Virus record (IMG/VR): IMGVR_UViG_3300028596_000022
Span: 1 to 47,029 of that record
Reading direction: 5' to 3' (one strand)
Length of the DNA stretch: 47,029 nt
Origin: a virus
The translations under genes and the position numbers were made by a program. A model generated the notes under the pieces. It was not told where the DNA came from and made no database searches. It was given only the letters and a program-made list of their open reading frames with translations. Within the stretch, counting starts at the first letter, position 1, and each line of letters begins with the position of its first letter. This document shows, one piece after another, positions 1-47,029 of this stretch.

Positions 1-735
1 CACCAAAACGTGCCATTGATCGTTACGCTCTCTGGTACGCTGGACCCTGACAACTCGTTCAAGAACGACATCACCAAGCTGACGTTCCCCGCGAGTACCC
101 GTTACATCGAGCCACCACCTCCACCCTACATCCGTTGTAAGGCATTGCAGTTCAGTCTGCAGAGCCCGCACCTGATCAAGTGGAAGCACCGGGGGCGGTC
201 TGAGTATTCTCAGGCAGCCTTTGAAAAGAGTATCATGCACTATGGAAAGGTCCTGACCAAGTACAAAGAGATGATCCTCGACATTGCGGCCATCTCCTTC
301 ATGCCATTGTGGAAGCCAGGCAGGAAACTGCTGGTGTTCGCAGGTACGAAGAAGATGTGTACGATCCTGGCTGAAGCGTTCACCAAGAAGTACCCTGATC
401 TCAAGGTACGGCGCTACATCGGTGAGGACCCGTACTCGCACATTGGTGAGGCAGACATTCTTGTCTCCACTACCAAGTCGTGTGGTACCGCAATCGACAT
501 CCCCGGCTTGGCAATCTCGTTGATGACTGAAGCCGTCAACGACACTCAGGCAAACTTGCAGCACATCAAACGTCTGCGCGAGCCTGATCAGGGACCTGAT
601 TATTTCACGCCGGAGTTCTTGTATCTTCTGTGCTCGAACATTCCGCAACACATGAACTACCACAAGCACAAGGTTGAAATCTTCCGCTCTGAGGTAATTT
701 CTCACGAAACACTTTTAACGGACTATGTGATCTGA
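1..735 (+). CDS. SF2-type helicase, C-terminal part (5' end outside window)
   Basis: The frame is open from base 1, so this is the 3' part of a longer gene; the stop is TGA at 733-735. The visible part looks like the second RecA-like lobe of a superfamily 2 helicase. A strand-like stretch LLVFAGTKKMCTILAEAF is the usual start of the lobe (motif IV region), followed by DILVSTTKSCGTAIDIPGL (motif V type) and NLQHIKRLREPDQ, which resembles motif VI (QxxxRxxR). Walker A and DExx motifs would lie upstream of the window and cannot be checked. The family unwinds or remodels nucleic acid using ATP; large phages usually carry such enzymes for replication or recombination. The next gene starts two bases after the stop, so the two are probably co-transcribed. 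The role in replication is inferred. Confidence 0.7.
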   Translation, partial: HQNVPLIVTLSGTLDPDNSFKNDITKLTFPASTRYIEPPPPPYIRCKALQFSLQSPHLIKWKHRGRSEYSQAAFEKSIMHYGKVLTKYKEMILDIAAISFMPLWKPGRKLLVFAGTKKMCTILAEAFTKKYPDLKVRRYIGEDPYSHIGEADILVSTTKSCGTAIDIPGLAISLMTEAVNDTQANLQHIKRLREPDQGPDYFTPEFLYLLCSNIPQHMNYHKHKVEIFRSEVISHETLLTDYVI

Positions 736-737
736 CA

Positions 738-1037
738 ATGAGCCATCCACGCCCGTATCAGCTCTATCGGGTCGATGCAGGTGGAAACCGGGTCTACGTG
801 CCCGGTCTTGTCATTCAGCTTGTAGGGACTCACCCAGGCTGTCTGGCAGAGTATCACCTGATCCATCGACACTACAAAGTCGGCAAGATCATCGTCAAGT
901 ATCCGGTCCACGGACCGGAATTGATGGAGGTCATCATCGACGCAGATTTCCCTGCCCGCGACTGGAAAGTTGAAGACCAGTACGGTAACGACTACAACCT
1001 TGCCCGAGTTGTTGGGCTCATGCAAAAGGAAGAGTAA
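738..1037 (+). CDS. Hypothetical protein, 99 aa
   Basis: I do not recognise this protein. It is a small soluble protein of mixed strand and helix character, with repeated Tyr/Val-rich stretches and no signal peptide, membrane segment or cysteine cluster. The ATG at 738 follows the helicase stop by two bases and the following gene starts immediately after its stop codon, so translation is probably coupled through the three genes. No strong ribosome binding site precedes the ATG, which also fits coupling. Confidence 0.65.
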   Translation: MSHPRPYQLYRVDAGGNRVYVPGLVIQLVGTHPGCLAEYHLIHRHYKVGKIIVKYPVHGPELMEVIIDADFPARDWKVEDQYGNDYNLARVVGLMQKEE

Positions 1038-1775
1038 GTGAACAAGCCCTATCAATCTGCACCCCTGTCTGAACTGCACCTGCGCGTCGGTGCCCTGCTG
1101 TTCTTCGCCAACGAAGTCAACCGTGGCCTGGAGCGTAAAGAGCTGAACCCAATGGGTAGCTTCTACATGTTCGACGACCACAGCGAAATCCGTACCCCGG
1201 CCAATGTGCCCGACAACTGGCCACACGGCCTGGTGCGCATCTTCACCGAACAAGTGAAGGGCGACGAGAAGTTCGAATTCCAGCTGTCTCAGTTCGACCC
1301 GGCCATGAACACCGCAGCCTACGACGCCAAACGCGGCGGCGGCCTTGACCAGCAGGGCATCCGCTTCGTGGCTGGTACCGGCTGGCAAGGTCTGAGCGCG
1401 CACTACCTGATGGTGCCTGAGTATGACCAGATCTCCTACGTGCCACTGATCGGTAGTCATACCGACGACATCGAAACCATTCTGGAGCAGTCCAAGCTGG
1501 GTGGCTACGATCGCAAGGTCATTCGTGAAACCTACGAAGCCACCGCCATGGCAGCGTACGAGAACGAAGACGACCTCGAACACGCTCGTGGTGTTCCGCA
1601 CACCTACCACAACTGGCTGATGCTCAACGCCCTGATCATCGCCAAGATCGTCACCCTGCGCGCGATCGCGCTGGCCGAGCATGGTGAGAACGTCCTCAAC
1701 GAAACCATGCAACGCGATTCCAAGACCGGTGCTGTACTGCCGATCGACGTATCAGAAGAGCAAGATCCAGCCTGA
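1038..1775 (+). CDS. Hypothetical protein, 245 aa
   Basis: The start is GTG at 1038, directly after the previous stop TAA, with AGGAAGAG as ribosome binding site inside the end of the upstream gene. I do not recognise the 245-residue product. It has no membrane segment or obvious catalytic motif. The N-terminal half is strand-rich, with a Gly-rich turn KRGGGLDQQG near residues 95-105; the C-terminal part is helical (around residues 150-225) and the last 20 residues are polar and probably disordered. It is the last gene of the first plus-strand block and is followed at once by a strong hairpin. Confidence 0.75.
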   Translation: MNKPYQSAPLSELHLRVGALLFFANEVNRGLERKELNPMGSFYMFDDHSEIRTPANVPDNWPHGLVRIFTEQVKGDEKFEFQLSQFDPAMNTAAYDAKRGGGLDQQGIRFVAGTGWQGLSAHYLMVPEYDQISYVPLIGSHTDDIETILEQSKLGGYDRKVIRETYEATAMAAYENEDDLEHARGVPHTYHNWLMLNALIIAKIVTLRAIALAEHGENVLNETMQRDSKTGAVLPIDVSEEQDPA

Positions 1776-1776
1776 C

Positions 1777-1834
1777 GGCATAGCTGCCCCTCCCCGCAAG
1801 GGGAGGGGCAGTGAGCCTATGCTCTTTTTTTTTT
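1777..1834. terminator. Composite bidirectional terminator between convergent genes
   Basis: A perfect 12-bp stem (1784-1795 with 1800-1811) closes a GCAA tetraloop. It is framed by GGCATAG at 1777 and CTATGC at 1817, which can extend the pairing, and is followed by ten T at 1825-1834. It lies between the plus-strand gene ending at 1775 and the minus-strand gene ending at 1843, so it can end transcripts from both sides. Confidence 0.75.
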
Positions 1835-1842
1835 GCTTCAGA

Positions 1843-2370
1843 TCACATGTACTGTGCGTAGAAGCCTTGCAGGCGCTCGGCCTGACTTACGTCGCTGACG
1901 CACTTCTCGATGCGACCGAAGCCGTAACGGGAGATGGCAACACCACGGCTTCGGCCGTCGCAGGTGGAGGTCATCAGGTGCAACATGGCTTCCAGCAGGC
2001 GCAGGTCCATCACCGGCATGGTCTTGAGCAGGTCCATGAAGCGGTTGCGGTAGCGCATGCTCATGACGCCATTGATGTTCTTCAGCACCCACTGCAGGAG
2101 TGCCTCGTAGGCCTGGTTGAAGTCTTGGCCTTCGAGCTTGAGTACCATCTTGATGATCTTGAGAATGGCTTTCTGCTGCTTGATGCCTTCCTCTTCGCTC
2201 GGTTCATTGCCTTTGGGGTCCATGACCTTTTCGTAGTCAGCCAGCAGGCCGTTGACGGTCTCCATGGTGATGTCGTATTTGGTCTTGGGTGTCACGTTGG
2301 CTTTCGCCACCTCTTTGGCCATGACTTCGGTACCTTCTTCGGTTGGAGTTTGTTCTTCGCCAGCCATCAT
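1843..2370 (-). CDS. Hypothetical protein, 175 aa
   Basis: I chose the ATG at 2370 because GAGGAAAC stands just before it on the minus strand; an in-frame ATG 33 bases further upstream overlaps the preceding gene and lacks such a site. The protein opens with about 40 polar, acidic, probably disordered residues and continues as a helical, Met/Leu-rich domain. A basic central part (MRYRNRFMDLL) and a C-terminal part with CDGRSRG follow. I do not recognise the family. It is downstream of the RNA polymerase beta' fragment in the same minus-strand block, so co-expression with it is likely. Any role in transcription is speculation. Confidence 0.7.
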   Translation of the reverse strand: MMAGEEQTPTEEGTEVMAKEVAKANVTPKTKYDITMETVNGLLADYEKVMDPKGNEPSEEEGIKQQKAILKIIKMVLKLEGQDFNQAYEALLQWVLKNINGVMSMRYRNRFMDLLKTMPVMDLRLLEAMLHLMTSTCDGRSRGVAISRYGFGRIEKCVSDVSQAERLQGFYAQYM

Positions 2371-2377
2371 TGTTTCC

Positions 2378-3661
2378 TCAGGTGAAATGGCGCCTTGGAT
2401 CAAAGCGCGTAGTTTTAAGGGCCGTACCGTGGGCTTTACCCATGAAGATGTACAGCATCATCGAACCCATGTCGGAGGCTTGACCACCAGGAGAGTTCGG
2501 GAAGCGAGCGTTCATGTCGCCCATACACTTGCCGCAGTAACCTGCACCAGGGGTCAGGCAGCGCTGAGGACTCCGCAGGGTAATCGTCTTGTTGACAATC
2601 GCGTCCAGGTTCTGCTCAGTAATGTGCACCGTCTTGCCATTGACGATGATGTAGAAGCCGATGTAGCGCTTGGCTTTATCTGCTGCCACAAACCGCTTGA
2701 TACCCAGCACAGACCCGCAGTCGTCTTCGGTGATCGCATGGTTCTGGAATACCCGGATCAGGTACTGTACCGCTTCACCACCGAGCGCTGTCTGCGCACC
2801 ACGGTTGAAGGAACCTTCGCGGAGCGAGTTCGCATAGTCCGGGAGGTTCTTAAGGTTCAGGCCTTCGTCCAGAGACGTTGGGATCAGGTTCACCTGAGTA
2901 CCGTCACCGAAAGCAGATTCCTCACCGTGCATGAGCAGCGTCTTCATGCGAACGATGTCGAAGTTCTTCTTACCGATGAGGTAGTCTTGCGAGTCGTCCC
3001 CCTTTACCCAGTCCTTGTCCACCTTGGACAACTCGCCTTTGATGATGGCGATGGTGGCTGGGTCGTGTAGGCGATCCTTGTACTGCTCCAGAAGCTTTTC
3101 GCGCAGTTCCCGTACCTTGGGGTCAGTCACCAGAGATTTACGCGTGGTGCCTGGTGTGAAGAGCTGCGTGAGGCCAGAGAGGATACATGCAGTAGCCTCC
3201 GTGTATCGCAGCAACTCCCAGACATAGATCTTGGCAGGATCGTTCTGGCTACGGTCTTCCGGGTTATTGGTCAGACGCTGAGCAATGATCTTCTCGATGT
3301 CTGACAGACGACGCGGGTTGGGGTCGAAAGGAATCTTGCCATTGAACGCGTAGACCACAGCCAGATGATGCCACAGCACCCAGGCGTAAGGTGCATTGCA
3401 GTCTGCCTCACATCCGATGAAGTCACCTTTCTTGAAGTCGGCCACCTCACGCTTGGAGAACAGTGGCTTGGTGATGTCTGCTTCAAAGCGAAGCTTGGAC
3501 TCACCCATCTTAACCACCCACTCCTTACCTTCCACGTAAGGCTCGTACTCGCCCGCCTCACCACGGGTCAGGGAGAATGCACGGATCGACCAGGACAAAC
3601 GTTTGTACAGGCCAAGCTCCATGCATTTGAGAAAGAACAACCGCTTATCAAGCGTTTCCAT
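2378..3661 (-). CDS. RNA polymerase beta' subunit, C-terminal segment (phiKZ split RNAP type)
   Basis: Part of a split multisubunit RNA polymerase of the kind phiKZ-group phages encode (one virion set injected with DNA, one non-virion set made in the cell). The diagnostic stretch runs from about residue 265 to 422. NSLREGSFNRGAQTALGG is followed by EDDCG (312-316), the counterpart of the bacterial beta' TEDDCGT motif. Next come C368, C376 and C379 in RCLTPGAGYCGKCMG, so C315/C368/C376/C379 match the second zinc site of beta' in order and almost in spacing. The following MGKAHGTALKTTRFDP sits where the trigger-helix segment GEPGTQLTMRTFH is in bacteria. The NADFDGD catalytic loop is absent and must be on another subunit. 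At 427 residues it could correspond to phiKZ gp80 (virion RNAP) or gp74 (non-virion RNAP); I cannot tell which. The start overlaps the upstream gene by 14 bases. Confidence 0.82.
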   Translation of the reverse strand: METLDKRLFFLKCMELGLYKRLSWSIRAFSLTRGEAGEYEPYVEGKEWVVKMGESKLRFEADITKPLFSKREVADFKKGDFIGCEADCNAPYAWVLWHHLAVVYAFNGKIPFDPNPRRLSDIEKIIAQRLTNNPEDRSQNDPAKIYVWELLRYTEATACILSGLTQLFTPGTTRKSLVTDPKVRELREKLLEQYKDRLHDPATIAIIKGELSKVDKDWVKGDDSQDYLIGKKNFDIVRMKTLLMHGEESAFGDGTQVNLIPTSLDEGLNLKNLPDYANSLREGSFNRGAQTALGGEAVQYLIRVFQNHAITEDDCGSVLGIKRFVAADKAKRYIGFYIIVNGKTVHITEQNLDAIVNKTITLRSPQRCLTPGAGYCGKCMGDMNARFPNSPGGQASDMGSMMLYIFMGKAHGTALKTTRFDPRRHFT

Positions 3662-4487
3662 GACCCAGTACCCTTGTCAGAATTTTGTTGATCTCTGCCA
3701 AGAGGCGTTGACCTGCTTGGGAACTGCCCAGCACAGGCTCCATCAACTTGGCCACTTCTTCACGCAGGGTATCGCGCTTGAGGTCAGACATCAGTGCCAT
3801 GCCAGACACCTCGACTGCCATCTGCTCAATCGGCAGTGCCTCGAACCACTTGTCGTTGTTCACGATCAGGGTGTTCATCGACTGACCCAGTGCAGCGCCA
3901 CTGCGCACGTAGTCCACGACCTTGGACTCTGGGTAGATGGCCGCGAACACACGGAAGTCGCTCAGCGCAGCGCCTGGGATGGTGGACTCCTCATCCGAGA
4001 GCAATGGCTTGGATTCCATCGACTCGCCCAGCCGTTTGATCAAGCTGGGGGATACGGAAACGATCCAGTCAATCAGGTGACCATCGTGGTTCTTACCGAC
4101 CATCTCGAACAGTTCGGTGAGGATGTCGGTGTTGGAGTTACCCAGCTCATGGATGTCAATGCCGTCTGGGTAGTCCAGGTGTGATACACCTTCTGCCGTG
4201 TCCCAAGTCAGGAGGAACTCCAGCAGGTCGGCAGTGGTGGAGATTGCACTAGGCTCGAATTCGATCTCAACGCCAAATTGAGCATAGGCAGCCAAGATCC
4301 CATCGATCATCATCTTCTCAGCGTTACCTGCGATGACTTCAGGTTCAAGACCCTGCTCACCCTTGATGATGTGCTCGATGCGATCGGTGTGTCCGGTCAT
4401 CCCGCAGCGATAGAGCAGGTTGATGCAGTGCATCAGCTCTACGGTGCGGTTGGGGTGATAAACCGCGTTAAAGAATTGTTCAAGCAT
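3648..4487 (-). CDS. Hypothetical protein, 279 aa
   Basis: First gene of the minus-strand block that also holds the RNA polymerase beta' fragment; its end overlaps that gene's start by 14 bases, indicating translational coupling. The product is soluble and mostly helical, with acidic stretches and a C-terminal basic helix (residues about 235-275). No membrane segment or catalytic motif is visible and I do not recognise it. It may work with the polymerase or be a virion protein, but only gene order supports that. The start ATG at 4487 is preceded by AGGTGCG on the minus strand. Confidence 0.7.
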   Translation of the reverse strand: MLEQFFNAVYHPNRTVELMHCINLLYRCGMTGHTDRIEHIIKGEQGLEPEVIAGNAEKMMIDGILAAYAQFGVEIEFEPSAISTTADLLEFLLTWDTAEGVSHLDYPDGIDIHELGNSNTDILTELFEMVGKNHDGHLIDWIVSVSPSLIKRLGESMESKPLLSDEESTIPGAALSDFRVFAAIYPESKVVDYVRSGAALGQSMNTLIVNNDKWFEALPIEQMAVEVSGMALMSDLKRDTLREEVAKLMEPVLGSSQAGQRLLAEINKILTRVLGHGNA

Positions 4488-4574
4488 GGCGCACCTAAAC
4501 TGTGTGTTATATAGGAAGAGCGTCTACTAAGATATAGCGGCTATGGCCTCTTCAACAGACAAGGAAATATACAA
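4488..4574. promoter_or_regulatory. Divergent intergenic region with candidate promoter motif
   Basis: This 87-base gap separates two divergent blocks and must hold promoters for both or for one. It is much more AT-rich than its surroundings and contains CCTAAACTGTG (4494-4504), followed by TTATATAGG (4507-4515). A close relative of the first motif occurs in two other intergenic regions (31365-31375 and 38114-38124). Which strand it serves cannot be read directly. Confidence 0.4.
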
Positions 4575-5465
4575 ATGGCAAATGGCAAGAGCGGCGCGTT
4601 CGGTAGCCGCAAAGGTATCAAGACTCCAGCGGTCATGGTTCAGGGAAACCAGCTGCGTGTGGCAAAGGACCCAGCCCCATGGTTCGCTGACTTCGACTCG
4701 CTGGCGGCACAGTGCACCGCACTGACCACCTCCCCGGCAATGATCATGCCGTACTTCGGCGACGCCGAACTGATGGCCAAGATCGACCGTCAGGGCGTTA
4801 ACGATGCCACCAAGGCATTGATGGAACAGATCAAGCAACAGAAAGAACGTCTGGCTGCACTGGTTGCTGAGACCAAGGCCATGCGTGAAGGCGTCCCGGC
4901 CATGGACGGCAAACCTGCTCGTGCCCCGATCACCAAGGTCACCCAGGACAACACCATCGAGCTGCTGAACCACGGCGAGCAGTTCCAAACCTTCATGGAT
5001 GACTGGCTGCGCATCATCTACTTCTCCATGGACAAGGTGCTGGACTTCTTCCGCGCCCTCGGTCAGGACATCCCGGTACTGTGCCCTTACAGCCAGGGCT
5101 TCGTGAAGACCGAGCAGAACATGACCCCAGAAGAGCTGAAGGCGGCCTCCGGTGCCAGCCTCGACGAGCTGGCCGCAGAAGTCGCCGAAGAAGATCACCT
5201 GGGCAAGATGATCCTCGGCGTACTGCAGGCAGCACCGCTGAAGGCGCACCAGCGCAAGGCCTTCGCCAAGATGATCGAGGTCACCCCTGAGCAGTTCAAC
5301 AAGCTGATCAAGGGCGACTACCGCCAGTTCTCCCTGACCAAGCTGCGTTCCATCCATGAGAAGATGGACGGCCCTGCCTACGAGCAGGAACTGGCAGCTG
5401 TCGAGCAGACCGAACTCCAGCAGATGGCAGAAGCTGCCGAATCCACCACTCAAAAGGTTGAGTAA
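4575..5465 (+). CDS. Hypothetical protein, 296 aa
   Basis: First gene of a plus-strand block. The product is soluble and mostly helical, with a probable coiled coil near residues 75-105 (many Lys/Glu/Gln) and a polar, acidic C-terminus. No catalytic motif, membrane segment or signal peptide is seen. I do not recognise the family. It lies two bases upstream of the possible baseplate chaperone gene, so a part in tail or baseplate assembly is possible but inferred from position only. Confidence 0.7.
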   Translation: MANGKSGAFGSRKGIKTPAVMVQGNQLRVAKDPAPWFADFDSLAAQCTALTTSPAMIMPYFGDAELMAKIDRQGVNDATKALMEQIKQQKERLAALVAETKAMREGVPAMDGKPARAPITKVTQDNTIELLNHGEQFQTFMDDWLRIIYFSMDKVLDFFRALGQDIPVLCPYSQGFVKTEQNMTPEELKAASGASLDELAAEVAEEDHLGKMILGVLQAAPLKAHQRKAFAKMIEVTPEQFNKLIKGDYRQFSLTKLRSIHEKMDGPAYEQELAAVEQTELQQMAEAAESTTQKVE

Positions 5466-5467
5466 CC

Positions 5468-7096
5468 ATGCAAGGTTCCGACATCGAAAGCGAAGCACCA
5501 GCGCCGGATGATTCCGATCTGGTGCATGAGGCCGAGGCTGTTGCGCAGGTAGAACTGCCGGCCGAAGAACGTGCCCCGGCCGAAGAAAAGCCGCGCACTG
5601 AAATGCACGACGACGAAGACTCCGACCTGCCCAATGAAGACCAAGCGTCTTCCGAAGCCGGTAAGCCGTTCTTCGAAGCCGACCACTGGCAGAGCGACAA
5701 GACCTACCAGAAGGAGCCGATGGTTAAAGACCGTCCGGCTAACTTCGAACCCCCGTTCACCTTGATTGTCCCCTCGCTGAACACCAAAGACGCTACCCGC
5801 GTTGCTGAAGCGCTGGAACCAGTCATCAAGCATGTCTCTCCACAGACTGCTGAATGGCTCCGCCGCATTGTGACCAGCCAGTCGATGATCGTGGCCAACG
5901 GTCAGTTCGAAGCTTCTCTGCAACGTGATGGCTCGCTCTGGCTGCAAGCACCTGAACACGACGGCATCAAGCTGGTCGCTCAGGTGCCCGCCATTGCACA
6001 GCCTGCACCTGGCACTATCCTGACCGGCCAAGATGCTGAGATCCACATGGCTCAGCAAACCAAGACCTATGCCCGGATGATGTTCCCCCTGTACCACACC
6101 GGTATCTGGTTGAACGTCGCAGTGCCCCACGGCTCCGAGCTGCACGTCCTGGAAGAAGCACTGGCTGCTGCCAAGTACGACCTGGGCTACATGACCAAGG
6201 GCCTGGTTTACTCCAATACCTCAGTCATGCAGAACATCGCGCTGGTCAACTTCGTGTTGGACCATGTGATCAACTCTTCGGCGGAACACACCACCACTGC
6301 GTTCCTGAAGAAGGTGATTCGCATCACCGACATTAACTTGATCGCTGCGAACATGTCGTCGGCTATCTATCCGTCGGGCTTCCCGCTGGAGCGCCCGTGC
6401 TCTGCTGAGCCGATGAAGTGCCACAACGTTACCAAGGGCCTGCTGCGCCTGTCCAAGATCATCTGGACCGACGACAACGGCCTGTCGGCTTACCAGAAGA
6501 AGTTCATGGCTACTCGTCTGGCTGGCCAGAAGAAAACCGAGGCGGACTTCAAGAAGTATCAGGAGGAATTCCCCGGTGTTACTCAACGTGTTGTCGAAAT
6601 TGCTCCTGGCATCAGCGTTCTGCTCATGCCTCCAACTATCGAACAGTACGAGCAGTCCGGCTATTCCTGGATCGAGTCGATTGAGCGTGGGGCGAACGCC
6701 ATGCTCAACACCCCAACTGGTCCTGAACTGAACGCTCACATGACTGCGCAGTATCAACTGCAGTCGATGCGCCAGTACGCCCACTGGGTAGACGCGATCA
6801 TTTACCCGAACGACGTGTCGGTACGTGACCGCGAGACCATCAACAATCTGCTTGCCAAGCAGTCGGATAACACCGACCTGGTTGACAAGTTCATTGCTGC
6901 GGTCAAGCAGTTCATCGAAGACTGTGTTGTCTCGGTCGTCGGCATTAACAACTACAGCTGCCCATCCTGTGGTAAGTCCCAGACTGCCGAAGGTTCGCGC
7001 AATCCGAAGTTGATCCCCCTCGACCCGGTCCACACTTTTTTCACCCTCAGCGGCCTGAAGACTCAAACTACTCTCTCGAAAAACTCGGAGCACTAG
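5468..7096 (+). CDS. Possible baseplate/tail assembly protein, 542 aa, unshifted form of a frameshifted gene
   Basis: The zero-frame product has an acidic, disordered N-terminus (about residues 1-75), a long central domain, and a C-terminal zinc-ribbon-like end with C498-PS-C501 followed by LDPVHTFF. A late Cys pair before a PLDP..FF segment recalls proteins of the T4 gp26 baseplate-hub family, but this match is by eye and weak. The striking point is position 7036-7042, where T TTT TTC stands in the zero frame (codons ACT TTT TTC). A -1 shift there opens a frame that runs without a stop to 7578. Without the shift, translation ends 17 codons later at TAG 7094-7096. An AAAGG site precedes the ATG. 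A short form plus a frameshifted long form is the arrangement of tail assembly chaperones, which fits an assembly role. Confidence 0.75.
   Translation: MQGSDIESEAPAPDDSDLVHEAEAVAQVELPAEERAPAEEKPRTEMHDDEDSDLPNEDQASSEAGKPFFEADHWQSDKTYQKEPMVKDRPANFEPPFTLIVPSLNTKDATRVAEALEPVIKHVSPQTAEWLRRIVTSQSMIVANGQFEASLQRDGSLWLQAPEHDGIKLVAQVPAIAQPAPGTILTGQDAEIHMAQQTKTYARMMFPLYHTGIWLNVAVPHGSELHVLEEALAAAKYDLGYMTKGLVYSNTSVMQNIALVNFVLDHVINSSAEHTTTAFLKKVIRITDINLIAANMSSAIYPSGFPLERPCSAEPMKCHNVTKGLLRLSKIIWTDDNGLSAYQKKFMATRLAGQKKTEADFKKYQEEFPGVTQRVVEIAPGISVLLMPPTIEQYEQSGYSWIESIERGANAMLNTPTGPELNAHMTAQYQLQSMRQYAHWVDAIIYPNDVSVRDRETINNLLAKQSDNTDLVDKFIAAVKQFIEDCVVSVVGINNYSCPSCGKSQTAEGSRNPKLIPLDPVHTFFTLSGLKTQTTLSKNSEH
7036..7042 (+). 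other. Probable -1 ribosomal frameshift site (TTTTTTC)
   Basis: The heptamer T TTT TTC fits the X XXY YYZ rule for tandem -1 slippage: both tRNAs (zero-frame TTT and TTC) can re-pair with TTT TTT. The -1 frame is open from here to the TAA at 7578. The downstream frame has no ATG at its beginning and no ribosome binding site. A perfect 11-bp inverted repeat (7110-7120 with 7164-7174, 43-base loop) lies 67 bases downstream. That is far for a classic stimulator, so its role is uncertain. Confidence 0.7.
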
Positions 7097-7578
7097 AGCC
7101 TTCACAAATCCAAACCGAAGCCGGATTATCAGTTAACACTAAGCGCCACGTTAACGATCCGAACTTCGGTTTGGACACCGACCTTTATGACACAGAGCTG
7201 GCGCGCATCCGCGAGGTGATCCATGAGACAGGTGATAAGCCTGACTATGTGGACTCCGAGATGATGATGCGCACGGTGTACGAGTCTGCGTTCGGTATAC
7301 ACAACCACTACGGGCCTAATCAACATCCTTTCGCTTTGGTCGCGGCTCATCCAAAGGAAGATTTTGTTCCGTACTCCAGTCGGTTCCGTGACTATGCGGC
7401 TTACATCAATGCGCGGGTCTACGAGACTACCGGGATTCCAATGGACAAGTTCTTTGATCGGCCTCGTGCCGAGATTGAAATGATCATGGGTCTTGTGCGA
7501 GTCAGCAACCGCAAGCAGGCACACAGCGCTGAAGAGATTGCCGCGGCAGCGCGAGCAGCTCAGCAGGGCAAGAAGTAA
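7042..7578 (+). CDS. Frameshift extension of the 5468 gene (adds 178 aa, total 703 aa)
   Basis: Read in the -1 frame after the slip site, this segment adds 178 residues, starting HPQRPEDSNYS, and gives a 703-residue fusion with the upstream frame. If it were a free gene it would have to start with TTG at 7171, which has no ribosome binding site, while the frame is open for about 130 bases before that TTG. The extension is hydrophilic. Its later part has RFRDYAAYINARVYETTGIPMDKFFDRPRAEIEM split over residues usable as a helical domain, and an Ala-rich helical tail (EEIAAAARAAQQGKK). This looks like a functional C-terminal domain comparable to the T part of a G-GT tail chaperone, or to a T4 gp51-like partner. 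Both comparisons are inferences from architecture. Confidence 0.65.
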   Translation, partial: HPQRPEDSNYSLEKLGALEPSQIQTEAGLSVNTKRHVNDPNFGLDTDLYDTELARIREVIHETGDKPDYVDSEMMMRTVYESAFGIHNHYGPNQHPFALVAAHPKEDFVPYSSRFRDYAAYINARVYETTGIPMDKFFDRPRAEIEMIMGLVRVSNRKQAHSAEEIAAAARAAQQGKK

Positions 7579-7591
7579 TGGGGAGTCTACA

Positions 7592-7879
7592 ATGATCGAC
7601 AACCGCATGATGCGTCACGCTATCATGGGACATGAGGAGGGGGATGATCCACGCCCCTCCCGCTTTGTGGTGGATAACCACACACGTCGCCTGATCCCTT
7701 ACCGTGACACGTACACGGAGAGCCAGGTCTGTACCAAGTTCGGTATCACCAAGGGCCAGCTGCGTAAAGCAGTGAAGTCTGGAGGCTTCCCGAAGCCTAC
7801 CAAGTACGGTCCAGGCAACAAGCCGTGGTGGGCTGACACCATCATCGACAAAGTGTCCCGTGTTGACGAAGACGAGTGA
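7592..7879 (+). CDS. Small winged-HTH/excisionase-like DNA-binding protein, 95 aa
   Basis: The start ATG at 7592 is supported by GGGGAG just upstream; in-frame codons further upstream overlap the previous gene. The C-terminal half, TESQVCTKFGITKGQLRKAV followed by GFPKPTKYGPG and WWADTIIDKV, has the layout of an AlpA/MerR-like helix-turn-helix with a wing: a two-helix HTH, the typical G-x-F-P-x-P turn and an aromatic pair before the last helix. Such domains occur in small transcription regulators, excisionases and small terminase subunits. Here the last gene of a plus-strand block encodes it, 13 bases after the frameshift extension. A regulatory role is the simplest guess; a terminase small-subunit role is an alternative. 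Confidence 0.65.
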   Translation: MIDNRMMRHAIMGHEEGDDPRPSRFVVDNHTRRLIPYRDTYTESQVCTKFGITKGQLRKAVKSGGFPKPTKYGPGNKPWWADTIIDKVSRVDEDE

Positions 7880-7880
7880 C

Positions 7881-7922
7881 GGCATAACCTCCCTCCCCGC
7901 AAGGGGAGGGAGGGCTTTATGC
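7881..7922. terminator. Composite bidirectional terminator between convergent genes
   Basis: An 11-bp perfect stem (7888-7898 with 7903-7913) closes a GCAA loop and is framed by GGCATAA (7881-7887) and TTATGC (7917-7922). The stop codon of the minus-strand polymerase gene (TAA, 7917-7919 reversed) lies inside the right arm. No long T run follows on the plus strand. Confidence 0.7.
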
Positions 7923-9668
7923 TGCGTCTTTGTGTTCCTCGTCGTACAGTGCCAGCAGTTCGTTCGAAGCAGGCAGGCCCAGCAGTTGTTGTGCGATCAT
8001 GTTACCGTTGACATGACCACCAGTTAGATCGATACCGATCCATCTCCACTGATCCTCCTCCATGCCCTCCACAGATGACAGTTCCGTTTGCGTTGTGAAC
8101 TTGTCAATGTTGAGCATGTCCTGCAACTTAGGATACGTTGACACCACGTCGATGTCGGATACGTGCGTGAACAGTAATGGAACATGTCCTCGCATGTCAG
8201 ACACAATGTCGTCGTCTGGTTCCGGTCCCATGTAAGCAGGTAGTGTGACGATCCAGTTTCCAAGGCCAGGGCTGGCTTGGTCCACCTCCGTTAACATCTC
8301 GTCGGAAGTAGTACCCGCCATCAGCTTGTACTTCTGCAGGAAGAAGTGCAGGTCGTCAGCGATCATCCGTGGCTGGGAGTCGTAGTTCTTGTACTCGGAG
8401 CACTTCAGAAGAGCTGGCAGGCACATGGCGATGTCGTTGGTGGTTTCATCCAGCATTTCTACCGAGATGTCGTCCCACAAGTTGTAGATGCAGTATTCCA
8501 CAGGGAAATACTTCTGCATGAACTGGTGCCACTCTTTCTTCACGAACCCGTCAGCTTCCGTGAACTTAAGCTTGCCGCCCAGCTTGTGCTTACGCAGCAG
8601 ATAGTCCAGGTTGTACTCGGGGTCGTTCGCCGATGCCGTGCGGATACGCTTGTACAGAAGCATCGAGTCACAGATGACAAAGGAAGCCTGGTTGGTCACC
8701 GTGTGCCATTGGTCAATCGGGTTGATTGGAACCTTGGTGTCTTTACCGCCGTCCTTCTTGACCTTGTGTGCCGCGCCTTGGTTCCATTTGAAGTTACGGA
8801 ACTTCTTAGGAATACGGGGATCGCAGAATACGTCAGCCGGGTCATAGCCAGAGTCACGTAAGGCGCGTTCTGATTTGGGAATATCGAACGCCATGTTGAA
8901 GATGGTGACGTAGTCTGGTTGCCATTCATGGGCTGCCTCAAAGCTACGCTGCACCAATTGAGCCGGGAAGTCATGGATGTTGATTTCCATGGTCTGCGGG
9001 TCAATGCCACGTTTCTTTAAGATCGGCCCTAATAACTCTTCAGCCTTGTCGCGCACCAGTTGAATGAAGCGTTCTGGTTTCTTGTCTTCAGCAGACAGCG
9101 CAGACTCATCAATCCAGCTGCCCAGAATGTTCATGCTGACATTCTTTTTGTTGGTCATCGACGCGATAATGATCTCCTCTTCTTCGGAGTTCATATTCGT
9201 CTCGATATCGTAGACCGCCACGTTACTTGGGGTAGGTGTTCCACCCCAGCGATCGCGGTAACCACGCTTGACCAACACCGGTGTAGATACGTCCGCACCG
9301 TACAGGTAAGGGGACCTGGCAAGCTGTCTCAGACCGCCCCGAGCATTGGGGTTGCCGAGGGCGCGAGCGACCTTATTATGTAGTTCATGCTGACTGCAAG
9401 TGAACTTCCGAAGCTGCGAGATAGGTGCCCACGGGCGCTTGTCTTTATGTGTCCTGTACTTTTCCAGAGTGACGTAAAAGTCACGCTGGTAGTTGTGGAT
9501 CAGACGCAGGTTAGGAATAGGGGGACGCCCGTCCTTGCAGTGAATCAGTTCTTTAACGACGACCACGTCATTAGGCGAATAGTCGTTAGCCTTCGAATAA
9601 GTTGCGTGCACACATTCGAAGCGGTCGATCTCTTCCCGATCGGGGAGATTTGGATACATGAATGGCAT
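7917..9668 (-). CDS. B-family DNA polymerase, exonuclease domain plus start of palm
   Basis: The 3'-5' exonuclease is complete by motif: Exo I YDIETN (D154, E156), Exo II FNMAFD (N258, D262) and Exo III YNLWDD (Y395, D399). A palm motif A follows, DVVSTYP (D507-P513), the equivalent of DxxSLYP. The protein then ends at residue 583, so motif B (KxxxNSxYG) and the catalytic YxDTDS of motif C are missing. The 70 residues after motif A (GIDLTGGHVNGNMIAQQLLG and on) do not contain them. The expected full polymerase would be several hundred residues longer. The rest is probably encoded elsewhere as a second subunit, as in T4-like Aeromonas phages with split gp43A/gp43B; no candidate is in this window. 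GGAGCACATC precedes the ATG. Its likely role is phage genome replication. Confidence 0.8.
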   Translation of the reverse strand: MPFMYPNLPDREEIDRFECVHATYSKANDYSPNDVVVVKELIHCKDGRPPIPNLRLIHNYQRDFYVTLEKYRTHKDKRPWAPISQLRKFTCSQHELHNKVARALGNPNARGGLRQLARSPYLYGADVSTPVLVKRGYRDRWGGTPTPSNVAVYDIETNMNSEEEEIIIASMTNKKNVSMNILGSWIDESALSAEDKKPERFIQLVRDKAEELLGPILKKRGIDPQTMEINIHDFPAQLVQRSFEAAHEWQPDYVTIFNMAFDIPKSERALRDSGYDPADVFCDPRIPKKFRNFKWNQGAAHKVKKDGGKDTKVPINPIDQWHTVTNQASFVICDSMLLYKRIRTASANDPEYNLDYLLRKHKLGGKLKFTEADGFVKKEWHQFMQKYFPVEYCIYNLWDDISVEMLDETTNDIAMCLPALLKCSEYKNYDSQPRMIADDLHFFLQKYKLMAGTTSDEMLTEVDQASPGLGNWIVTLPAYMGPEPDDDIVSDMRGHVPLLFTHVSDIDVVSTYPKLQDMLNIDKFTTQTELSSVEGMEEDQWRWIGIDLTGGHVNGNMIAQQLLGLPASNELLALYDEEHKDAA

Positions 9669-9730
9669 GATGTGCTCCAGCGTGAATCTCGAAATTCTCT
9701 AAACAGTATCCCGGCCGGGTAGGAACTCAC
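9669..9730. promoter_or_regulatory. Divergent promoter region, 62 bases
   Basis: The polymerase gene and the metallopeptidase operon start here in opposite directions. The gap contains CTAAACAGTATC (9699-9710), similar to the CCTAAA(C/T)TATC motif of other intergenic regions but with two extra bases, followed by the GC palindrome CCCGGCCGGG. Promoter function is inferred from position. Confidence 0.35.
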
Positions 9731-11032
9731 ATGACACGTCGTCTCAAACAGTGCGCCACGATGGTGCAAGAGGCTATCGCCCACCAGGGTCGAAGCCAAC
9801 TCTTCCGTGATCTCCTCATGATCATCCGCGAGGTCAAGGAAGTCCCTTACGCTGCGCTGGGCAAAGAATTGCTCATCAAGAAGGGCATCGATAAGGTGAT
9901 CGAGAAACACACGGGTCTGAAGATCCCTGTGTACATCGACAACTCGCCGTACATCAATGCCTGGATCTATCCTCCGTACATCGACGCCAACCACGCGGTG
10001 TTCGCCGGTAACCAGTGGCAGCGTGGCGACAACTGGACCCTGGAGTACATCAACAAGCAGTCCAACAAGGTCTTCGGTAAATCCGAATCGATCTTCGGCA
10101 CTGTTGACCGTGAGCGCTCGCGCGTGTCTGGTGACTTCACCAAGATCGAGTGTCCGATGTACGTCACTCGTATGGCCATCAATCATCCAGAGGCGACCCC
10201 TGAGATGATCGTGTCGGTTATCCTGCACGAGATCGGTCACGTCTTCACCTACTTCGAGTTCATGGGTCGAGTGACCACCTTCAACGGCGCACTGCAGGCT
10301 GCCTCAGAAATGTTCTTCCAGTGCAACTCCCGCGAAGACCGCCTCAAGGTTGTCCGTGACGTGGGTGACAAGTTCGGCGTCGATACCGACGACCGCGATG
10401 CATTGATGAACTCCCGCTCCAAAGACGGCTTCATTACCGTCCTGGCCCGCGGTTACGTCATCGACCGCAAGTCGAGCCTGGGTTCTTCGATTTATGACAT
10501 CACCCTGTGGGAGTCGCTGTCTGACCAGTTCAGCATGCGCCACGGCTCCGGCGTTGATGGTGTGAAGATGATGGACCTGATCTACAAGAACAGCGGCGCC
10601 TCGGCCTACCACGGTACCCTGACCCACATCATCTTTACCCTGTTCAAGGTTCTGATGTTCATCGTCATGACCTTCTCGCTGTTCGGCCTGCCTCTGCTGC
10701 TGTTGTTTATCAACCCGGCAGAGAAGATCTATGACGAGCCAGAAGCCCGCATGTTGCGCATGCGTAACGACTTCGTCTCGGGTCTGAAGTCTCCCACCAT
10801 CTCCAAAGAGGAGAAGGCAAAGATCGCTGAAGACGTTAAGGAAATTGATCTGATCATCAAGGACCTGGACGACAAGCGCGGCCTGATTGAACTGTTCTAC
10901 ACCTCCTGCACCCCAGAAGGTCGTCGTCAGTACAGTCAGATGCGCTTCCAGCAAGCCGTAGAGAACCTGGTTGCCAACGACCTGCTCGTGGCCTCTACCC
11001 GCCTGACCAACCTCGCTAACCGCCTTTCCTGA
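9731..11032 (+). CDS. Membrane-anchored HExxH zinc metallopeptidase (M48-like), 433 aa
   Basis: HEIGH at residues 166-170 is a zincin HExxH motif inside a hydrophobic helix (VSVILHEIGHVFTYFEF). About 90 residues later ESLSDQFS (E261, D265) supplies a probable third zinc ligand in the form typical of M48 peptidases (E...[AS]D.). A strong hydrophobic stretch at about residues 300-328, rich in Phe/Leu/Met, should anchor it in a membrane, with a helical C-terminal tail of about 105 residues. There is no signal peptide. It is the first gene of a five-gene plus-strand operon whose other large members also have membrane segments and prohead-protease sites. It may therefore be packaged in the virion or act on the host envelope at ejection or lysis. 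Which membrane and substrate it uses is unknown. Confidence 0.75.
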   Translation: MTRRLKQCATMVQEAIAHQGRSQLFRDLLMIIREVKEVPYAALGKELLIKKGIDKVIEKHTGLKIPVYIDNSPYINAWIYPPYIDANHAVFAGNQWQRGDNWTLEYINKQSNKVFGKSESIFGTVDRERSRVSGDFTKIECPMYVTRMAINHPEATPEMIVSVILHEIGHVFTYFEFMGRVTTFNGALQAASEMFFQCNSREDRLKVVRDVGDKFGVDTDDRDALMNSRSKDGFITVLARGYVIDRKSSLGSSIYDITLWESLSDQFSMRHGSGVDGVKMMDLIYKNSGASAYHGTLTHIIFTLFKVLMFIVMTFSLFGLPLLLLFINPAEKIYDEPEARMLRMRNDFVSGLKSPTISKEEKAKIAEDVKEIDLIIKDLDDKRGLIELFYTSCTPEGRRQYSQMRFQQAVENLVANDLLVASTRLTNLANRLS

Positions 11033-11043
11033 GGAGTGCCACC

Positions 11044-11496
11044 GTGCGCGAACTTAAAATCACCCGCAAGAAGTCGGGTAACATTCTGGCCAACATCAAC
11101 CAGATGCTCACCGCCACCAAAGTCGACGCCATCGATCGTACCGCGGTAACTGAACTGGGCTTTGCTGAGCTGGTAGCAGCCACCCTGCCCCTGTGCCCAA
11201 CTGGCCAAGACCCAGCCGACTTCTACCGTGCCAACTGCATCGAGGGCGTGCGTGCGTTCCTGGACCAGGTGGTCGAGATGGTCAACATCAACCAGGAACA
11301 GTGCCTGCTGGCTGTCTGGGGCGTCTACGCTTACCGCCTGTCGATCATCCAGCCGATGAACCTGACCGACGTGCGGCCTTGTGTGGGTCGCTACATGGCC
11401 AAGTTGCCCGAGCGCCACAGCGCCATGGTTGCCAAGTACCCGACCCTGAACGAGAACTACTGGGCTCTGGCTGACAGTATCTACGTCAACGTTTAA
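11044..11496 (+). CDS. Hypothetical protein, 150 aa
   Basis: The GTG start at 11044 has a good GAGGAG site upstream. The protein is predicted helical throughout, with three cysteines (LPLCPTG, RANCIEG, QEQCLLA) and a hydrophobic patch CLLAVWGVYAYRLSIIQP around residues 80-97 that is too mixed to be a sure membrane segment. I do not recognise it. It sits between the metallopeptidase and the first of three membrane-segment proteins, with 11 bases before it and a near-zero gap after, so it belongs to the same operon and possibly the same complex. Confidence 0.7.
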   Translation: MRELKITRKKSGNILANINQMLTATKVDAIDRTAVTELGFAELVAATLPLCPTGQDPADFYRANCIEGVRAFLDQVVEMVNINQEQCLLAVWGVYAYRLSIIQPMNLTDVRPCVGRYMAKLPERHSAMVAKYPTLNENYWALADSIYVNV

Positions 11497-11506
11497 GGTG
11501 ATCGCG

Positions 11507-12844
11507 ATGAAGATGATCACTGAGAACCTGACAGAGGAGTTGTTTACCGACGACCCTCTGATTCCCAAGGGGATCATCACGGCCTACGAGACGATCAAAC
11601 GAGATCGAATGGTAAGCCAAGAGATGGTGAGCCCCTACATCCAGAACTTCCCGATGAACGTGTCGCTCAGCAACTTTACCGTTGAGCCATCGGAGAAAGG
11701 ATTGGAAATCGCGCTGGAAGGCTTTGCGGTGCTGTTTAAGGTGACTGCCGGTGTTTTGCTGGTGTCTGCCCTGGGTGTGTGCATCTTCAACTTCATACGC
11801 TCCCGTAAAGCGGCTGAAGCCACTGCAGATGCGGCCACCAATGGTGTACTCCTGCATAAGGAAATCACCAAGCTGGTTCAGGGTATCCGTGCAGCCAAAG
11901 GCTTCCATGACCGTACCATCAAGATCAAGGCAAGTGACATCCCGCTGGGTCCAACCCGGCGTGCCTTGGGCCTGCATGGCGAGATTATCTACCCCGAGTG
12001 GGCAGATCGTTTCTACGCCTACGGTCACGACCAGCACTTCACCAACGCCATTGCCTCCAAGGTAGCAACCGGTCAGTTCTTCAGCATCACCGAGCATCTC
12101 ATGACGCCGATGGCTGATTACATGTCGGATCTGGCAGGTCGTGTCAAGCAGCTGACCAAGATGGTGGATAACCTCCCAGCCACCATCAACTCCGGTCGCC
12201 TGGAACAGGTCGCTCGTGACATCGAGCAACTGGACACCCGTTCTATCCGTGGCACGTTCCTGGGTCACCTCGAACGAGTTTATGGCAAAGAGCTGCCGCA
12301 GCCTCGGGTAACCTTCCAAGCCAACAGCGCGGAGTTACTAGATGCACGGGTAACGGCGCTGAAGGAGTTCTACGACAGCACTCGGGACGACAAGAAGTTC
12401 GTCCAGAACCACTACCAGGCCAACGTTGATCGTTGGAAGGCTGGTGATGTCGAACAGATGCTGGGGCGTATCCCAGAAATCTGCGCCCAGGCTGCAAAGC
12501 TTGGCGCTGCTCCTTCGCTGTCGACAGGTAAGTCCATCGTGGACGAATGCGAGCAACTGCGTCGCAAGATCTCTCCGATCGAAGTACCTGAGATGATTGA
12601 TCAGGCGCTTAAGAACACCCTCGAAAGTATCCGACTCGATTCTATTGCGTCGGTGAACCTCTTCGAAATGGTGATCAATGAACAGCGCCAGTTCACCATC
12701 TACATCCAGGACATCCTGAACCAGACCATCGAGTGGGCAACCGCTGTGGGTGCGTTCACCAAGCCAGCTGATCCACAAGCAGCTCGGCGGTTGATGAGCG
12801 ACGCTCAAGATGCAACCAAAGCCACGCGCAAGGTAAAACTTTAA
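11507..12844 (+). CDS. Inner-head-type virion protein with membrane segment, 445 aa
   Basis: I chose ATG 11507 (site AAGGTG) over the GTG at 11498, which would place the start inside that site. The first 71 residues end in EIALE, matching the [A/S]-x-E site of phiKZ-group prohead proteases. The predicted mature chain would begin GFAVLFKVTAGVLLVSALG, a membrane helix at about residues 73-97, followed by positively charged RSRK. The remaining 345 residues are helical, with coiled-coil-like stretches. This layout (propeptide, cleavage site, membrane helix, long helical body) is shared with the next two genes and suggests they are paralogues. A role inside the head and after ejection is inferred; no enzyme motif is seen. 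Confidence 0.65.
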   Translation: MKMITENLTEELFTDDPLIPKGIITAYETIKRDRMVSQEMVSPYIQNFPMNVSLSNFTVEPSEKGLEIALEGFAVLFKVTAGVLLVSALGVCIFNFIRSRKAAEATADAATNGVLLHKEITKLVQGIRAAKGFHDRTIKIKASDIPLGPTRRALGLHGEIIYPEWADRFYAYGHDQHFTNAIASKVATGQFFSITEHLMTPMADYMSDLAGRVKQLTKMVDNLPATINSGRLEQVARDIEQLDTRSIRGTFLGHLERVYGKELPQPRVTFQANSAELLDARVTALKEFYDSTRDDKKFVQNHYQANVDRWKAGDVEQMLGRIPEICAQAAKLGAAPSLSTGKSIVDECEQLRRKISPIEVPEMIDQALKNTLESIRLDSIASVNLFEMVINEQRQFTIYIQDILNQTIEWATAVGAFTKPADPQAARRLMSDAQDATKATRKVKL

Positions 12845-12852
12845 GCCACCCT

Positions 12853-12882
12853 GCCCCCTACAGGTTCACGCTTGTAGGGGGC
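12853..12882 (+). promoter_or_regulatory. Hairpin directly before the RBS of the 1246-aa gene
   Basis: A perfect 10-bp stem (12853-12862 with 12873-12882, 10-base loop) ends two bases before the AAGGAG ribosome binding site (12885-12890), which is followed by TTTTTT and the ATG at 12897. It could be a partial terminator that lowers expression of the downstream gene, an RNA processing site, or a translational control element. It lacks the GGCATA/TATGCC frame of the block-ending terminators. Confidence 0.5.
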
Positions 12883-12896
12883 TCAAGGAGTTTTTT

Positions 12897-15800
12897 ATGA
12901 AAGAGTACGATCTGGCCAGCTTGGCCCAGGCGTCTGACAAAGATCTGGTTGAGTTCCTCGGTCAGAACGAGCGTGTCATCGGTGAGGTGACTGCCCACAT
13001 TGCCAACCTGGAACGCCTCAAGGGTACCAGTCAGGCACATGCGCTTGGCTACCAGGAATACCTGCCCGACGAAATCACCATGCAGGACTTTGACACTCAC
13101 CTGTCGAAGAAAGGCTACCAGATGTCCACCGAGGCTCTGCACACCATCCTGCTCGTGGCCGCATCCGCCGCTGTCGTCGCTGGCATCGGTATCATCGCCT
13201 ACAAGCTGATCAAAGCTTCGATGGCCAAGGAGCCCAAGTCCGCCGACTTCCTCAAGAAACAGAAGGAAGTTCAGCAGTTCGCCATGCATTTGATCAAGGT
13301 GCAGTGGAGCGATGCCGCCGCCCCTACCCGTGAAGCGCTGAAGACCAAGTTCCTGGCCGACTGCGTCAGCGAAGTAACTGCGAACCTGTCCGAAGCAGAC
13401 CTGCTGAACGACCCGTTCAACGCCTACGTGCGCAGCGAGTTCAAGACCTCCGGCGTTCCGTACATGGCACTGGTTGCCGGCATGCGTGGTCCAGCCTCGA
13501 TCTTCTCTGGCGCTGCCACCATCTACCTGACCAACGTCAAGGAATCGCTGGAAGCCTTCCGCCGTGAGTTCCTGGACGTGATCGCTGGTGCGCCTGATAT
13601 CACCGACCACCAGATGATCAACCTGGTCAATGGCCTCAAGTGGAACCAGATCGACAACGGTAACGCTGCCGGTGTTCAGGCTCTGATGGGTTGGATCAAT
13701 GCCATGGGTATCCCGTCCAGCAACCGTCTGGAAGAAGCCCTGCGCAATGCCAACGACATCCTGTCGGCCCCGGCCACCATCGACCAGATCAATGCCTACG
13801 ACCAGCACATCCAAGATGAGCTGATTGGCGAGGGCACTGTTCCCAAGGTCATTGCAATGATCCAGTCGCTCAAGGCCACCGGCAAGTACATCGAAGGTGC
13901 CAAGGGTAACTTCGTGGCTGGCGAGAAACGCTCGCAGCAAGTGGTTGACCTGTTCAAGGCCCAGATCGAACGTGCGCAGCTGCTGACCGACACCATCCCT
14001 CTGATCTCGCCACTGGTGACCCTGGAGTCCGACAACATCGTTCGTCGCTCCAAGTGCATCGCCAATGCCGGCAAGGCCCTGCTCAATGCCATTGAAGATG
14101 TGGCAGACAAGCTGGAAGACAAGGAAGCGGCCAAAGAGATCCGCACCGCGTTGGACGAGATTGCCCGTGCGTCCAAACAAGTGCTGAAAATGAAAACCGA
14201 GTCGCTGGTAGAACTTCCTGCCCCGGTCAGCTACGGCACCATGATGGACCTGCAAGCCAAGTCCGTGTGGATGGAACTGCTGAAGTCTTTGGCAGTGGCC
14301 GCGATGATCGGCCTGGCCGTGTTCGCCATCCAGGCGCTGGTATTGTCTATGTTGGGTCTGCAGTCGATGGCTGCATCCTTCGCTGGCGGCATCGTTTATT
14401 TCAACAAGAACGGTAAGCGTATCACCCCTGGCGAAGCCGCCGACGCCATTGCCAAGACCGTTGAGGAAAAGCGTACTGGCAAATACGGCGCGACCCTGGT
14501 AACCGGCCAACGCAATCTGCCATTCATTCTGAACCGTAGCCATCTGGACTCTGGCTTCAAGGACGTGGCTGCTGGCGTTGAGAAGTCGCTGAACGAGTTT
14601 GCCAACGAGCTACCGCGCGGGGGTGAGATTACCAGCGAGGCTATGGTTGCCGCCGCCAACAGCGGTATGAAGCACCTTAAGCGCACCATCTCCATTTTGG
14701 AAGGTCGTTTGAAGGGCATGAAGGTCAAGGTACCAGGCGGCGACCCGTCGGTTAAAGCCACCACCCACAACCTGCGTGACGCGATGGATGCTTACGTTGA
14801 CGAGTGGTTCAACCCTGAAAAGGCGAACTACGCTATCGTGCGTCAGGGCATCGACACCACCTGGTTCGGCGTCATGGACCCGAAGATGGCCGAGCACGTG
14901 GACGCCAACGCCAAGGTTCTGACCGACGGCATCGTACGCTTTGCCAAGTCCATCCCGAACGCAAGTAAGGATGAACTGACCAAGCTGTCGCCAGAGGCCC
15001 AAGAAGCCCATGCCAACTTCAGTCAGGCTCAGGCATACCTGGCAACCCTCGGCTTCGTCATTACTGAAATCACCAAGAAGGCAATTGCCGACGGTGGTAA
15101 AGGTATGCAGGCGGTAAAAGACAACCTCAAGATGAAGGGCGAGGATATTGGCGGCATCGAGGTCGAGGATGACTTCGGTGGTGACGACATCGTTCAGTAT
15201 CAAGAGGATCTCGATCCCTTGGTTGACATTGCAGACGCCATGGGCGACCTGTATGTTGACGAACAGACTGATGCAGTGATGGCCATCGAGAAGATGAGCG
15301 TCAAGACCAAGCGCTTGCTGATGACCGCTGGTATCGTCCTCGCATTGGGTGCTGGTGCTTATCTGCTGCTGTCCATGTCCCAGAACCGCCGCAGCCCTTC
15401 CTCGTTTGCAACTGACAAGATGTTCAAGCAAATCCAGAAGGACCTGGAGGCCAGCTTGGCATCTGAAGAGTTTGCAGCCCGGATGCAGGCTTCCAGTGAG
15501 GAGCTGGGCGATGCCTTGCAGAAGGACTTCGACCGCATGCGCAAGCAAGCGGAGAGCCTTCGCCAGAAGACCGCGCAGCCGACCGAGAAAGAAGTCGGCG
15601 GCCAGCGTGTTGACGCAGGTGCCGCGCGCCCTGCTTCTGTGCATCCGCGCATCGGCGAGACCGGTTCCCCAGTGGCCGGGTCCAACAATGCGTCTCAGGC
15701 CAACCCTGAAACCACTTGGATCAACGACGTACCACACAGCACCGAGGCCCTACAGATTGCCAAGGAAGTGGACGAACTGATCGCCAACCTCGGCAAGTTC

Positions 15801-16637
15801 GACTACAAGGGTGTGCTGCGTAGTCGTCTGGTTGAGCGTGCCCCTGGCATGGTTGCTTTGAACATGGCCACCGGTGGCTTCGACAAGGCTAGCGAGATCC
15901 TTTCGGGTGACCGCACGCGTCGTGTCGATAAGTTGATGGACCTCATGACCCACGTCATGGAGAACATCGTTGAACCGGTCATCGATGTGGTCCGCGGTCA
16001 GGGCGATACCAATCCACAGGCTGAGCAGGTCTACGACAAGGTTGTGGCTGCCATCGAAAAGGCAACCGCCGATGCTACTGCCGAACGACTGCTCGACGAG
16101 GCCTACATGGCTCGCACCGAGGAAGACTTCGCAGACTGGTCCAAGCCTTGCACCGAGTCCGATGTGGTGGAAGCCATGGGTCGCTTCGATCCGAAGTGCG
16201 TGCAGTCGGCCGAGCGCTACTACCTGGACGAGGCCAAGTCTTACCACAGCTTGTCGCAAGACCTGGACTCGATGTGGAAGGACAACAAGGACTTCCTCAA
16301 CCGCGAAGTGGGTGATCGGTTCAACGAGCTGAAGGGTAACCGGGACGCAACCTCCAAGCTCATCCGCCGCATGGAAGAGTTCAAGCCAACCTTCAACGTC
16401 ATTGCGCGTTCGATCAAGGCTCATGTGGCCATCAGCGACGTCATCTTCGAGGCCAGTGAATTCTGCCTGCGGGTGCATCGCAGTGTGCAGCGTGAGCTGA
16501 TCAAGTCCCTGCAGTTCCACCAGATGAAGGTGGCCGAGCTGGATGCCCGTATGGGTAAACAGTCCGAGACGCTGGGCAAGCTCTCGAAAGAGATGCAGGA
16601 TCAGATCAACCGCTTCAATGATCGCAAAGATACCTAA
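12897..16637 (+). CDS. Giant helical virion protein with three membrane segments, 1246 aa
   Basis: The protein has three hydrophobic segments at about residues 80-105 (ILLVAASAAVVAGIGIIAYK), 460-492 (SLAVAAMIGLAVFAIQALVL) and 805-828 (LMTAGIVLALGAGAYLLLS), separated by long helical regions of 300-350 residues. Two are preceded by [A/S]-x-E sites: STE79 before A80, and AIE798 before K799. It may be three copies of the single-segment architecture of its neighbours fused in one chain, since each hydrophobic segment is followed by basic residues and a helical body. The stretch around 870-920 is polar and Gly/Pro-rich, probably a linker. The start has AAGGAG. No enzyme motif is seen. It is probably packaged, perhaps in the inner body, and cut into two or more parts. 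Confidence 0.65.
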   Translation: MKEYDLASLAQASDKDLVEFLGQNERVIGEVTAHIANLERLKGTSQAHALGYQEYLPDEITMQDFDTHLSKKGYQMSTEALHTILLVAASAAVVAGIGIIAYKLIKASMAKEPKSADFLKKQKEVQQFAMHLIKVQWSDAAAPTREALKTKFLADCVSEVTANLSEADLLNDPFNAYVRSEFKTSGVPYMALVAGMRGPASIFSGAATIYLTNVKESLEAFRREFLDVIAGAPDITDHQMINLVNGLKWNQIDNGNAAGVQALMGWINAMGIPSSNRLEEALRNANDILSAPATIDQINAYDQHIQDELIGEGTVPKVIAMIQSLKATGKYIEGAKGNFVAGEKRSQQVVDLFKAQIERAQLLTDTIPLISPLVTLESDNIVRRSKCIANAGKALLNAIEDVADKLEDKEAAKEIRTALDEIARASKQVLKMKTESLVELPAPVSYGTMMDLQAKSVWMELLKSLAVAAMIGLAVFAIQALVLSMLGLQSMAASFAGGIVYFNKNGKRITPGEAADAIAKTVEEKRTGKYGATLVTGQRNLPFILNRSHLDSGFKDVAAGVEKSLNEFANELPRGGEITSEAMVAAANSGMKHLKRTISILEGRLKGMKVKVPGGDPSVKATTHNLRDAMDAYVDEWFNPEKANYAIVRQGIDTTWFGVMDPKMAEHVDANAKVLTDGIVRFAKSIPNASKDELTKLSPEAQEAHANFSQAQAYLATLGFVITEITKKAIADGGKGMQAVKDNLKMKGEDIGGIEVEDDFGGDDIVQYQEDLDPLVDIADAMGDLYVDEQTDAVMAIEKMSVKTKRLLMTAGIVLALGAGAYLLLSMSQNRRSPSSFATDKMFKQIQKDLEASLASEEFAARMQASSEELGDALQKDFDRMRKQAESLRQKTAQPTEKEVGGQRVDAGAARPASVHPRIGETGSPVAGSNNASQANPETTWINDVPHSTEALQIAKEVDELIANLGKFDYKGVLRSRLVERAPGMVALNMATGGFDKASEILSGDRTRRVDKLMDLMTHVMENIVEPVIDVVRGQGDTNPQAEQVYDKVVAAIEKATADATAERLLDEAYMARTEEDFADWSKPCTESDVVEAMGRFDPKCVQSAERYYLDEAKSYHSLSQDLDSMWKDNKDFLNREVGDRFNELKGNRDATSKLIRRMEEFKPTFNVIARSIKAHVAISDVIFEASEFCLRVHRSVQRELIKSLQFHQMKVAELDARMGKQSETLGKLSKEMQDQINRFNDRKDT

Positions 16638-16646
16638 GGAGGTAAT

Positions 16647-18011
16647 GTGAGCGACTATTCCATGAAGATGGAAGAGCTGCTCGAAGACCTTGAAGGCAAT
16701 GATTGGGTGGCTGACCCTGACGCGCCTCTGAGATTAGAGGACGAAGAAGGGAACGTCATCCCAATGCCTGGGGACAACGAACAGCCTTCGGAAGAGGAGC
16801 TGGACGATGCCGTATTCCTAGCACATGGTCGCGAAACCGAATTGGTCAACATCATGGAAATGCTCCAGAGTTCTGGCGGCGTATCCCGTGACATGGCCAT
16901 GCAGTTCCGCGACCTGCTTCCGCCAGAGATGGCGATGGAATCGTTCACTGTCCAGGTGACGCAAACCAACCATGTCATGGCCATGGAGTATGTGGGGACT
17001 GCAATCAAGATCGCGGCCGCTGCCGGCGTGATCGCAGTATTGGGTGCGGTGGGTTATCTGATCTATCGCATTACCAAGTCCCGCAAACGCATGCCTAAGA
17101 ACAAGTTGGACAAAGCGGTATCTGCGGCATACGGCACTGCTGAGGAAAAGCTCAAGGTTGTGTTGGAAGGGCTCAAGCATGAGTACCCTGAAATCGAGCA
17201 CGTCGAACTCAAGTGGAACAAGGAAGAGGCGCTTGTCCAGATGGCAATCCAATGCCAGATGCAAGAGCTGGACCTGCGCATGATGACTGGGACCTACAAG
17301 TCCTTCGTTGGCATGGTGGGTTCTGATGCCTTGGTGCAGGCTAATGAGATCAAGAAGTTCTTTGATACGTCAGTCTTCCCAGAACTTGACAAGATGTCCA
17401 AGGCAGGTACGGGCAAGGATATTGACGACATCACCAAAAAGATCCAGGAATTCAAATTCACGGATATGGTGTCCAAACACCTTGATCGTTTCGGTCACGA
17501 CATGCAGGTCAACTTCGAGCGCCCTGATCAGGTCTGTGAGAAGTTCCGTGCCAAGTATTCCCGTAGCGTGAGTGTTGAGGAGGCGGCCAGTAAGCTGAAG
17601 GGTGTTAAGCCCAACGGTGTGGACGTCCCTGAGCAGGCTGCTGTTGGTCTGTACAAGGCACAGGACATCATGACCCAGATGTTGGTCAAGGTGAAGAACT
17701 ACGAGAAGAAGCTGGAGAAGACGAAAGAACTCCCAGCCGATTACGTGGCTCAGATCAAAGGCGTGTTGGAGAAGTGCAAGCAGCCTCTCAAATCCTTGGG
17801 TGATGTATTCAACATCCTGGAGATGGAGATTGCTTCGCAGACCCGCTGTGCCAAGATCAAAGGCCTGGCTGTAGCGGAAGGTTACAAGAACGTAGCCAAC
17901 CACTACAAGGAGAAAGCGTTGACCGACAAGGAACACCGCGCATCCTACCGAGCCTGCGTCAAAGTGCTGGACAAGTCCTTCGACGACATCCGTGGCGCCA
18001 TGAAGTTGTAA
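16647..18011 (+). CDS. Inner-head-type virion protein with membrane segment, 454 aa
   Basis: The GTG start at 16647 has a near-perfect AAGGAGGTAAT site. The first 98 residues are very acidic and end in EMAME98, with a second site VMAME114 only 16 residues later; both match the [A/S]-x-E prohead-protease rule. The membrane helix follows at about 116-141 (VGTAIKIAAAAGVIAVLGAV), then a basic stop (TKSRKRMPKNK) and about 310 helical residues. The same plan occurs in the two upstream genes. The acidic propeptide resembles removable segments of phiKZ-group inner-head proteins, which are thought to act during head assembly. This is the last gene of the operon and is followed by a strong hairpin. Confidence 0.68.
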   Translation: MSDYSMKMEELLEDLEGNDWVADPDAPLRLEDEEGNVIPMPGDNEQPSEEELDDAVFLAHGRETELVNIMEMLQSSGGVSRDMAMQFRDLLPPEMAMESFTVQVTQTNHVMAMEYVGTAIKIAAAAGVIAVLGAVGYLIYRITKSRKRMPKNKLDKAVSAAYGTAEEKLKVVLEGLKHEYPEIEHVELKWNKEEALVQMAIQCQMQELDLRMMTGTYKSFVGMVGSDALVQANEIKKFFDTSVFPELDKMSKAGTGKDIDDITKKIQEFKFTDMVSKHLDRFGHDMQVNFERPDQVCEKFRAKYSRSVSVEEAASKLKGVKPNGVDVPEQAAVGLYKAQDIMTQMLVKVKNYEKKLEKTKELPADYVAQIKGVLEKCKQPLKSLGDVFNILEMEIASQTRCAKIKGLAVAEGYKNVANHYKEKALTDKEHRASYRACVKVLDKSFDDIRGAMKL

Positions 18012-18016
18012 CATAC

Positions 18017-18049
18017 GCCCCCGGCTCATTGCGAGCCGGGGGCTATGCC
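18017..18049. terminator. Bidirectional hairpin terminator between convergent genes
   Basis: An 11-bp perfect GC-rich stem (18017-18027 with 18033-18043) closes a five-base loop and is followed by TATGCC (18044-18049). The left outer arm is only partly conserved (CATA at 18012-18015). It ends the metallopeptidase operon from the left and the baseplate block from the right. Confidence 0.7.
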
Positions 18050-18050
18050 G

Positions 18051-20987
18051 TTACTTGTCAGCCAAAGCTGGGAGGTGCTTCAGGAATTGAACATCCACGT
18101 CCTCCTCCACCGTGAACGTGCCATCTGGCAGTGCGGTCAGTTTCTTACGCACAGACAGACGACCACTGTTGTCGGCCATGGAGATCAGTGGATAGTTCTT
18201 GTCGCCGCCAAGGTTGCTAACCCGTACAGTGATGACCTCACTACCCGCATTCTTCTTGATGGCCTCAGCCGTTTCCAGGGCCTCAATCCGATCCTTGGCA
18301 AAGTCGGTTGCCAGCTGCTGGATGATGGTGGTGCGGATGCCGGACTTAAGCACTTCGTTGTTCCAACCAGCCTCGGTCATGTAGACCTGGACCTTAGGCG
18401 ATTGCTCGGCATCGAGTACAACAGAAGAACCACTCTCCACCACACAGCGAACCTTGCCATTCGTTGCGATTGGCTTGAGGTACAGCTTGGTCTTTTCCAG
18501 CACCGTCTTGTTGGTGTTGCCCATGTCGGTATCGGACCACTGCAGCATCTTGGTGCAAACGAGCTTCAGGTAGTCTTCAGTCGACTTGTCGTTGGCGAAG
18601 TAGTACCGACCATCGAACAACGTCAGGTCAATCTGACGGGCAAGCTGACGAGGAGACACCAGGATCTTGTTACCGTTGGCATCGAGGACAAAGTCACCCT
18701 TGAACTTCCGGTACTGCTGAACACCGTTCTTGATTACCGGCTCACCAACCTGGTGCAGCAGATACGTGACCACCTTACCGTTTACCACATCAACCTTCAT
18801 CATGCTCGGGTTGTTGGGGTCCATCTCGAACACCGGCTCAGTGTACAGCTCTGGCACGTCGTCGTCGTAGACTTGGTAATCAGCTTCAGTGGTAATGCTG
18901 CGGCTACCTGCCCACAGGTACTTCAGCGGGCTACCCAGTTTAACCTGGACACGCTCCTGCAGGATACCTACCGAGTCATACGGAAGCATGTTGCGGTTCT
19001 TGTCGTTGTCGATGTCGCCCTCTTTCATGTCGACCACGGTGTAGTCGGACACGGTGTAGATCACGTCGAACGTGACCGACAGATTAATCAAGTGATCCAG
19101 AGGGCCGTCACCGAACATGGAGAAGTTACGCAGGGTCATCGCGTCATTTGCGTTGATTGCGTAATTGGTCTCCAGCAAGAACTCATACACCCGATCACCA
19201 TCTTGCTTGGCGATCAGCGTACCATTCAGGTAAGCCTTGGCCGATTCACCCGGTGGGGTGTAAGCAAGCTGCACATGCAGTTGGTAATCTTCCAGGTCCT
19301 TATACAGATCGCCACTCTTGGTGAGCAGGTGAATAAGGTAGCCCTTCTCCGTACGCGACACCGTGAAGGTCTGTGCGGCCTGTAGGTCCAGCTGCAGGGA
19401 TGGGTTCTCCATCCAGAACTGGCGCCCTTCAATGGTCGGAGCATCGAGATAGTAGGCACGTACCTCAAAGCTCTCGTTTGCCGCATCCAGGACCCAATGG
19501 AACGGGCTGAAGCGATAACCTGCAGACGACACAGCGCGGGCCATGGCTTCTGGCTTGAGCTGATACAGGTCATTGATCTCAGACTGGCTCACAATGGTCA
19601 TGCCGCCATCCACGGACCTGAACAGTACCGAAGGATGGATGGTGACCGAGTCAGTGTTGTGACTGACGCCTGGAATGCCATTGAGGTCGGCCATACGAAC
19701 GATGAGGTTCTCTACGGCCCCTGAGATCGGCGTGATGGTGTATTTGTCCTGCGGGGACTCCATGACACGGGTTGCGTTCAAAGTACGCTTGGTGATGGCG
19801 TCTACGTCCTTTACGGAGGTATAGTCCATGTCACCCAGAACAAAGTCCAGGTTAACAGGCGTAATTGGAATGTTGATCTCACCCGTGTTGTGTTGCATGA
19901 CACGGTTACGCAACTCTTCCAGCGTCAGGGCAGGCTTGCCGCCAGTGGTGTACTGGTCGGAGTAAACCGAGTACGTGGAGAGCAGGCCCCAGTTCGCGGT
20001 GTACTTGCCTTGGTCTTCGCTGTCAAGGTCAAGCCACTCCTCACTCCAGTCGTTGGCCGAGAAGCCTTCGAACACCATGTCGTTCACACCTTTGGTGGTG
20101 TAGACGTCAATGCGCAGCTCGCCAGTAACTTGGCCTGTGGTCTGGTAGATCTGAGGCAGGTAGCAGTCGATCACCTTGTCGTACAGCCGGACCAACACGG
20201 TTGGGTCATATGGGTCAAACACTTGGCGAGTATAGTTGACCTTGATCTCTTTCCAGTAAGGGACGCCCGCAGCGTCGCGCGCCCGAACATAGGCACGGCA
20301 GTACGAGTAGAGGTCGTTGAAAGCGATACGGGTGTTCCACACCGTTGCCTGGTTGAGCGGGTAGACCTGGCTGTTGATCGCCATCTGCGACATATTGGCC
20401 AAGAGGCGCAGCATTGGAACGCCGTCGCTACCAGCCACCTGGTCAACTTCTAGCAGGTTACCGTTGGATGGGTTCAGTACGCCATTCAGAGGAGTGCCGT
20501 ACACAACGGTCGGCTCGCCCACAGGAGGAATGCGGAATTCAATCGGATACTCTGCAGTGAAGGTGTAGCCGTTGCAGGTGAAGTTGGAGTTCTTCGGCAT
20601 CACCAACTTCTTCATACCACCGGCCGTTACTTCGACCGCATAACGAATAACTTCATCGCGGCTCACCAGCAAGGTGATTGGTAGAACAGGTGGCTTATTG
20701 AAGACGTTGAGGAAGTCCCGATCCGTCATGTGCAGATGCAGGTCTTCCATAGTCAGTGCAAGGCCAGGGTAGCGCTTGCGGTTCAATACGTCAATGCCGT
20801 TGAGTACGTGCGCACCACATGCAGCGGCGTATTCCCACATGAGCATAAAAGGACTGGTGGGATCGACCAGGCGGTAGTTACCGGCAAGGTTGTCATCTAC
20901 GGCATCCAGAACGTCGAGCGCTTTGGCAGCTGGGTCAAAGCGGGCGAAGTCCATCGCCTTCATGAGATCTTCACTGGTCATGGTCAT
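18051..20987 (-). CDS. Large structural protein, possible gp6-like baseplate wedge, 978 aa
   Basis: A 978-residue, strand-rich protein without membrane segments or enzyme motifs, of the size expected for a large baseplate subunit. The N-terminal 120 residues are helical; residues about 125-165 (KLVMPKNSNFTCNGYTFTAE and onward) have the look of the beta-clip region in T4 gp6/phage gpJ-type wedge proteins. Much of the rest is beta-rich, with repeated Asp/Asn/Tyr-rich turns. A long C-terminal segment, about residues 800-960, resembles the extended tail of such proteins. This identification is by overall pattern and is tentative. The start overlaps the stop of the upstream gene by four bases (ATGA type), so the two are translated together. 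Structure comparison against gp6 would settle it. Confidence 0.5.
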   Translation of the reverse strand: MTMTSEDLMKAMDFARFDPAAKALDVLDAVDDNLAGNYRLVDPTSPFMLMWEYAAACGAHVLNGIDVLNRKRYPGLALTMEDLHLHMTDRDFLNVFNKPPVLPITLLVSRDEVIRYAVEVTAGGMKKLVMPKNSNFTCNGYTFTAEYPIEFRIPPVGEPTVVYGTPLNGVLNPSNGNLLEVDQVAGSDGVPMLRLLANMSQMAINSQVYPLNQATVWNTRIAFNDLYSYCRAYVRARDAAGVPYWKEIKVNYTRQVFDPYDPTVLVRLYDKVIDCYLPQIYQTTGQVTGELRIDVYTTKGVNDMVFEGFSANDWSEEWLDLDSEDQGKYTANWGLLSTYSVYSDQYTTGGKPALTLEELRNRVMQHNTGEINIPITPVNLDFVLGDMDYTSVKDVDAITKRTLNATRVMESPQDKYTITPISGAVENLIVRMADLNGIPGVSHNTDSVTIHPSVLFRSVDGGMTIVSQSEINDLYQLKPEAMARAVSSAGYRFSPFHWVLDAANESFEVRAYYLDAPTIEGRQFWMENPSLQLDLQAAQTFTVSRTEKGYLIHLLTKSGDLYKDLEDYQLHVQLAYTPPGESAKAYLNGTLIAKQDGDRVYEFLLETNYAINANDAMTLRNFSMFGDGPLDHLINLSVTFDVIYTVSDYTVVDMKEGDIDNDKNRNMLPYDSVGILQERVQVKLGSPLKYLWAGSRSITTEADYQVYDDDVPELYTEPVFEMDPNNPSMMKVDVVNGKVVTYLLHQVGEPVIKNGVQQYRKFKGDFVLDANGNKILVSPRQLARQIDLTLFDGRYYFANDKSTEDYLKLVCTKMLQWSDTDMGNTNKTVLEKTKLYLKPIATNGKVRCVVESGSSVVLDAEQSPKVQVYMTEAGWNNEVLKSGIRTTIIQQLATDFAKDRIEALETAEAIKKNAGSEVITVRVSNLGGDKNYPLISMADNSGRLSVRKKLTALPDGTFTVEEDVDVQFLKHLPALADK

Positions 20988-22123
20988 ACGACAGTACCTG
21001 TAGTTGGAGTGTTACCTGGGACAATGATCCGGCTAGGGTTCTGCCCATTGTAAGCCATCGGGGTCAGCGCCCCCTTGGCAAAGCGGCTAGACCAAGCAAT
21101 GCGAGAATCACCCAGACGTTCTTCGTACACCTCACGAGAAACCCAGCGCTGCATTGTCTGCTCCTCTGGATCAATCCAGAAGTACGTGTCGTATGTGAAC
21201 AGGTGCCAGAGATCTTCATTGATCTGGACCATGTTCTTGTCACGAAGGGCGGGGTGCATGTTCGCATTGAACGAGGCAACGATGTTGTTGAATTCAGTGA
21301 ACACGATCGGGTCGAACGTATCCAGGCCATGGCACTTCCAGTTGACCGAGATCTGCTGACCTTCTTGGTTGAAGGGGGAGTCCAGCGACATGTTGGCGCC
21401 GGTAGCAGTTGGGGCAACGTAAGGATATGCAATGGTAGACCACCAACTGGTGATCCGACGCTTGTTGGCGTCTAGGGAGAAACGGTAAATCCGGCTGTGG
21501 TAGTCGATCCGATTTTGAATGATCGAATCCATGTACGGAACCATGTCCCCCTCATACACCAGGGAGGCATAACACACCCAGACGAAAAGCATCATTATTA
21601 TGATGTTACCCGTCCCGTTACGCAGCGTCGTATTCAGGTCCCATACCCTGTAGTTCTTGATCGTGTCATCGATCATACTCCAGGCTTCATGGTGGTTACC
21701 CTCTACCGAGGTGAATGTGCCTGGTGCGATTTCCTGCCAACCGGATTGGGAAACCAAACCGTTAGACAGCCACGGGATAAAAGCCTGCTCGTGGTTGGCC
21801 AGCGGGGAGCCTTTGCCGTCACGCCACACACCGACAGGATCAAGCATGGCTCGAATGGCCCGTGGAAGGCTAATGCCGTCCGCACCACCGATCATGCTGA
21901 AAAACGGGCGGAATGCACGCAGGTTGCCATCGGTCAAGTTAAGTCTGGGTCGCGTGAAGAACGTGAGACCAAACTGTTCTCGAACGGGCGGCATCGTGGG
22001 GTGTGTCCCCAGGCTGTTAATGCCTCTCAGCTGTTCGTAGATCGAGGTTACGGAACTACCCTTGCCTCCGATCCGCGAAATGAAATCAAAAATCTTCTCG
22101 TATTCTTCGCGGCTTAAACTCAT
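20984..22123 (-). CDS. Structural protein partner of the 978-aa gene, 379 aa
   Basis: It overlaps the 978-residue gene by four bases and precedes it, so the pair is made together. It has a clear GGAGGGG site. The sequence is rich in Phe, Trp, Tyr, Arg and Asn, with motifs such as FGLTFFTRPRLNLTDGNLRAF, common in structural tail proteins of large phages. There is one hydrophobic stretch near residues 170-190 (IIIMMLFVWVCYASLVYEGD), short and followed by acidic residues, which may be a buried core helix rather than a membrane span. I do not recognise the family. Co-location with the wedge candidate suggests tail or baseplate. Confidence 0.6.
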   Translation of the reverse strand: MSLSREEYEKIFDFISRIGGKGSSVTSIYEQLRGINSLGTHPTMPPVREQFGLTFFTRPRLNLTDGNLRAFRPFFSMIGGADGISLPRAIRAMLDPVGVWRDGKGSPLANHEQAFIPWLSNGLVSQSGWQEIAPGTFTSVEGNHHEAWSMIDDTIKNYRVWDLNTTLRNGTGNIIIMMLFVWVCYASLVYEGDMVPYMDSIIQNRIDYHSRIYRFSLDANKRRITSWWSTIAYPYVAPTATGANMSLDSPFNQEGQQISVNWKCHGLDTFDPIVFTEFNNIVASFNANMHPALRDKNMVQINEDLWHLFTYDTYFWIDPEEQTMQRWVSREVYEERLGDSRIAWSSRFAKGALTPMAYNGQNPSRIIVPGNTPTTGTVV

Positions 22124-22152
22124 AACCCCTCCAGAATGGTCAGGAGCACTTC

Positions 22153-23448
22153 ATGAACATCAATATTCTGCCAGACCTCAGTCTGGCGGCGGCACCGTTT
22201 ACCACGGTACTCGGCAATGCCCTAAAGTTGGCTTCGACCGGCGATAGTGACAGCATCATACAGTATTCCGCCCCCGCCCGCGTGGAGCCGATCTGCTTGG
22301 TGGATAGCGCTCTCGCCCAGTACGAATTCCTGTACCCGATTCTGCAGACCACCAACTCGATCTTCGCCGCCTACTACATGCAGGCCGCCGCTCGTATGAT
22401 CAACGTATCGGCCATGCGCCTGCTGCGTGACATCGATCCGCTCAAGCCCGACCGCAACATGAACGCTGCAATCTACGACTTCGCCGAGCGCAGCGCCCAG
22501 CAGCACTACGGTGACAACAAGACCCTACCTCAGCGCGTTGAAGGTCGTGTCCTGGACATCGTTACCGAAGGCATGCAGCTGCCGCGCCCAGGTCAGGGCA
22601 AGCCAACCATCACCTTCATGATCACTGAAGGGCAGGGCGGCAAGCCTGTGATGAAGGTGGCCTCGCCTGAAGAAGTGCGCAAGTATCAGGAAGCCTCCAA
22701 GCGGGCGGCAACCGAACTGGCCAAGAAGGAATACGACAAGCAGCTGGCTGACCTCAAGCACGCCGGTGCTTCCACCAAAGGTGGCGCGTCTCTGGTTGGT
22801 GACCTGCTCGATACCCCGAACCTGGCTACCGGCCGTATTTTCGAAGTGTCTGGCGACTACGGTGGAGGCGAAGTTACCATCCAAGTGATGGTGGTCTTCA
22901 AGACCATGATGACTACCTCGAACAACATGGTAGACGTCTACGCCACCGGCGGCGAGCTGCGTACCGCTTCCGAGCGTTACCACGGCTGGCGTTCGGGTCA
23001 ACTGCGCTTCCTCGAAGACATCATCTTCACCAACGACATCATCGAGAACCACCGCCGTACCGCTATCCGCGACAACACCGGTGTGTACCTGCTCAACCGC
23101 GAGCGCGACACCAAGAACCGTGTTGCTGCTCTGCTGTCCGGCAAGTCCTCGATCGGCACTGCCTCGGGTGTTGCTGTGATCGACAGCGCCACTGCCAAGC
23201 GTCTGGAACTGGCCGTAGGCGGCAAGCTTGCTGACTTCAACACTCGTGAGAAGATCTTCAAGCGCACCTACCTCATGAACATGATCGTCGTTGATCGTGA
23301 CTGGGACCAGGTGGTTGTTTACAACCGCGGTATCCCGAAAGCCGTTGAACTGCCGGTGACCGAGTACACCAAGGCCAAGAGCAAGGGCGGCTCCGACGTG
23401 GCCGATATCGTCAAGCTGTTCCTGTCCGGCTCTGCCCCGACTCTCTGA
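22153..23448 (+). CDS. Probable virion structural protein, 431 aa
   Basis: First gene of a four-gene plus-strand block with an AGGAG site. The 431-residue product starts with a hydrophobic, membrane-like N-terminal 30 residues (LSLAAAPFTTVLGNALKLA) of modest strength and continues as mixed alpha/beta. A lysine-rich helical insert lies around residues 170-205. A long stretch around 225-330 has strand-like segments (ATGRIFEVSGDYGGGEVTIQ) and a repeated Arg/Asp pattern near NRERDTKNR. I do not recognise it. Codon choice is strongly biased toward GC-ending codons like the capsid gene, suggesting high expression and hence a structural role. Confidence 0.6.
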   Translation: MNINILPDLSLAAAPFTTVLGNALKLASTGDSDSIIQYSAPARVEPICLVDSALAQYEFLYPILQTTNSIFAAYYMQAAARMINVSAMRLLRDIDPLKPDRNMNAAIYDFAERSAQQHYGDNKTLPQRVEGRVLDIVTEGMQLPRPGQGKPTITFMITEGQGGKPVMKVASPEEVRKYQEASKRAATELAKKEYDKQLADLKHAGASTKGGASLVGDLLDTPNLATGRIFEVSGDYGGGEVTIQVMVVFKTMMTTSNNMVDVYATGGELRTASERYHGWRSGQLRFLEDIIFTNDIIENHRRTAIRDNTGVYLLNRERDTKNRVAALLSGKSSIGTASGVAVIDSATAKRLELAVGGKLADFNTREKIFKRTYLMNMIVVDRDWDQVVVYNRGIPKAVELPVTEYTKAKSKGGSDVADIVKLFLSGSAPTL

Positions 23449-23477
23449 GTCGGGTGCCTCACTAAAGGATTCAATCC

Positions 23478-24386
23478 ATGAAGATTACTGCTTTCGTTGA
23501 CAAGATTGTCGACGGCTTCAGCCAGAACGCCACGGTCACTGTGCATTCGAACGTCATCAAAGAGATGATCGATCACACCATCCCGTCTCTGGAGTTGTTC
23601 TCCGAGTACGTCAGTGCCGAACCTAAGGCCAAGAAAGTCCTCGACAAATTCAACAAGGACTTCCTGCAACGCCTGGGTAAAGGTGGCAAGGGCGAATTCT
23701 ACGACCGCATCCTGGCCGCCATGCGCGCTAACGTGGCCCAGGCTGGCGACGTCGAAGACCTGATCAACAAGCTGATCCCCAAGAACGCAGATGCGCTCTC
23801 TCTGGACGGCCGTGCTGCCAACCTCGTGCAGTACGTCGAGATCCTGGGCTTCACCAACCGTTACATCCGTCACCTGCTGCTGACCTTCACCGAAGACATC
23901 GCCAAAGGTACCGGTGGTCCGAACTTCAAGTCGGGCCTGGCCAAAGAACAGGTGGATGGCCTGCAGCGCAACCTGAGCGCTTTCGCCACTGCCATCATGG
24001 TATTGGAGACGGCCGCTCCTGGTGTTGAGCGTGCCATCAAGTCGATCCCTGAGTTCAACGTGGCTCATACCGACATTGATGCTATGACAGCAGCCAATGG
24101 CCAAGCTGCCATGGACCCACTGCGCGCCACTGGTTTCATTTCGGCCGACTGGAACCCGATCACTGCCGTGCGCATGCTGATCGAAGACCGTTGCATCGCC
24201 AACTACCAAGGCGCCAAAGAAGACCGCCAGGCTCTGGAGTTCCGTATCCAGGCCCTGAAGGACGCCCGTGACGGTACGCAGAACCCACGACTGGAGAAAT
24301 CCATCGAGTACCACACTGGCCGTCTGAAAGAGGTCAACAGAAAGATCGAGAAGTACGAAGCCTCGGTCAAGGAGAAACGTGAATGA
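23478..24386 (+). CDS. Hypothetical helical protein, 302 aa
   Basis: The start has AAAGGA upstream. The protein is nearly all helical; the last 60 residues (about 240-302) are a charged coiled-coil candidate (KEDRQALEFRIQALKDARDG and on). No membrane segment, cysteine cluster or catalytic motif is visible. The codon bias matches its strongly expressed neighbours. It overlaps the next gene by four bases. Probably a virion or assembly protein, on gene order only. Confidence 0.65.
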   Translation: MKITAFVDKIVDGFSQNATVTVHSNVIKEMIDHTIPSLELFSEYVSAEPKAKKVLDKFNKDFLQRLGKGGKGEFYDRILAAMRANVAQAGDVEDLINKLIPKNADALSLDGRAANLVQYVEILGFTNRYIRHLLLTFTEDIAKGTGGPNFKSGLAKEQVDGLQRNLSAFATAIMVLETAAPGVERAIKSIPEFNVAHTDIDAMTAANGQAAMDPLRATGFISADWNPITAVRMLIEDRCIANYQGAKEDRQALEFRIQALKDARDGTQNPRLEKSIEYHTGRLKEVNRKIEKYEASVKEKRE

Positions 24387-24937
24387 ACGATCGCGGGTTC
24401 GACGTCTACAGCTCAGGCTTTGCACGCCTGAGCCCGCTGCAAGCCGGTACGGGCTACAAAGAGCCTGATACTATGGCAGTTGCGCACTATGATGGTATGG
24501 TGAAAGGTTTGGTGTCGATCGTTGACTCCAAGACTTTCGACAGCGTCGTGCGTAATGCTTTGGCTCTGTTGGGTACTGGCCCTGACTGGATCACCGTCCA
24601 GGCCTTTAACCCCAACCTGTCGAAGTACCAGGTCGAGTTCATGGTTGACACTGTCAATTATATAGTCACCGGAAAACGCCGGTACTTGCTCGCCACTTGG
24701 CGCGAACTTCTCGCCGAGATGAACAACAACGGTTCCGTTAAGCCTATTGTTATGGGCGGACGATCCGTGAACCCGGATATCAAGGTGCCCGCAGAACTTC
24801 TGAAAGGGCATCCCGCAGAAATCATGTCCCGCTGGATTTCCCGAGAGGGTGGTGTAGTGGATCTGATAGAGTCCCTCCATCTCATGTTCGGTGGAGACAT
24901 CGAAGTGGGTGAAGTGGGCTCGCTAGTAGCTAGCTAG
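24383..24937 (+). CDS. Hypothetical protein, 184 aa
   Basis: It overlaps the previous gene by ATGA. The product is a soluble mixed alpha/beta protein with an aromatic N-terminal part (YSSGFARLSPLQAGTGYK), a central hydrophobic strand region (WITVQAFNPN, VEFMVDTVNYIV) and a C-terminal acidic end. Its codon use is less biased than that of the flanking genes, with codons such as ATA and CGA appearing, so it is probably made in smaller amounts. I do not recognise the family. Confidence 0.65.
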   Translation: MNDRGFDVYSSGFARLSPLQAGTGYKEPDTMAVAHYDGMVKGLVSIVDSKTFDSVVRNALALLGTGPDWITVQAFNPNLSKYQVEFMVDTVNYIVTGKRRYLLATWRELLAEMNNNGSVKPIVMGGRSVNPDIKVPAELLKGHPAEIMSRWISREGGVVDLIESLHLMFGGDIEVGEVGSLVAS

Positions 24938-24971
24938 CGCTAACGCAATCAACAACTCTGGAGTTAGACAC

Positions 24972-26207
24972 ATGTCCCGTAACTTCCGTTCCACCCGTGG
25001 TCGCATGGCCATCGAAAGCATCGAAGGCGCTGACCAGACCGCAGCTGAAATCGACATCGACACCGACAGCCAACACGGTGACGGCGCCGACGCCGCCCTG
25101 CTGGATCTGAAAGACGTCAACACCGAAGTCGCCGAAAACGACGGCGCCGTCGACGAGCTGGAAAACACCGTTGCCGCTCTGGAAAGCCTGCTGGAAACCG
25201 CAGAAGCTGCCCAGGAAACCGGCGGCCTGGACCCAGTCGCTGCCGACCTGCTGCAGAAAGCGGTCGAAAACGAAACCGCTCCGCTGGGTACCCCGGCTGA
25301 AGAAGTGGTTCCTGCTCTGGAAAACTTCACCTCGCCTTCGAGCCGCCGCCAGGCGACCGTCATGGCCTGTGAAGGCATCAAGGACTGGATCGACAAGGTC
25401 TGGGCCAAGATCAAAGAGCTGATCCAGAAAGGTCGCGACCTGGCCAAGAAAGCCTACGTTGCCGTCAAGCAGTTCATCCAGCGTATCGAGCCGCGCATCA
25501 AGGCGCTGCAGGAAGACGCCGGCAAGCGCAACTTCTCGATGCCGAAGTCCGGCAACGTCAGCGACAAGGGCGAGTGGGCTCTGTCCGAAGTCGGCAAGCT
25601 GCAGCAGCTGAGCGACGCCGTTCTCGACGGCTACACCAAGGCCGCCATCGCGCACGCCAACAGCATCGCCTCCGCCCTGTCGGCCGGCGACGAAGTCAAG
25701 GCTGCCGAAGAAGGCAAGACCGAAGAGAAGGCCGAGTTCAGCGTACCGTCCAACCTGGACGCGCCTGCCAAGGTCCTGCTGGCCATCAAGAACCTGCCGG
25801 GCGGCCGCGAGTTCGTTCCTGCTGGCGACACCATGACCATCCGCACCAAGCAAGGTGGTTCGACCGGTGGCTCCAACGCAGCTTCCGCTGCCAACGAGCA
25901 GACCATCACCTCGGCTCTGACCACCCTGGCCACCGTTGCCAAGGCCGTCGTCGGCTACGAGAAGAACTTCCAGGAAAAAGACCGCGCTCAAGAAGGCGTG
26001 ATCAAGGCTGGTGACGCTTTCGCCAAGAAAGCCAAGGCCAACGACAAGGGCGACGATGCTGCTGCCCGCGCCGCGATCAACGCTGCCAAGAACGCTGGCC
26101 GCCTGCTGGACCAACCGGCCAAGGACACCCTGTCCTACCTGGTTACCGCCATCAACGGCTACTGCACCACCATCGCCGCTCACCTGAAGCACTACGACAA
26201 GAAGTAA
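24972..26207 (+). CDS. Inner-head (inner-body-like) protein with removable propeptide, 411 aa
   Basis: Two [A/S]-x-E sites frame a highly acidic segment: RMAIE15 before S16, and VMACE134 before G135. The stretch between them is rich in Glu, Asp, Ala and Leu (VDELENTVAALESLLETAEA). This is the style of phiKZ-group inner-head proteins, whose acidic propeptides are removed by the prohead protease. The mature part would start GIKDWIDKVWAKIKELIQKG, a basic amphipathic helix, and continue as a Lys/Ala-rich helical protein to residue 411, well suited to contact DNA. A Gly/Ser-rich linker lies near residues 295-312. Very strong GC-ending codon bias points to abundance. GGAG precedes the ATG. This is the last gene of its block before a hairpin terminator. 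Confidence 0.7.
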   Translation: MSRNFRSTRGRMAIESIEGADQTAAEIDIDTDSQHGDGADAALLDLKDVNTEVAENDGAVDELENTVAALESLLETAEAAQETGGLDPVAADLLQKAVENETAPLGTPAEEVVPALENFTSPSSRRQATVMACEGIKDWIDKVWAKIKELIQKGRDLAKKAYVAVKQFIQRIEPRIKALQEDAGKRNFSMPKSGNVSDKGEWALSEVGKLQQLSDAVLDGYTKAAIAHANSIASALSAGDEVKAAEEGKTEEKAEFSVPSNLDAPAKVLLAIKNLPGGREFVPAGDTMTIRTKQGGSTGGSNAASAANEQTITSALTTLATVAKAVVGYEKNFQEKDRAQEGVIKAGDAFAKKAKANDKGDDAAARAAINAAKNAGRLLDQPAKDTLSYLVTAINGYCTTIAAHLKHYDKK

Positions 26208-26235
26208 TTCTTCCGTAGCGCCTGGTGCGTTGTGA

Positions 26236-26270
26236 ATAAAAGCCGGGCCTTCGGGTCCGGCTTTTATGCC
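26236..26270 (+). terminator. Strong TTCG-loop terminator ending in TATGCC
   Basis: A 14-bp stem (26236-26249 with 26254-26267, one G-T pair) closes a TTCG loop. The right arm finishes with CTTTTATGCC, so the last paired bases supply the T tract. It separates two plus-strand blocks in tandem. Confidence 0.8.
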
Positions 26271-26315
26271 GCAGGTTGGACATGCTATGCAGACCATTCC
26301 TTCAAGGACATTATC

Positions 26316-27905
26316 ATGCCCAATGGTAACTACGCTATTGGGAATACCTACGAGACCGTGACGCGTCCCATGGCTTTTGCCATTGCCAAGGACTGCCTTG
26401 CTCGGCTAGGGTTTCCCGAAGACGCATTCCTGAGCATCCCTGGCCACACTGAGCAGGCACTCGTTCAGGGCTCCACCATCGACAACAATTTTGATACCAA
26501 GAACTGGTTCGGCACTAACAACGAAGCCATTCTGAAAATCAAAGAAGACCCCATCACCGATCGCATCTATGAAGCCTCGGTTATCCGACGCGACAACAAT
26601 GTGATCTTTAAGGACGCAGAGACGCACGTATACGTCCGTCCCGTCTATCAGCCTACCAAAGCCACGCTGACGTTTCGTCTGCGCTGTAAAGACGAGATTG
26701 AGGCCAGCAAGCTACGTGACGATACATGGGCCCGTTCCCATCTGTTGCGCCACGAGCAAGTGCACACGCTGACCTACCACTGGCAGATCCCCGAAGTGTT
26801 CCTGGTTATCCTCCACGAGATCTGGATGAAGCAGGAAGCCCACGACAAGACCGGCGACTCGTTCCCCAAGTACCTCAAGGATCGTTTCGATCCACGGGTG
26901 GACACTGTCACCAACTTGGCAGGTAAAGGAGGTGTGTTGGTTGTGCCTGAAGATCAGGTACGGGTGCTGGGTTGGTTTGACTTCTCTGGCGTCATGGATG
27001 AGCCGACCTTCAACAAGGACAACGGCACCTGGGATCTGGAGTGGTCGTACAGCGTGGTTTATGACAAGCCTATTGAGGCTGTCCTGGATTACCCATTGGT
27101 TGTGCGGCAGAAGATGCTGGGGGCAGACTTCCGTCCCAAGCAAGGCATGTACAAGCTCTCTGACCACGACGTAGACCCTAACACGGTCAATCGTACTCTC
27201 GGTAGCTTCTTCAACGTCTGGACGCCTCCTAAGGGCATTCTGGACAAACGTTACCCTGACTTCGATACATGGCAGGTGGAAGGCGGTACTCGTGGCTGTA
27301 TCGACCTGTGGTATGGCCTGACAACGATCTCTGCGGATAACCGCAAGGACATGTTGTCCATCGACACCCTGGGCGTGCACAAGCTCAGCGACGCTGCTCG
27401 TGACTTCATCATGTCTGAGCGTAAGTACGTGGTGGATTACGGCCGTAGTCTTTTTGACATCGCGGTGTACTCCGATAACGAGCGTCACTTGAACGGGCAG
27501 GTCGAGTTGACTGAAGACGGAATGATCCGTTCCCTGTTCGATGTGTCCATGGTGCCGATCTACCATGTTGTGATTGCCTTCCGCAATAACCTCTACACAC
27601 TCTCTGTGGAGGACCAGGATCGCCTGCGTCAGAATGCCTGCAAGATGTATGAGGTATTGGTTCAGATGTATCCAGCGCTCGCTGCAGCCGGACAGATACC
27701 TAAGCCAAATAAGCGCTGCTTCTGGACCCGTGAAGAGTGGGAATGGATTGTTGACATCATCTCACCTCCTCGTCCAGGTGTGTGGCCTCGTCCATCTCGC
27801 CCCCCTAGTGTACCTGGCGGACATGGTGGCGGTAACCTCACCCCAGGCCAACGTCGCATCCTGATGCTGACAGTCGGTTCTTACAACATCATCACCCGGA
27901 GATAA
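26316..27905 (+). CDS. Probable tail/baseplate structural protein, 529 aa
   Basis: ATG 26316 is the right start: AAGGA lies eight bases upstream, whereas the longer open frame would begin with a GTG inside the terminator hairpin. The product is rich in Trp, Tyr, Asp and Arg and strand-forming, without membrane segments. A Pro/Gly-rich linker (SPPRPGVWPRPSRPPSVPGG) lies near residues 485-507 before a short C-terminal piece. It heads a four-gene tandem block ending in a hub-like protein, which suggests baseplate or tail-tip function. I do not recognise the family. Confidence 0.6.
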   Translation: MPNGNYAIGNTYETVTRPMAFAIAKDCLARLGFPEDAFLSIPGHTEQALVQGSTIDNNFDTKNWFGTNNEAILKIKEDPITDRIYEASVIRRDNNVIFKDAETHVYVRPVYQPTKATLTFRLRCKDEIEASKLRDDTWARSHLLRHEQVHTLTYHWQIPEVFLVILHEIWMKQEAHDKTGDSFPKYLKDRFDPRVDTVTNLAGKGGVLVVPEDQVRVLGWFDFSGVMDEPTFNKDNGTWDLEWSYSVVYDKPIEAVLDYPLVVRQKMLGADFRPKQGMYKLSDHDVDPNTVNRTLGSFFNVWTPPKGILDKRYPDFDTWQVEGGTRGCIDLWYGLTTISADNRKDMLSIDTLGVHKLSDAARDFIMSERKYVVDYGRSLFDIAVYSDNERHLNGQVELTEDGMIRSLFDVSMVPIYHVVIAFRNNLYTLSVEDQDRLRQNACKMYEVLVQMYPALAAAGQIPKPNKRCFWTREEWEWIVDIISPPRPGVWPRPSRPPSVPGGHGGGNLTPGQRRILMLTVGSYNIITRR

Positions 27906-27909
27906 GATC

Positions 27910-29304
27910 ATGCCATTGGTCGAAGTCGATGAAGACAAGGTCGAGAAGCAACCCGCTACTGGTCGTGTCGTACCCGTGGATATGCGCACTGCCTTGGTGC
28001 AGACGCGTAATCAACCTCGCCAATCCCTGATCACTCAGGCGGGTGGCTCGATCTTCCCGATCACTGTGTACAAGCAACTGGTTCGAGAGCATGACTCGGT
28101 CAAGCCTCAGGCACTGAACCTGGATGCCCCGTACCAACAGTACGAGAAGATCAACAACGTGGAGTCTCGCCTGCAGGGCGACTTCTCCTATTCGTTCGAA
28201 GAGGAAGAAGGTGACCGTGTTATCACCGGTACCCTGATCCTCTATCCGGGCATCTACCTGAACATGCACGACATGTTTGAGGCAGACGTGGGGGATGGTC
28301 AAACTGGCCTCTTCCACATCAACATGAAGCCAGAGCCTCTGTCGTGGATGGGTCAGGCCTGTCAGCAGATTCAGTTCCGCATGGTGGCCCGTGATGACCC
28401 ACTGCGCCAAGCAGACCTCAAGGCCAAGACCGTAGAAGAGTTCTACTACGTTGTTGACTTCGTCCGCTTCGGCAAGAACCCTGTCCTGATCAGTTCGCTG
28501 TATCACGACTACCGCATGCTGTTCCGCACATCGGAAACGATGATCAGCGAATACCTGCGGTTGTTCTTCAGTCCGATCAGTCAAACTCTCATCATTCCTG
28601 GCCAGGAGCCAGAGAACGGTACCTGCTATGATCCTTTCCTGGTTTCTGCTGTGCTCAGCGTACTTGAAACTACCCAGCACCCCCTGCTTCGAAAAGTACA
28701 GGCCCATAACACCGACGCACAGTACGCTTTCAGAACCACCACGATCTGGGATGCTCTGCTCCAAATGGAGCCAAGCCACCTTCACCTTGCCTGCCAGCAA
28801 ATGGGCCTAGTGCAAAAGAGTGTCCTCAAGACCCGTGCCAACTACGGCGGGGCTTACTGGGCACAGATCGACATGGTCATGTTCCCCATTGAGCCGCGTG
28901 AAGATGCCGACTCAATGCGTGCGCCGACCATGCAGTACACCACCACCCCTTTGCGTGACGGCCCAGCCCCGATCCATGACTTCAATCGCCTGATCCGTGA
29001 AAAGGACCTGACCGACGTTAAAGTAGTAGAGTCGCGTGATCCCAAGGACAAAGTACCGAACATCTGGGACACCAACGACGACACCTACTACGTCTTCAGT
29101 AAAGCCTTCTACGAGGAGGACTACACGAAGATGAGCCATCTGGAGAAACTGGTTTGGTCTGTACTGAACCAGCAGGAACTGGATGTGCCCAAGTTGGCAG
29201 AGCTGGTCCGTCAGTCGAAAGAGTGGGACAAGCTTGAGCGTTTCTATTACGTGCCAGTGTTGATGATCCTGAACATTCTGGCATTGCGAGGACCTTCGAT
29301 ATGA
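27910..29304 (+). CDS. Probable tail/baseplate structural protein, 464 aa
   Basis: It starts five bases after the previous stop with a GGAGATAA site and overlaps the next gene by ATGA. The sequence is strand-rich, with many aromatic residues, and has no enzyme motif or membrane segment. A central part with repeated Phe/Tyr-Arg pairs (VEEFYYVVDFVRFGKN) and a helical C-terminus (about 420-464) are visible. I do not recognise it. Tight coupling with neighbours on both sides suggests subunits of one complex. Confidence 0.6.
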   Translation: MPLVEVDEDKVEKQPATGRVVPVDMRTALVQTRNQPRQSLITQAGGSIFPITVYKQLVREHDSVKPQALNLDAPYQQYEKINNVESRLQGDFSYSFEEEEGDRVITGTLILYPGIYLNMHDMFEADVGDGQTGLFHINMKPEPLSWMGQACQQIQFRMVARDDPLRQADLKAKTVEEFYYVVDFVRFGKNPVLISSLYHDYRMLFRTSETMISEYLRLFFSPISQTLIIPGQEPENGTCYDPFLVSAVLSVLETTQHPLLRKVQAHNTDAQYAFRTTTIWDALLQMEPSHLHLACQQMGLVQKSVLKTRANYGGAYWAQIDMVMFPIEPREDADSMRAPTMQYTTTPLRDGPAPIHDFNRLIREKDLTDVKVVESRDPKDKVPNIWDTNDDTYYVFSKAFYEEDYTKMSHLEKLVWSVLNQQELDVPKLAELVRQSKEWDKLERFYYVPVLMILNILALRGPSI

Positions 29305-29921
29305 CTCCTAATCGTCCAAAACCCCTACCCGTGGGAACTAGCCTGTCGCCTGCAGAGCAGATCTCCTTCAACCACTATGAGGTCATGGTACCTCGGTTGT
29401 TCCTGCAGTCGGCAGAGGCCGCCTCCTTCTACGGGGCGATGGCGCAAGACAACCCGATGGCTCAGCGTGAGCAAGAGCAGGGAGACATGCGCGTGAACCT
29501 GCCTGCAACTAAAATGGCAGAGCTGTACGCCAAAGGTTGCAAGCCTTGGTTCATCGACCACCCCAAGTCTGCCAAGCTGTACCGCGAGGTTGTGGGCTAC
29601 CTGAAGACTGCTGTGCAGAACTTCGATCAGGCGCCTAACTCTGGTCGCTGGACACCAGACATGATGGACAACCTCCTGAAGCTTGAGAACTTCGCTCAGT
29701 GGCTCCATGGAGTTGCGTTGCCATTCCTCACCGAAGAAGACGTAGGTCCTCCACGCGATACGTTGGCAGGCTACAGCCGTCGCACTCCAATGCAGCGTCT
29801 GTCGCAGCAACAGCAGGAAGACCAACGTCAGAAGGCAGAGCACCTTGCGCCAGATCACCAACGCGTGGTTGATGACCTGGTTGAACGTCAAGTTGCTCGT
29901 GGTCGGAGAGGTTGGTCCTAA
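29301..29921 (+). CDS. Hypothetical protein, 206 aa
   Basis: Coupled by overlap at both ends (ATGA at its start, TAATG at its end). The product is helical; its C-terminal third is very rich in Gln, Arg, Asp and Glu (QRLSQQQQEDQRQKAEHL) and probably forms a coiled coil or is disordered. No other motif is seen. Its position directly before the hub candidate suggests an assembly or linker protein of the baseplate. Confidence 0.6.
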   Translation: MTPNRPKPLPVGTSLSPAEQISFNHYEVMVPRLFLQSAEAASFYGAMAQDNPMAQREQEQGDMRVNLPATKMAELYAKGCKPWFIDHPKSAKLYREVVGYLKTAVQNFDQAPNSGRWTPDMMDNLLKLENFAQWLHGVALPFLTEEDVGPPRDTLAGYSRRTPMQRLSQQQQEDQRQKAEHLAPDHQRVVDDLVERQVARGRRGWS

Positions 29922-31291
29922 TGGAGACACGTCGCTCAACCTTAATGCAGGAAGTGCGTGCGATCTTTGACGATGGCTCCAAGCCTGTTCATTTCCTTTG
30001 GAAGTGCGACATCACGGCAGGAGGCGAGAAGATCGAACCCTTCCGTACCCTCAACATGGATATCGGTCGTCACTACACGCTCAACTTTGCTGAGGACATT
30101 TCGGTTGAGCTGCAAGTGCGTCCATCGGAGTACGTCGACAAGATCTACCCCAATCGCCAGAACATCACCGTCACGCTGTATCAGATCCCTCTGAATGAAG
30201 ACGGCACGGAGAATTGGGATCAGCCTCGTTACCTTGAGATCTATCGAGGTAACATCAAAGGGGCAAAAGACCCGAAGCTCAACGCCCCGCGTGAAGTGGG
30301 AACGAGCGATGACCTGGATCTACAAGGTCCAGTGGTGGTGGAGTTCCAGTTGGTATCTCGTGCGCTTGAGCAACTGCGCTTGCAGATCCCAGGTGGCAAC
30401 TACCGCCACACTACCCCAGGCCGTGTACTGCGTTCGATCATGGATCAACTACGAACCAAGATCAAGGTGGATAACATCGAGGCCATCGTTGGCACCGATA
30501 TGACCCCACCCGACAACACCGTCGTTCGCGAGCACGTCATTGTTCCTCCGTTACCAGTCACGAAGTTGCCGCTGTACATGCAAGAGAAAGCTGGCGGTGT
30601 TTACAACGCTGGCATCTCTTTCTTCTTGCAAGGTGACAAGTGGTACGTCTTCCCGCCGTATGGGATTGATTCCCCGACCGAACGGGATAAGCGTATCCTG
30701 ACAATCTTCATCGTCCCACCTAACCAGTTCCCTGGTGTGGAACGTACCTACCGAGAAACTATCGGGCAGGTTATTGTCATGTCCACCGGTGGCTCTTCCA
30801 ACAGCGACATGTCAGAGGCACTGGACTTGAACTCCGGTAACGGTATTCGGTTCAGTGATGCGATGTCGATGTTGGATGGATTCGTCAAGACAGAGAACGG
30901 GGTACCTGTTGCTCGTCGTGGTGTGTCGGCTTCTGAGTTCGTTGACGGGACACGTGACACGGGCCTTAACTTTGCACCAGTGGCCACCGAGCGCATCACT
31001 TCCAACGCCATGAAGATGGCATCGAAGCTTGCACCTCGTAAGGGCATGACCATGCAGGTCGTCTGGGAGAACGCTAACCCGTTCACGGTGTACCCAGGCA
31101 TGCAGTGCCGCGTCTATGTGCTGCGGGACAATGTGCTCGAAGAACGTAAGGGGCGCCTGGTGGATGCGCAGTTCCTGATTGCCCCCAAGAGCAAGACTGC
31201 CCGCAATTCACAGCAGGCTTGCGTTGGACACCTCGCTGTATTCGTTTCCAGAGCGACTGAGCTTGACAGGCTACCAGACGTCACGGCATAA
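29921..31291 (+). CDS. Possible baseplate hub protein (gp27-like), 456 aa
   Basis: The start is ATG 29921 (TAATG overlap with the previous stop, GGAGAGG upstream); an ATG nine bases earlier is too close to that site. The first about 150 residues are strand-rich. The middle has GGVYNAGISFFLQGDKWYVF, the WY.FP type of strand pair common in hub proteins. Near the C-terminus MTMQVVWENANPFTVYPGMQ, followed by RLVDAQF, resembles the end of the gp27/gpD tube-like domain, where an N.F.YPGM-type loop is frequent. The match is by pattern only. As the last gene of a tail-type block it would fit a central hub. Confidence 0.5.
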   Translation: METRRSTLMQEVRAIFDDGSKPVHFLWKCDITAGGEKIEPFRTLNMDIGRHYTLNFAEDISVELQVRPSEYVDKIYPNRQNITVTLYQIPLNEDGTENWDQPRYLEIYRGNIKGAKDPKLNAPREVGTSDDLDLQGPVVVEFQLVSRALEQLRLQIPGGNYRHTTPGRVLRSIMDQLRTKIKVDNIEAIVGTDMTPPDNTVVREHVIVPPLPVTKLPLYMQEKAGGVYNAGISFFLQGDKWYVFPPYGIDSPTERDKRILTIFIVPPNQFPGVERTYRETIGQVIVMSTGGSSNSDMSEALDLNSGNGIRFSDAMSMLDGFVKTENGVPVARRGVSASEFVDGTRDTGLNFAPVATERITSNAMKMASKLAPRKGMTMQVVWENANPFTVYPGMQCRVYVLRDNVLEERKGRLVDAQFLIAPKSKTARNSQQACVGHLAVFVSRATELDRLPDVTA

Positions 31292-31341
31292 GCGAACTCC
31301 TCTCTACGGGCCTCTGTGGGGCTCGTAGAGGGCTTTATGCC
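31285..31341 (+). terminator. Composite terminator overlapping the hub gene stop
   Basis: GGCATAA (31285-31291) contains the stop codon TAA of the upstream gene and pairs with TTATGCC (31335-31341), a perfect 7-bp outer arm. Inside, CTCTACG (31302-31308) pairs with CGTAGAG (31324-31330) around a GC-rich loop that can pair partly. The inner hairpin is longer and less perfect than in the other elements. Confidence 0.6.
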
Positions 31342-31408
31342 ATTGGATATTAAAGTATCTCAAGCCTAAACTATCCATGTGAGTGTATCCACATAAAAGG
31401 AAAGCTAC
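31342..31408 (+). promoter_or_regulatory. Candidate promoter with CCTAAACTATC motif
   Basis: This AT-rich gap has CCTAAACTATC at 31365-31375, 33 bases before the start of the nucleotidyltransferase-like gene. The same motif with one change (CCTAAATTATC) occurs at 38114-38124, also after a TATGCC terminator and before a plus-strand gene. Confidence 0.45.
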
Positions 31409-31903
31409 ATGAACCGCACTGAAGTTATCGATGCGTACTTCGCCTTCTGCAAGCAGGCTGGTTACGAACCGCATCAAGTTATCCTGTCAGCCGGTGCTGC
31501 GTTGGTGATGTTCGAGGAACGTGAGACCACCGCTGATCTGGATTGCGATGTCCCTGCACATGACTACGCTCAGTTCGTATGTCAACGCCCATCTGGCGAG
31601 CGTCGCTCGTCGCTGGGTGCTTTCTTCGACTACGACGATGTGGTCTCCCTGCATGCCTTCCCAGAAGGCACTGGCGTTTCCCAGCACGCTACTCCCAAGG
31701 GCCTGGTCTACACCTACAGCTGGATGGCTCTGGTGGAACAAAAAATCAAGCTGGTGGAAATGCCAGATCGCAAACCAGAGAAAATCCCTCGCGATCTGGA
31801 AGAGCTGGACAACATGGTCCTCGGTCTGGCATTCGCTGGTGACGTTGCCGGTGTCAAAGAACTGATTGAGCGCGCAGGTCGCGCTAAGGCGAATCGAGTA
31901 TGA
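31409..31903 (+). CDS. Nucleotidyltransferase-fold protein, 164 aa
   Basis: Residues 25-50 read ILSAGAALVMFEERETTADL followed by DCDV, the layout of small nucleotidyltransferase-fold proteins (a G-[GS]-x-A-x9-x-T-x-D-[IL]-D strand-turn pattern with the metal-binding D-x-D). The glycine-serine pair that binds nucleotide in active enzymes is AG here. Activity is therefore uncertain, although the two acidic residues (D44, D46) are present. Such proteins transfer nucleotides to nucleic acids, proteins or antibiotics, and some are toxin parts. It is the first gene of a short accessory block, with AAAGGA before the ATG. The substrate is unknown. Confidence 0.6.
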   Translation: MNRTEVIDAYFAFCKQAGYEPHQVILSAGAALVMFEERETTADLDCDVPAHDYAQFVCQRPSGERRSSLGAFFDYDDVVSLHAFPEGTGVSQHATPKGLVYTYSWMALVEQKIKLVEMPDRKPEKIPRDLEELDNMVLGLAFAGDVAGVKELIERAGRAKANRV

Positions 31904-32361
31904 GTGTTACCTACATCGTAGTTGCAGAACCAGGTAAGCTGGGGTCTATCGAAGTCAACCAGCAGTATGTCCCCTGGGTGGCCAAGGTTGGAGGGTTCAA
32001 GGTGGCTGCTGGCGAAGAAGCCAGAGAGATCACGCTGCCAGTAGGTTCTGAGTTCGGCAATAGCTTCGAATCAGTCCTGGCAACCCTTAACCTGTCCACC
32101 TACCATTCCGACAAGTTCCATGTGGTGGTTGACATGGGGTGGTCGCTCAAGTACCTCCAGCGCATGTTCGACGAAGGTCGTGCGGTTAACCAGCGTGAGG
32201 TTAACTTCATGAACTACATTGCAGGTATTGTTCATGAGGTCGGCACCACGGACCTCACGATATCTGGCTTCGGCTTCCAGGCCAAGGTCCAGGTAGTAAC
32301 CTTCGACAAAGGTGCGGCGGTCTTCCGCAGTAAGTTCAGCGCACAACTCAAGTCAGTTTAA
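31900..32361 (+). CDS. Hypothetical protein, 153 aa
   Basis: It overlaps the previous gene by four bases (ATGA). It is a soluble alpha/beta protein with no catalytic motif. Its last about 75 residues resemble those of the next gene in pattern (a hydrophobic strand, then SLKYLQR / SVEELIR, a helix, two strands and a final KSV), so the two may be diverged duplicates. Function unknown. Confidence 0.6.
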   Translation: MSVTYIVVAEPGKLGSIEVNQQYVPWVAKVGGFKVAAGEEAREITLPVGSEFGNSFESVLATLNLSTYHSDKFHVVVDMGWSLKYLQRMFDEGRAVNQREVNFMNYIAGIVHEVGTTDLTISGFGFQAKVQVVTFDKGAAVFRSKFSAQLKSV

Positions 32362-32370
32362 GAGGTAAGT

Positions 32371-32817
32371 ATGGGCTATGTAGTTGTTCACCACGGTCTG
32401 ACTGGCCAGAATCTGGATTACGATTCTCAGGACGTTGCCAACAACATCCTGACCTACTTGAGGTTCATGGCAGATCGTCCGGCCAGCGGTACCTATGACG
32501 CTGGTCGTCTGGTCTGGGAAGAGATGTTGGATGAGCAGTTGGAGGTTACTCTCTTCCGCTTCTCTGACCAACACAACCACAACGAGCAGCTGCACCTTCT
32601 GTTTGAGGTTGGCTCTTCTGTTGAAGAGTTGATCAGAACTAAGGGCGACATGTATGAACGCGTCATCCGTCAGATCAGGTTCCACCTCAAACATGGTGCT
32701 GGGGAACTACTGAACCTCGAAACCGTCGGCAACTGTATCGTTGCAACATGCACAAGGTCCGCCCACTTGCATGATGTAGTGGTTCGTAAGAAGCGCTCAG
32801 AAATGAAATCAGTGTAA
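32371..32817 (+). CDS. Hypothetical protein, 148 aa
   Basis: It starts nine bases after the previous stop with AAGAGGT. The product is soluble, rich in His (HNHNEQLHLLFEVGS), with one Cys pair near the end (NCIVATCTR). The C-terminal half parallels the previous protein and likewise ends KSV, suggesting duplication and divergence. No known motif is visible. Confidence 0.6.
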   Translation: MGYVVVHHGLTGQNLDYDSQDVANNILTYLRFMADRPASGTYDAGRLVWEEMLDEQLEVTLFRFSDQHNHNEQLHLLFEVGSSVEELIRTKGDMYERVIRQIRFHLKHGAGELLNLETVGNCIVATCTRSAHLHDVVVRKKRSEMKSV

Positions 32818-32830
32818 CAAGGAGAGTTTC

Positions 32831-33154
32831 ATGTTGGATCGAAACAAGTTCGGCGAAGAGATAATCTCCGCCGATCCTGAGATGCATATCCACCACAATG
32901 AATTCTACAAGCGGAATCCTCTGGCCCAAAAGCTGGTAGGTTCTCCTTTAAGGCGGATTACCCTAATGCATGTATTAGTTGGTATCCTCTTAATTGGAAT
33001 TGGAGCTACATATGTCGTACAAAAACTGGTCGGCCCTGGACATGGTGTTGGTACTGGAGTTGGCCCTGCTGAAGGATGGGGACAAACACGAGAACGTCCT
33101 CTGCTCCTTGAAGAATCTCGCCAGTCCAGACAAGACCTGGAAGCGCGGCGATGA
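32831..33154 (+). CDS. Small single-span membrane protein, 107 aa
   Basis: AAGGAGAG just before the ATG strongly supports translation. About 44 polar residues precede one hydrophobic span, LMHVLVGILLIGIGATYVV, at about 45-63, followed by a Gly-rich and then charged C-terminus. Its last 143 bases overlap the next gene in another frame, so the tail after the span may be constrained by that gene. The orientation is not clear. It has no lipobox, so I do not call it a spanin. Function unknown. Confidence 0.5.
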   Translation: MLDRNKFGEEIISADPEMHIHHNEFYKRNPLAQKLVGSPLRRITLMHVLVGILLIGIGATYVVQKLVGPGHGVGTGVGPAEGWGQTRERPLLLEESRQSRQDLEARR

Positions 33155-33377
33155 AAGCCTGCCTGAATACTGCACCATGTTGGCCCAGCTCCCTGATCCA
33201 GTGAAGTCTGTGCGCGATGTCTGCAGCAACTTCTACCGGCAGCTCAAGCAGGTTGACGTCTTTGAAGTGGTGTCGACTGTCCCCGCTGAACTGACAGCCG
33301 ACGAGCTGGAAGAGTTTGCCCAGGCGCACCGTGAGTTGATTATCAACGACAGACTGCGTCGCCCAGAGATGGTCTAA
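33012..33377 (+). CDS. Hypothetical protein, 121 aa
   Basis: I chose ATG 33012 (TTGGAG upstream) over a TTG 18 bases earlier. The gene overlaps the end of the small membrane protein in another frame. The product is a soluble helical protein with two cysteines (VLCSLKN, DVCSNFY) and an acidic C-terminal helix (AELTADELEEFAQAHREL). I do not recognise it. It closes the accessory block before a strong terminator. Confidence 0.6.
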   Translation: MSYKNWSALDMVLVLELALLKDGDKHENVLCSLKNLASPDKTWKRGDESLPEYCTMLAQLPDPVKSVRDVCSNFYRQLKQVDVFEVVSTVPAELTADELEEFAQAHRELIINDRLRRPEMV

Positions 33378-33378
33378 C

Positions 33379-33439
33379 GGCATAGTAGCCTCCCTCCCAC
33401 CTTCGGGTGGGAGGGGGTTATGCCACCATCTTTTTTTTT
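33379..33439. terminator. Composite bidirectional terminator between convergent genes
   Basis: A 10-bp perfect stem (33392-33401 with 33406-33415) closes a TTCG loop, framed by GGCATAG (33379-33385) and TTATGCC (33418-33424), and followed by nine T (33431-33439). It lies between convergent gene ends and repeats the organisation seen at 1777-1834 and 43538-43595. Confidence 0.75.
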
Positions 33440-33442
33440 GTT

Positions 33443-34990
33443 TCAGAAATCAGCCATGAAGTTCGACATGTCAGCCTGATCTTCACCCACCTTACGCATG
33501 GACATGTCTTTCCCGTTAATGTCATCCGGGAAACCAGGTGCCAAGTTCTCAGCAAACTTGTAGACCCAGTACAGGTCACGCGATGGAGTGATCGACGAGA
33601 TACGGTGCTTGCCACGACGGTTGGTCAGGTATGCAGCTCCACCGTATTCCACGATGTGGCAGTAGATCTCCATGTCCAGCTCTTGATGGAGAGTACGGCA
33701 GCCATCGTAGAAACCACGACCAGCAACTTCGTTAACCAATTGCTCGGTCACACCCATCTTGGTCAGGTTCAATGCCTCAGACGACATTTGGTGCGCGGTG
33801 ATCAGAGCGATCTTCTTCTTGTTGAAGAAGTTTCGTACACGCGAGTACAGGTTCTTGACGTCTGCACCTGCCACGCCCTGAGTACAGCCTTCCTTGTTCA
33901 GCTTGGCAAGGTAGTCGATCACGCACAGCTGAATCTCGTAGCCGAGCTTCTCGTAGTATTCGATCAGAGCGAACAGCTTACGGAAGTTGGAGTTGTCCGG
34001 GTCAACCCGAATGAACTCAATCTTCCAACCATTCTTCTCCAGACGATCCTTAACCACAGCCGACACTTCTTCGATCGACTTGTTGATGGTCTTAGGATCA
34101 ACACGAATGCCTTGCTCGTTGAGAATGATCTGGGAGTAGACGCCTTTATAGTTGTCCTCCACTGTCTGCTCGTACGAGATGTGTAGCAGCAAAGGAATCT
34201 TGCCAGGCGTGATGACCGGGGTGTTATACTGGGCCGCCTGTCGGAAGTAGTTGAGGATCTTACCCGACTTGAAGTTGTGGGACAGCGCAGAGACGCAAAG
34301 CACATCCACACGACGCAAGCCCTGCGCGTCACCGAATGCACGGTTGTCTGCCTGCCAGCCAAACTTGAATGCGTAGGACGCTGCAGGGTCTTCTGCTTCG
34401 TCTTCCATGAACTGGTCTTTGATGTTGTCCAGCTCACCTACAGCAATACGCTCCATGACGCCCAGGTCTTCCAGACCACCCACACCACCCACACGGTGAT
34501 AAGGTTCCAACTCGATGACCAGATCACGTACGAAGGACGACCAATCGATCTTGGCCGATTCGAACATGAGCTTACGACGAGCCTTGGCAATGATCAAGTC
34601 AACTTCGACCTTTGCCTTATAACTCTGAATGTCGTAGATGGTGCGATCACGATACTGGGTCATCTTTTCCTGGTCGCCACACACTTCCAGGAAACTGGCC
34701 AACGCTTCTACAATGAACGACTCGCCCTGAGCATTCATCGTTATTCTTTGAAGTAGGTCCTCGCGGCCGACTGGGGTACCTTCGCCCACACACTGGACCA
34801 TCCAGCCGGCTGTACTTAGCAGGCCCTCGATGATCTCTCGCCCGTAGTCGTTCTCTGCACCGGCGTTGGGTAACTCCGTGGTGTTGATGATTTCGCGACC
34901 CAGCGAAAGAATGTCGTCACTGCGAGTCCCTAGCAGACCTTCAACGTGCAGCAACGAAATTACTTTGATGAGCAGGAGTTTGTTATCCAT
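33443..34990 (-). CDS. DnaB-like replicative helicase, 515 aa
   Basis: The C-terminal half has the RecA-like core of DnaB/T4 gp41 helicases. It has a Walker A-like loop SHNFKSGKI (residues 237-245), a Walker B strand IQLCVIDYLAKL with D359, a sensor segment IALITAHQMSSEAL with Q401, and a late RRGKHR that can serve as the basic or arginine-finger region. The Walker A is degenerate: the usual first glycine is H238, and the Ser/Thr after GK is I245. The N-terminal 200 residues are helical and would form the hexamer collar. The role should be 5'-3' unwinding at the fork together with the phage polymerase. The start codon shares CATG with the divergent gene at 34989. AGGATCGG precedes the ATG on the minus strand. 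Confidence 0.75.
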   Translation of the reverse strand: MDNKLLLIKVISLLHVEGLLGTRSDDILSLGREIINTTELPNAGAENDYGREIIEGLLSTAGWMVQCVGEGTPVGREDLLQRITMNAQGESFIVEALASFLEVCGDQEKMTQYRDRTIYDIQSYKAKVEVDLIIAKARRKLMFESAKIDWSSFVRDLVIELEPYHRVGGVGGLEDLGVMERIAVGELDNIKDQFMEDEAEDPAASYAFKFGWQADNRAFGDAQGLRRVDVLCVSALSHNFKSGKILNYFRQAAQYNTPVITPGKIPLLLHISYEQTVEDNYKGVYSQIILNEQGIRVDPKTINKSIEEVSAVVKDRLEKNGWKIEFIRVDPDNSNFRKLFALIEYYEKLGYEIQLCVIDYLAKLNKEGCTQGVAGADVKNLYSRVRNFFNKKKIALITAHQMSSEALNLTKMGVTEQLVNEVAGRGFYDGCRTLHQELDMEIYCHIVEYGGAAYLTNRRGKHRISSITPSRDLYWVYKFAENLAPGFPDDINGKDMSMRKVGEDQADMSNFMADF

Positions 34991-35528
34991 GTACCGATCC
35001 TATATGTTCGGAGGTCAAGGCTATCAGCCGGGGGCGATTAACCTGATCGCTGTTCCCCGCTGGCTTGATTTGGCGTTCAAGGCAAAAGGTCTGACGGTCG
35101 AGCAAGCAATTAACATCGACCCTCAGTTGGGATTCACTGAATGTGTTTCGCGTAAGTTCGCGGAAGCTATAGTGTCATCCCAGGAAGTTGATTTTCACAA
35201 CGAGGTCACTTGGAGTCTGGGCGAATACCTGTTCCCGGACAAGAAGCAGCGACCGCAGCGTGACGAACTATATGCGAAGCTTGTGCGCGACTGGCATGGG
35301 GTTCCTCTGGTAAAGGGGCTGGAGTTGCACCTCCACCCTATTATCTTGGGGAGCAATCTCATTGGTCTGTATCACGTCGACCCAGTGCCTGGAGTCACTG
35401 ATACAGATTTATATGGGCGCATTCTGCGTTGTGCACACACTCTGGCATACAGCAAGGTCGGCGTTGGTGCGCTGGGCTGCGATCTGATCAAAGATGTGCT
35501 TAACGAAATTTATCTGGGTCAGCAATGA
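34989..35528 (+). CDS. Hypothetical protein, 179 aa
   Basis: ATG 34989 is preceded by AGGAG at 34974-34978; the longer open frame upstream runs inside the helicase gene on the other strand and is a shadow. The start codons of this gene and of the helicase overlap in one CATG (34988-34991). The product is soluble, alpha/beta, with a His-rich strand (GLELHLHPIILG) and a Gly-rich C-terminal helix region. I do not recognise the family. Its promoter and ribosome binding site lie inside the helicase coding region, and the reverse is also true. Confidence 0.65.
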   Translation: MYRSYMFGGQGYQPGAINLIAVPRWLDLAFKAKGLTVEQAINIDPQLGFTECVSRKFAEAIVSSQEVDFHNEVTWSLGEYLFPDKKQRPQRDELYAKLVRDWHGVPLVKGLELHLHPIILGSNLIGLYHVDPVPGVTDTDLYGRILRCAHTLAYSKVGVGALGCDLIKDVLNEIYLGQQ

Positions 35529-35649
35529 TCTGGAAGCAAGGTCTGGAGCTACAGGCACTGTAGTAACAGGTATTCTATAGCGAACTGGTATACGGGTCGC
35601 TCGTTAGTCGACTAACACAAACGCAGCATCCAGTCACTGGAGATTCTAC
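35529..35649 (+). promoter_or_regulatory. Upstream region of the major capsid gene with perfect palindrome
   Basis: The 121-base gap contains a perfect 14-base palindrome GTTAGTCGACTAAC at 35603-35616, 34 bases before the capsid start codon, and AT-richer elements TTCTATAG and GGTATAC on its left. A dimeric DNA-binding protein site or an RNA hairpin in the leader are both possible. TGGAG serves as the ribosome binding site. Confidence 0.45.
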
Positions 35650-37968
35650 ATGAACGTGTTTTCCCTGGCAGGTGGCGCAAGCGCGCCCCTGGACACTCTG
35701 ATCCAAAGCTTCAACAACTCCTTCACGCACCGCGCTGCTGAGCTGAAGGACAGCCGTCTGACCAAAGGCCTGACCATGGCCGTTGAAAGCCTCGACGAAT
35801 CGACCAAGGCCTCGCTGACCGCTTCCCTGGGCAGCATCCGTCAGATGGTGATCGAATCGTTCGAAGGCGTGCCAGGCGTGAACCTGGGCCACATGGGCGA
35901 TCCGATCGCTGCCTCCGGCGAAGAAGCCGGTACTCAAGTTGGCGCTGATACCGCCGGCCTGAACGAAAACCAGCTGCAGGCTGCTACTGCCGTTGCAATG
36001 GCTTTCGCTGACCCTGAAGGCTACGCCAAGGCCGCGACCAACACCGCGACCCTGCCAGGCACCCAAGGTGTTGCCATGGCTTCCGAAGGTATCGGCGGCC
36101 AGCTGCAACACTTCAAAGAAACCGTCATGGCTACCGAGGCGTTCTCCGAACAGCCGCTGCGCCAGATGATGGGCTGGTCCGTTACCCTCGCTGCCGCGAA
36201 CGCCCGTCAGGACGCCTTCGCCGAAGCCTGGTTCCCGACCACCGTTCTGACCCCTGCCGACATGGGTCTGACCCTGACCATCGCTCGTTCGATGATCGTC
36301 AACACCCCGATCCACCAGCTGGACGGCGCGCCGAACAACCTCGGCCGTGTGAACCTGATCGACGCCGCTCGTCACCCAGAACTTCTGGAAGACGAATCGA
36401 CCCGTATCGTGCCGGTGGTTCCGCAGGACGTCAACGCCCCTGCTCGCAAGTTCCTGGTCGACGGCTACGCCTCCTGGCAAGTCGACATCGACGGCTTCAA
36501 GGTGCCGACCGCGCCTCTGGCCTTCGGTGAAGTCGGCCTGATCAACATCTCGACTCCGAACCACATGGCCCAACAGGGCGTGATGGAACTGACCGACGCC
36601 GTTGGCCAGGGCGCTCGCCTGGACTTCCTGGTTGCCAAGCTGGGCACTGACTTCATCAAAGTCAACGTCCGCAACCTGGCTACCTCGGGCTTCCTGCCTG
36701 CACAAGAAGGTGAAGCACCTCGCCAAGTCCTGAGCTTCGACGCTCGCGACCTGCCGATCCATGCTGGCACCAAGACCGCTTCGGGCGCCGCTCTGAACTG
36801 GCCGGAAGTTGTCGACAACAACCTGACCATCCGCTACGCCGTGGATGTGACCGGTTCGCTCGACCTGCAGACCTCGATCGCCCGTGTGAACGGTTCGATC
36901 ATCGGCATCAGCGCAATCCTCGACGCCGAAGGCAACGAAATCACCCTGGAAGACGGCATCGGTAAAACCGTGGCCGACAAGTTCAAGGCTGACTTCAAGC
37001 TGGTTGGCTGGTATCCGTTCGCCGTTCGTACCAACGAGAACAAACGCCAGCTGGGCAAACTGCTCGACGTCCTGGAACAGCGCTACTGCTACGGCATCCC
37101 GCTGACCGCACCGATCTCGGTTCCTGCTCCTGTTGGTTCGGCCAAACCGGCTCAGAACCTGGAAGCCCTGATCTCCGCACAGCGCCGCCGCTGCTCGAAC
37201 GCCGCGATCACCACCCTGATCAACCACGCTGGTCTGCTCGCAGACTACATGGCCGGTCAGCGTCGCAAAGGCACCATGCCACAACTCGGTTCGATCGGCC
37301 GTCTGGTCGTTCATCCGTTCTACGAGAAGCGCGTGATCGACGCCGCCGCTGCCGTGCAGACTCTGCGCGACAACGACAAGGCGCTGGACATCGCTGCTCT
37401 GCTCACCAACACCATCAAGGACCTGGCAGCCGACATGCTGATCCAGTCGGCATACCCTGCCGCTCTGGAAGCTTCGCTGACTGGCTCCAAGTCGGTGAAA
37501 CTGCTGGTCGGTACCGACATCAAAATCGGTCAGCACCTGCAAGTGGTTGGTGACCTGCGCACCTTCGGCCCGATGTTCAGCAACATGACCGTCGTGACCA
37601 CCCTGAACAAGAAGATGGACGGCCGGGTCTTCCTGACCCTGACCCGCGACAGCGAGTCGAACGTGCCTGACGTCCTGCAGTTCGGCTGGCACGCCTTCAT
37701 GCCTGAGCTGGTGTCCGTGGTTCAGGTGAGCCGTAACGGTAACACCCGTCAGGAAGCGACCGTGCAGTCCCGCTACCTGCACATCTGCAACCTGCCTATC
37801 CTGGCCGAAATTGAAGTGAAGAACCTGTCTCAGGCTCTCTACAACAAGTCGGCCATGCGTGTGGACCTGACCCAGGAGTCGGAGTTTCCCGGTGGCACTG
37901 GCGGCGGTACTGACCCAGACGCAGGTGGTGGTACCGATGGCGGCGCTGGTGCTGGCACCGGCGGCTAA
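35650..37968 (+). CDS. Major capsid protein (phiKZ gp120-like), 772 aa
   Basis: The length, the strongly GC-biased codons and the processing sites identify it. An N-terminal domain of 163 residues, acidic and helical, ends in ETVMATE163 and matches the [A/S]-x-E prohead-protease rule; another site, VAMASE, lies 18 residues earlier. The mature chain would begin AFSEQPLRQMMGWSVTLAAA, typical of the start of an HK97-fold capsid subunit, and runs about 580 residues of alpha/beta sequence. The last 27 residues are a Gly/Asp/Thr-rich tail (GGTGGGTDPDAGGG and on) not expected in the core fold. Downstream lie the RNA polymerase beta piece and the portal, as in phiKZ-type gene orders. It is the most biased gene in the window, fitting its abundance. 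Confidence 0.85.
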   Translation: MNVFSLAGGASAPLDTLIQSFNNSFTHRAAELKDSRLTKGLTMAVESLDESTKASLTASLGSIRQMVIESFEGVPGVNLGHMGDPIAASGEEAGTQVGADTAGLNENQLQAATAVAMAFADPEGYAKAATNTATLPGTQGVAMASEGIGGQLQHFKETVMATEAFSEQPLRQMMGWSVTLAAANARQDAFAEAWFPTTVLTPADMGLTLTIARSMIVNTPIHQLDGAPNNLGRVNLIDAARHPELLEDESTRIVPVVPQDVNAPARKFLVDGYASWQVDIDGFKVPTAPLAFGEVGLINISTPNHMAQQGVMELTDAVGQGARLDFLVAKLGTDFIKVNVRNLATSGFLPAQEGEAPRQVLSFDARDLPIHAGTKTASGAALNWPEVVDNNLTIRYAVDVTGSLDLQTSIARVNGSIIGISAILDAEGNEITLEDGIGKTVADKFKADFKLVGWYPFAVRTNENKRQLGKLLDVLEQRYCYGIPLTAPISVPAPVGSAKPAQNLEALISAQRRRCSNAAITTLINHAGLLADYMAGQRRKGTMPQLGSIGRLVVHPFYEKRVIDAAAAVQTLRDNDKALDIAALLTNTIKDLAADMLIQSAYPAALEASLTGSKSVKLLVGTDIKIGQHLQVVGDLRTFGPMFSNMTVVTTLNKKMDGRVFLTLTRDSESNVPDVLQFGWHAFMPELVSVVQVSRNGNTRQEATVQSRYLHICNLPILAEIEVKNLSQALYNKSAMRVDLTQESEFPGGTGGGTDPDAGGGTDGGAGAGTGG

Positions 37969-38012
37969 TCCGTAAGGGTTGGCAAGTACAACGCTCTGCT
38001 TGTATAGGGGCG

Positions 38013-38039
38013 GTGGTAACATGGGTCTCGTGTTACCAC
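38013..38039 (+). other. Hairpin (9-bp stem) upstream of the capsid terminator
   Basis: GTGGTAACA (38013-38021) pairs perfectly with TGTTACCAC (38031-38039) around a nine-base loop. It lies 20 bases before the terminator and is not followed by T residues. It could protect the 3' end of the capsid mRNA or be a protein site. Confidence 0.5.
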
Positions 38040-38058
38040 GCGTACTTGAAAACATGAG

Positions 38059-38086
38059 GGCAGGCCTTCGGGCCTGCCTTTATGCC
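38059..38086 (+). terminator. TTCG-loop terminator after the major capsid gene
   Basis: GGCAGGCC (38059-38066), loop TTCG, GGCCTGCC (38071-38078), then TTTATGCC (38079-38086). The right flank TATGCC is conserved, while the left flank is not GGCATA here. Confidence 0.78.
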
Positions 38087-38113
38087 GTCGTGTTGGAATA
38101 ACCTTTTTTGAAA

Positions 38114-38124
38114 CCTAAATTATC
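38114..38124 (+). promoter_or_regulatory. Candidate promoter motif CCTAAATTATC
   Basis: One base different from CCTAAACTATC at 31365-31375. Both copies stand downstream of a TATGCC terminator and upstream of a plus-strand gene. It lies 152 bases before the next ATG, so a long leader would result if it is a promoter. Confidence 0.4.
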
Positions 38125-38276
38125 AAGTTGAATGGATCTGGTTAGCGGCCCTAATCAAAACCATTCAAAAGGTGCAGTCATCCCCAAGTCTGCCACTTAC
38201 TCACTAGCTGAGAGTTACAACATGGAAGCTGGCATTAACGCCAACCGATTTCATCCATCGGCACCGGAGTGGGTAA

Positions 38277-39425
38277 ATGACTATTACAGTCACCATCCCG
38301 GACAAGATCATCCACGAAGTTCCGATTGCAGAGTTGGAGTGGTGCTCGGGCCAAGACATTCAGTTCGATCACATGCCCGCAATGGAAACAACGGTGACAT
38401 GCGAGAACTACACCCATCGTGACATTTGGGTGGCTGAGCGTACTGGCGCAATTAGCAAAATCTCTCCCAAGTCTAGTTATAACCAAAACAAGTTCTGCAT
38501 CAAGATACAACGTCGAAGGGCTTCGTCTACTCATACCGAGTTTGACATCTTTGACGTCGTGGAAGATAAGTCCGGTAAAATCAAAACAGGCAGCGGCGCA
38601 GCTGCCGTAGATCGCTCGTACTCCATCGCCAATAGTCGGGGCGGTGGGATGCACGTATGCCATGAGGTGATCTTCACGATTCCTCTAGCAGGCTTGCAGG
38701 GCCATGGTGGATCGCTGTACCACCATGAGACTGATATGGTTCTGGCTGTCAATAAAGAGCAGGCTATACATCCTGGCTCCCCGCAGTCCAGATTGAAGTC
38801 CAAGTACCGTGAGATGGAAGCTGACCTTCAAGTCTACACGGAAGATTCACACGACATAAAGGAGATAAAGAAGGCGCTAGGGCTGCGCCGAGGTTCTGAC
38901 ATGGCGCGAGTCATGATCGGTATCGTTGATAATGAAAGGAGGTATGGCGACAAGTTTGTCAACCTACTGGGAACGCCTCACTTGGTGAGAGCTGTGAAGA
39001 GCGCGACGCTCATCGATGGCGTGTATGTGGTGAGGGATGAACTGATCAACAATTCGGGTCGTTCTTCAAAGCCAACTGTCACGCACTATTCATTCGAGGA
39101 CGTCGAGACTTCTGGGATTAGGTTATTCAACTCCAGCAGCGATGCCCTTACCTATGGCGAGCCTGAGAAAGCAGCGGAACGAGAAGCTGAAAAACTCAAG
39201 TCTGATAACTTGCGACTGAAGGCTGAGCTGGACAAGCAACAGACTCAAAGCAAGTTGGCCATTACCCAAGTCTCTGATCAAGTTGATCGGGGGGCCATAG
39301 TCCGCAAAGATTACTACGAAGAACGATCCCAAAGGCGGAAAGATTCTTCGGAGGACATGAAGTACGTTTATGCGGGCTTAGCAGGGTTCTTAGGTTTAGT
39401 GGCTCTATTCCTTAAAGCGAAGTAA
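38277..39425 (+). CDS. Tail-anchored coiled-coil protein of atypical composition, 382 aa
   Basis: The codon use differs from all neighbours (more AT-ending codons, AGG/AGA and ATA present), pointing to recent acquisition or low expression. The N-terminal about 270 residues are alpha/beta, with Cys at WCSGQD and VTCENY, and a Gly-rich loop (SRGGGMHVCHEV). Then comes a charged coiled-coil candidate (about 293-345, EPEKAAEREAEKLKSDNLRL and on). The last 22 residues, YVYAGLAGFLGLVALFLKAK, are a single hydrophobic segment ended by Lys, a tail anchor. GGAGTGGG precedes the ATG. It might target the inner membrane, or a phage vesicle, from the cytoplasm. I do not recognise it; a host-interaction gene is likely from its composition. 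Confidence 0.65.
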   Translation: MTITVTIPDKIIHEVPIAELEWCSGQDIQFDHMPAMETTVTCENYTHRDIWVAERTGAISKISPKSSYNQNKFCIKIQRRRASSTHTEFDIFDVVEDKSGKIKTGSGAAAVDRSYSIANSRGGGMHVCHEVIFTIPLAGLQGHGGSLYHHETDMVLAVNKEQAIHPGSPQSRLKSKYREMEADLQVYTEDSHDIKEIKKALGLRRGSDMARVMIGIVDNERRYGDKFVNLLGTPHLVRAVKSATLIDGVYVVRDELINNSGRSSKPTVTHYSFEDVETSGIRLFNSSSDALTYGEPEKAAEREAEKLKSDNLRLKAELDKQQTQSKLAITQVSDQVDRGAIVRKDYYEERSQRRKDSSEDMKYVYAGLAGFLGLVALFLKAK

Positions 39426-39443
39426 CAACGGGGAGTTGTCTGG

Positions 39444-41063
39444 ATGAACGCACAAATGCTGGCAATTATGGCTGCGGGTACACCGCCCATCAACCCAGAC
39501 ATTGCTAACGGCATTGCAACCATTCAGGTCAAGACGGCGGAATCGTACATTGACCGGGATTTGCGTGCCTGTTCGGAGCAGTTGCCGGAAGGTATCCGCT
39601 ACGAAAACTATCGCCGCTGCACTCCGATGGAGGAGTACAAAATCCTTCATCAGAAGAAGGAGAAGAACTACGTTGAGCTTTCCCGCTCGGACATGTATCT
39701 GATCGAGGCGAACTTCTCGCTTCACGGACGTCCACTGGAAAGCCGCCCCATGTACATGCCATTCGTGGGGGACGCTGGTATCATGCACATCCGGGGAACG
39801 CCGTATTCGGTGAACCCCGTCATCGGTGACGTAGCAGTGAGCGTCACCCGTGGTGGTCTGTTCGCATGGCTGGGCCTGACCAAGGTTCAGTTCTATCGCA
39901 TGAACTACCACTTCGAAACCGATGGCAAAATCCAGGGTGCGTCTGTGGCGCACTCTAACCTGTACCACCGCAGCACCAAGTCGAAGGCAGCGAAGGTTGG
40001 CAAGAACAGCCTGCGCTCCACGCTGGTGCACTACATGCTTTGCCGGATGGGTCTGACCGAGATGCTCACCAAGCACTTCAAGTGCTCGGAGGTTCTGATC
40101 GGCGACAAAGACGTGATCAACTATGATCGCGTAGATCCTGAACAGTGGCTCATCTGCACAACAGGTGGTCACGGCGGTCACTTGAAGGTGCCTATGGATT
40201 ATGTCCCTAGTCGCCTCGCCATCGCGATCCCTCGCGCTGAAGTGACTGCAGATCAGATCGATGCCATCTGCGGTGTGTTCTATGTGGTGGACACGTATCC
40301 AGAAGCGGCCACTGAGCAGTACGTGGAAAATCCACACATGTGGCAGCGCCTGATGGGTCGCATCATCTTCGGTGATTCCATGAACGAAGGTGAGCGGATG
40401 ATCCTGCTGCGCGAGCACTTGATCTCCATCGATGGTTACGTGAACTATCAGTCGCGCAGAACGCTGCACCAAGGCGGGATCATGGTTGAAAACATCCATG
40501 ACTTCTTCGCTTGGGTTGTACGCGAGTTGCCAGTGTTGATCGCAAGTGCACCTACGGAAGTAGCGTCGCTCTACGGCAAACGACTGATGACTGTGCGTTA
40601 TCTGCTTAAGGACATTAGCCGGTCCATCTACCTGCTCATGTTCAGGCTGCGTGCGCAGTACAACAAGCGGGGTCGTCTCTCGGAGAAAGAGATTCGCGAT
40701 GCAATGCGTAAAGGCCTACTGCGTGACCGCATCACTGTGGTAAACGTTGGCCACGCTGAGGTATCGACCGTTTCCTCTCCAGGCGACAACAAGATCTTCA
40801 AGATCACCTCGACAGCGGTACTGCAAGAGAACACCGATAGTCCAAAAGGCAAGGGCGGCGGCGGTAGCTTGAATGACCCATCCAAGTTCATTCACACCTC
40901 CGTTATCGAGTTCTGCAGCTACTGTGCAATGGGTAAGAACGAACCTACTGGTCGTGGTAAGTTGGGCACGCATGCCATTACCAACGAACGTGGTGACCTC
41001 ATTCGTAACCCTAAGTACATCAACCTCATGGAACATACGCAACATCTCCTGACGCGCATGTAA
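39444..41063 (+). CDS. RNA polymerase beta subunit, N-terminal segment (phiKZ gp123-like candidate)
   Basis: At 539 residues this fits the N-terminal beta piece of a phiKZ-type split polymerase. The stretch LSRSDMYLIEANFSLHGRPL, then GDAGIMHIRGTPYSVNPVIG and HSNLYHRSTKS resemble the N-terminal beta lobe, where a strand pair of the type FIINGTERVIVSQLHRSPG occurs in bacteria. Two cysteines (EFCSYCAMG) near residue 490 may bind metal. The gene lies two genes after the capsid, as phiKZ gp123 lies after gp120. Motif identity is weaker than for the beta' piece, so this is a combined judgement from pattern and gene order. GGGGAG precedes the ATG. Confidence 0.55.
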   Translation: MNAQMLAIMAAGTPPINPDIANGIATIQVKTAESYIDRDLRACSEQLPEGIRYENYRRCTPMEEYKILHQKKEKNYVELSRSDMYLIEANFSLHGRPLESRPMYMPFVGDAGIMHIRGTPYSVNPVIGDVAVSVTRGGLFAWLGLTKVQFYRMNYHFETDGKIQGASVAHSNLYHRSTKSKAAKVGKNSLRSTLVHYMLCRMGLTEMLTKHFKCSEVLIGDKDVINYDRVDPEQWLICTTGGHGGHLKVPMDYVPSRLAIAIPRAEVTADQIDAICGVFYVVDTYPEAATEQYVENPHMWQRLMGRIIFGDSMNEGERMILLREHLISIDGYVNYQSRRTLHQGGIMVENIHDFFAWVVRELPVLIASAPTEVASLYGKRLMTVRYLLKDISRSIYLLMFRLRAQYNKRGRLSEKEIRDAMRKGLLRDRITVVNVGHAEVSTVSSPGDNKIFKITSTAVLQENTDSPKGKGGGGSLNDPSKFIHTSVIEFCSYCAMGKNEPTGRGKLGTHAITNERGDLIRNPKYINLMEHTQHLLTRM

Positions 41064-41090
41064 CCAGTATTTAAGTAAAAGGACACAAGC

Positions 41091-43469
41091 ATGTACAGCG
41101 GAAATCTGCCGTTTCCACCCGATCAGATCATCAGCGGCAACTGGTTCGATGACCCGTTCAGTGCGCAGCTCCCGGTACCGGTGATGGCGATCATCCAACA
41201 GAATCCGAACCTGCAGTGGGTTCAGGCTCTGGTGGCAGCCGTACTGGTAGGCGATCTGCAACAGAACTGCCAAAGCGGGCCGGTGAGCGCATTTGCGTAC
41301 AACCTGTTCTCCAACAACCGCTACAACAACGAACCGTGGATGTTGGTAATGGACGGTGGTGTGCAGTTCGCCTTTGGCCAACTGCGCATGAACCAGCAAG
41401 GCGATCCTCGCCAAGTTGTCAGTCAAGCAACCGTGTTCTACGCAACCTATGCAACAGCGGCCTGCGTTGAGCGCTTCCCTGAACTGCGCAACTGGATGCA
41501 ACCGCATCAGGTTCAGCGCTGCATGGAAGTGATCCAGCGCTACCGCGCAATGACCGGTGGTGTTGCTGGCGCTGGTGGTGGTCATCAGCCTCAGCAATAC
41601 GCCAGCGGCCATGTGAGCAACATCATGTCGCCTACTGGCGGTGCTGGTGCTCATGCTTTCAACATGCTGCACATGGAGGAGAACTCCAAGTTCGGCAACC
41701 CTAACCGCGGTCGAGCGGTGCCTTTGGGGCGTGAACCTAAAAACGAGCCCGATCAGGCTCTCAAGAATCTGGGAGTGACTGAAGTGAGCGACATCGGCCG
41801 CAACACCCAACAACCAGTGCAGGGCGAGCCGCAGCAAGCACAGCCAGCCTACACGCCTCCGGTCAATCGTCCGCGTGCACGTCCAGTGCCGATCGGTCAA
41901 CCGACCCCAGGCACCATTCAACCAGTGCTCGAAGGCGAGCTGCAACCAGCCGGCCAGGTACACGAGATTCCCACTGGTCAGCCTGCGCCACAAGCCTACG
42001 CCGCGCCTCCGGTTGCACAGCGCGTTGAAATCCCACAGCAGACGCTGGACACTTCGCTCAGCGTGAGCAACGATATCCCTGCACTCGATGTACTGGGTGT
42101 GTCGGATGCCGAGTGGGGCGATGTGCCTGAGCACCACAAAGAAGTACCTGTGGCGCAATTCGGCAATGTGCAACCAACCGAGCAAGCCCGCGACGATTAC
42201 CAGGTCCACGCAAGTGGCCGCTTCATGGTGCGTCCGCAGCATCTCGATGTGGTTCTGCCGCAGACCCGCGAAGAAGCTCAGCTGGAAGAGGTGGAAGATC
42301 TGGAGGTCATCGAGATCGCCAGCCTGCCTACCGAAGGCGACTTCACCGTGCTGGAACTGGAAGATGGCAACGTGGCTGTTCTCACCACTGGCGACGATGT
42401 TGGTCGTACCTGGTCCGAGAGCAATCCGCACAACTATCCTTTCAACCCGATCACCCACCAACGTTACCTCGTACAAGTCTCCGACGATGTTCGCTACGAG
42501 GCGTTCCTGCCGCGAGACCCAGACGTGGATTACGAAGACCTGGAATTCGATGTCGCCAAGCGTACCAAGGCGAAACAGCTGCGCCTGTCCGATCAGCACA
42601 TCCTCGCCGACCTCTCGGTCATCACCGAGATCGTCCCAGCAGGTGCGCCGTACACGATCATCCACGCCAACGAAGAGCTGGCCAAAGCGGCTCAAGACGA
42701 AGACCAAGGCAAGCAACTGGAAGCTGTTGAGAAGTTCCAGGGCAAGCTGACCTTCTTCGACGGCGTGACCGAGAACTCCAACCTGCGTGAAGAGCTGTAT
42801 CGCCTCGACCTGTTCTTCGATCAAGTCAAAGCGCGCAACGCAGTGGCCGTGTCGTACTTCAGCCAAGAGACTCGTTTCGTGGCGTATGGCATGTCCACCA
42901 AGGTCAGCAACCTGATGACCTCGCAGCACGCCGACCGCGTCGCCAAGATGTGGCTGTTCCTCAACGATCTGGCCACGGCCTGTCCGCGTGGTTTCCTGTT
43001 CATCGACAAGCTGATGACCGACGGCGTGAATCGCCTGCTGGGCAAAGCTTGCGGCATCACCGAGTACGACATCAAATCCTTCGCCGAAGAGTACCACGAA
43101 CTCAACGAGATCGTGGAGAAGGAATACGGCGTAGTGGCGACTGAGAAGCTGCAGGCTGCCGCAAACGAACTGGCCTTGGGCCTGTCGATCTCCACCACCG
43201 GTGTAGATCTGGTTGTGAAGCAAACCTTCGCGGTAGTTGGATTGCCCGTAGGTCTGGCAAGCTTCGATTTGGCGCTCACGTCTGGGGAGATGTTTGTGAC
43301 CACTTCGGTTCAAGCTCCAGAGCTGAACGCTTTGTTGGATGAAGCAAAGAAAGACCAGGCACGACCAAAGTACATCAACACCTACCTGAGCGGCCGCGAC
43401 GGCGAGGTGTACGAGGTTGTGGAATCCCTTTGGGACGACGCGTTCAAGATGCTGGTGGCTGCTAAGTAA
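41091..43469 (+). CDS. P/Q-linker structural or assembly protein, 792 aa
   Basis: The N-terminal 150 residues form a compact domain (FNPD-type start, aromatic-rich YATYATAACVERFPELRNWM). Next comes a long disordered linker of about 200 residues (160-360), very rich in Pro, Gln, Gly and Val (QPQQYASGH, VQGEPQQAQPAYTPP). The C-terminal 430 residues are acidic alpha/beta with a helical part near 600-720. No membrane segment or known enzyme motif is visible. Two domains tethered by a flexible linker and strong codon bias suggest a virion or scaffold-type protein. It is transcribed toward the portal gene and ends before a bidirectional terminator. Unrecognised. Confidence 0.6.
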   Translation: MYSGNLPFPPDQIISGNWFDDPFSAQLPVPVMAIIQQNPNLQWVQALVAAVLVGDLQQNCQSGPVSAFAYNLFSNNRYNNEPWMLVMDGGVQFAFGQLRMNQQGDPRQVVSQATVFYATYATAACVERFPELRNWMQPHQVQRCMEVIQRYRAMTGGVAGAGGGHQPQQYASGHVSNIMSPTGGAGAHAFNMLHMEENSKFGNPNRGRAVPLGREPKNEPDQALKNLGVTEVSDIGRNTQQPVQGEPQQAQPAYTPPVNRPRARPVPIGQPTPGTIQPVLEGELQPAGQVHEIPTGQPAPQAYAAPPVAQRVEIPQQTLDTSLSVSNDIPALDVLGVSDAEWGDVPEHHKEVPVAQFGNVQPTEQARDDYQVHASGRFMVRPQHLDVVLPQTREEAQLEEVEDLEVIEIASLPTEGDFTVLELEDGNVAVLTTGDDVGRTWSESNPHNYPFNPITHQRYLVQVSDDVRYEAFLPRDPDVDYEDLEFDVAKRTKAKQLRLSDQHILADLSVITEIVPAGAPYTIIHANEELAKAAQDEDQGKQLEAVEKFQGKLTFFDGVTENSNLREELYRLDLFFDQVKARNAVAVSYFSQETRFVAYGMSTKVSNLMTSQHADRVAKMWLFLNDLATACPRGFLFIDKLMTDGVNRLLGKACGITEYDIKSFAEEYHELNEIVEKEYGVVATEKLQAAANELALGLSISTTGVDLVVKQTFAVVGLPVGLASFDLALTSGEMFVTTSVQAPELNALLDEAKKDQARPKYINTYLSGRDGEVYEVVESLWDDAFKMLVAAK

Positions 43470-43537
43470 GCAGTCAAACTAACCCCTCCCTATCAACCAC
43501 TGACAACCCCGGTGACAACCAAGAGCGCCTAATAAGC

Positions 43538-43595
43538 GCATAGAGTCCAGGCCCACCGGGGGCCTGGACTCCACTTATGCCTCTATTTTTTTTTT
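43538..43595. terminator. Composite bidirectional terminator between convergent genes
   Basis: A 12-bp perfect stem (43543-43554 with 43560-43571) closes a five-base loop, framed by GCATA (43538-43542) and TTATGCC (43575-43581) and followed by ten T (43586-43595). It ends the plus-strand block from the left and the portal gene from the right. Confidence 0.75.
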
Positions 43596-43598
43596 ACC

Positions 43599-46325
43599 TC
43601 AGATGGCAGTATCGTCGTTGCCAGAGTCATCCGGCTTCTCTTCCTCTTCCTCGGTACTGGTGTCACCACCGTCATCATCACCGAAGTCGAAGTCACCACC
43701 ATCACCGTCGGTGTCATCATCACCCATGTCGAAGTCACCGAAGTCATCATCACCACTGTCGAAGTCGCTATCGCCACCGCCGCCAGTGCTGCTGCCTTCC
43801 ACTGCTTCAGTGCCTTCCACTCGTTCGGTATCCAGACGCTCCTTAAGGGTTGCGAACTGGTTCTCGGTGATGAGCGCCTTGGAGTACAGTTGCAGGCCAA
43901 CGCCCTGGATCATCTTGACCAGACGACCAACGTCCTCGATACCACCTTCGAGCAACTTGGTGCCTGGATCTTCCGGGGTGTCGTTCTTCAGCAGGTCAGT
44001 GACCTCGGGCATGATGTTGTTGTTACGGCAGTAAGCCAGCACGAGCTGAGACTTGACCGACGCTTTAACCACACCCACCCATTCGTTGGCGCTTTCACCA
44101 GTAACTGCACCTTGCATCAGGTCATCTGGGATGACGTGATCCAGTACCTTCTCAACTGCAGAGATGTACTCATCCAGATCAGACATGCGGTTAGCCAGGC
44201 CCGTGTCAGGACGCGGCAGGGAGACCTTGTAGATCTGGAAGAAGGTCTTGATGAAGAACTCCTCACCCAACTTGGCCAGCTTCTCTTTCGGAATATCCTT
44301 GGAGTGCTCGGCCACCGCCTTACGCAGCTTGTCCATGATCCCCTTGTGGTTGATCGCAATCTTGATCAGGGTTTCACGGATAAGGTCGTTGGTGCGGTCT
44401 TGCAGGATGATGGCGCGCTTGAGCGACAGTTCGTTCGAGGTAGCCATCTTGGAGGAGAACTCGATCTGAGTCGACAGGTCCACGATCTCTGGCGCGAGAC
44501 CAAAGCCCATGGTTTGCCGCTTACGCAGGTCTTCATCCAGCTCCAGGTTGACTTCACGGTACTCGATAGGACGAGACTCGATGGCCACCTTGGTGCCTGG
44601 GAACGTGTCACCACCTTCCACGTTGATTGCCAAGCCAGACTGCTGCGCCACCTCAACCATACGGCGAGGGTTGGAAGTAGCCCAAGGTACAGAGCAGGCA
44701 CGCTGGCGCGCATACTCGTGCAGGATCATTTCCTTGGTACGCAGTTTGTTTGGATCGTCTTCGTCGATAGTGATGTTCAGGGTACGGTGATCGATCGAGT
44801 TGCGGATGTGCGTCTCGATGTTCATGAACATGGTCAGTGCGCGGATAGATGACAGGATCTTGTTGTCTTCCATCAGCGAACGGCCAGTACCGTTGTCGTT
44901 CCAGTTGTACGCCCAGTACACCACCATGTCGGCAGGTACATAGACGATACGAGTCTGCTTGTTGGCCAGAGCACGCTCGAACATCAGGTCGAAGGCCAAC
45001 TCCATGCGGCTGACGGTAACGTTACCAACCGAGCCATTGGAGAAGCGGCTTTCAATGTCGCGCAGAGCCAACTCACGGAACGCTTGCATCGCCTGGATGG
45101 TCATGGTCTGTTGGGTGAACCCATCATCCATATCCAACTGGCTAGCCATCTGGCCAAGCATGCCAGACATTGCGTTACGGTTGTTGAACACGCCCGCCGA
45201 GATATTGCGGAAGTAGTCGCTGCGGGCAGAGCGCGAGATCATCGCACCGAACTCGTCCAACACGAACAGGAAGCCAATGGGGCGCTTGGGGTTGCTTGGG
45301 CGCACGACAGGCATACACGATTCAGTCGGACCTACCTTGATCAGGGGCGGGCCTTCGGTGGGGCGCGAGGCGTCTTCCTGACGCATGATGGTCACGAAGT
45401 CTTCTGGGTTGATGTCTGGACTGTGGTAGATCGAATCCAGACTACCGAAGTAGCCGCCACCCACCGACTCCAGCGCCACGCCGTTCTGCGCGGACTTGAT
45501 AGATTCGGTGATCTCACCGAGCTTCATCATCTGCGGGTTGTCATAGATGGCAGGCGCTGCGAAGTTTTTGAACTTGGTGAAGTCCCACTTGGCGATGTGC
45601 GGCGATGCAAACGACTCACCCACCAAGTGCATGTTCTTCAGGGCGGCATTGGCTGATGGACTGCTGGCCAGGCTACTCAGCATGTTCTCCAGCGACATGG
45701 TGCCATAGTTCTTCCGCTCACCATCTGCCATGTATCCCAACGGCTTGGAGATATCATCATAGATGCCTTTCTCCCGGAACGACTCCAACGAGATCTTGGT
45801 CTTGCCATTGCGACCGTTGATCAGATCGTCCAGGGAGTTTTCAGGGATGATGATGGTGACATCGGCGCCTTCCATGAACAGGGCTTTGCGCAGCTTTTCC
45901 GGCAGCAAGGCTTTAATCTTATAGTCATGCTCGGCATAGTCTGCGAGGATTTTCACCATGGCCTGCGCCATTTCTGGTGGCAGGATGTTCGGTGTGACCT
46001 CGTGCTTGAGTTCGGTCTGCGTGATGTCCTTAGGGGACAGGATCAGGGATTGCAACACCTGAATGCAGATCTCAATCTCAGGCAGCATAGCCGCCTGGTT
46101 TTGATAGTCGTCGATGTTGGTAGCCATGACATCGGCGGCTTCTTGCAGGTAGCCGAAGTTACCCAAGTAAGGACTGTCGTGGCGCTCTGGTGCAGTGCCG
46201 CTCTGGTCACGAATCATTTTCGACAGAACGGTGTCATTGCCTACTCCCGGTCGGCTGTGTTGCAGCTTCGCATTGGGAGCCGAGGAACGGATTACCGTTG
46301 CCGCGGATACACGAGGGTTGTTCAT
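43599..46325 (-). CDS. Portal protein (large phiKZ gp129-like), 908 aa
   Basis: The start is ATG 46325 with AGAAGGA upstream; a longer frame from 46379 would overlap the divergent gene. The central part carries the portal signature of T4-type phages: RIVYVPADMVVYWAYNWNDN, then GTGRSLMEDNKIL (the GIGxSLLE-type segment), then a long helix SIRALTMFMNIETHIRN and TLNITIDEDD. A conserved-looking SNELSLKRAIILQDRTNDLI helix lies near residue 680, fitting the portal stem or clip. The last about 65 residues are an extreme acidic tail with repeated F-D-x-G-D-D-D units (DSDFDSGDDDFGDFDMGDDD). The protein forms the dodecameric ring at the packaging vertex, takes DNA from the terminase and joins head to tail. 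The tail is unusual and probably exposed. Confidence 0.8.
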   Translation of the reverse strand: MNNPRVSAATVIRSSAPNAKLQHSRPGVGNDTVLSKMIRDQSGTAPERHDSPYLGNFGYLQEAADVMATNIDDYQNQAAMLPEIEICIQVLQSLILSPKDITQTELKHEVTPNILPPEMAQAMVKILADYAEHDYKIKALLPEKLRKALFMEGADVTIIIPENSLDDLINGRNGKTKISLESFREKGIYDDISKPLGYMADGERKNYGTMSLENMLSSLASSPSANAALKNMHLVGESFASPHIAKWDFTKFKNFAAPAIYDNPQMMKLGEITESIKSAQNGVALESVGGGYFGSLDSIYHSPDINPEDFVTIMRQEDASRPTEGPPLIKVGPTESCMPVVRPSNPKRPIGFLFVLDEFGAMISRSARSDYFRNISAGVFNNRNAMSGMLGQMASQLDMDDGFTQQTMTIQAMQAFRELALRDIESRFSNGSVGNVTVSRMELAFDLMFERALANKQTRIVYVPADMVVYWAYNWNDNGTGRSLMEDNKILSSIRALTMFMNIETHIRNSIDHRTLNITIDEDDPNKLRTKEMILHEYARQRACSVPWATSNPRRMVEVAQQSGLAINVEGGDTFPGTKVAIESRPIEYREVNLELDEDLRKRQTMGFGLAPEIVDLSTQIEFSSKMATSNELSLKRAIILQDRTNDLIRETLIKIAINHKGIMDKLRKAVAEHSKDIPKEKLAKLGEEFFIKTFFQIYKVSLPRPDTGLANRMSDLDEYISAVEKVLDHVIPDDLMQGAVTGESANEWVGVVKASVKSQLVLAYCRNNNIMPEVTDLLKNDTPEDPGTKLLEGGIEDVGRLVKMIQGVGLQLYSKALITENQFATLKERLDTERVEGTEAVEGSSTGGGGDSDFDSGDDDFGDFDMGDDDTDGDGGDFDFGDDDGGDTSTEEEEEKPDDSGNDDTAI

Positions 46326-46371
46326 CGGAAGTCCTTCTATTACAGGTGTCACAAATTTTGGGGTGCTGGCG

Positions 46372-47029
46372 ATGGCCAACGACTTTTATCAAATCTTTCG
46401 CGAGGACTGTAAGCGACTGGCCAGAACCATGGTCATTCGACATGAAGTCAGCGCTGAGGCGACAAACCGCTACCTTGCCCTATACGGCATCGAAGTCCTC
46501 GACGATAAGAGGACGTGGCGCTACTACATGAATATCGCCGGACTATATCATTCTACCAATGAAATGATGCAGGTCAAAAGCCTGGACACCGGCGAGCTTA
46601 TCGACTTCACTCGTGAGAACTTGAAGATCCACCGTGCCACTGCGCGGGGCTACGCTTACGGGTCTCGTTACTACAAAGCCCTGGCCTCCCAGTGGAAGCG
46701 TCAGGAGCGCTTGATCAAAGGTATCCTGAACCCTGTTGACATTGATTTGGCTATCAATGCGCGGGAGAATGAGATCATCTGGATGCCGCCAGAGTTGGTG
46801 GATGAGAACGAAGACAACCTCAAAGAGTTGATTCAGGCCCAGATCGATGCGGGCATGGATCGCTGGCATGTTGAGATGTACTCGTTGACCGAGGACCTCT
46901 ACGACTGCAGTCGCTACGCCATCCTTTATGCCCATCTGCCGGCCTTCATCGAGTTTGCGCGCTGGAAGAACAGCCGTACCTTCAGGGCTCACAGTTTCCA
47001 TATTCGTGAGTTCCTGGCCGCCAATGGTA
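46372..47029 (+). CDS. Structural protein of unknown family, 5' part (runs off window)
   Basis: The frame beginning with ATG 46372 (ATG GCC AAC GAC TTT) is open to the last base, so at least 219 residues are encoded and the end lies outside. GGGG precedes the start by 10 bases. The product is rich in Arg, Tyr, Trp and Leu and mostly helical, without membrane segments, e.g. TWRYYMNIAGLYHSTNEMMQ and GYAYGSRYYKALASQWKRQE. It is divergent from the portal gene with a 46-base gap, which places it among head or neck genes. I do not recognise it; a neck or tail function is inferred only from position. Confidence 0.65.
   Translation, partial: MANDFYQIFREDCKRLARTMVIRHEVSAEATNRYLALYGIEVLDDKRTWRYYMNIAGLYHSTNEMMQVKSLDTGELIDFTRENLKIHRATARGYAYGSRYYKALASQWKRQERLIKGILNPVDIDLAINARENEIIWMPPELVDENEDNLKELIQAQIDAGMDRWHVEMYSLTEDLYDCSRYAILYAHLPAFIEFARWKNSRTFRAHSFHIREFLAANG

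Follow-up and report, generated by a model that had tools for sequence, protein, structure and literature searches.

A probable -1 frameshift in a phiKZ-like jumbo phage gene, joining a T4 gp26-like protein to a C-terminal extension

The lambda tail assembly chaperones gpG and gpGT arise by a programmed -1 frameshift (Xu et al., 2004, as cited in PMC9024508). In T4, gp26 and gp51 are both counted among the chaperones of hub assembly; gp51, though required, is not part of the particle (PMC3004832). These two T4 proteins are paralogues, both matching PF12322 and both belonging to phrog_150, and gp51 continues beyond the point at which gp26 terminates in FF. They are encoded by two adjacent and divergently transcribed genes with no frameshift, whereas the locus presented here is predicted to be one frameshifted gene.

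The locus lies in a stretch of viral DNA of 47,029 nucleotides (hereafter the window). Judged by sequence, the window is a fragment of a phiKZ-like jumbo phage, because its proteins match those of phiKZ-like jumbo phages; the upstream protein discussed below is matched in 203 phage records. Other genes of the window encode a phiKZ-like major head protein (phrog_3231) and a DNA polymerase (phrog_3011). A megablast search of named phages with the first 24 kb of the window gave no match, and there is thus no close named relative at the DNA level. An ORF of 1246 aa at 12897-16637 had no PHROG or Pfam match. The features of the gene under study are the following.

5468..7096, + strand: upstream gene, zero-frame short form of 542 aa (ORF reading; phrog_4585, E 2e-98; profile and fold matches)
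6398..6421, + strand: first Cys pair, C311 and C318, half of a probable split zinc site (co-occurrence in relatives)
6959..6970, + strand: second Cys pair, CPSC at residues 498-501 (C498/C501), counterpart of CPEC in T4 gp26 (alignment, co-occurrence)
7031..7062, + strand: 32 nt spanning the slip site and the bases that follow it, near-invariant in comparison with three relatives, L014, L015 and L016 (51-65% protein identity)
7036..7042, + strand: slippery heptamer T TTT TTC, the proposed -1 frameshift site (sequence phase; kept in relatives)
7042..7578, + strand: -1 frame extension, 178 codons and a stop, forming the C-terminus of the 703-aa long form (phrog_12109, E 4e-24; codon-position bias)

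The zero frame opens with the ATG at 5468, runs through CAC ACT TTT TTC ACC and ends at the TAG at 7094-7096. TTTTTTC at 7036-7042 stands in slippery phase and occurs only once within the 47-kb window. It contains the single TTT among the Phe codons of the upstream gene, against 15 TTC. The -1 frame is open across 6976-7578 and runs on past the upstream gene, and an in-phase X XXY YYZ site falls within their overlap. The predicted slip product has 525 + 178 = 703 residues, with the junction ...HTFF/HPQR... When the window was re-read and the product recomputed, the phase of the heptamer, the ends of the two frames at 7096 and 7578 and the length of the fusion were all as the first-pass annotation had described them.

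The reading we favor, with a probability of roughly 0.8, is that one gene makes two proteins through a ribosomal -1 slip, and that its gp26-like short form and extended long form act as a hub/tape-measure chaperone pair. We infer both the ribosomal nature of the slippage and its rate: most ribosomes would read 5468-7096 and produce the 542-residue protein, and some would slip back one base at T TTT TTC, both Phe-tRNAs re-pairing from TTT-TTC to TTT-TTT. Slipped ribosomes would bypass the zero-frame stop and produce the 703-residue protein with its 178-residue C-terminal extension. The short form, on this reading a distant homologue of T4 gp26, would be a chaperone of hub assembly and contain a split zinc site, and the long form would have the role of T4 gp51, and of lambda gpGT beside gpG. 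The pair would most likely escort the baseplate hub and/or the tape measure during tail assembly, outside the virion. A short form plus a frameshifted long form had been put forward at first pass as the tail assembly chaperone type, which is supported and largely holds; the function itself, including binding partner and non-virion status, we infer.

The likeness to lambda gpG/gpGT lies in the arrangement. One gene would yield a short form and a -1 long form, the slip comes late in the upstream frame, the downstream frame has no start of its own, and the products are probably non-virion. There are also clear differences. The upstream protein of the window is of about 540 aa, gp26-like and with a probable zinc site, whereas that of lambda is of about 140 aa, and the lambda-type position directly upstream of the tape-measure gene was not found in the window or in the named phage loci. 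Homology to lambda G or T is not clear, Foldseek relating the short form to tail assembly and tape-measure chaperones only at E 0.4-0.9.

Similarity to T4 gp26 was found by both profile and fold comparison. AlphaFold modeled the short form well (pLDDT 79, pTM 0.79). In Foldseek the hits of this model, behind those to its own family, were to "Baseplate hub assembly protein, bacteriophage T4-like" (E 6.8e-5 and 1.2e-4); there was no match against the PDB. In hhalign, a gp26 profile built from T4, cyanophage, Rhizobium and Ackermannviridae proteins aligned with the C-terminal half of the upstream protein with a probability of 86-91% and a score of 50-55, compared to no more than 24 over 150 column shuffles and 15 for the reversed profile. 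With a smaller gp26 alignment plain hhalign was ambiguous, and the result became clear after the cyanophage, Rhizobium and Ackermannviridae relatives were added. At its end the alignment pairs CPSCG...HTFFTL of the window with CPECG...EFFELL, with which T4 gp26 itself terminates, and thus both proteins have a CPxC motif and FF at the very end. PF12322, matched by T4 gp26 and T4 gp51, is not matched by the protein family of the window, for which a Pfam search gave no match above threshold. The phiKZ-type protein also differs from T4 gp26 in a large extra N-terminal part. Profile and modeled fold support the upstream protein as a distant T4 gp26 homologue, and the term "gp26-type" used at first pass is borne out.

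The same annotation had described a C-terminal zinc ribbon. The CPSC at 498-501 is indeed present, but it appears to be only half of a probable split site, the other half being C311/C318. Among the 57 distinct proteins of the family (defined below), both Cys pairs are present in 39, neither in 18, and one alone in none. Because they are kept or lost together, it is probable that C311/C318 and C498/C501 form one split zinc site. T4 gp26 likewise carries two Cys pairs, and in the window, too, the second is followed by a C-terminal FF. The joint absence of both pairs from 18 of the 57 proteins indicates that several phages dispense with the zinc site.

In its position the extension is analogous to gp51, which bears out the proposed "gp51-like domain" in that respect; no sequence homology to the C-terminus of T4 gp51 was detected. 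The hhalign comparison of the extension with that C-terminus (phrog_634) gave a probability of at most 1.6%, near shuffle level, and in Foldseek gp51 came at rank 36 with E 3.6. The extension, for which the AlphaFold model is poor (pLDDT 67), matches its own family alone. What T4 and the phiKZ-type locus have in common is therefore a short/long pair with a C-terminal extension after FF, the extensions being unrelated in sequence by the tests applied.

A frameshift arrangement at the end of gene 26 was also found in T4-like phages. In cyanophage ACG-2014g (L081:2672-2872) and marine loci (L084-L122), gene 26 ends with T TTT TTC GNN TAG, and the -1 frame continues for some 62 codons (about 60 aa) into a gp51-like tail; 25 distinct gene 26 ends with TTTTTTC were found in ACG-2014g and further marine loci. 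Rhizobium phage RL2RES (L083) and one other locus (L124) have T TTT TTG at the end of gene 26, with a gp51-like tail in the -1 frame. As in the window, the slip site comes just before the upstream stop and the tail is in -1. However, in these phages the stop follows the slip directly, the protein is of about 240 aa, and the extension is recognizably similar to the T4 gp51 C-terminus, which the phiKZ-type extension is not. In the public record of Synechococcus phage ACG-2014g, the annotated "gp51" comprises only the last 31 codons of the proposed frameshift product. In gene 26 of Ackermannviridae (L082:2444-2617; L125-L142) the -1 frame is open for about 50 codons, which resemble a gp51 tail, and the site is ATT TTC ATT TAA, with no tandem slippery site; single-tRNA slippage or another mechanism possibly operates there. 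Short form plus frameshifted long form would thus, as far as the DNA can tell, span two wide groups of contractile-tailed phages, whereas the T4 pair is two genes.

It is conceivable, although unlikely, that the frameshift is real and that its product is not a hub/tape-measure chaperone but serves another step, such as DNA or transcription functions. The neighborhood would suit this: in the window and in the named phages the gene is surrounded by small unknown genes, DNA polymerase, helicase and vRNAP subunits rather than tail genes, and no tape-measure gene was recognized beside the upstream gene or its extension. On the other hand, the likeness of profile, fold, Cys pairs and C-terminal FF to T4 gp26, and the same gene-end frameshift arrangement in T4-like gene 26, argue for the chaperone pair. 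In the 201phi2-1 record gp138 is marked "identified using mass spectrometry", while gp136 and gp135, the counterparts of the two parts, do not carry that mark, which fits non-virion chaperones.

Conservation was assessed in 63 loci, namely the window, 39 IMG/VR loci fetched by the downstream part in a search of viral contigs with the downstream alignment, and 23 named phages found by either part. They collapse to 57 distinct proteins or genes. A downstream ORF in the -1 frame overlaps the upstream gene in all 63 loci. Both halves were recognized by profiles in 59 of them, the window included, with overlaps of 49-349 nt; in EL, Aphrodite1, RisingSun and AH04 the downstream profile was unmatched, and the next ORF is still in -1, with TTT TTT or TTT TTC at the FF codons. 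All loci but two have TTT TTY at the aligned FF codons, the exceptions being one TTT TTG and one CTT TTT. The zero-frame stop varies in position, about 10-39 codons past the slip. Heptamer and both frames kept while the stop moves is the pattern that the first-pass annotation had proposed to look for.

The heptamer itself is less uniform than the "ideal" tandem site described for the window. TTTTTTT was found in 40 loci, TTTTTTC in 14, GTTTTTT in 5, and TTTTTTG, ATTTTTC, GTTTTTC and ACTTTTT once each. The first base is G or A in seven relatives, and slip-site purity therefore varies: the TTT TTY pair is kept, the ideal heptamer not always. Vibrio phage pVa-21 (L056:3475-3481) is the sole relative with an A CTT TTT site, a run of five T, which by its sequence would still permit a single-tRNA slip from TTT to TTT. 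Imperfect heptamers (A TTT TTC, G TTT TTY, A CTT TTT) are a better fit to single-tRNA than to tandem slippage. Still, TTT serves as the first Phe codon in 56 of the 57 genes, compared to 14.7 expected from each gene's own codon usage, and the base ahead of it is T in 50 compared to 13.6 expected, the 57 genes being related and not independent events. The TTT excess is seen even in genes that avoid TTT elsewhere. Slip site and frame relation are thus kept beyond the requirement of the protein itself, and the slip codons are under selection.

T runs raise the question of transcriptional slippage, in which the phage RNA polymerase would slip on the run and some mRNAs would gain an extra U. Homopolymer runs are able to cause polymerase slippage, and runs of 7-9 T are present in 46 of the 63 loci. 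However, the run is just six T in the window and five or six in 17 loci, which is short for transcriptional slippage. The constant phase together with TTT TTY suits ribosomal slippage, although the FF codons would also fix the phase. We regard the transcriptional route as improbable. As for elements that might stimulate a ribosomal slip, no stable pseudoknot-free RNA structure 3' of the slip site exceeded shuffles in the window (z -0.3) or stood out among 55 loci (mean z -0.38), and no Shine-Dalgarno-like stimulator was found 5' of the slip site except in one locus. With no such downstream RNA structure detected, the T run may by itself be enough for the slip.

It is very improbable that the two frames are separate genes, with translation of the downstream one beginning on its own or by reinitiation past the upstream stop. 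Public records do annotate separate CDSs, and some relatives have an internal ATG, GTG or TTG in the -1 frame, a few with Shine-Dalgarno-like 4-mers. Nevertheless, the annotated starts are arbitrary (e.g., 138 nt in SL2 and 207 nt in AH06), share no common position and leave out conserved residues. The first standard start of the -1 frame in the window is TTG 7171, 75 nt beyond the zero-frame stop, the earliest ATG is at 7261, and a Shine-Dalgarno sequence is absent from both. The conserved HVNDPNFG motif precedes 7171 and is therefore beyond the reach of ordinary initiation. The downstream frame had been said to lack its own ATG and ribosome binding site, and this is what we found, not only in the window. 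There is no ATG, GTG or TTG ahead of the His36 column in 35 of the 57 relatives and no ATG in 52, and a Shine-Dalgarno-like 4-mer before any start upstream of Tyr80 occurs in 5. None of the relatives has a conserved start codon and ribosome binding site able to supply the whole downstream protein. Separate genes would also leave the TTT TTY conservation and the constant -1 phase unexplained.

Past the zero-frame stop, the -1 frame differs from L014, L015 and L016, whose proteins are 51-65% identical to those of the window, at 42/30/81, 49/28/83 and 44/36/90 sites in codon positions 1/2/3. Such a third-position excess is that of a coding frame, and with the same frame relation in 63 of 63 loci the open -1 frame is not due to chance. 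The invariant stretch of about 30 nt at the slip site is expected from double coding, since two frames are read there. An ancestral ORF split by an indel in this assembly, whether through sequencing error or as a pseudogene, is ruled out, although a homopolymer is a typical place for an indel error: two more IMG/VR contigs (L012, L013) are identical at the slip site, and the phase is the same in 60 other loci, which were assembled independently or come from cultured phages.

Counterparts of the upstream gene are phiKZ gp77, PhiPA3 gp74, 201phi2-1 gp136 and EL gp47, and those of the -1 part are PhiPA3 gp73 and 201phi2-1 gp135; these genes are direct homologues or positional counterparts of those in the window. 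Read at the DNA level, PhiPA3 gp74/gp73, 201phi2-1 gp136/gp135 and EL gp47/gp48 have a frame relation and slip site like those of the window. In contrast to the present reading, their records give two unrelated hypothetical proteins with the frameshift unannotated. The first-pass claim that the arrangement is unannotated stands, since no phage record examined joins the two frames, although one (L057) already labels the upstream gene gp26 and two others baseplate hub or baseplate protein. The label "putative ZipA-like cell division protein" on the homologue in Erwinia phage RisingSun (L061:1541-3355) is probably wrong. No description of the frameshift was found in the open-access literature; prior mention in subscription papers is possible. 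It is thus a frameshift device of known kind in a largely unannotated place.

We would give even odds to the idea that a single frameshifted hub-chaperone gene, with a gp26-type short form and a gp51-type long form, is ancestral to phiKZ-like and T4-like contractile-tailed phages, and that T4 genes 26 and 51 reflect a later duplication replacing the frameshift. If so, gp26/gp51 would be the T4 counterparts of lambda gpG/gpGT. Frameshifts in tail chaperones are already known, and what is absent from the examined records is the joining of these two frames. What public records list as the downstream genes would be truncated halves of a predicted fusion. Work on nucleus-forming phages has its main model in phiKZ-like phages, and in the records examined both genes are mostly "hypothetical". 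The result presented here offers a candidate tail-assembly chaperone pair for them.

Follow-up and report, generated by a model that had tools for sequence, protein, structure and literature searches.

A conserved head-gene slot of phiKZ-type phages, enlarged in one lineage, pairs an M48/Ste24-like metallopeptidase with predicted processed membrane proteins

The present study asks what purpose may be served by a block of five phage genes that combines a predicted membrane-anchored metallopeptidase with three large proteins carrying membrane segments, most of them next to predicted prohead-protease sites. The block lies in a stretch of 47,029 nucleotides (the whole of IMG/VR record IMGVR_UViG_3300028596_000022 from 1 to 47,029, here called the window). 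In nucleus-forming phages the injected DNA comes to lie inside a membrane vesicle. How this vesicle forms and how molecules cross it are still posed as questions in the accessible portions of two reviews (PMC12908238, PMC13282480), the second of which cites tomography implicating the inner tube of the tail in vesicle formation. A vesicle that arises at DNA entry can come only from host parts or from components brought in the virion.

All five open reading frames run in the same direction on the + strand (9731..18011), separated in order by 11, 1, 52 and 9 bases, exactly as the first-pass annotation had placed them. They encode a predicted M48/Ste24-like metallopeptidase of 433 aa (9731..11032), a 150-aa protein (11044..11496), and three gp86-type proteins, the third of 448 aa (11498..12844), the fourth of 1246 aa (12897..16637) and the fifth of 454 aa (16647..18011), of which the third and fifth are predicted processed membrane proteins and the fourth, with three membrane segments, a probable polyprotein. 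The third gene probably begins at ATG 11507 rather than at GTG 11498, since the GTG sits inside an apparent ribosome-binding site; the corresponding gene of a relative, L004, begins at the codon equivalent to ATG 11507. In L004 the five frames are likewise uninterrupted, the peptidase is 81% identical to that of the window, and all five genes are under purifying selection, with dN and dS of 0.13 and 0.88 for the peptidase, 0.16 and 0.88 for the 150-aa protein, 0.17 and 1.32 for the third protein, 0.34 and 1.17 for the fourth (at 59% identity the least conserved of the five) and 0.22 and 1.20 for the fifth. The cassette is bounded by a convergent gene on the - strand (18051..20987) for a phiKZ gp87-type protein (phrog_3248, E 3.7e-269).

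The block fills the conserved head-gene slot of phiKZ gp84-gp85-gp86 and SPN3US gp45-gp46-gp47, which is found also in PCH45 and PhiEaH1, and for this reason the first-pass proposal of an undescribed system does not hold: both the locus and the processing of its proteins have been published. The phiKZ record annotates the gp84, gp85 and gp86 gene as structural head proteins, and the available text of PMC5694885 describes SPN3US gp45 as a head protein processed at ASE-20, gp47 as an essential head protein whose ejection was inferred, cut at AVE-79 with a further cut expected at ALE-111 beside a membrane helix, and phiKZ gp86 as cut at SQE-122. With SPN3US the window shares place, order, a peptidase-family protein with an N-terminal propeptide and a protein of about 150 aa, and its large proteins resemble gp47 in their long propeptide, AxE-type site and membrane helix right behind; SPN3US, however, has one gp47 gene where the window has three, one of which encodes a 1246-aa protein bearing three membrane segments and a further site in its interior. 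Place, order and the signature at the site are likewise shared with phiKZ, which differs in having one gp86-type gene whose helix after the site is amphipathic, with no clear membrane segment. Assignment of the window to the phiKZ group was borne out by a 140-kb contig with an identical peptidase gene, which also encodes ChmA, the nuclear-shell protein that marks the nucleus-forming Chimalliviridae (E 1.5e-27 to phiKZ ChmA; phrog_4795, E 5.7e-70). ChmA was detected in 40 of 49 cassette-bearing records; SPN3US is among the nine misses, and a diverged version there may escape detection.

The peptidase is homologous over its full length to the phiKZ gp84/SPN3US gp45 family (phrog_2767, E 1.2e-89, residues 10-428), and tblastn with it found matches in 201 phage records at E 1e-3. 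Its HEIGH zinc-binding motif (residues 166-170, 10226..10240, +) and, within ESLSD (10511..10525, +), Glu261, the probable third zinc ligand, and Asp265 are invariant in an alignment of 64 sequences, most of which were fetched by the HExxH-type motif itself. New here is that HExxH and ExxxD, the latter scored as E..[ASTG]D, are kept in 71/71 full-length peptidases reached through the neighbouring gene (best 80 of 180), a count from which neither redundant copies nor contigs of the window itself were removed. The first-pass description of an M48-like HExxH enzyme with a membrane anchor was thus sound: a membrane helix is predicted at residues 307-325 (10649..10705, +; Kyte-Doolittle 2.54), and 62 of 67 non-redundant homologues have a hydrophobic segment after residue 60. 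Classification as M48/Ste24-like, with zinc-dependent proteolysis predicted, follows from the HExxH and ExxxD motifs, which ZMPSTE24/Ste24 and BepA share; the single predicted membrane helix and the N-terminal propeptide site are features of the window peptidase set against those enzymes. Pfam PF01435 (M48) gave no match to the window peptidase at E 0.1 and of the 64 family members it matched 23 at no more than E 0.1, the strongest at E 1.3e-4, while a profile match to ZMPSTE24 reached E 0.0019. Of the first 7 of 50 rows in a fold comparison, six are Ste24/ZMPSTE24 or BepA and one is a putative Zn-dependent peptidase, at Z 5.5-7.8, a range attainable by chance, and the Foldseek match of the model to ZMPSTE24 was weak (E 0.65). 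In the accessible literature the only statement found on an M48 or other peptidase at this locus is the general remark of a comparative paper that a conserved zincin-like peptidase of the group could process virion proteins (PMC7824862), and no gp84-86 result is named in the available parts of PMC10299810 (core genome) or PMC10449902.

A further new element is a putative propeptide of the peptidase itself, residues 1-14 ending MVQE (9731..9772, +). The column of Glu14 holds E in 62 of 64 family members, and two residues ahead of it 56 of those 62 have A, S, G or C, the window having V; in the structure model (pLDDT 83.9) residues 1-14 fall below 50. The peptidase seems itself to be a substrate of the prohead protease, with a capsid-targeting-like propeptide.

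How far these genes travel together was assessed in two samples. Since the first was fetched by the pattern HE[ILV]GH (best 80 of 89), its HExxH count is circular, and the count quoted above is that of the second, fetched through the neighbouring gene; the two overlap, with 47 of the 73 second-sample peptidases absent from the first, from which the peptidase profile was derived. The peptidase was present in 73 of 78 testable loci reached through the neighbouring gene (best 80 of 180), two of the 80 flanks being too short, three of the five contigs without a peptidase within reach carrying one elsewhere, two of the 73 peptidases looking like edge pieces and one locus (L160) having it on the opposite strand. 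In 60 of 67 non-redundant loci the cassette is followed by a gp87-type gene pointing towards it. Among 88 small proteins at the slot, profile iteration joined 86 into one family, and one profile-profile comparison gave 96% probability and E 1.1e-9, which assigns the 150-aa protein to the family of phiKZ gp85 and SPN3US gp46. The travelling core is the peptidase, the protein of about 150 aa and usually one gp86-type gene; gp86-type genes vary in number and length among relatives, and at least four (L028, L045, L062, L116) have no gp86-sized gene between peptidase and gp87. The expectation that all five always travel together is thus not supported, and the form with five genes, three of them gp86-type, was met with nowhere outside the lineage of the window.

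Hydrophobic segments begin at residue 78 of the third protein, at 83, 465 and 807 of the fourth and at 122 of the fifth, and [AS]xE sites end 4, 4, 9 and 8 residues ahead of those at 78, 83, 807 and 122. The earlier claim that helices lie beside prohead-protease sites is hence correct for these four, and fails for the segment at 465-483 of the fourth protein (14289..14345, +), which has no [AS]xE site in the window. In the third protein the predicted site ALE-74, followed by a helix at 78-96 (11711..11785, +), is identical in three relatives. The fourth has a predicted site STE-79 before a helix at 83-101 (13125..13199, +), reading STE, SME and SME in three relatives, and a predicted internal site VMAIE-798 before a helix at 807-825 (15282..15371, +), reading AIE, AQE and ATE there at a local identity of 0.45. 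Three relatives preserve 9 of its 25 candidate [ASGC]xE sites, so that sites cannot be picked out by conservation alone; what distinguishes them is adjacency to a helix and the VMAxE form. We take the 1246-aa protein as a probable polyprotein, with cuts behind residues 79 and 798. The fifth protein has predicted sites AME-98 and VMAME-114 before a helix at 122-140 (16932..17066, +), the second site being CLE in the two relatives; its structure model is poor (pLDDT 66.5, pTM 0.42). Within the 30 window ORFs chosen as genes VMAxE is present four times, where 0.2 would be expected and 300 shuffles give at most 3; its carriers are the major capsid protein, the internal head protein, and the fourth and fifth proteins. 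A general enrichment of M[ASG]xE in head proteins was dropped, there being 11 occurrences against 5.6 expected, with shuffles reaching 13.

Homology of the three large proteins is detectable with profiles only: direct similarity searches with them against the phage collection gave no match, nor did a nucleotide search, and PHROGs and Pfam gave no family match at a convincing E, matches to SesA, YtzH, phrog_12722 and others (E 0.001-1) being judged chance. Matches between adjacent segments of the fourth protein were also discounted, the segments having been cut with overlap. With profiles the third protein matched L096 (E 1.5e-5) and, in profile-profile comparison, a group of 56 gp86-type proteins (E 1.8e-7); the fourth matched L096 at only E 0.019, its N-terminal profile reaching E 1.8e-6; the fifth matched L101 (E 7.6e-9) and reached 97% probability and E 7.5e-11 between profiles, the homology in all three being confined to the N-terminal part. 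The 56-protein group, from which SPN3US-like and phiKZ-like members were left out, matches phiKZ-like gp86 at 5.5e-18 and SPN3US-like gp47 at 3.5e-6, and it is through such other gp86-type proteins that the three are linked to the SPN3US gp47 group, to which none gave a direct profile match. Position, an [AS]xE propeptide before a predicted membrane-active helix, and this homology together place the three among gp86/gp47-type proteins, as judged from sequence.

The placement of [ASG]xE ahead of membrane segments exceeds chance. Of the 60 non-redundant loci that end at the convergent gene, 31 hold proteins with an early membrane segment, 37 in all; in 32 of these 37 an [ASG]xE lies no more than 15 residues ahead of the segment, where 11.6 were expected and none of 2000 flank shuffles gave more than 21. 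The site precedes the segment in 8 of 13 proteins from another 33 non-redundant loci (2.8 expected, shuffle maximum 7). A signature before the cut, [FY][TS]xxx[ST]...[ASC]xE within the first 220 residues, is also new, and is found in 71 of 105 non-redundant cassette proteins of at least 350 aa (1.4 expected, maximum 6 in 500 shuffles) versus 32 of 1331 other ORFs in that size range. All three large window proteins carry it, and so does the window's internal head protein, so that it may mark substrates generally rather than the gp86-type family. A signature profile from whose training set phiKZ, its closest contig and the lineage of the window were left out, other phiKZ-like relatives being retained, locates the published site of phiKZ gp86 (E 3e-6) and matches the fifth window protein at E 0.011 and the third at E 0.23; the fourth and SPN3US gp47, which is without the strict signature, gave it no significant match. 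In a 29-row alignment of sites the invariant Glu is partly by construction, 26 rows having been picked by a pattern that includes it.

Equally new is the nature of the helix after the site. A membrane segment, called at a 19-residue Kyte-Doolittle mean of 1.6 rather than by a trained predictor, follows the site in 50 of 90 proteins; elsewhere in these proteins 1.2% of 1629 windows contain one. The 90 rows were themselves selected through the site pattern, they are not phylogenetically independent, and at least four (L071, L079, L100, L105) look like false matches. In the remaining 40 the mean hydrophobic moment after the site is 0.61 versus 0.40, and the helix there is predicted to be mostly amphipathic; bilayer spanning is consequently not universal.

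We read the block as an enlarged, lineage-specific version of a conserved phiKZ-type virion module that is cut to unmask helices, ejected and active at membranes, a reading we hold to be about evenly poised between right and wrong. The module would consist of a membrane-bound M48/Ste24-like metallopeptidase, a small partner and gp86/gp47-type ejection proteins, taken into the prohead by N-terminal propeptides; the prohead protease would cut after [AS]xE and leave the gp86-type proteins with a membrane helix, amphipathic in many relatives, at the new N-terminus, an unmasking that would resemble that of a fusion peptide. At infection the module proteins may exit the head together with DNA and vRNAP, lodge in the inner membrane of the host and help to build a conduit for DNA and protein, perhaps also the early-infection vesicle; within this membrane the peptidase may have proteins of phage or host as its substrates. 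Ejection proteins of short-tailed phages (T7 gp14-15-16, P22 gp7-16-20, N4) are head-packaged, ejected and membrane-active, and the window proteins are likened to them in function, but are carried by a phiKZ-type jumbo phage.

A role confined to assembly seems to us rather unlikely; here the segments would anchor the prohead to the inner membrane as it grows, the metallopeptidase would serve as another protease of morphogenesis, and neither would act in the next host. Such a role would suit the assembly of nucleus-forming phage capsids on the inner membrane, as described in the accessible text of PMC12908238, and the suggestion that the zincin-like peptidase processes virion proteins (PMC7824862), but gp45 and gp47 are retained in mature SPN3US virions, and 47(am1) mutant virions are intact but non-viable, according to the available text of PMC5694885. 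That mutant is no test of a tether, because it is truncated only at Q482, behind the membrane helix; the cut, however, frees the propeptide and not the helix, so that a tether held by the helix would not be released, and the apparent processing of the peptidase by the prohead protease also argues against this role. We find it unlikely, too, that the ejected proteins and peptidase instead strike host proteins of the membrane (defence, translocons, respiration) with no part in a channel or vesicle. Host takeover is what Ali et al. suggest for gp47, on the ground that genes at its place diverge fast (PMC5694885, in the portion available), and the variable number and length of gp86-type genes and the low conservation of the 1246-aa protein (59% against L004) agree with this, but even very distant phages retain the catalytic residues and the partner of about 150 aa, which resembles a core function more than a host-specific effector. 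That the hydrophobic helices belong to structural head proteins, are packed inside capsid or inner body and stay clear of membranes throughout would fit the 40 of 90 relatives with no clear membrane segment after the site, phiKZ gp86 scoring none, but is very improbable given Kyte-Doolittle values of 2.1-2.6 over 19 residues, typical of bilayer helices, and a site/helix arrangement conserved beside a peptidase that bears a membrane helix.

Returning to the ejected, membrane-acting module, a more specific form is that it is virion-delivered machinery for remodelling the host inner membrane at entry, in which gp86-type proteins both form the conduit and seed the early-infection vesicle and the M48 peptidase licenses or remodels it, the window's lineage having tripled the set and made one member a polyprotein that yields two membrane proteins on cutting; this we advance only tentatively and think doubtful as a whole. 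Bacillus phage AR9 has a homologue of the peptidase, gp51 (a zincin protease, M48; E 4.8e-11 to the gp84 profile), with no convincing gp85-, gp86- or gp87-like neighbour in the 50 kb around it and no ChmA match in the genome, which counts against a role of the peptidase in the vesicle only. The tomography mentioned at the outset, with its pointer to the inner tube of the tail, also weighs against our main reading.

The locus pairs virion-type proteins bearing a membrane-active helix, probably unmasked at head maturation, with a predicted membrane-bound peptidase, and the pairing is conserved across the group. If the proposal is true, the cassette would supply candidates for the proteins that form the vesicle and for those of its channel, and the list is short: it comprises three gene families, for which phiKZ has homologues and SPN3US a mutant (gp47).

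The cassette at 9731-18011 (+) is a real head module, conserved in phiKZ-type phages, partly described before and enlarged here. Its five co-directional genes, separated by 11, 1, 52 and 9 bases in the 47,029-base IMG/VR record, are bordered on the 5′ side by a DNA-polymerase-type gene (7917-9668, -) and on the 3′ side by a convergent gp87-type gene of 978 aa (18051-20987, -). All five frames are uninterrupted in a relative locus, L004, whose peptidase is 81% identical to the window's, and the dN and dS pairs against L004 (0.13 and 0.88, 0.16 and 0.88, 0.17 and 1.32, 0.34 and 1.17, 0.22 and 1.20 for genes 1-5) indicate purifying selection, so all five are genuine genes. For the third, 11507 is a more probable start than 11498; an ORF of 561 aa (12858-14543, -), antisense to the selectively constrained 1246-aa gene that it overlaps, looks spurious. 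The phiKZ gp88-position protein adjoining the gp87-type gene (phrog_3196, 20984-22123, -) has a hydrophobic segment at residue 171. In phiKZ, SPN3US, PCH45 and PhiEaH1 the order is likewise peptidase, protein of about 150 aa, gp86-type protein, convergent gp87-type gene and then head proteins, although PCH45 and PhiEaH1 carry an additional gene of about 345 aa in between, and the upstream polymerase, on the minus strand in the window, is in phiKZ on the same strand with gp83 intervening. The phiKZ record annotates the gp84, gp85 and gp86 genes as structural head proteins, and the SPN3US genes, counted in the record, are gp45, gp46 and gp47, in positions consistent with the passages of PMC5694885 cited here. 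In those passages gp45, a head protein of mid-to-low abundance, is cut at ASE-20; gp47, an essential head protein, is cut at AVE-79, with maturation expected at ALE-111 adjoining a predicted membrane helix, and 47(am1) mutant particles look normal and are non-viable; the cut sites are SQE-122 in phiKZ gp86 and SQE-113 in 201phi2-1 gp148. Their authors inferred ejection of gp47, speculated on a host-membrane role and found its phiKZ counterpart not easily identifiable. A zincin-like metallopeptidase, conserved and uncharacterised in the phiKZ group and possibly of the phrog_2767 family, is suggested to act in maturation in the cited part of PMC7824862, and some records label the peptidase gene M48 or BepA-like protease. 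The first-pass annotation was therefore wrong to propose an undescribed system.

The peptidase is a member of phrog_2767 (E 1.2e-89), and at E 1e-3 its relatives are spread over 201 phage records; among the matches listed, nearly all bearers exceed 200 kb, one exception being Halocynthia phage JM-2012 (167 kb). A 140-kb contig with an identical peptidase gene encodes the nuclear-shell protein ChmA, which places the phage among the nucleus-forming ones. In two other virus records, G041 (locus L069) and G007 (L014), the ChmA match spans internal stops (one TAG; one TGA and one TAA), reflecting sequencing error, pseudogene or recoding. An alignment of 64 homologues shows no variation at Gly134, the HExGH residues, Glu261 and Asp265, and some at every other position. 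Because the homologues were mostly fetched with the HExGH pattern itself (best 80 of 89), a second, partly overlapping sample was taken via the neighbouring gp87-type gene (best 80 of 180), in which the peptidase was present in 73 of 78 testable loci and HExxH was followed by E..[ASTG]D in 71 of 71 full-length copies. At locus L160 the peptidase strand is opposite to the usual relative to the gp87-type gene, and at L101 the ORF containing the peptidase runs to 941 aa, roughly double what is usual, through a fusion, a missing stop or a wrongly placed upstream start. At a cutoff of E 0.1 Pfam M48 matched 23 of the 64 members (best 1.3e-4), the window peptidase not among them, and a PDB search with the family profile reached human ZMPSTE24 (E 0.0019), the two motifs aligning in order. 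The AlphaFold2 model (pLDDT 83.9, pTM 0.85) gave a fold list whose first seven rows were Ste24/ZMPSTE24, BepA and one putative Zn-dependent peptidase (Z 5.5-7.8, a range that chance can also produce) and a weak Foldseek score (E 0.65); 19 predicted viral structures matched it at E 0.001 or better, those named being jumbo-phage virion structural proteins and phage proteins labelled peptidase, zincin protease or BepA-like. Taken together, motifs, profile matches, model fold and viral structures point to a likely active M48/Ste24-like peptidase. Of the 64 members, 62 have Glu in column 14, and 56 of these 62 carry A, S, G or C two residues earlier (the window's MVQE is among the other six); the column aligns with the processed ASE-20 of SPN3US gp45, and residues 1-14 of the model have pLDDT <50, so the peptidase is probably a prohead-protease substrate throughout the family.

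Among gp86-type proteins, profile-profile comparison (each E value being for one single comparison) linked phiKZ-like gp86 with the main group along most of the protein, at 99% and E 5.5e-18, and linked with that same group the N-terminal parts of the window's fifth, third and fourth proteins at 7.5e-11, 1.8e-7 and 1.8e-6; SPN3US-like gp47 was weaker (88%, 3.5e-6), and window and SPN3US groups had no direct profile-profile match. The propeptide, site and helix region is common to the window's third, fourth (N-terminal part) and fifth proteins (E 1.4e-4 to 2.4e-7). The convergent gene bounds 60 of 67 non-redundant loci; 31 of these 60 hold, in total, 37 proteins >300 aa with a first membrane segment at residues 60-200, and [ASG]xE ended <=15 residues before it in 32 (11.6 expected, maximum 21 in 2000 shuffles); a further 33 non-redundant loci gave 8 of 13 (2.8 expected, maximum 7). 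Scored regardless of hydrophobicity, the signature [FY][TS]xxx[ST]...[ASC]xE occurred in 71 of 105 non-redundant cassette proteins >=350 aa (shuffles 1.4, maximum 6 in 500), compared with 32 of 1331 other ORFs in this size range; nine of the 34 cassette proteins lacking it are SPN3US-like, with a related but different sequence preceding their ALE. A profile of the signature region hit the published site of phiKZ gp86 (E 3e-6) and, in the window, the fifth protein (E 0.011) and the third (E 0.23), with no match to the fourth or to SPN3US gp47. A membrane segment followed the site in 50 of 90 proteins; of 1629 windows taken from other parts of these proteins, 1.2% had one. The other 40 proteins had a mean maximum hydrophobic moment of 0.61 versus 0.40, on average the 86th percentile of their own protein; from these two features, the common property of gp86-type proteins is a predicted membrane-active helix at the N-terminus that would result from the cut.

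Three gp86-type proteins occur in the window, L004, L009 and L002/L003 (peptidase identical) and one in most other loci, with two signature-bearing proteins in tandem at L055, L107 and L110, so that duplication in this slot, flanked by the peptidase and gp87-type genes, seems to recur; judged by length, L121 and L124 carry such a tandem as well. In the fourth window protein a second site, VMAIE-798, precedes the third membrane segment by nine residues, with A.E kept in three relatives (the middle residue varies and local identity is low); this protein's segment at 465 lacks a conserved site. VMAxE occurs four times in 30 chosen window genes (0.2 expected): in the fourth protein, at 114 in the fifth, in the major capsid protein (35650-37968, +; VMATE-163) and in an internal head protein (24972-26207, +; VMACE-134). 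The latter two are likely maturation sites and a key to the phage's protease specificity, and VMAIE-798, as a second site and one of this shared form, suggests that the 1246-aa protein is a polyprotein yielding two membrane proteins. The gp86 signature is found in the internal head protein as well and may thus mark protease cuts in inner-body proteins generally. A 382-aa protein of phrog_7727 (38277-39425, +) has the signature within its first 220 residues, as a possible further substrate or by chance, and a 107-aa ORF (32831-33154, +) has a strong membrane segment, scoring 2.25 on the Kyte-Doolittle scale at residue 45.

Genes, motifs, conservation and linkage are established here from sequence; packaging, processing and gp47 essentiality were established by others in relatives (cited passages of PMC5694885). 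Cutting inside the head would convert precursors into membrane-inserting proteins, which would exit with the DNA and virion RNA polymerase, become inserted in the inner membrane and contribute there to a conduit and perhaps also to the early-infection vesicle, and the peptidase may trim them or a host membrane protein. Roughly 28 copies of gp45 and 20 of gp47 per SPN3US virion, estimated from spectral counts scaled to a 12-copy portal, would suffice for a ring or patch. Against this model count a few relatives without a gp86-sized gene and, in the cited part of a review (PMC13282480), tomography implicating the tail's inner tube in vesicle formation. An assembly role for the cassette proteins is a serious alternative, since proheads form on the inner membrane (PMC12908238, in the part cited) and the known gp47 mutant, in its description as cited, keeps coding for its helix. 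Also weighing against the model, the Bacillus phage AR9 has a peptidase homologous to gp84 (profile E 4.8e-11) with no ChmA match in its genome and no convincing cassette neighbours in the 50 kb around it, so the enzyme's basic role cannot be tied solely to the nucleus or vesicle of ChmA phages; this AR9 gp51 (L171; 40783-42060, -), an M48-type zincin, is solitary among unrelated genes. With the unmasking of a membrane helix by cutting as a proposed rule and an invariant peptidase, the question of vesicle and entry becomes testable in existing phages.
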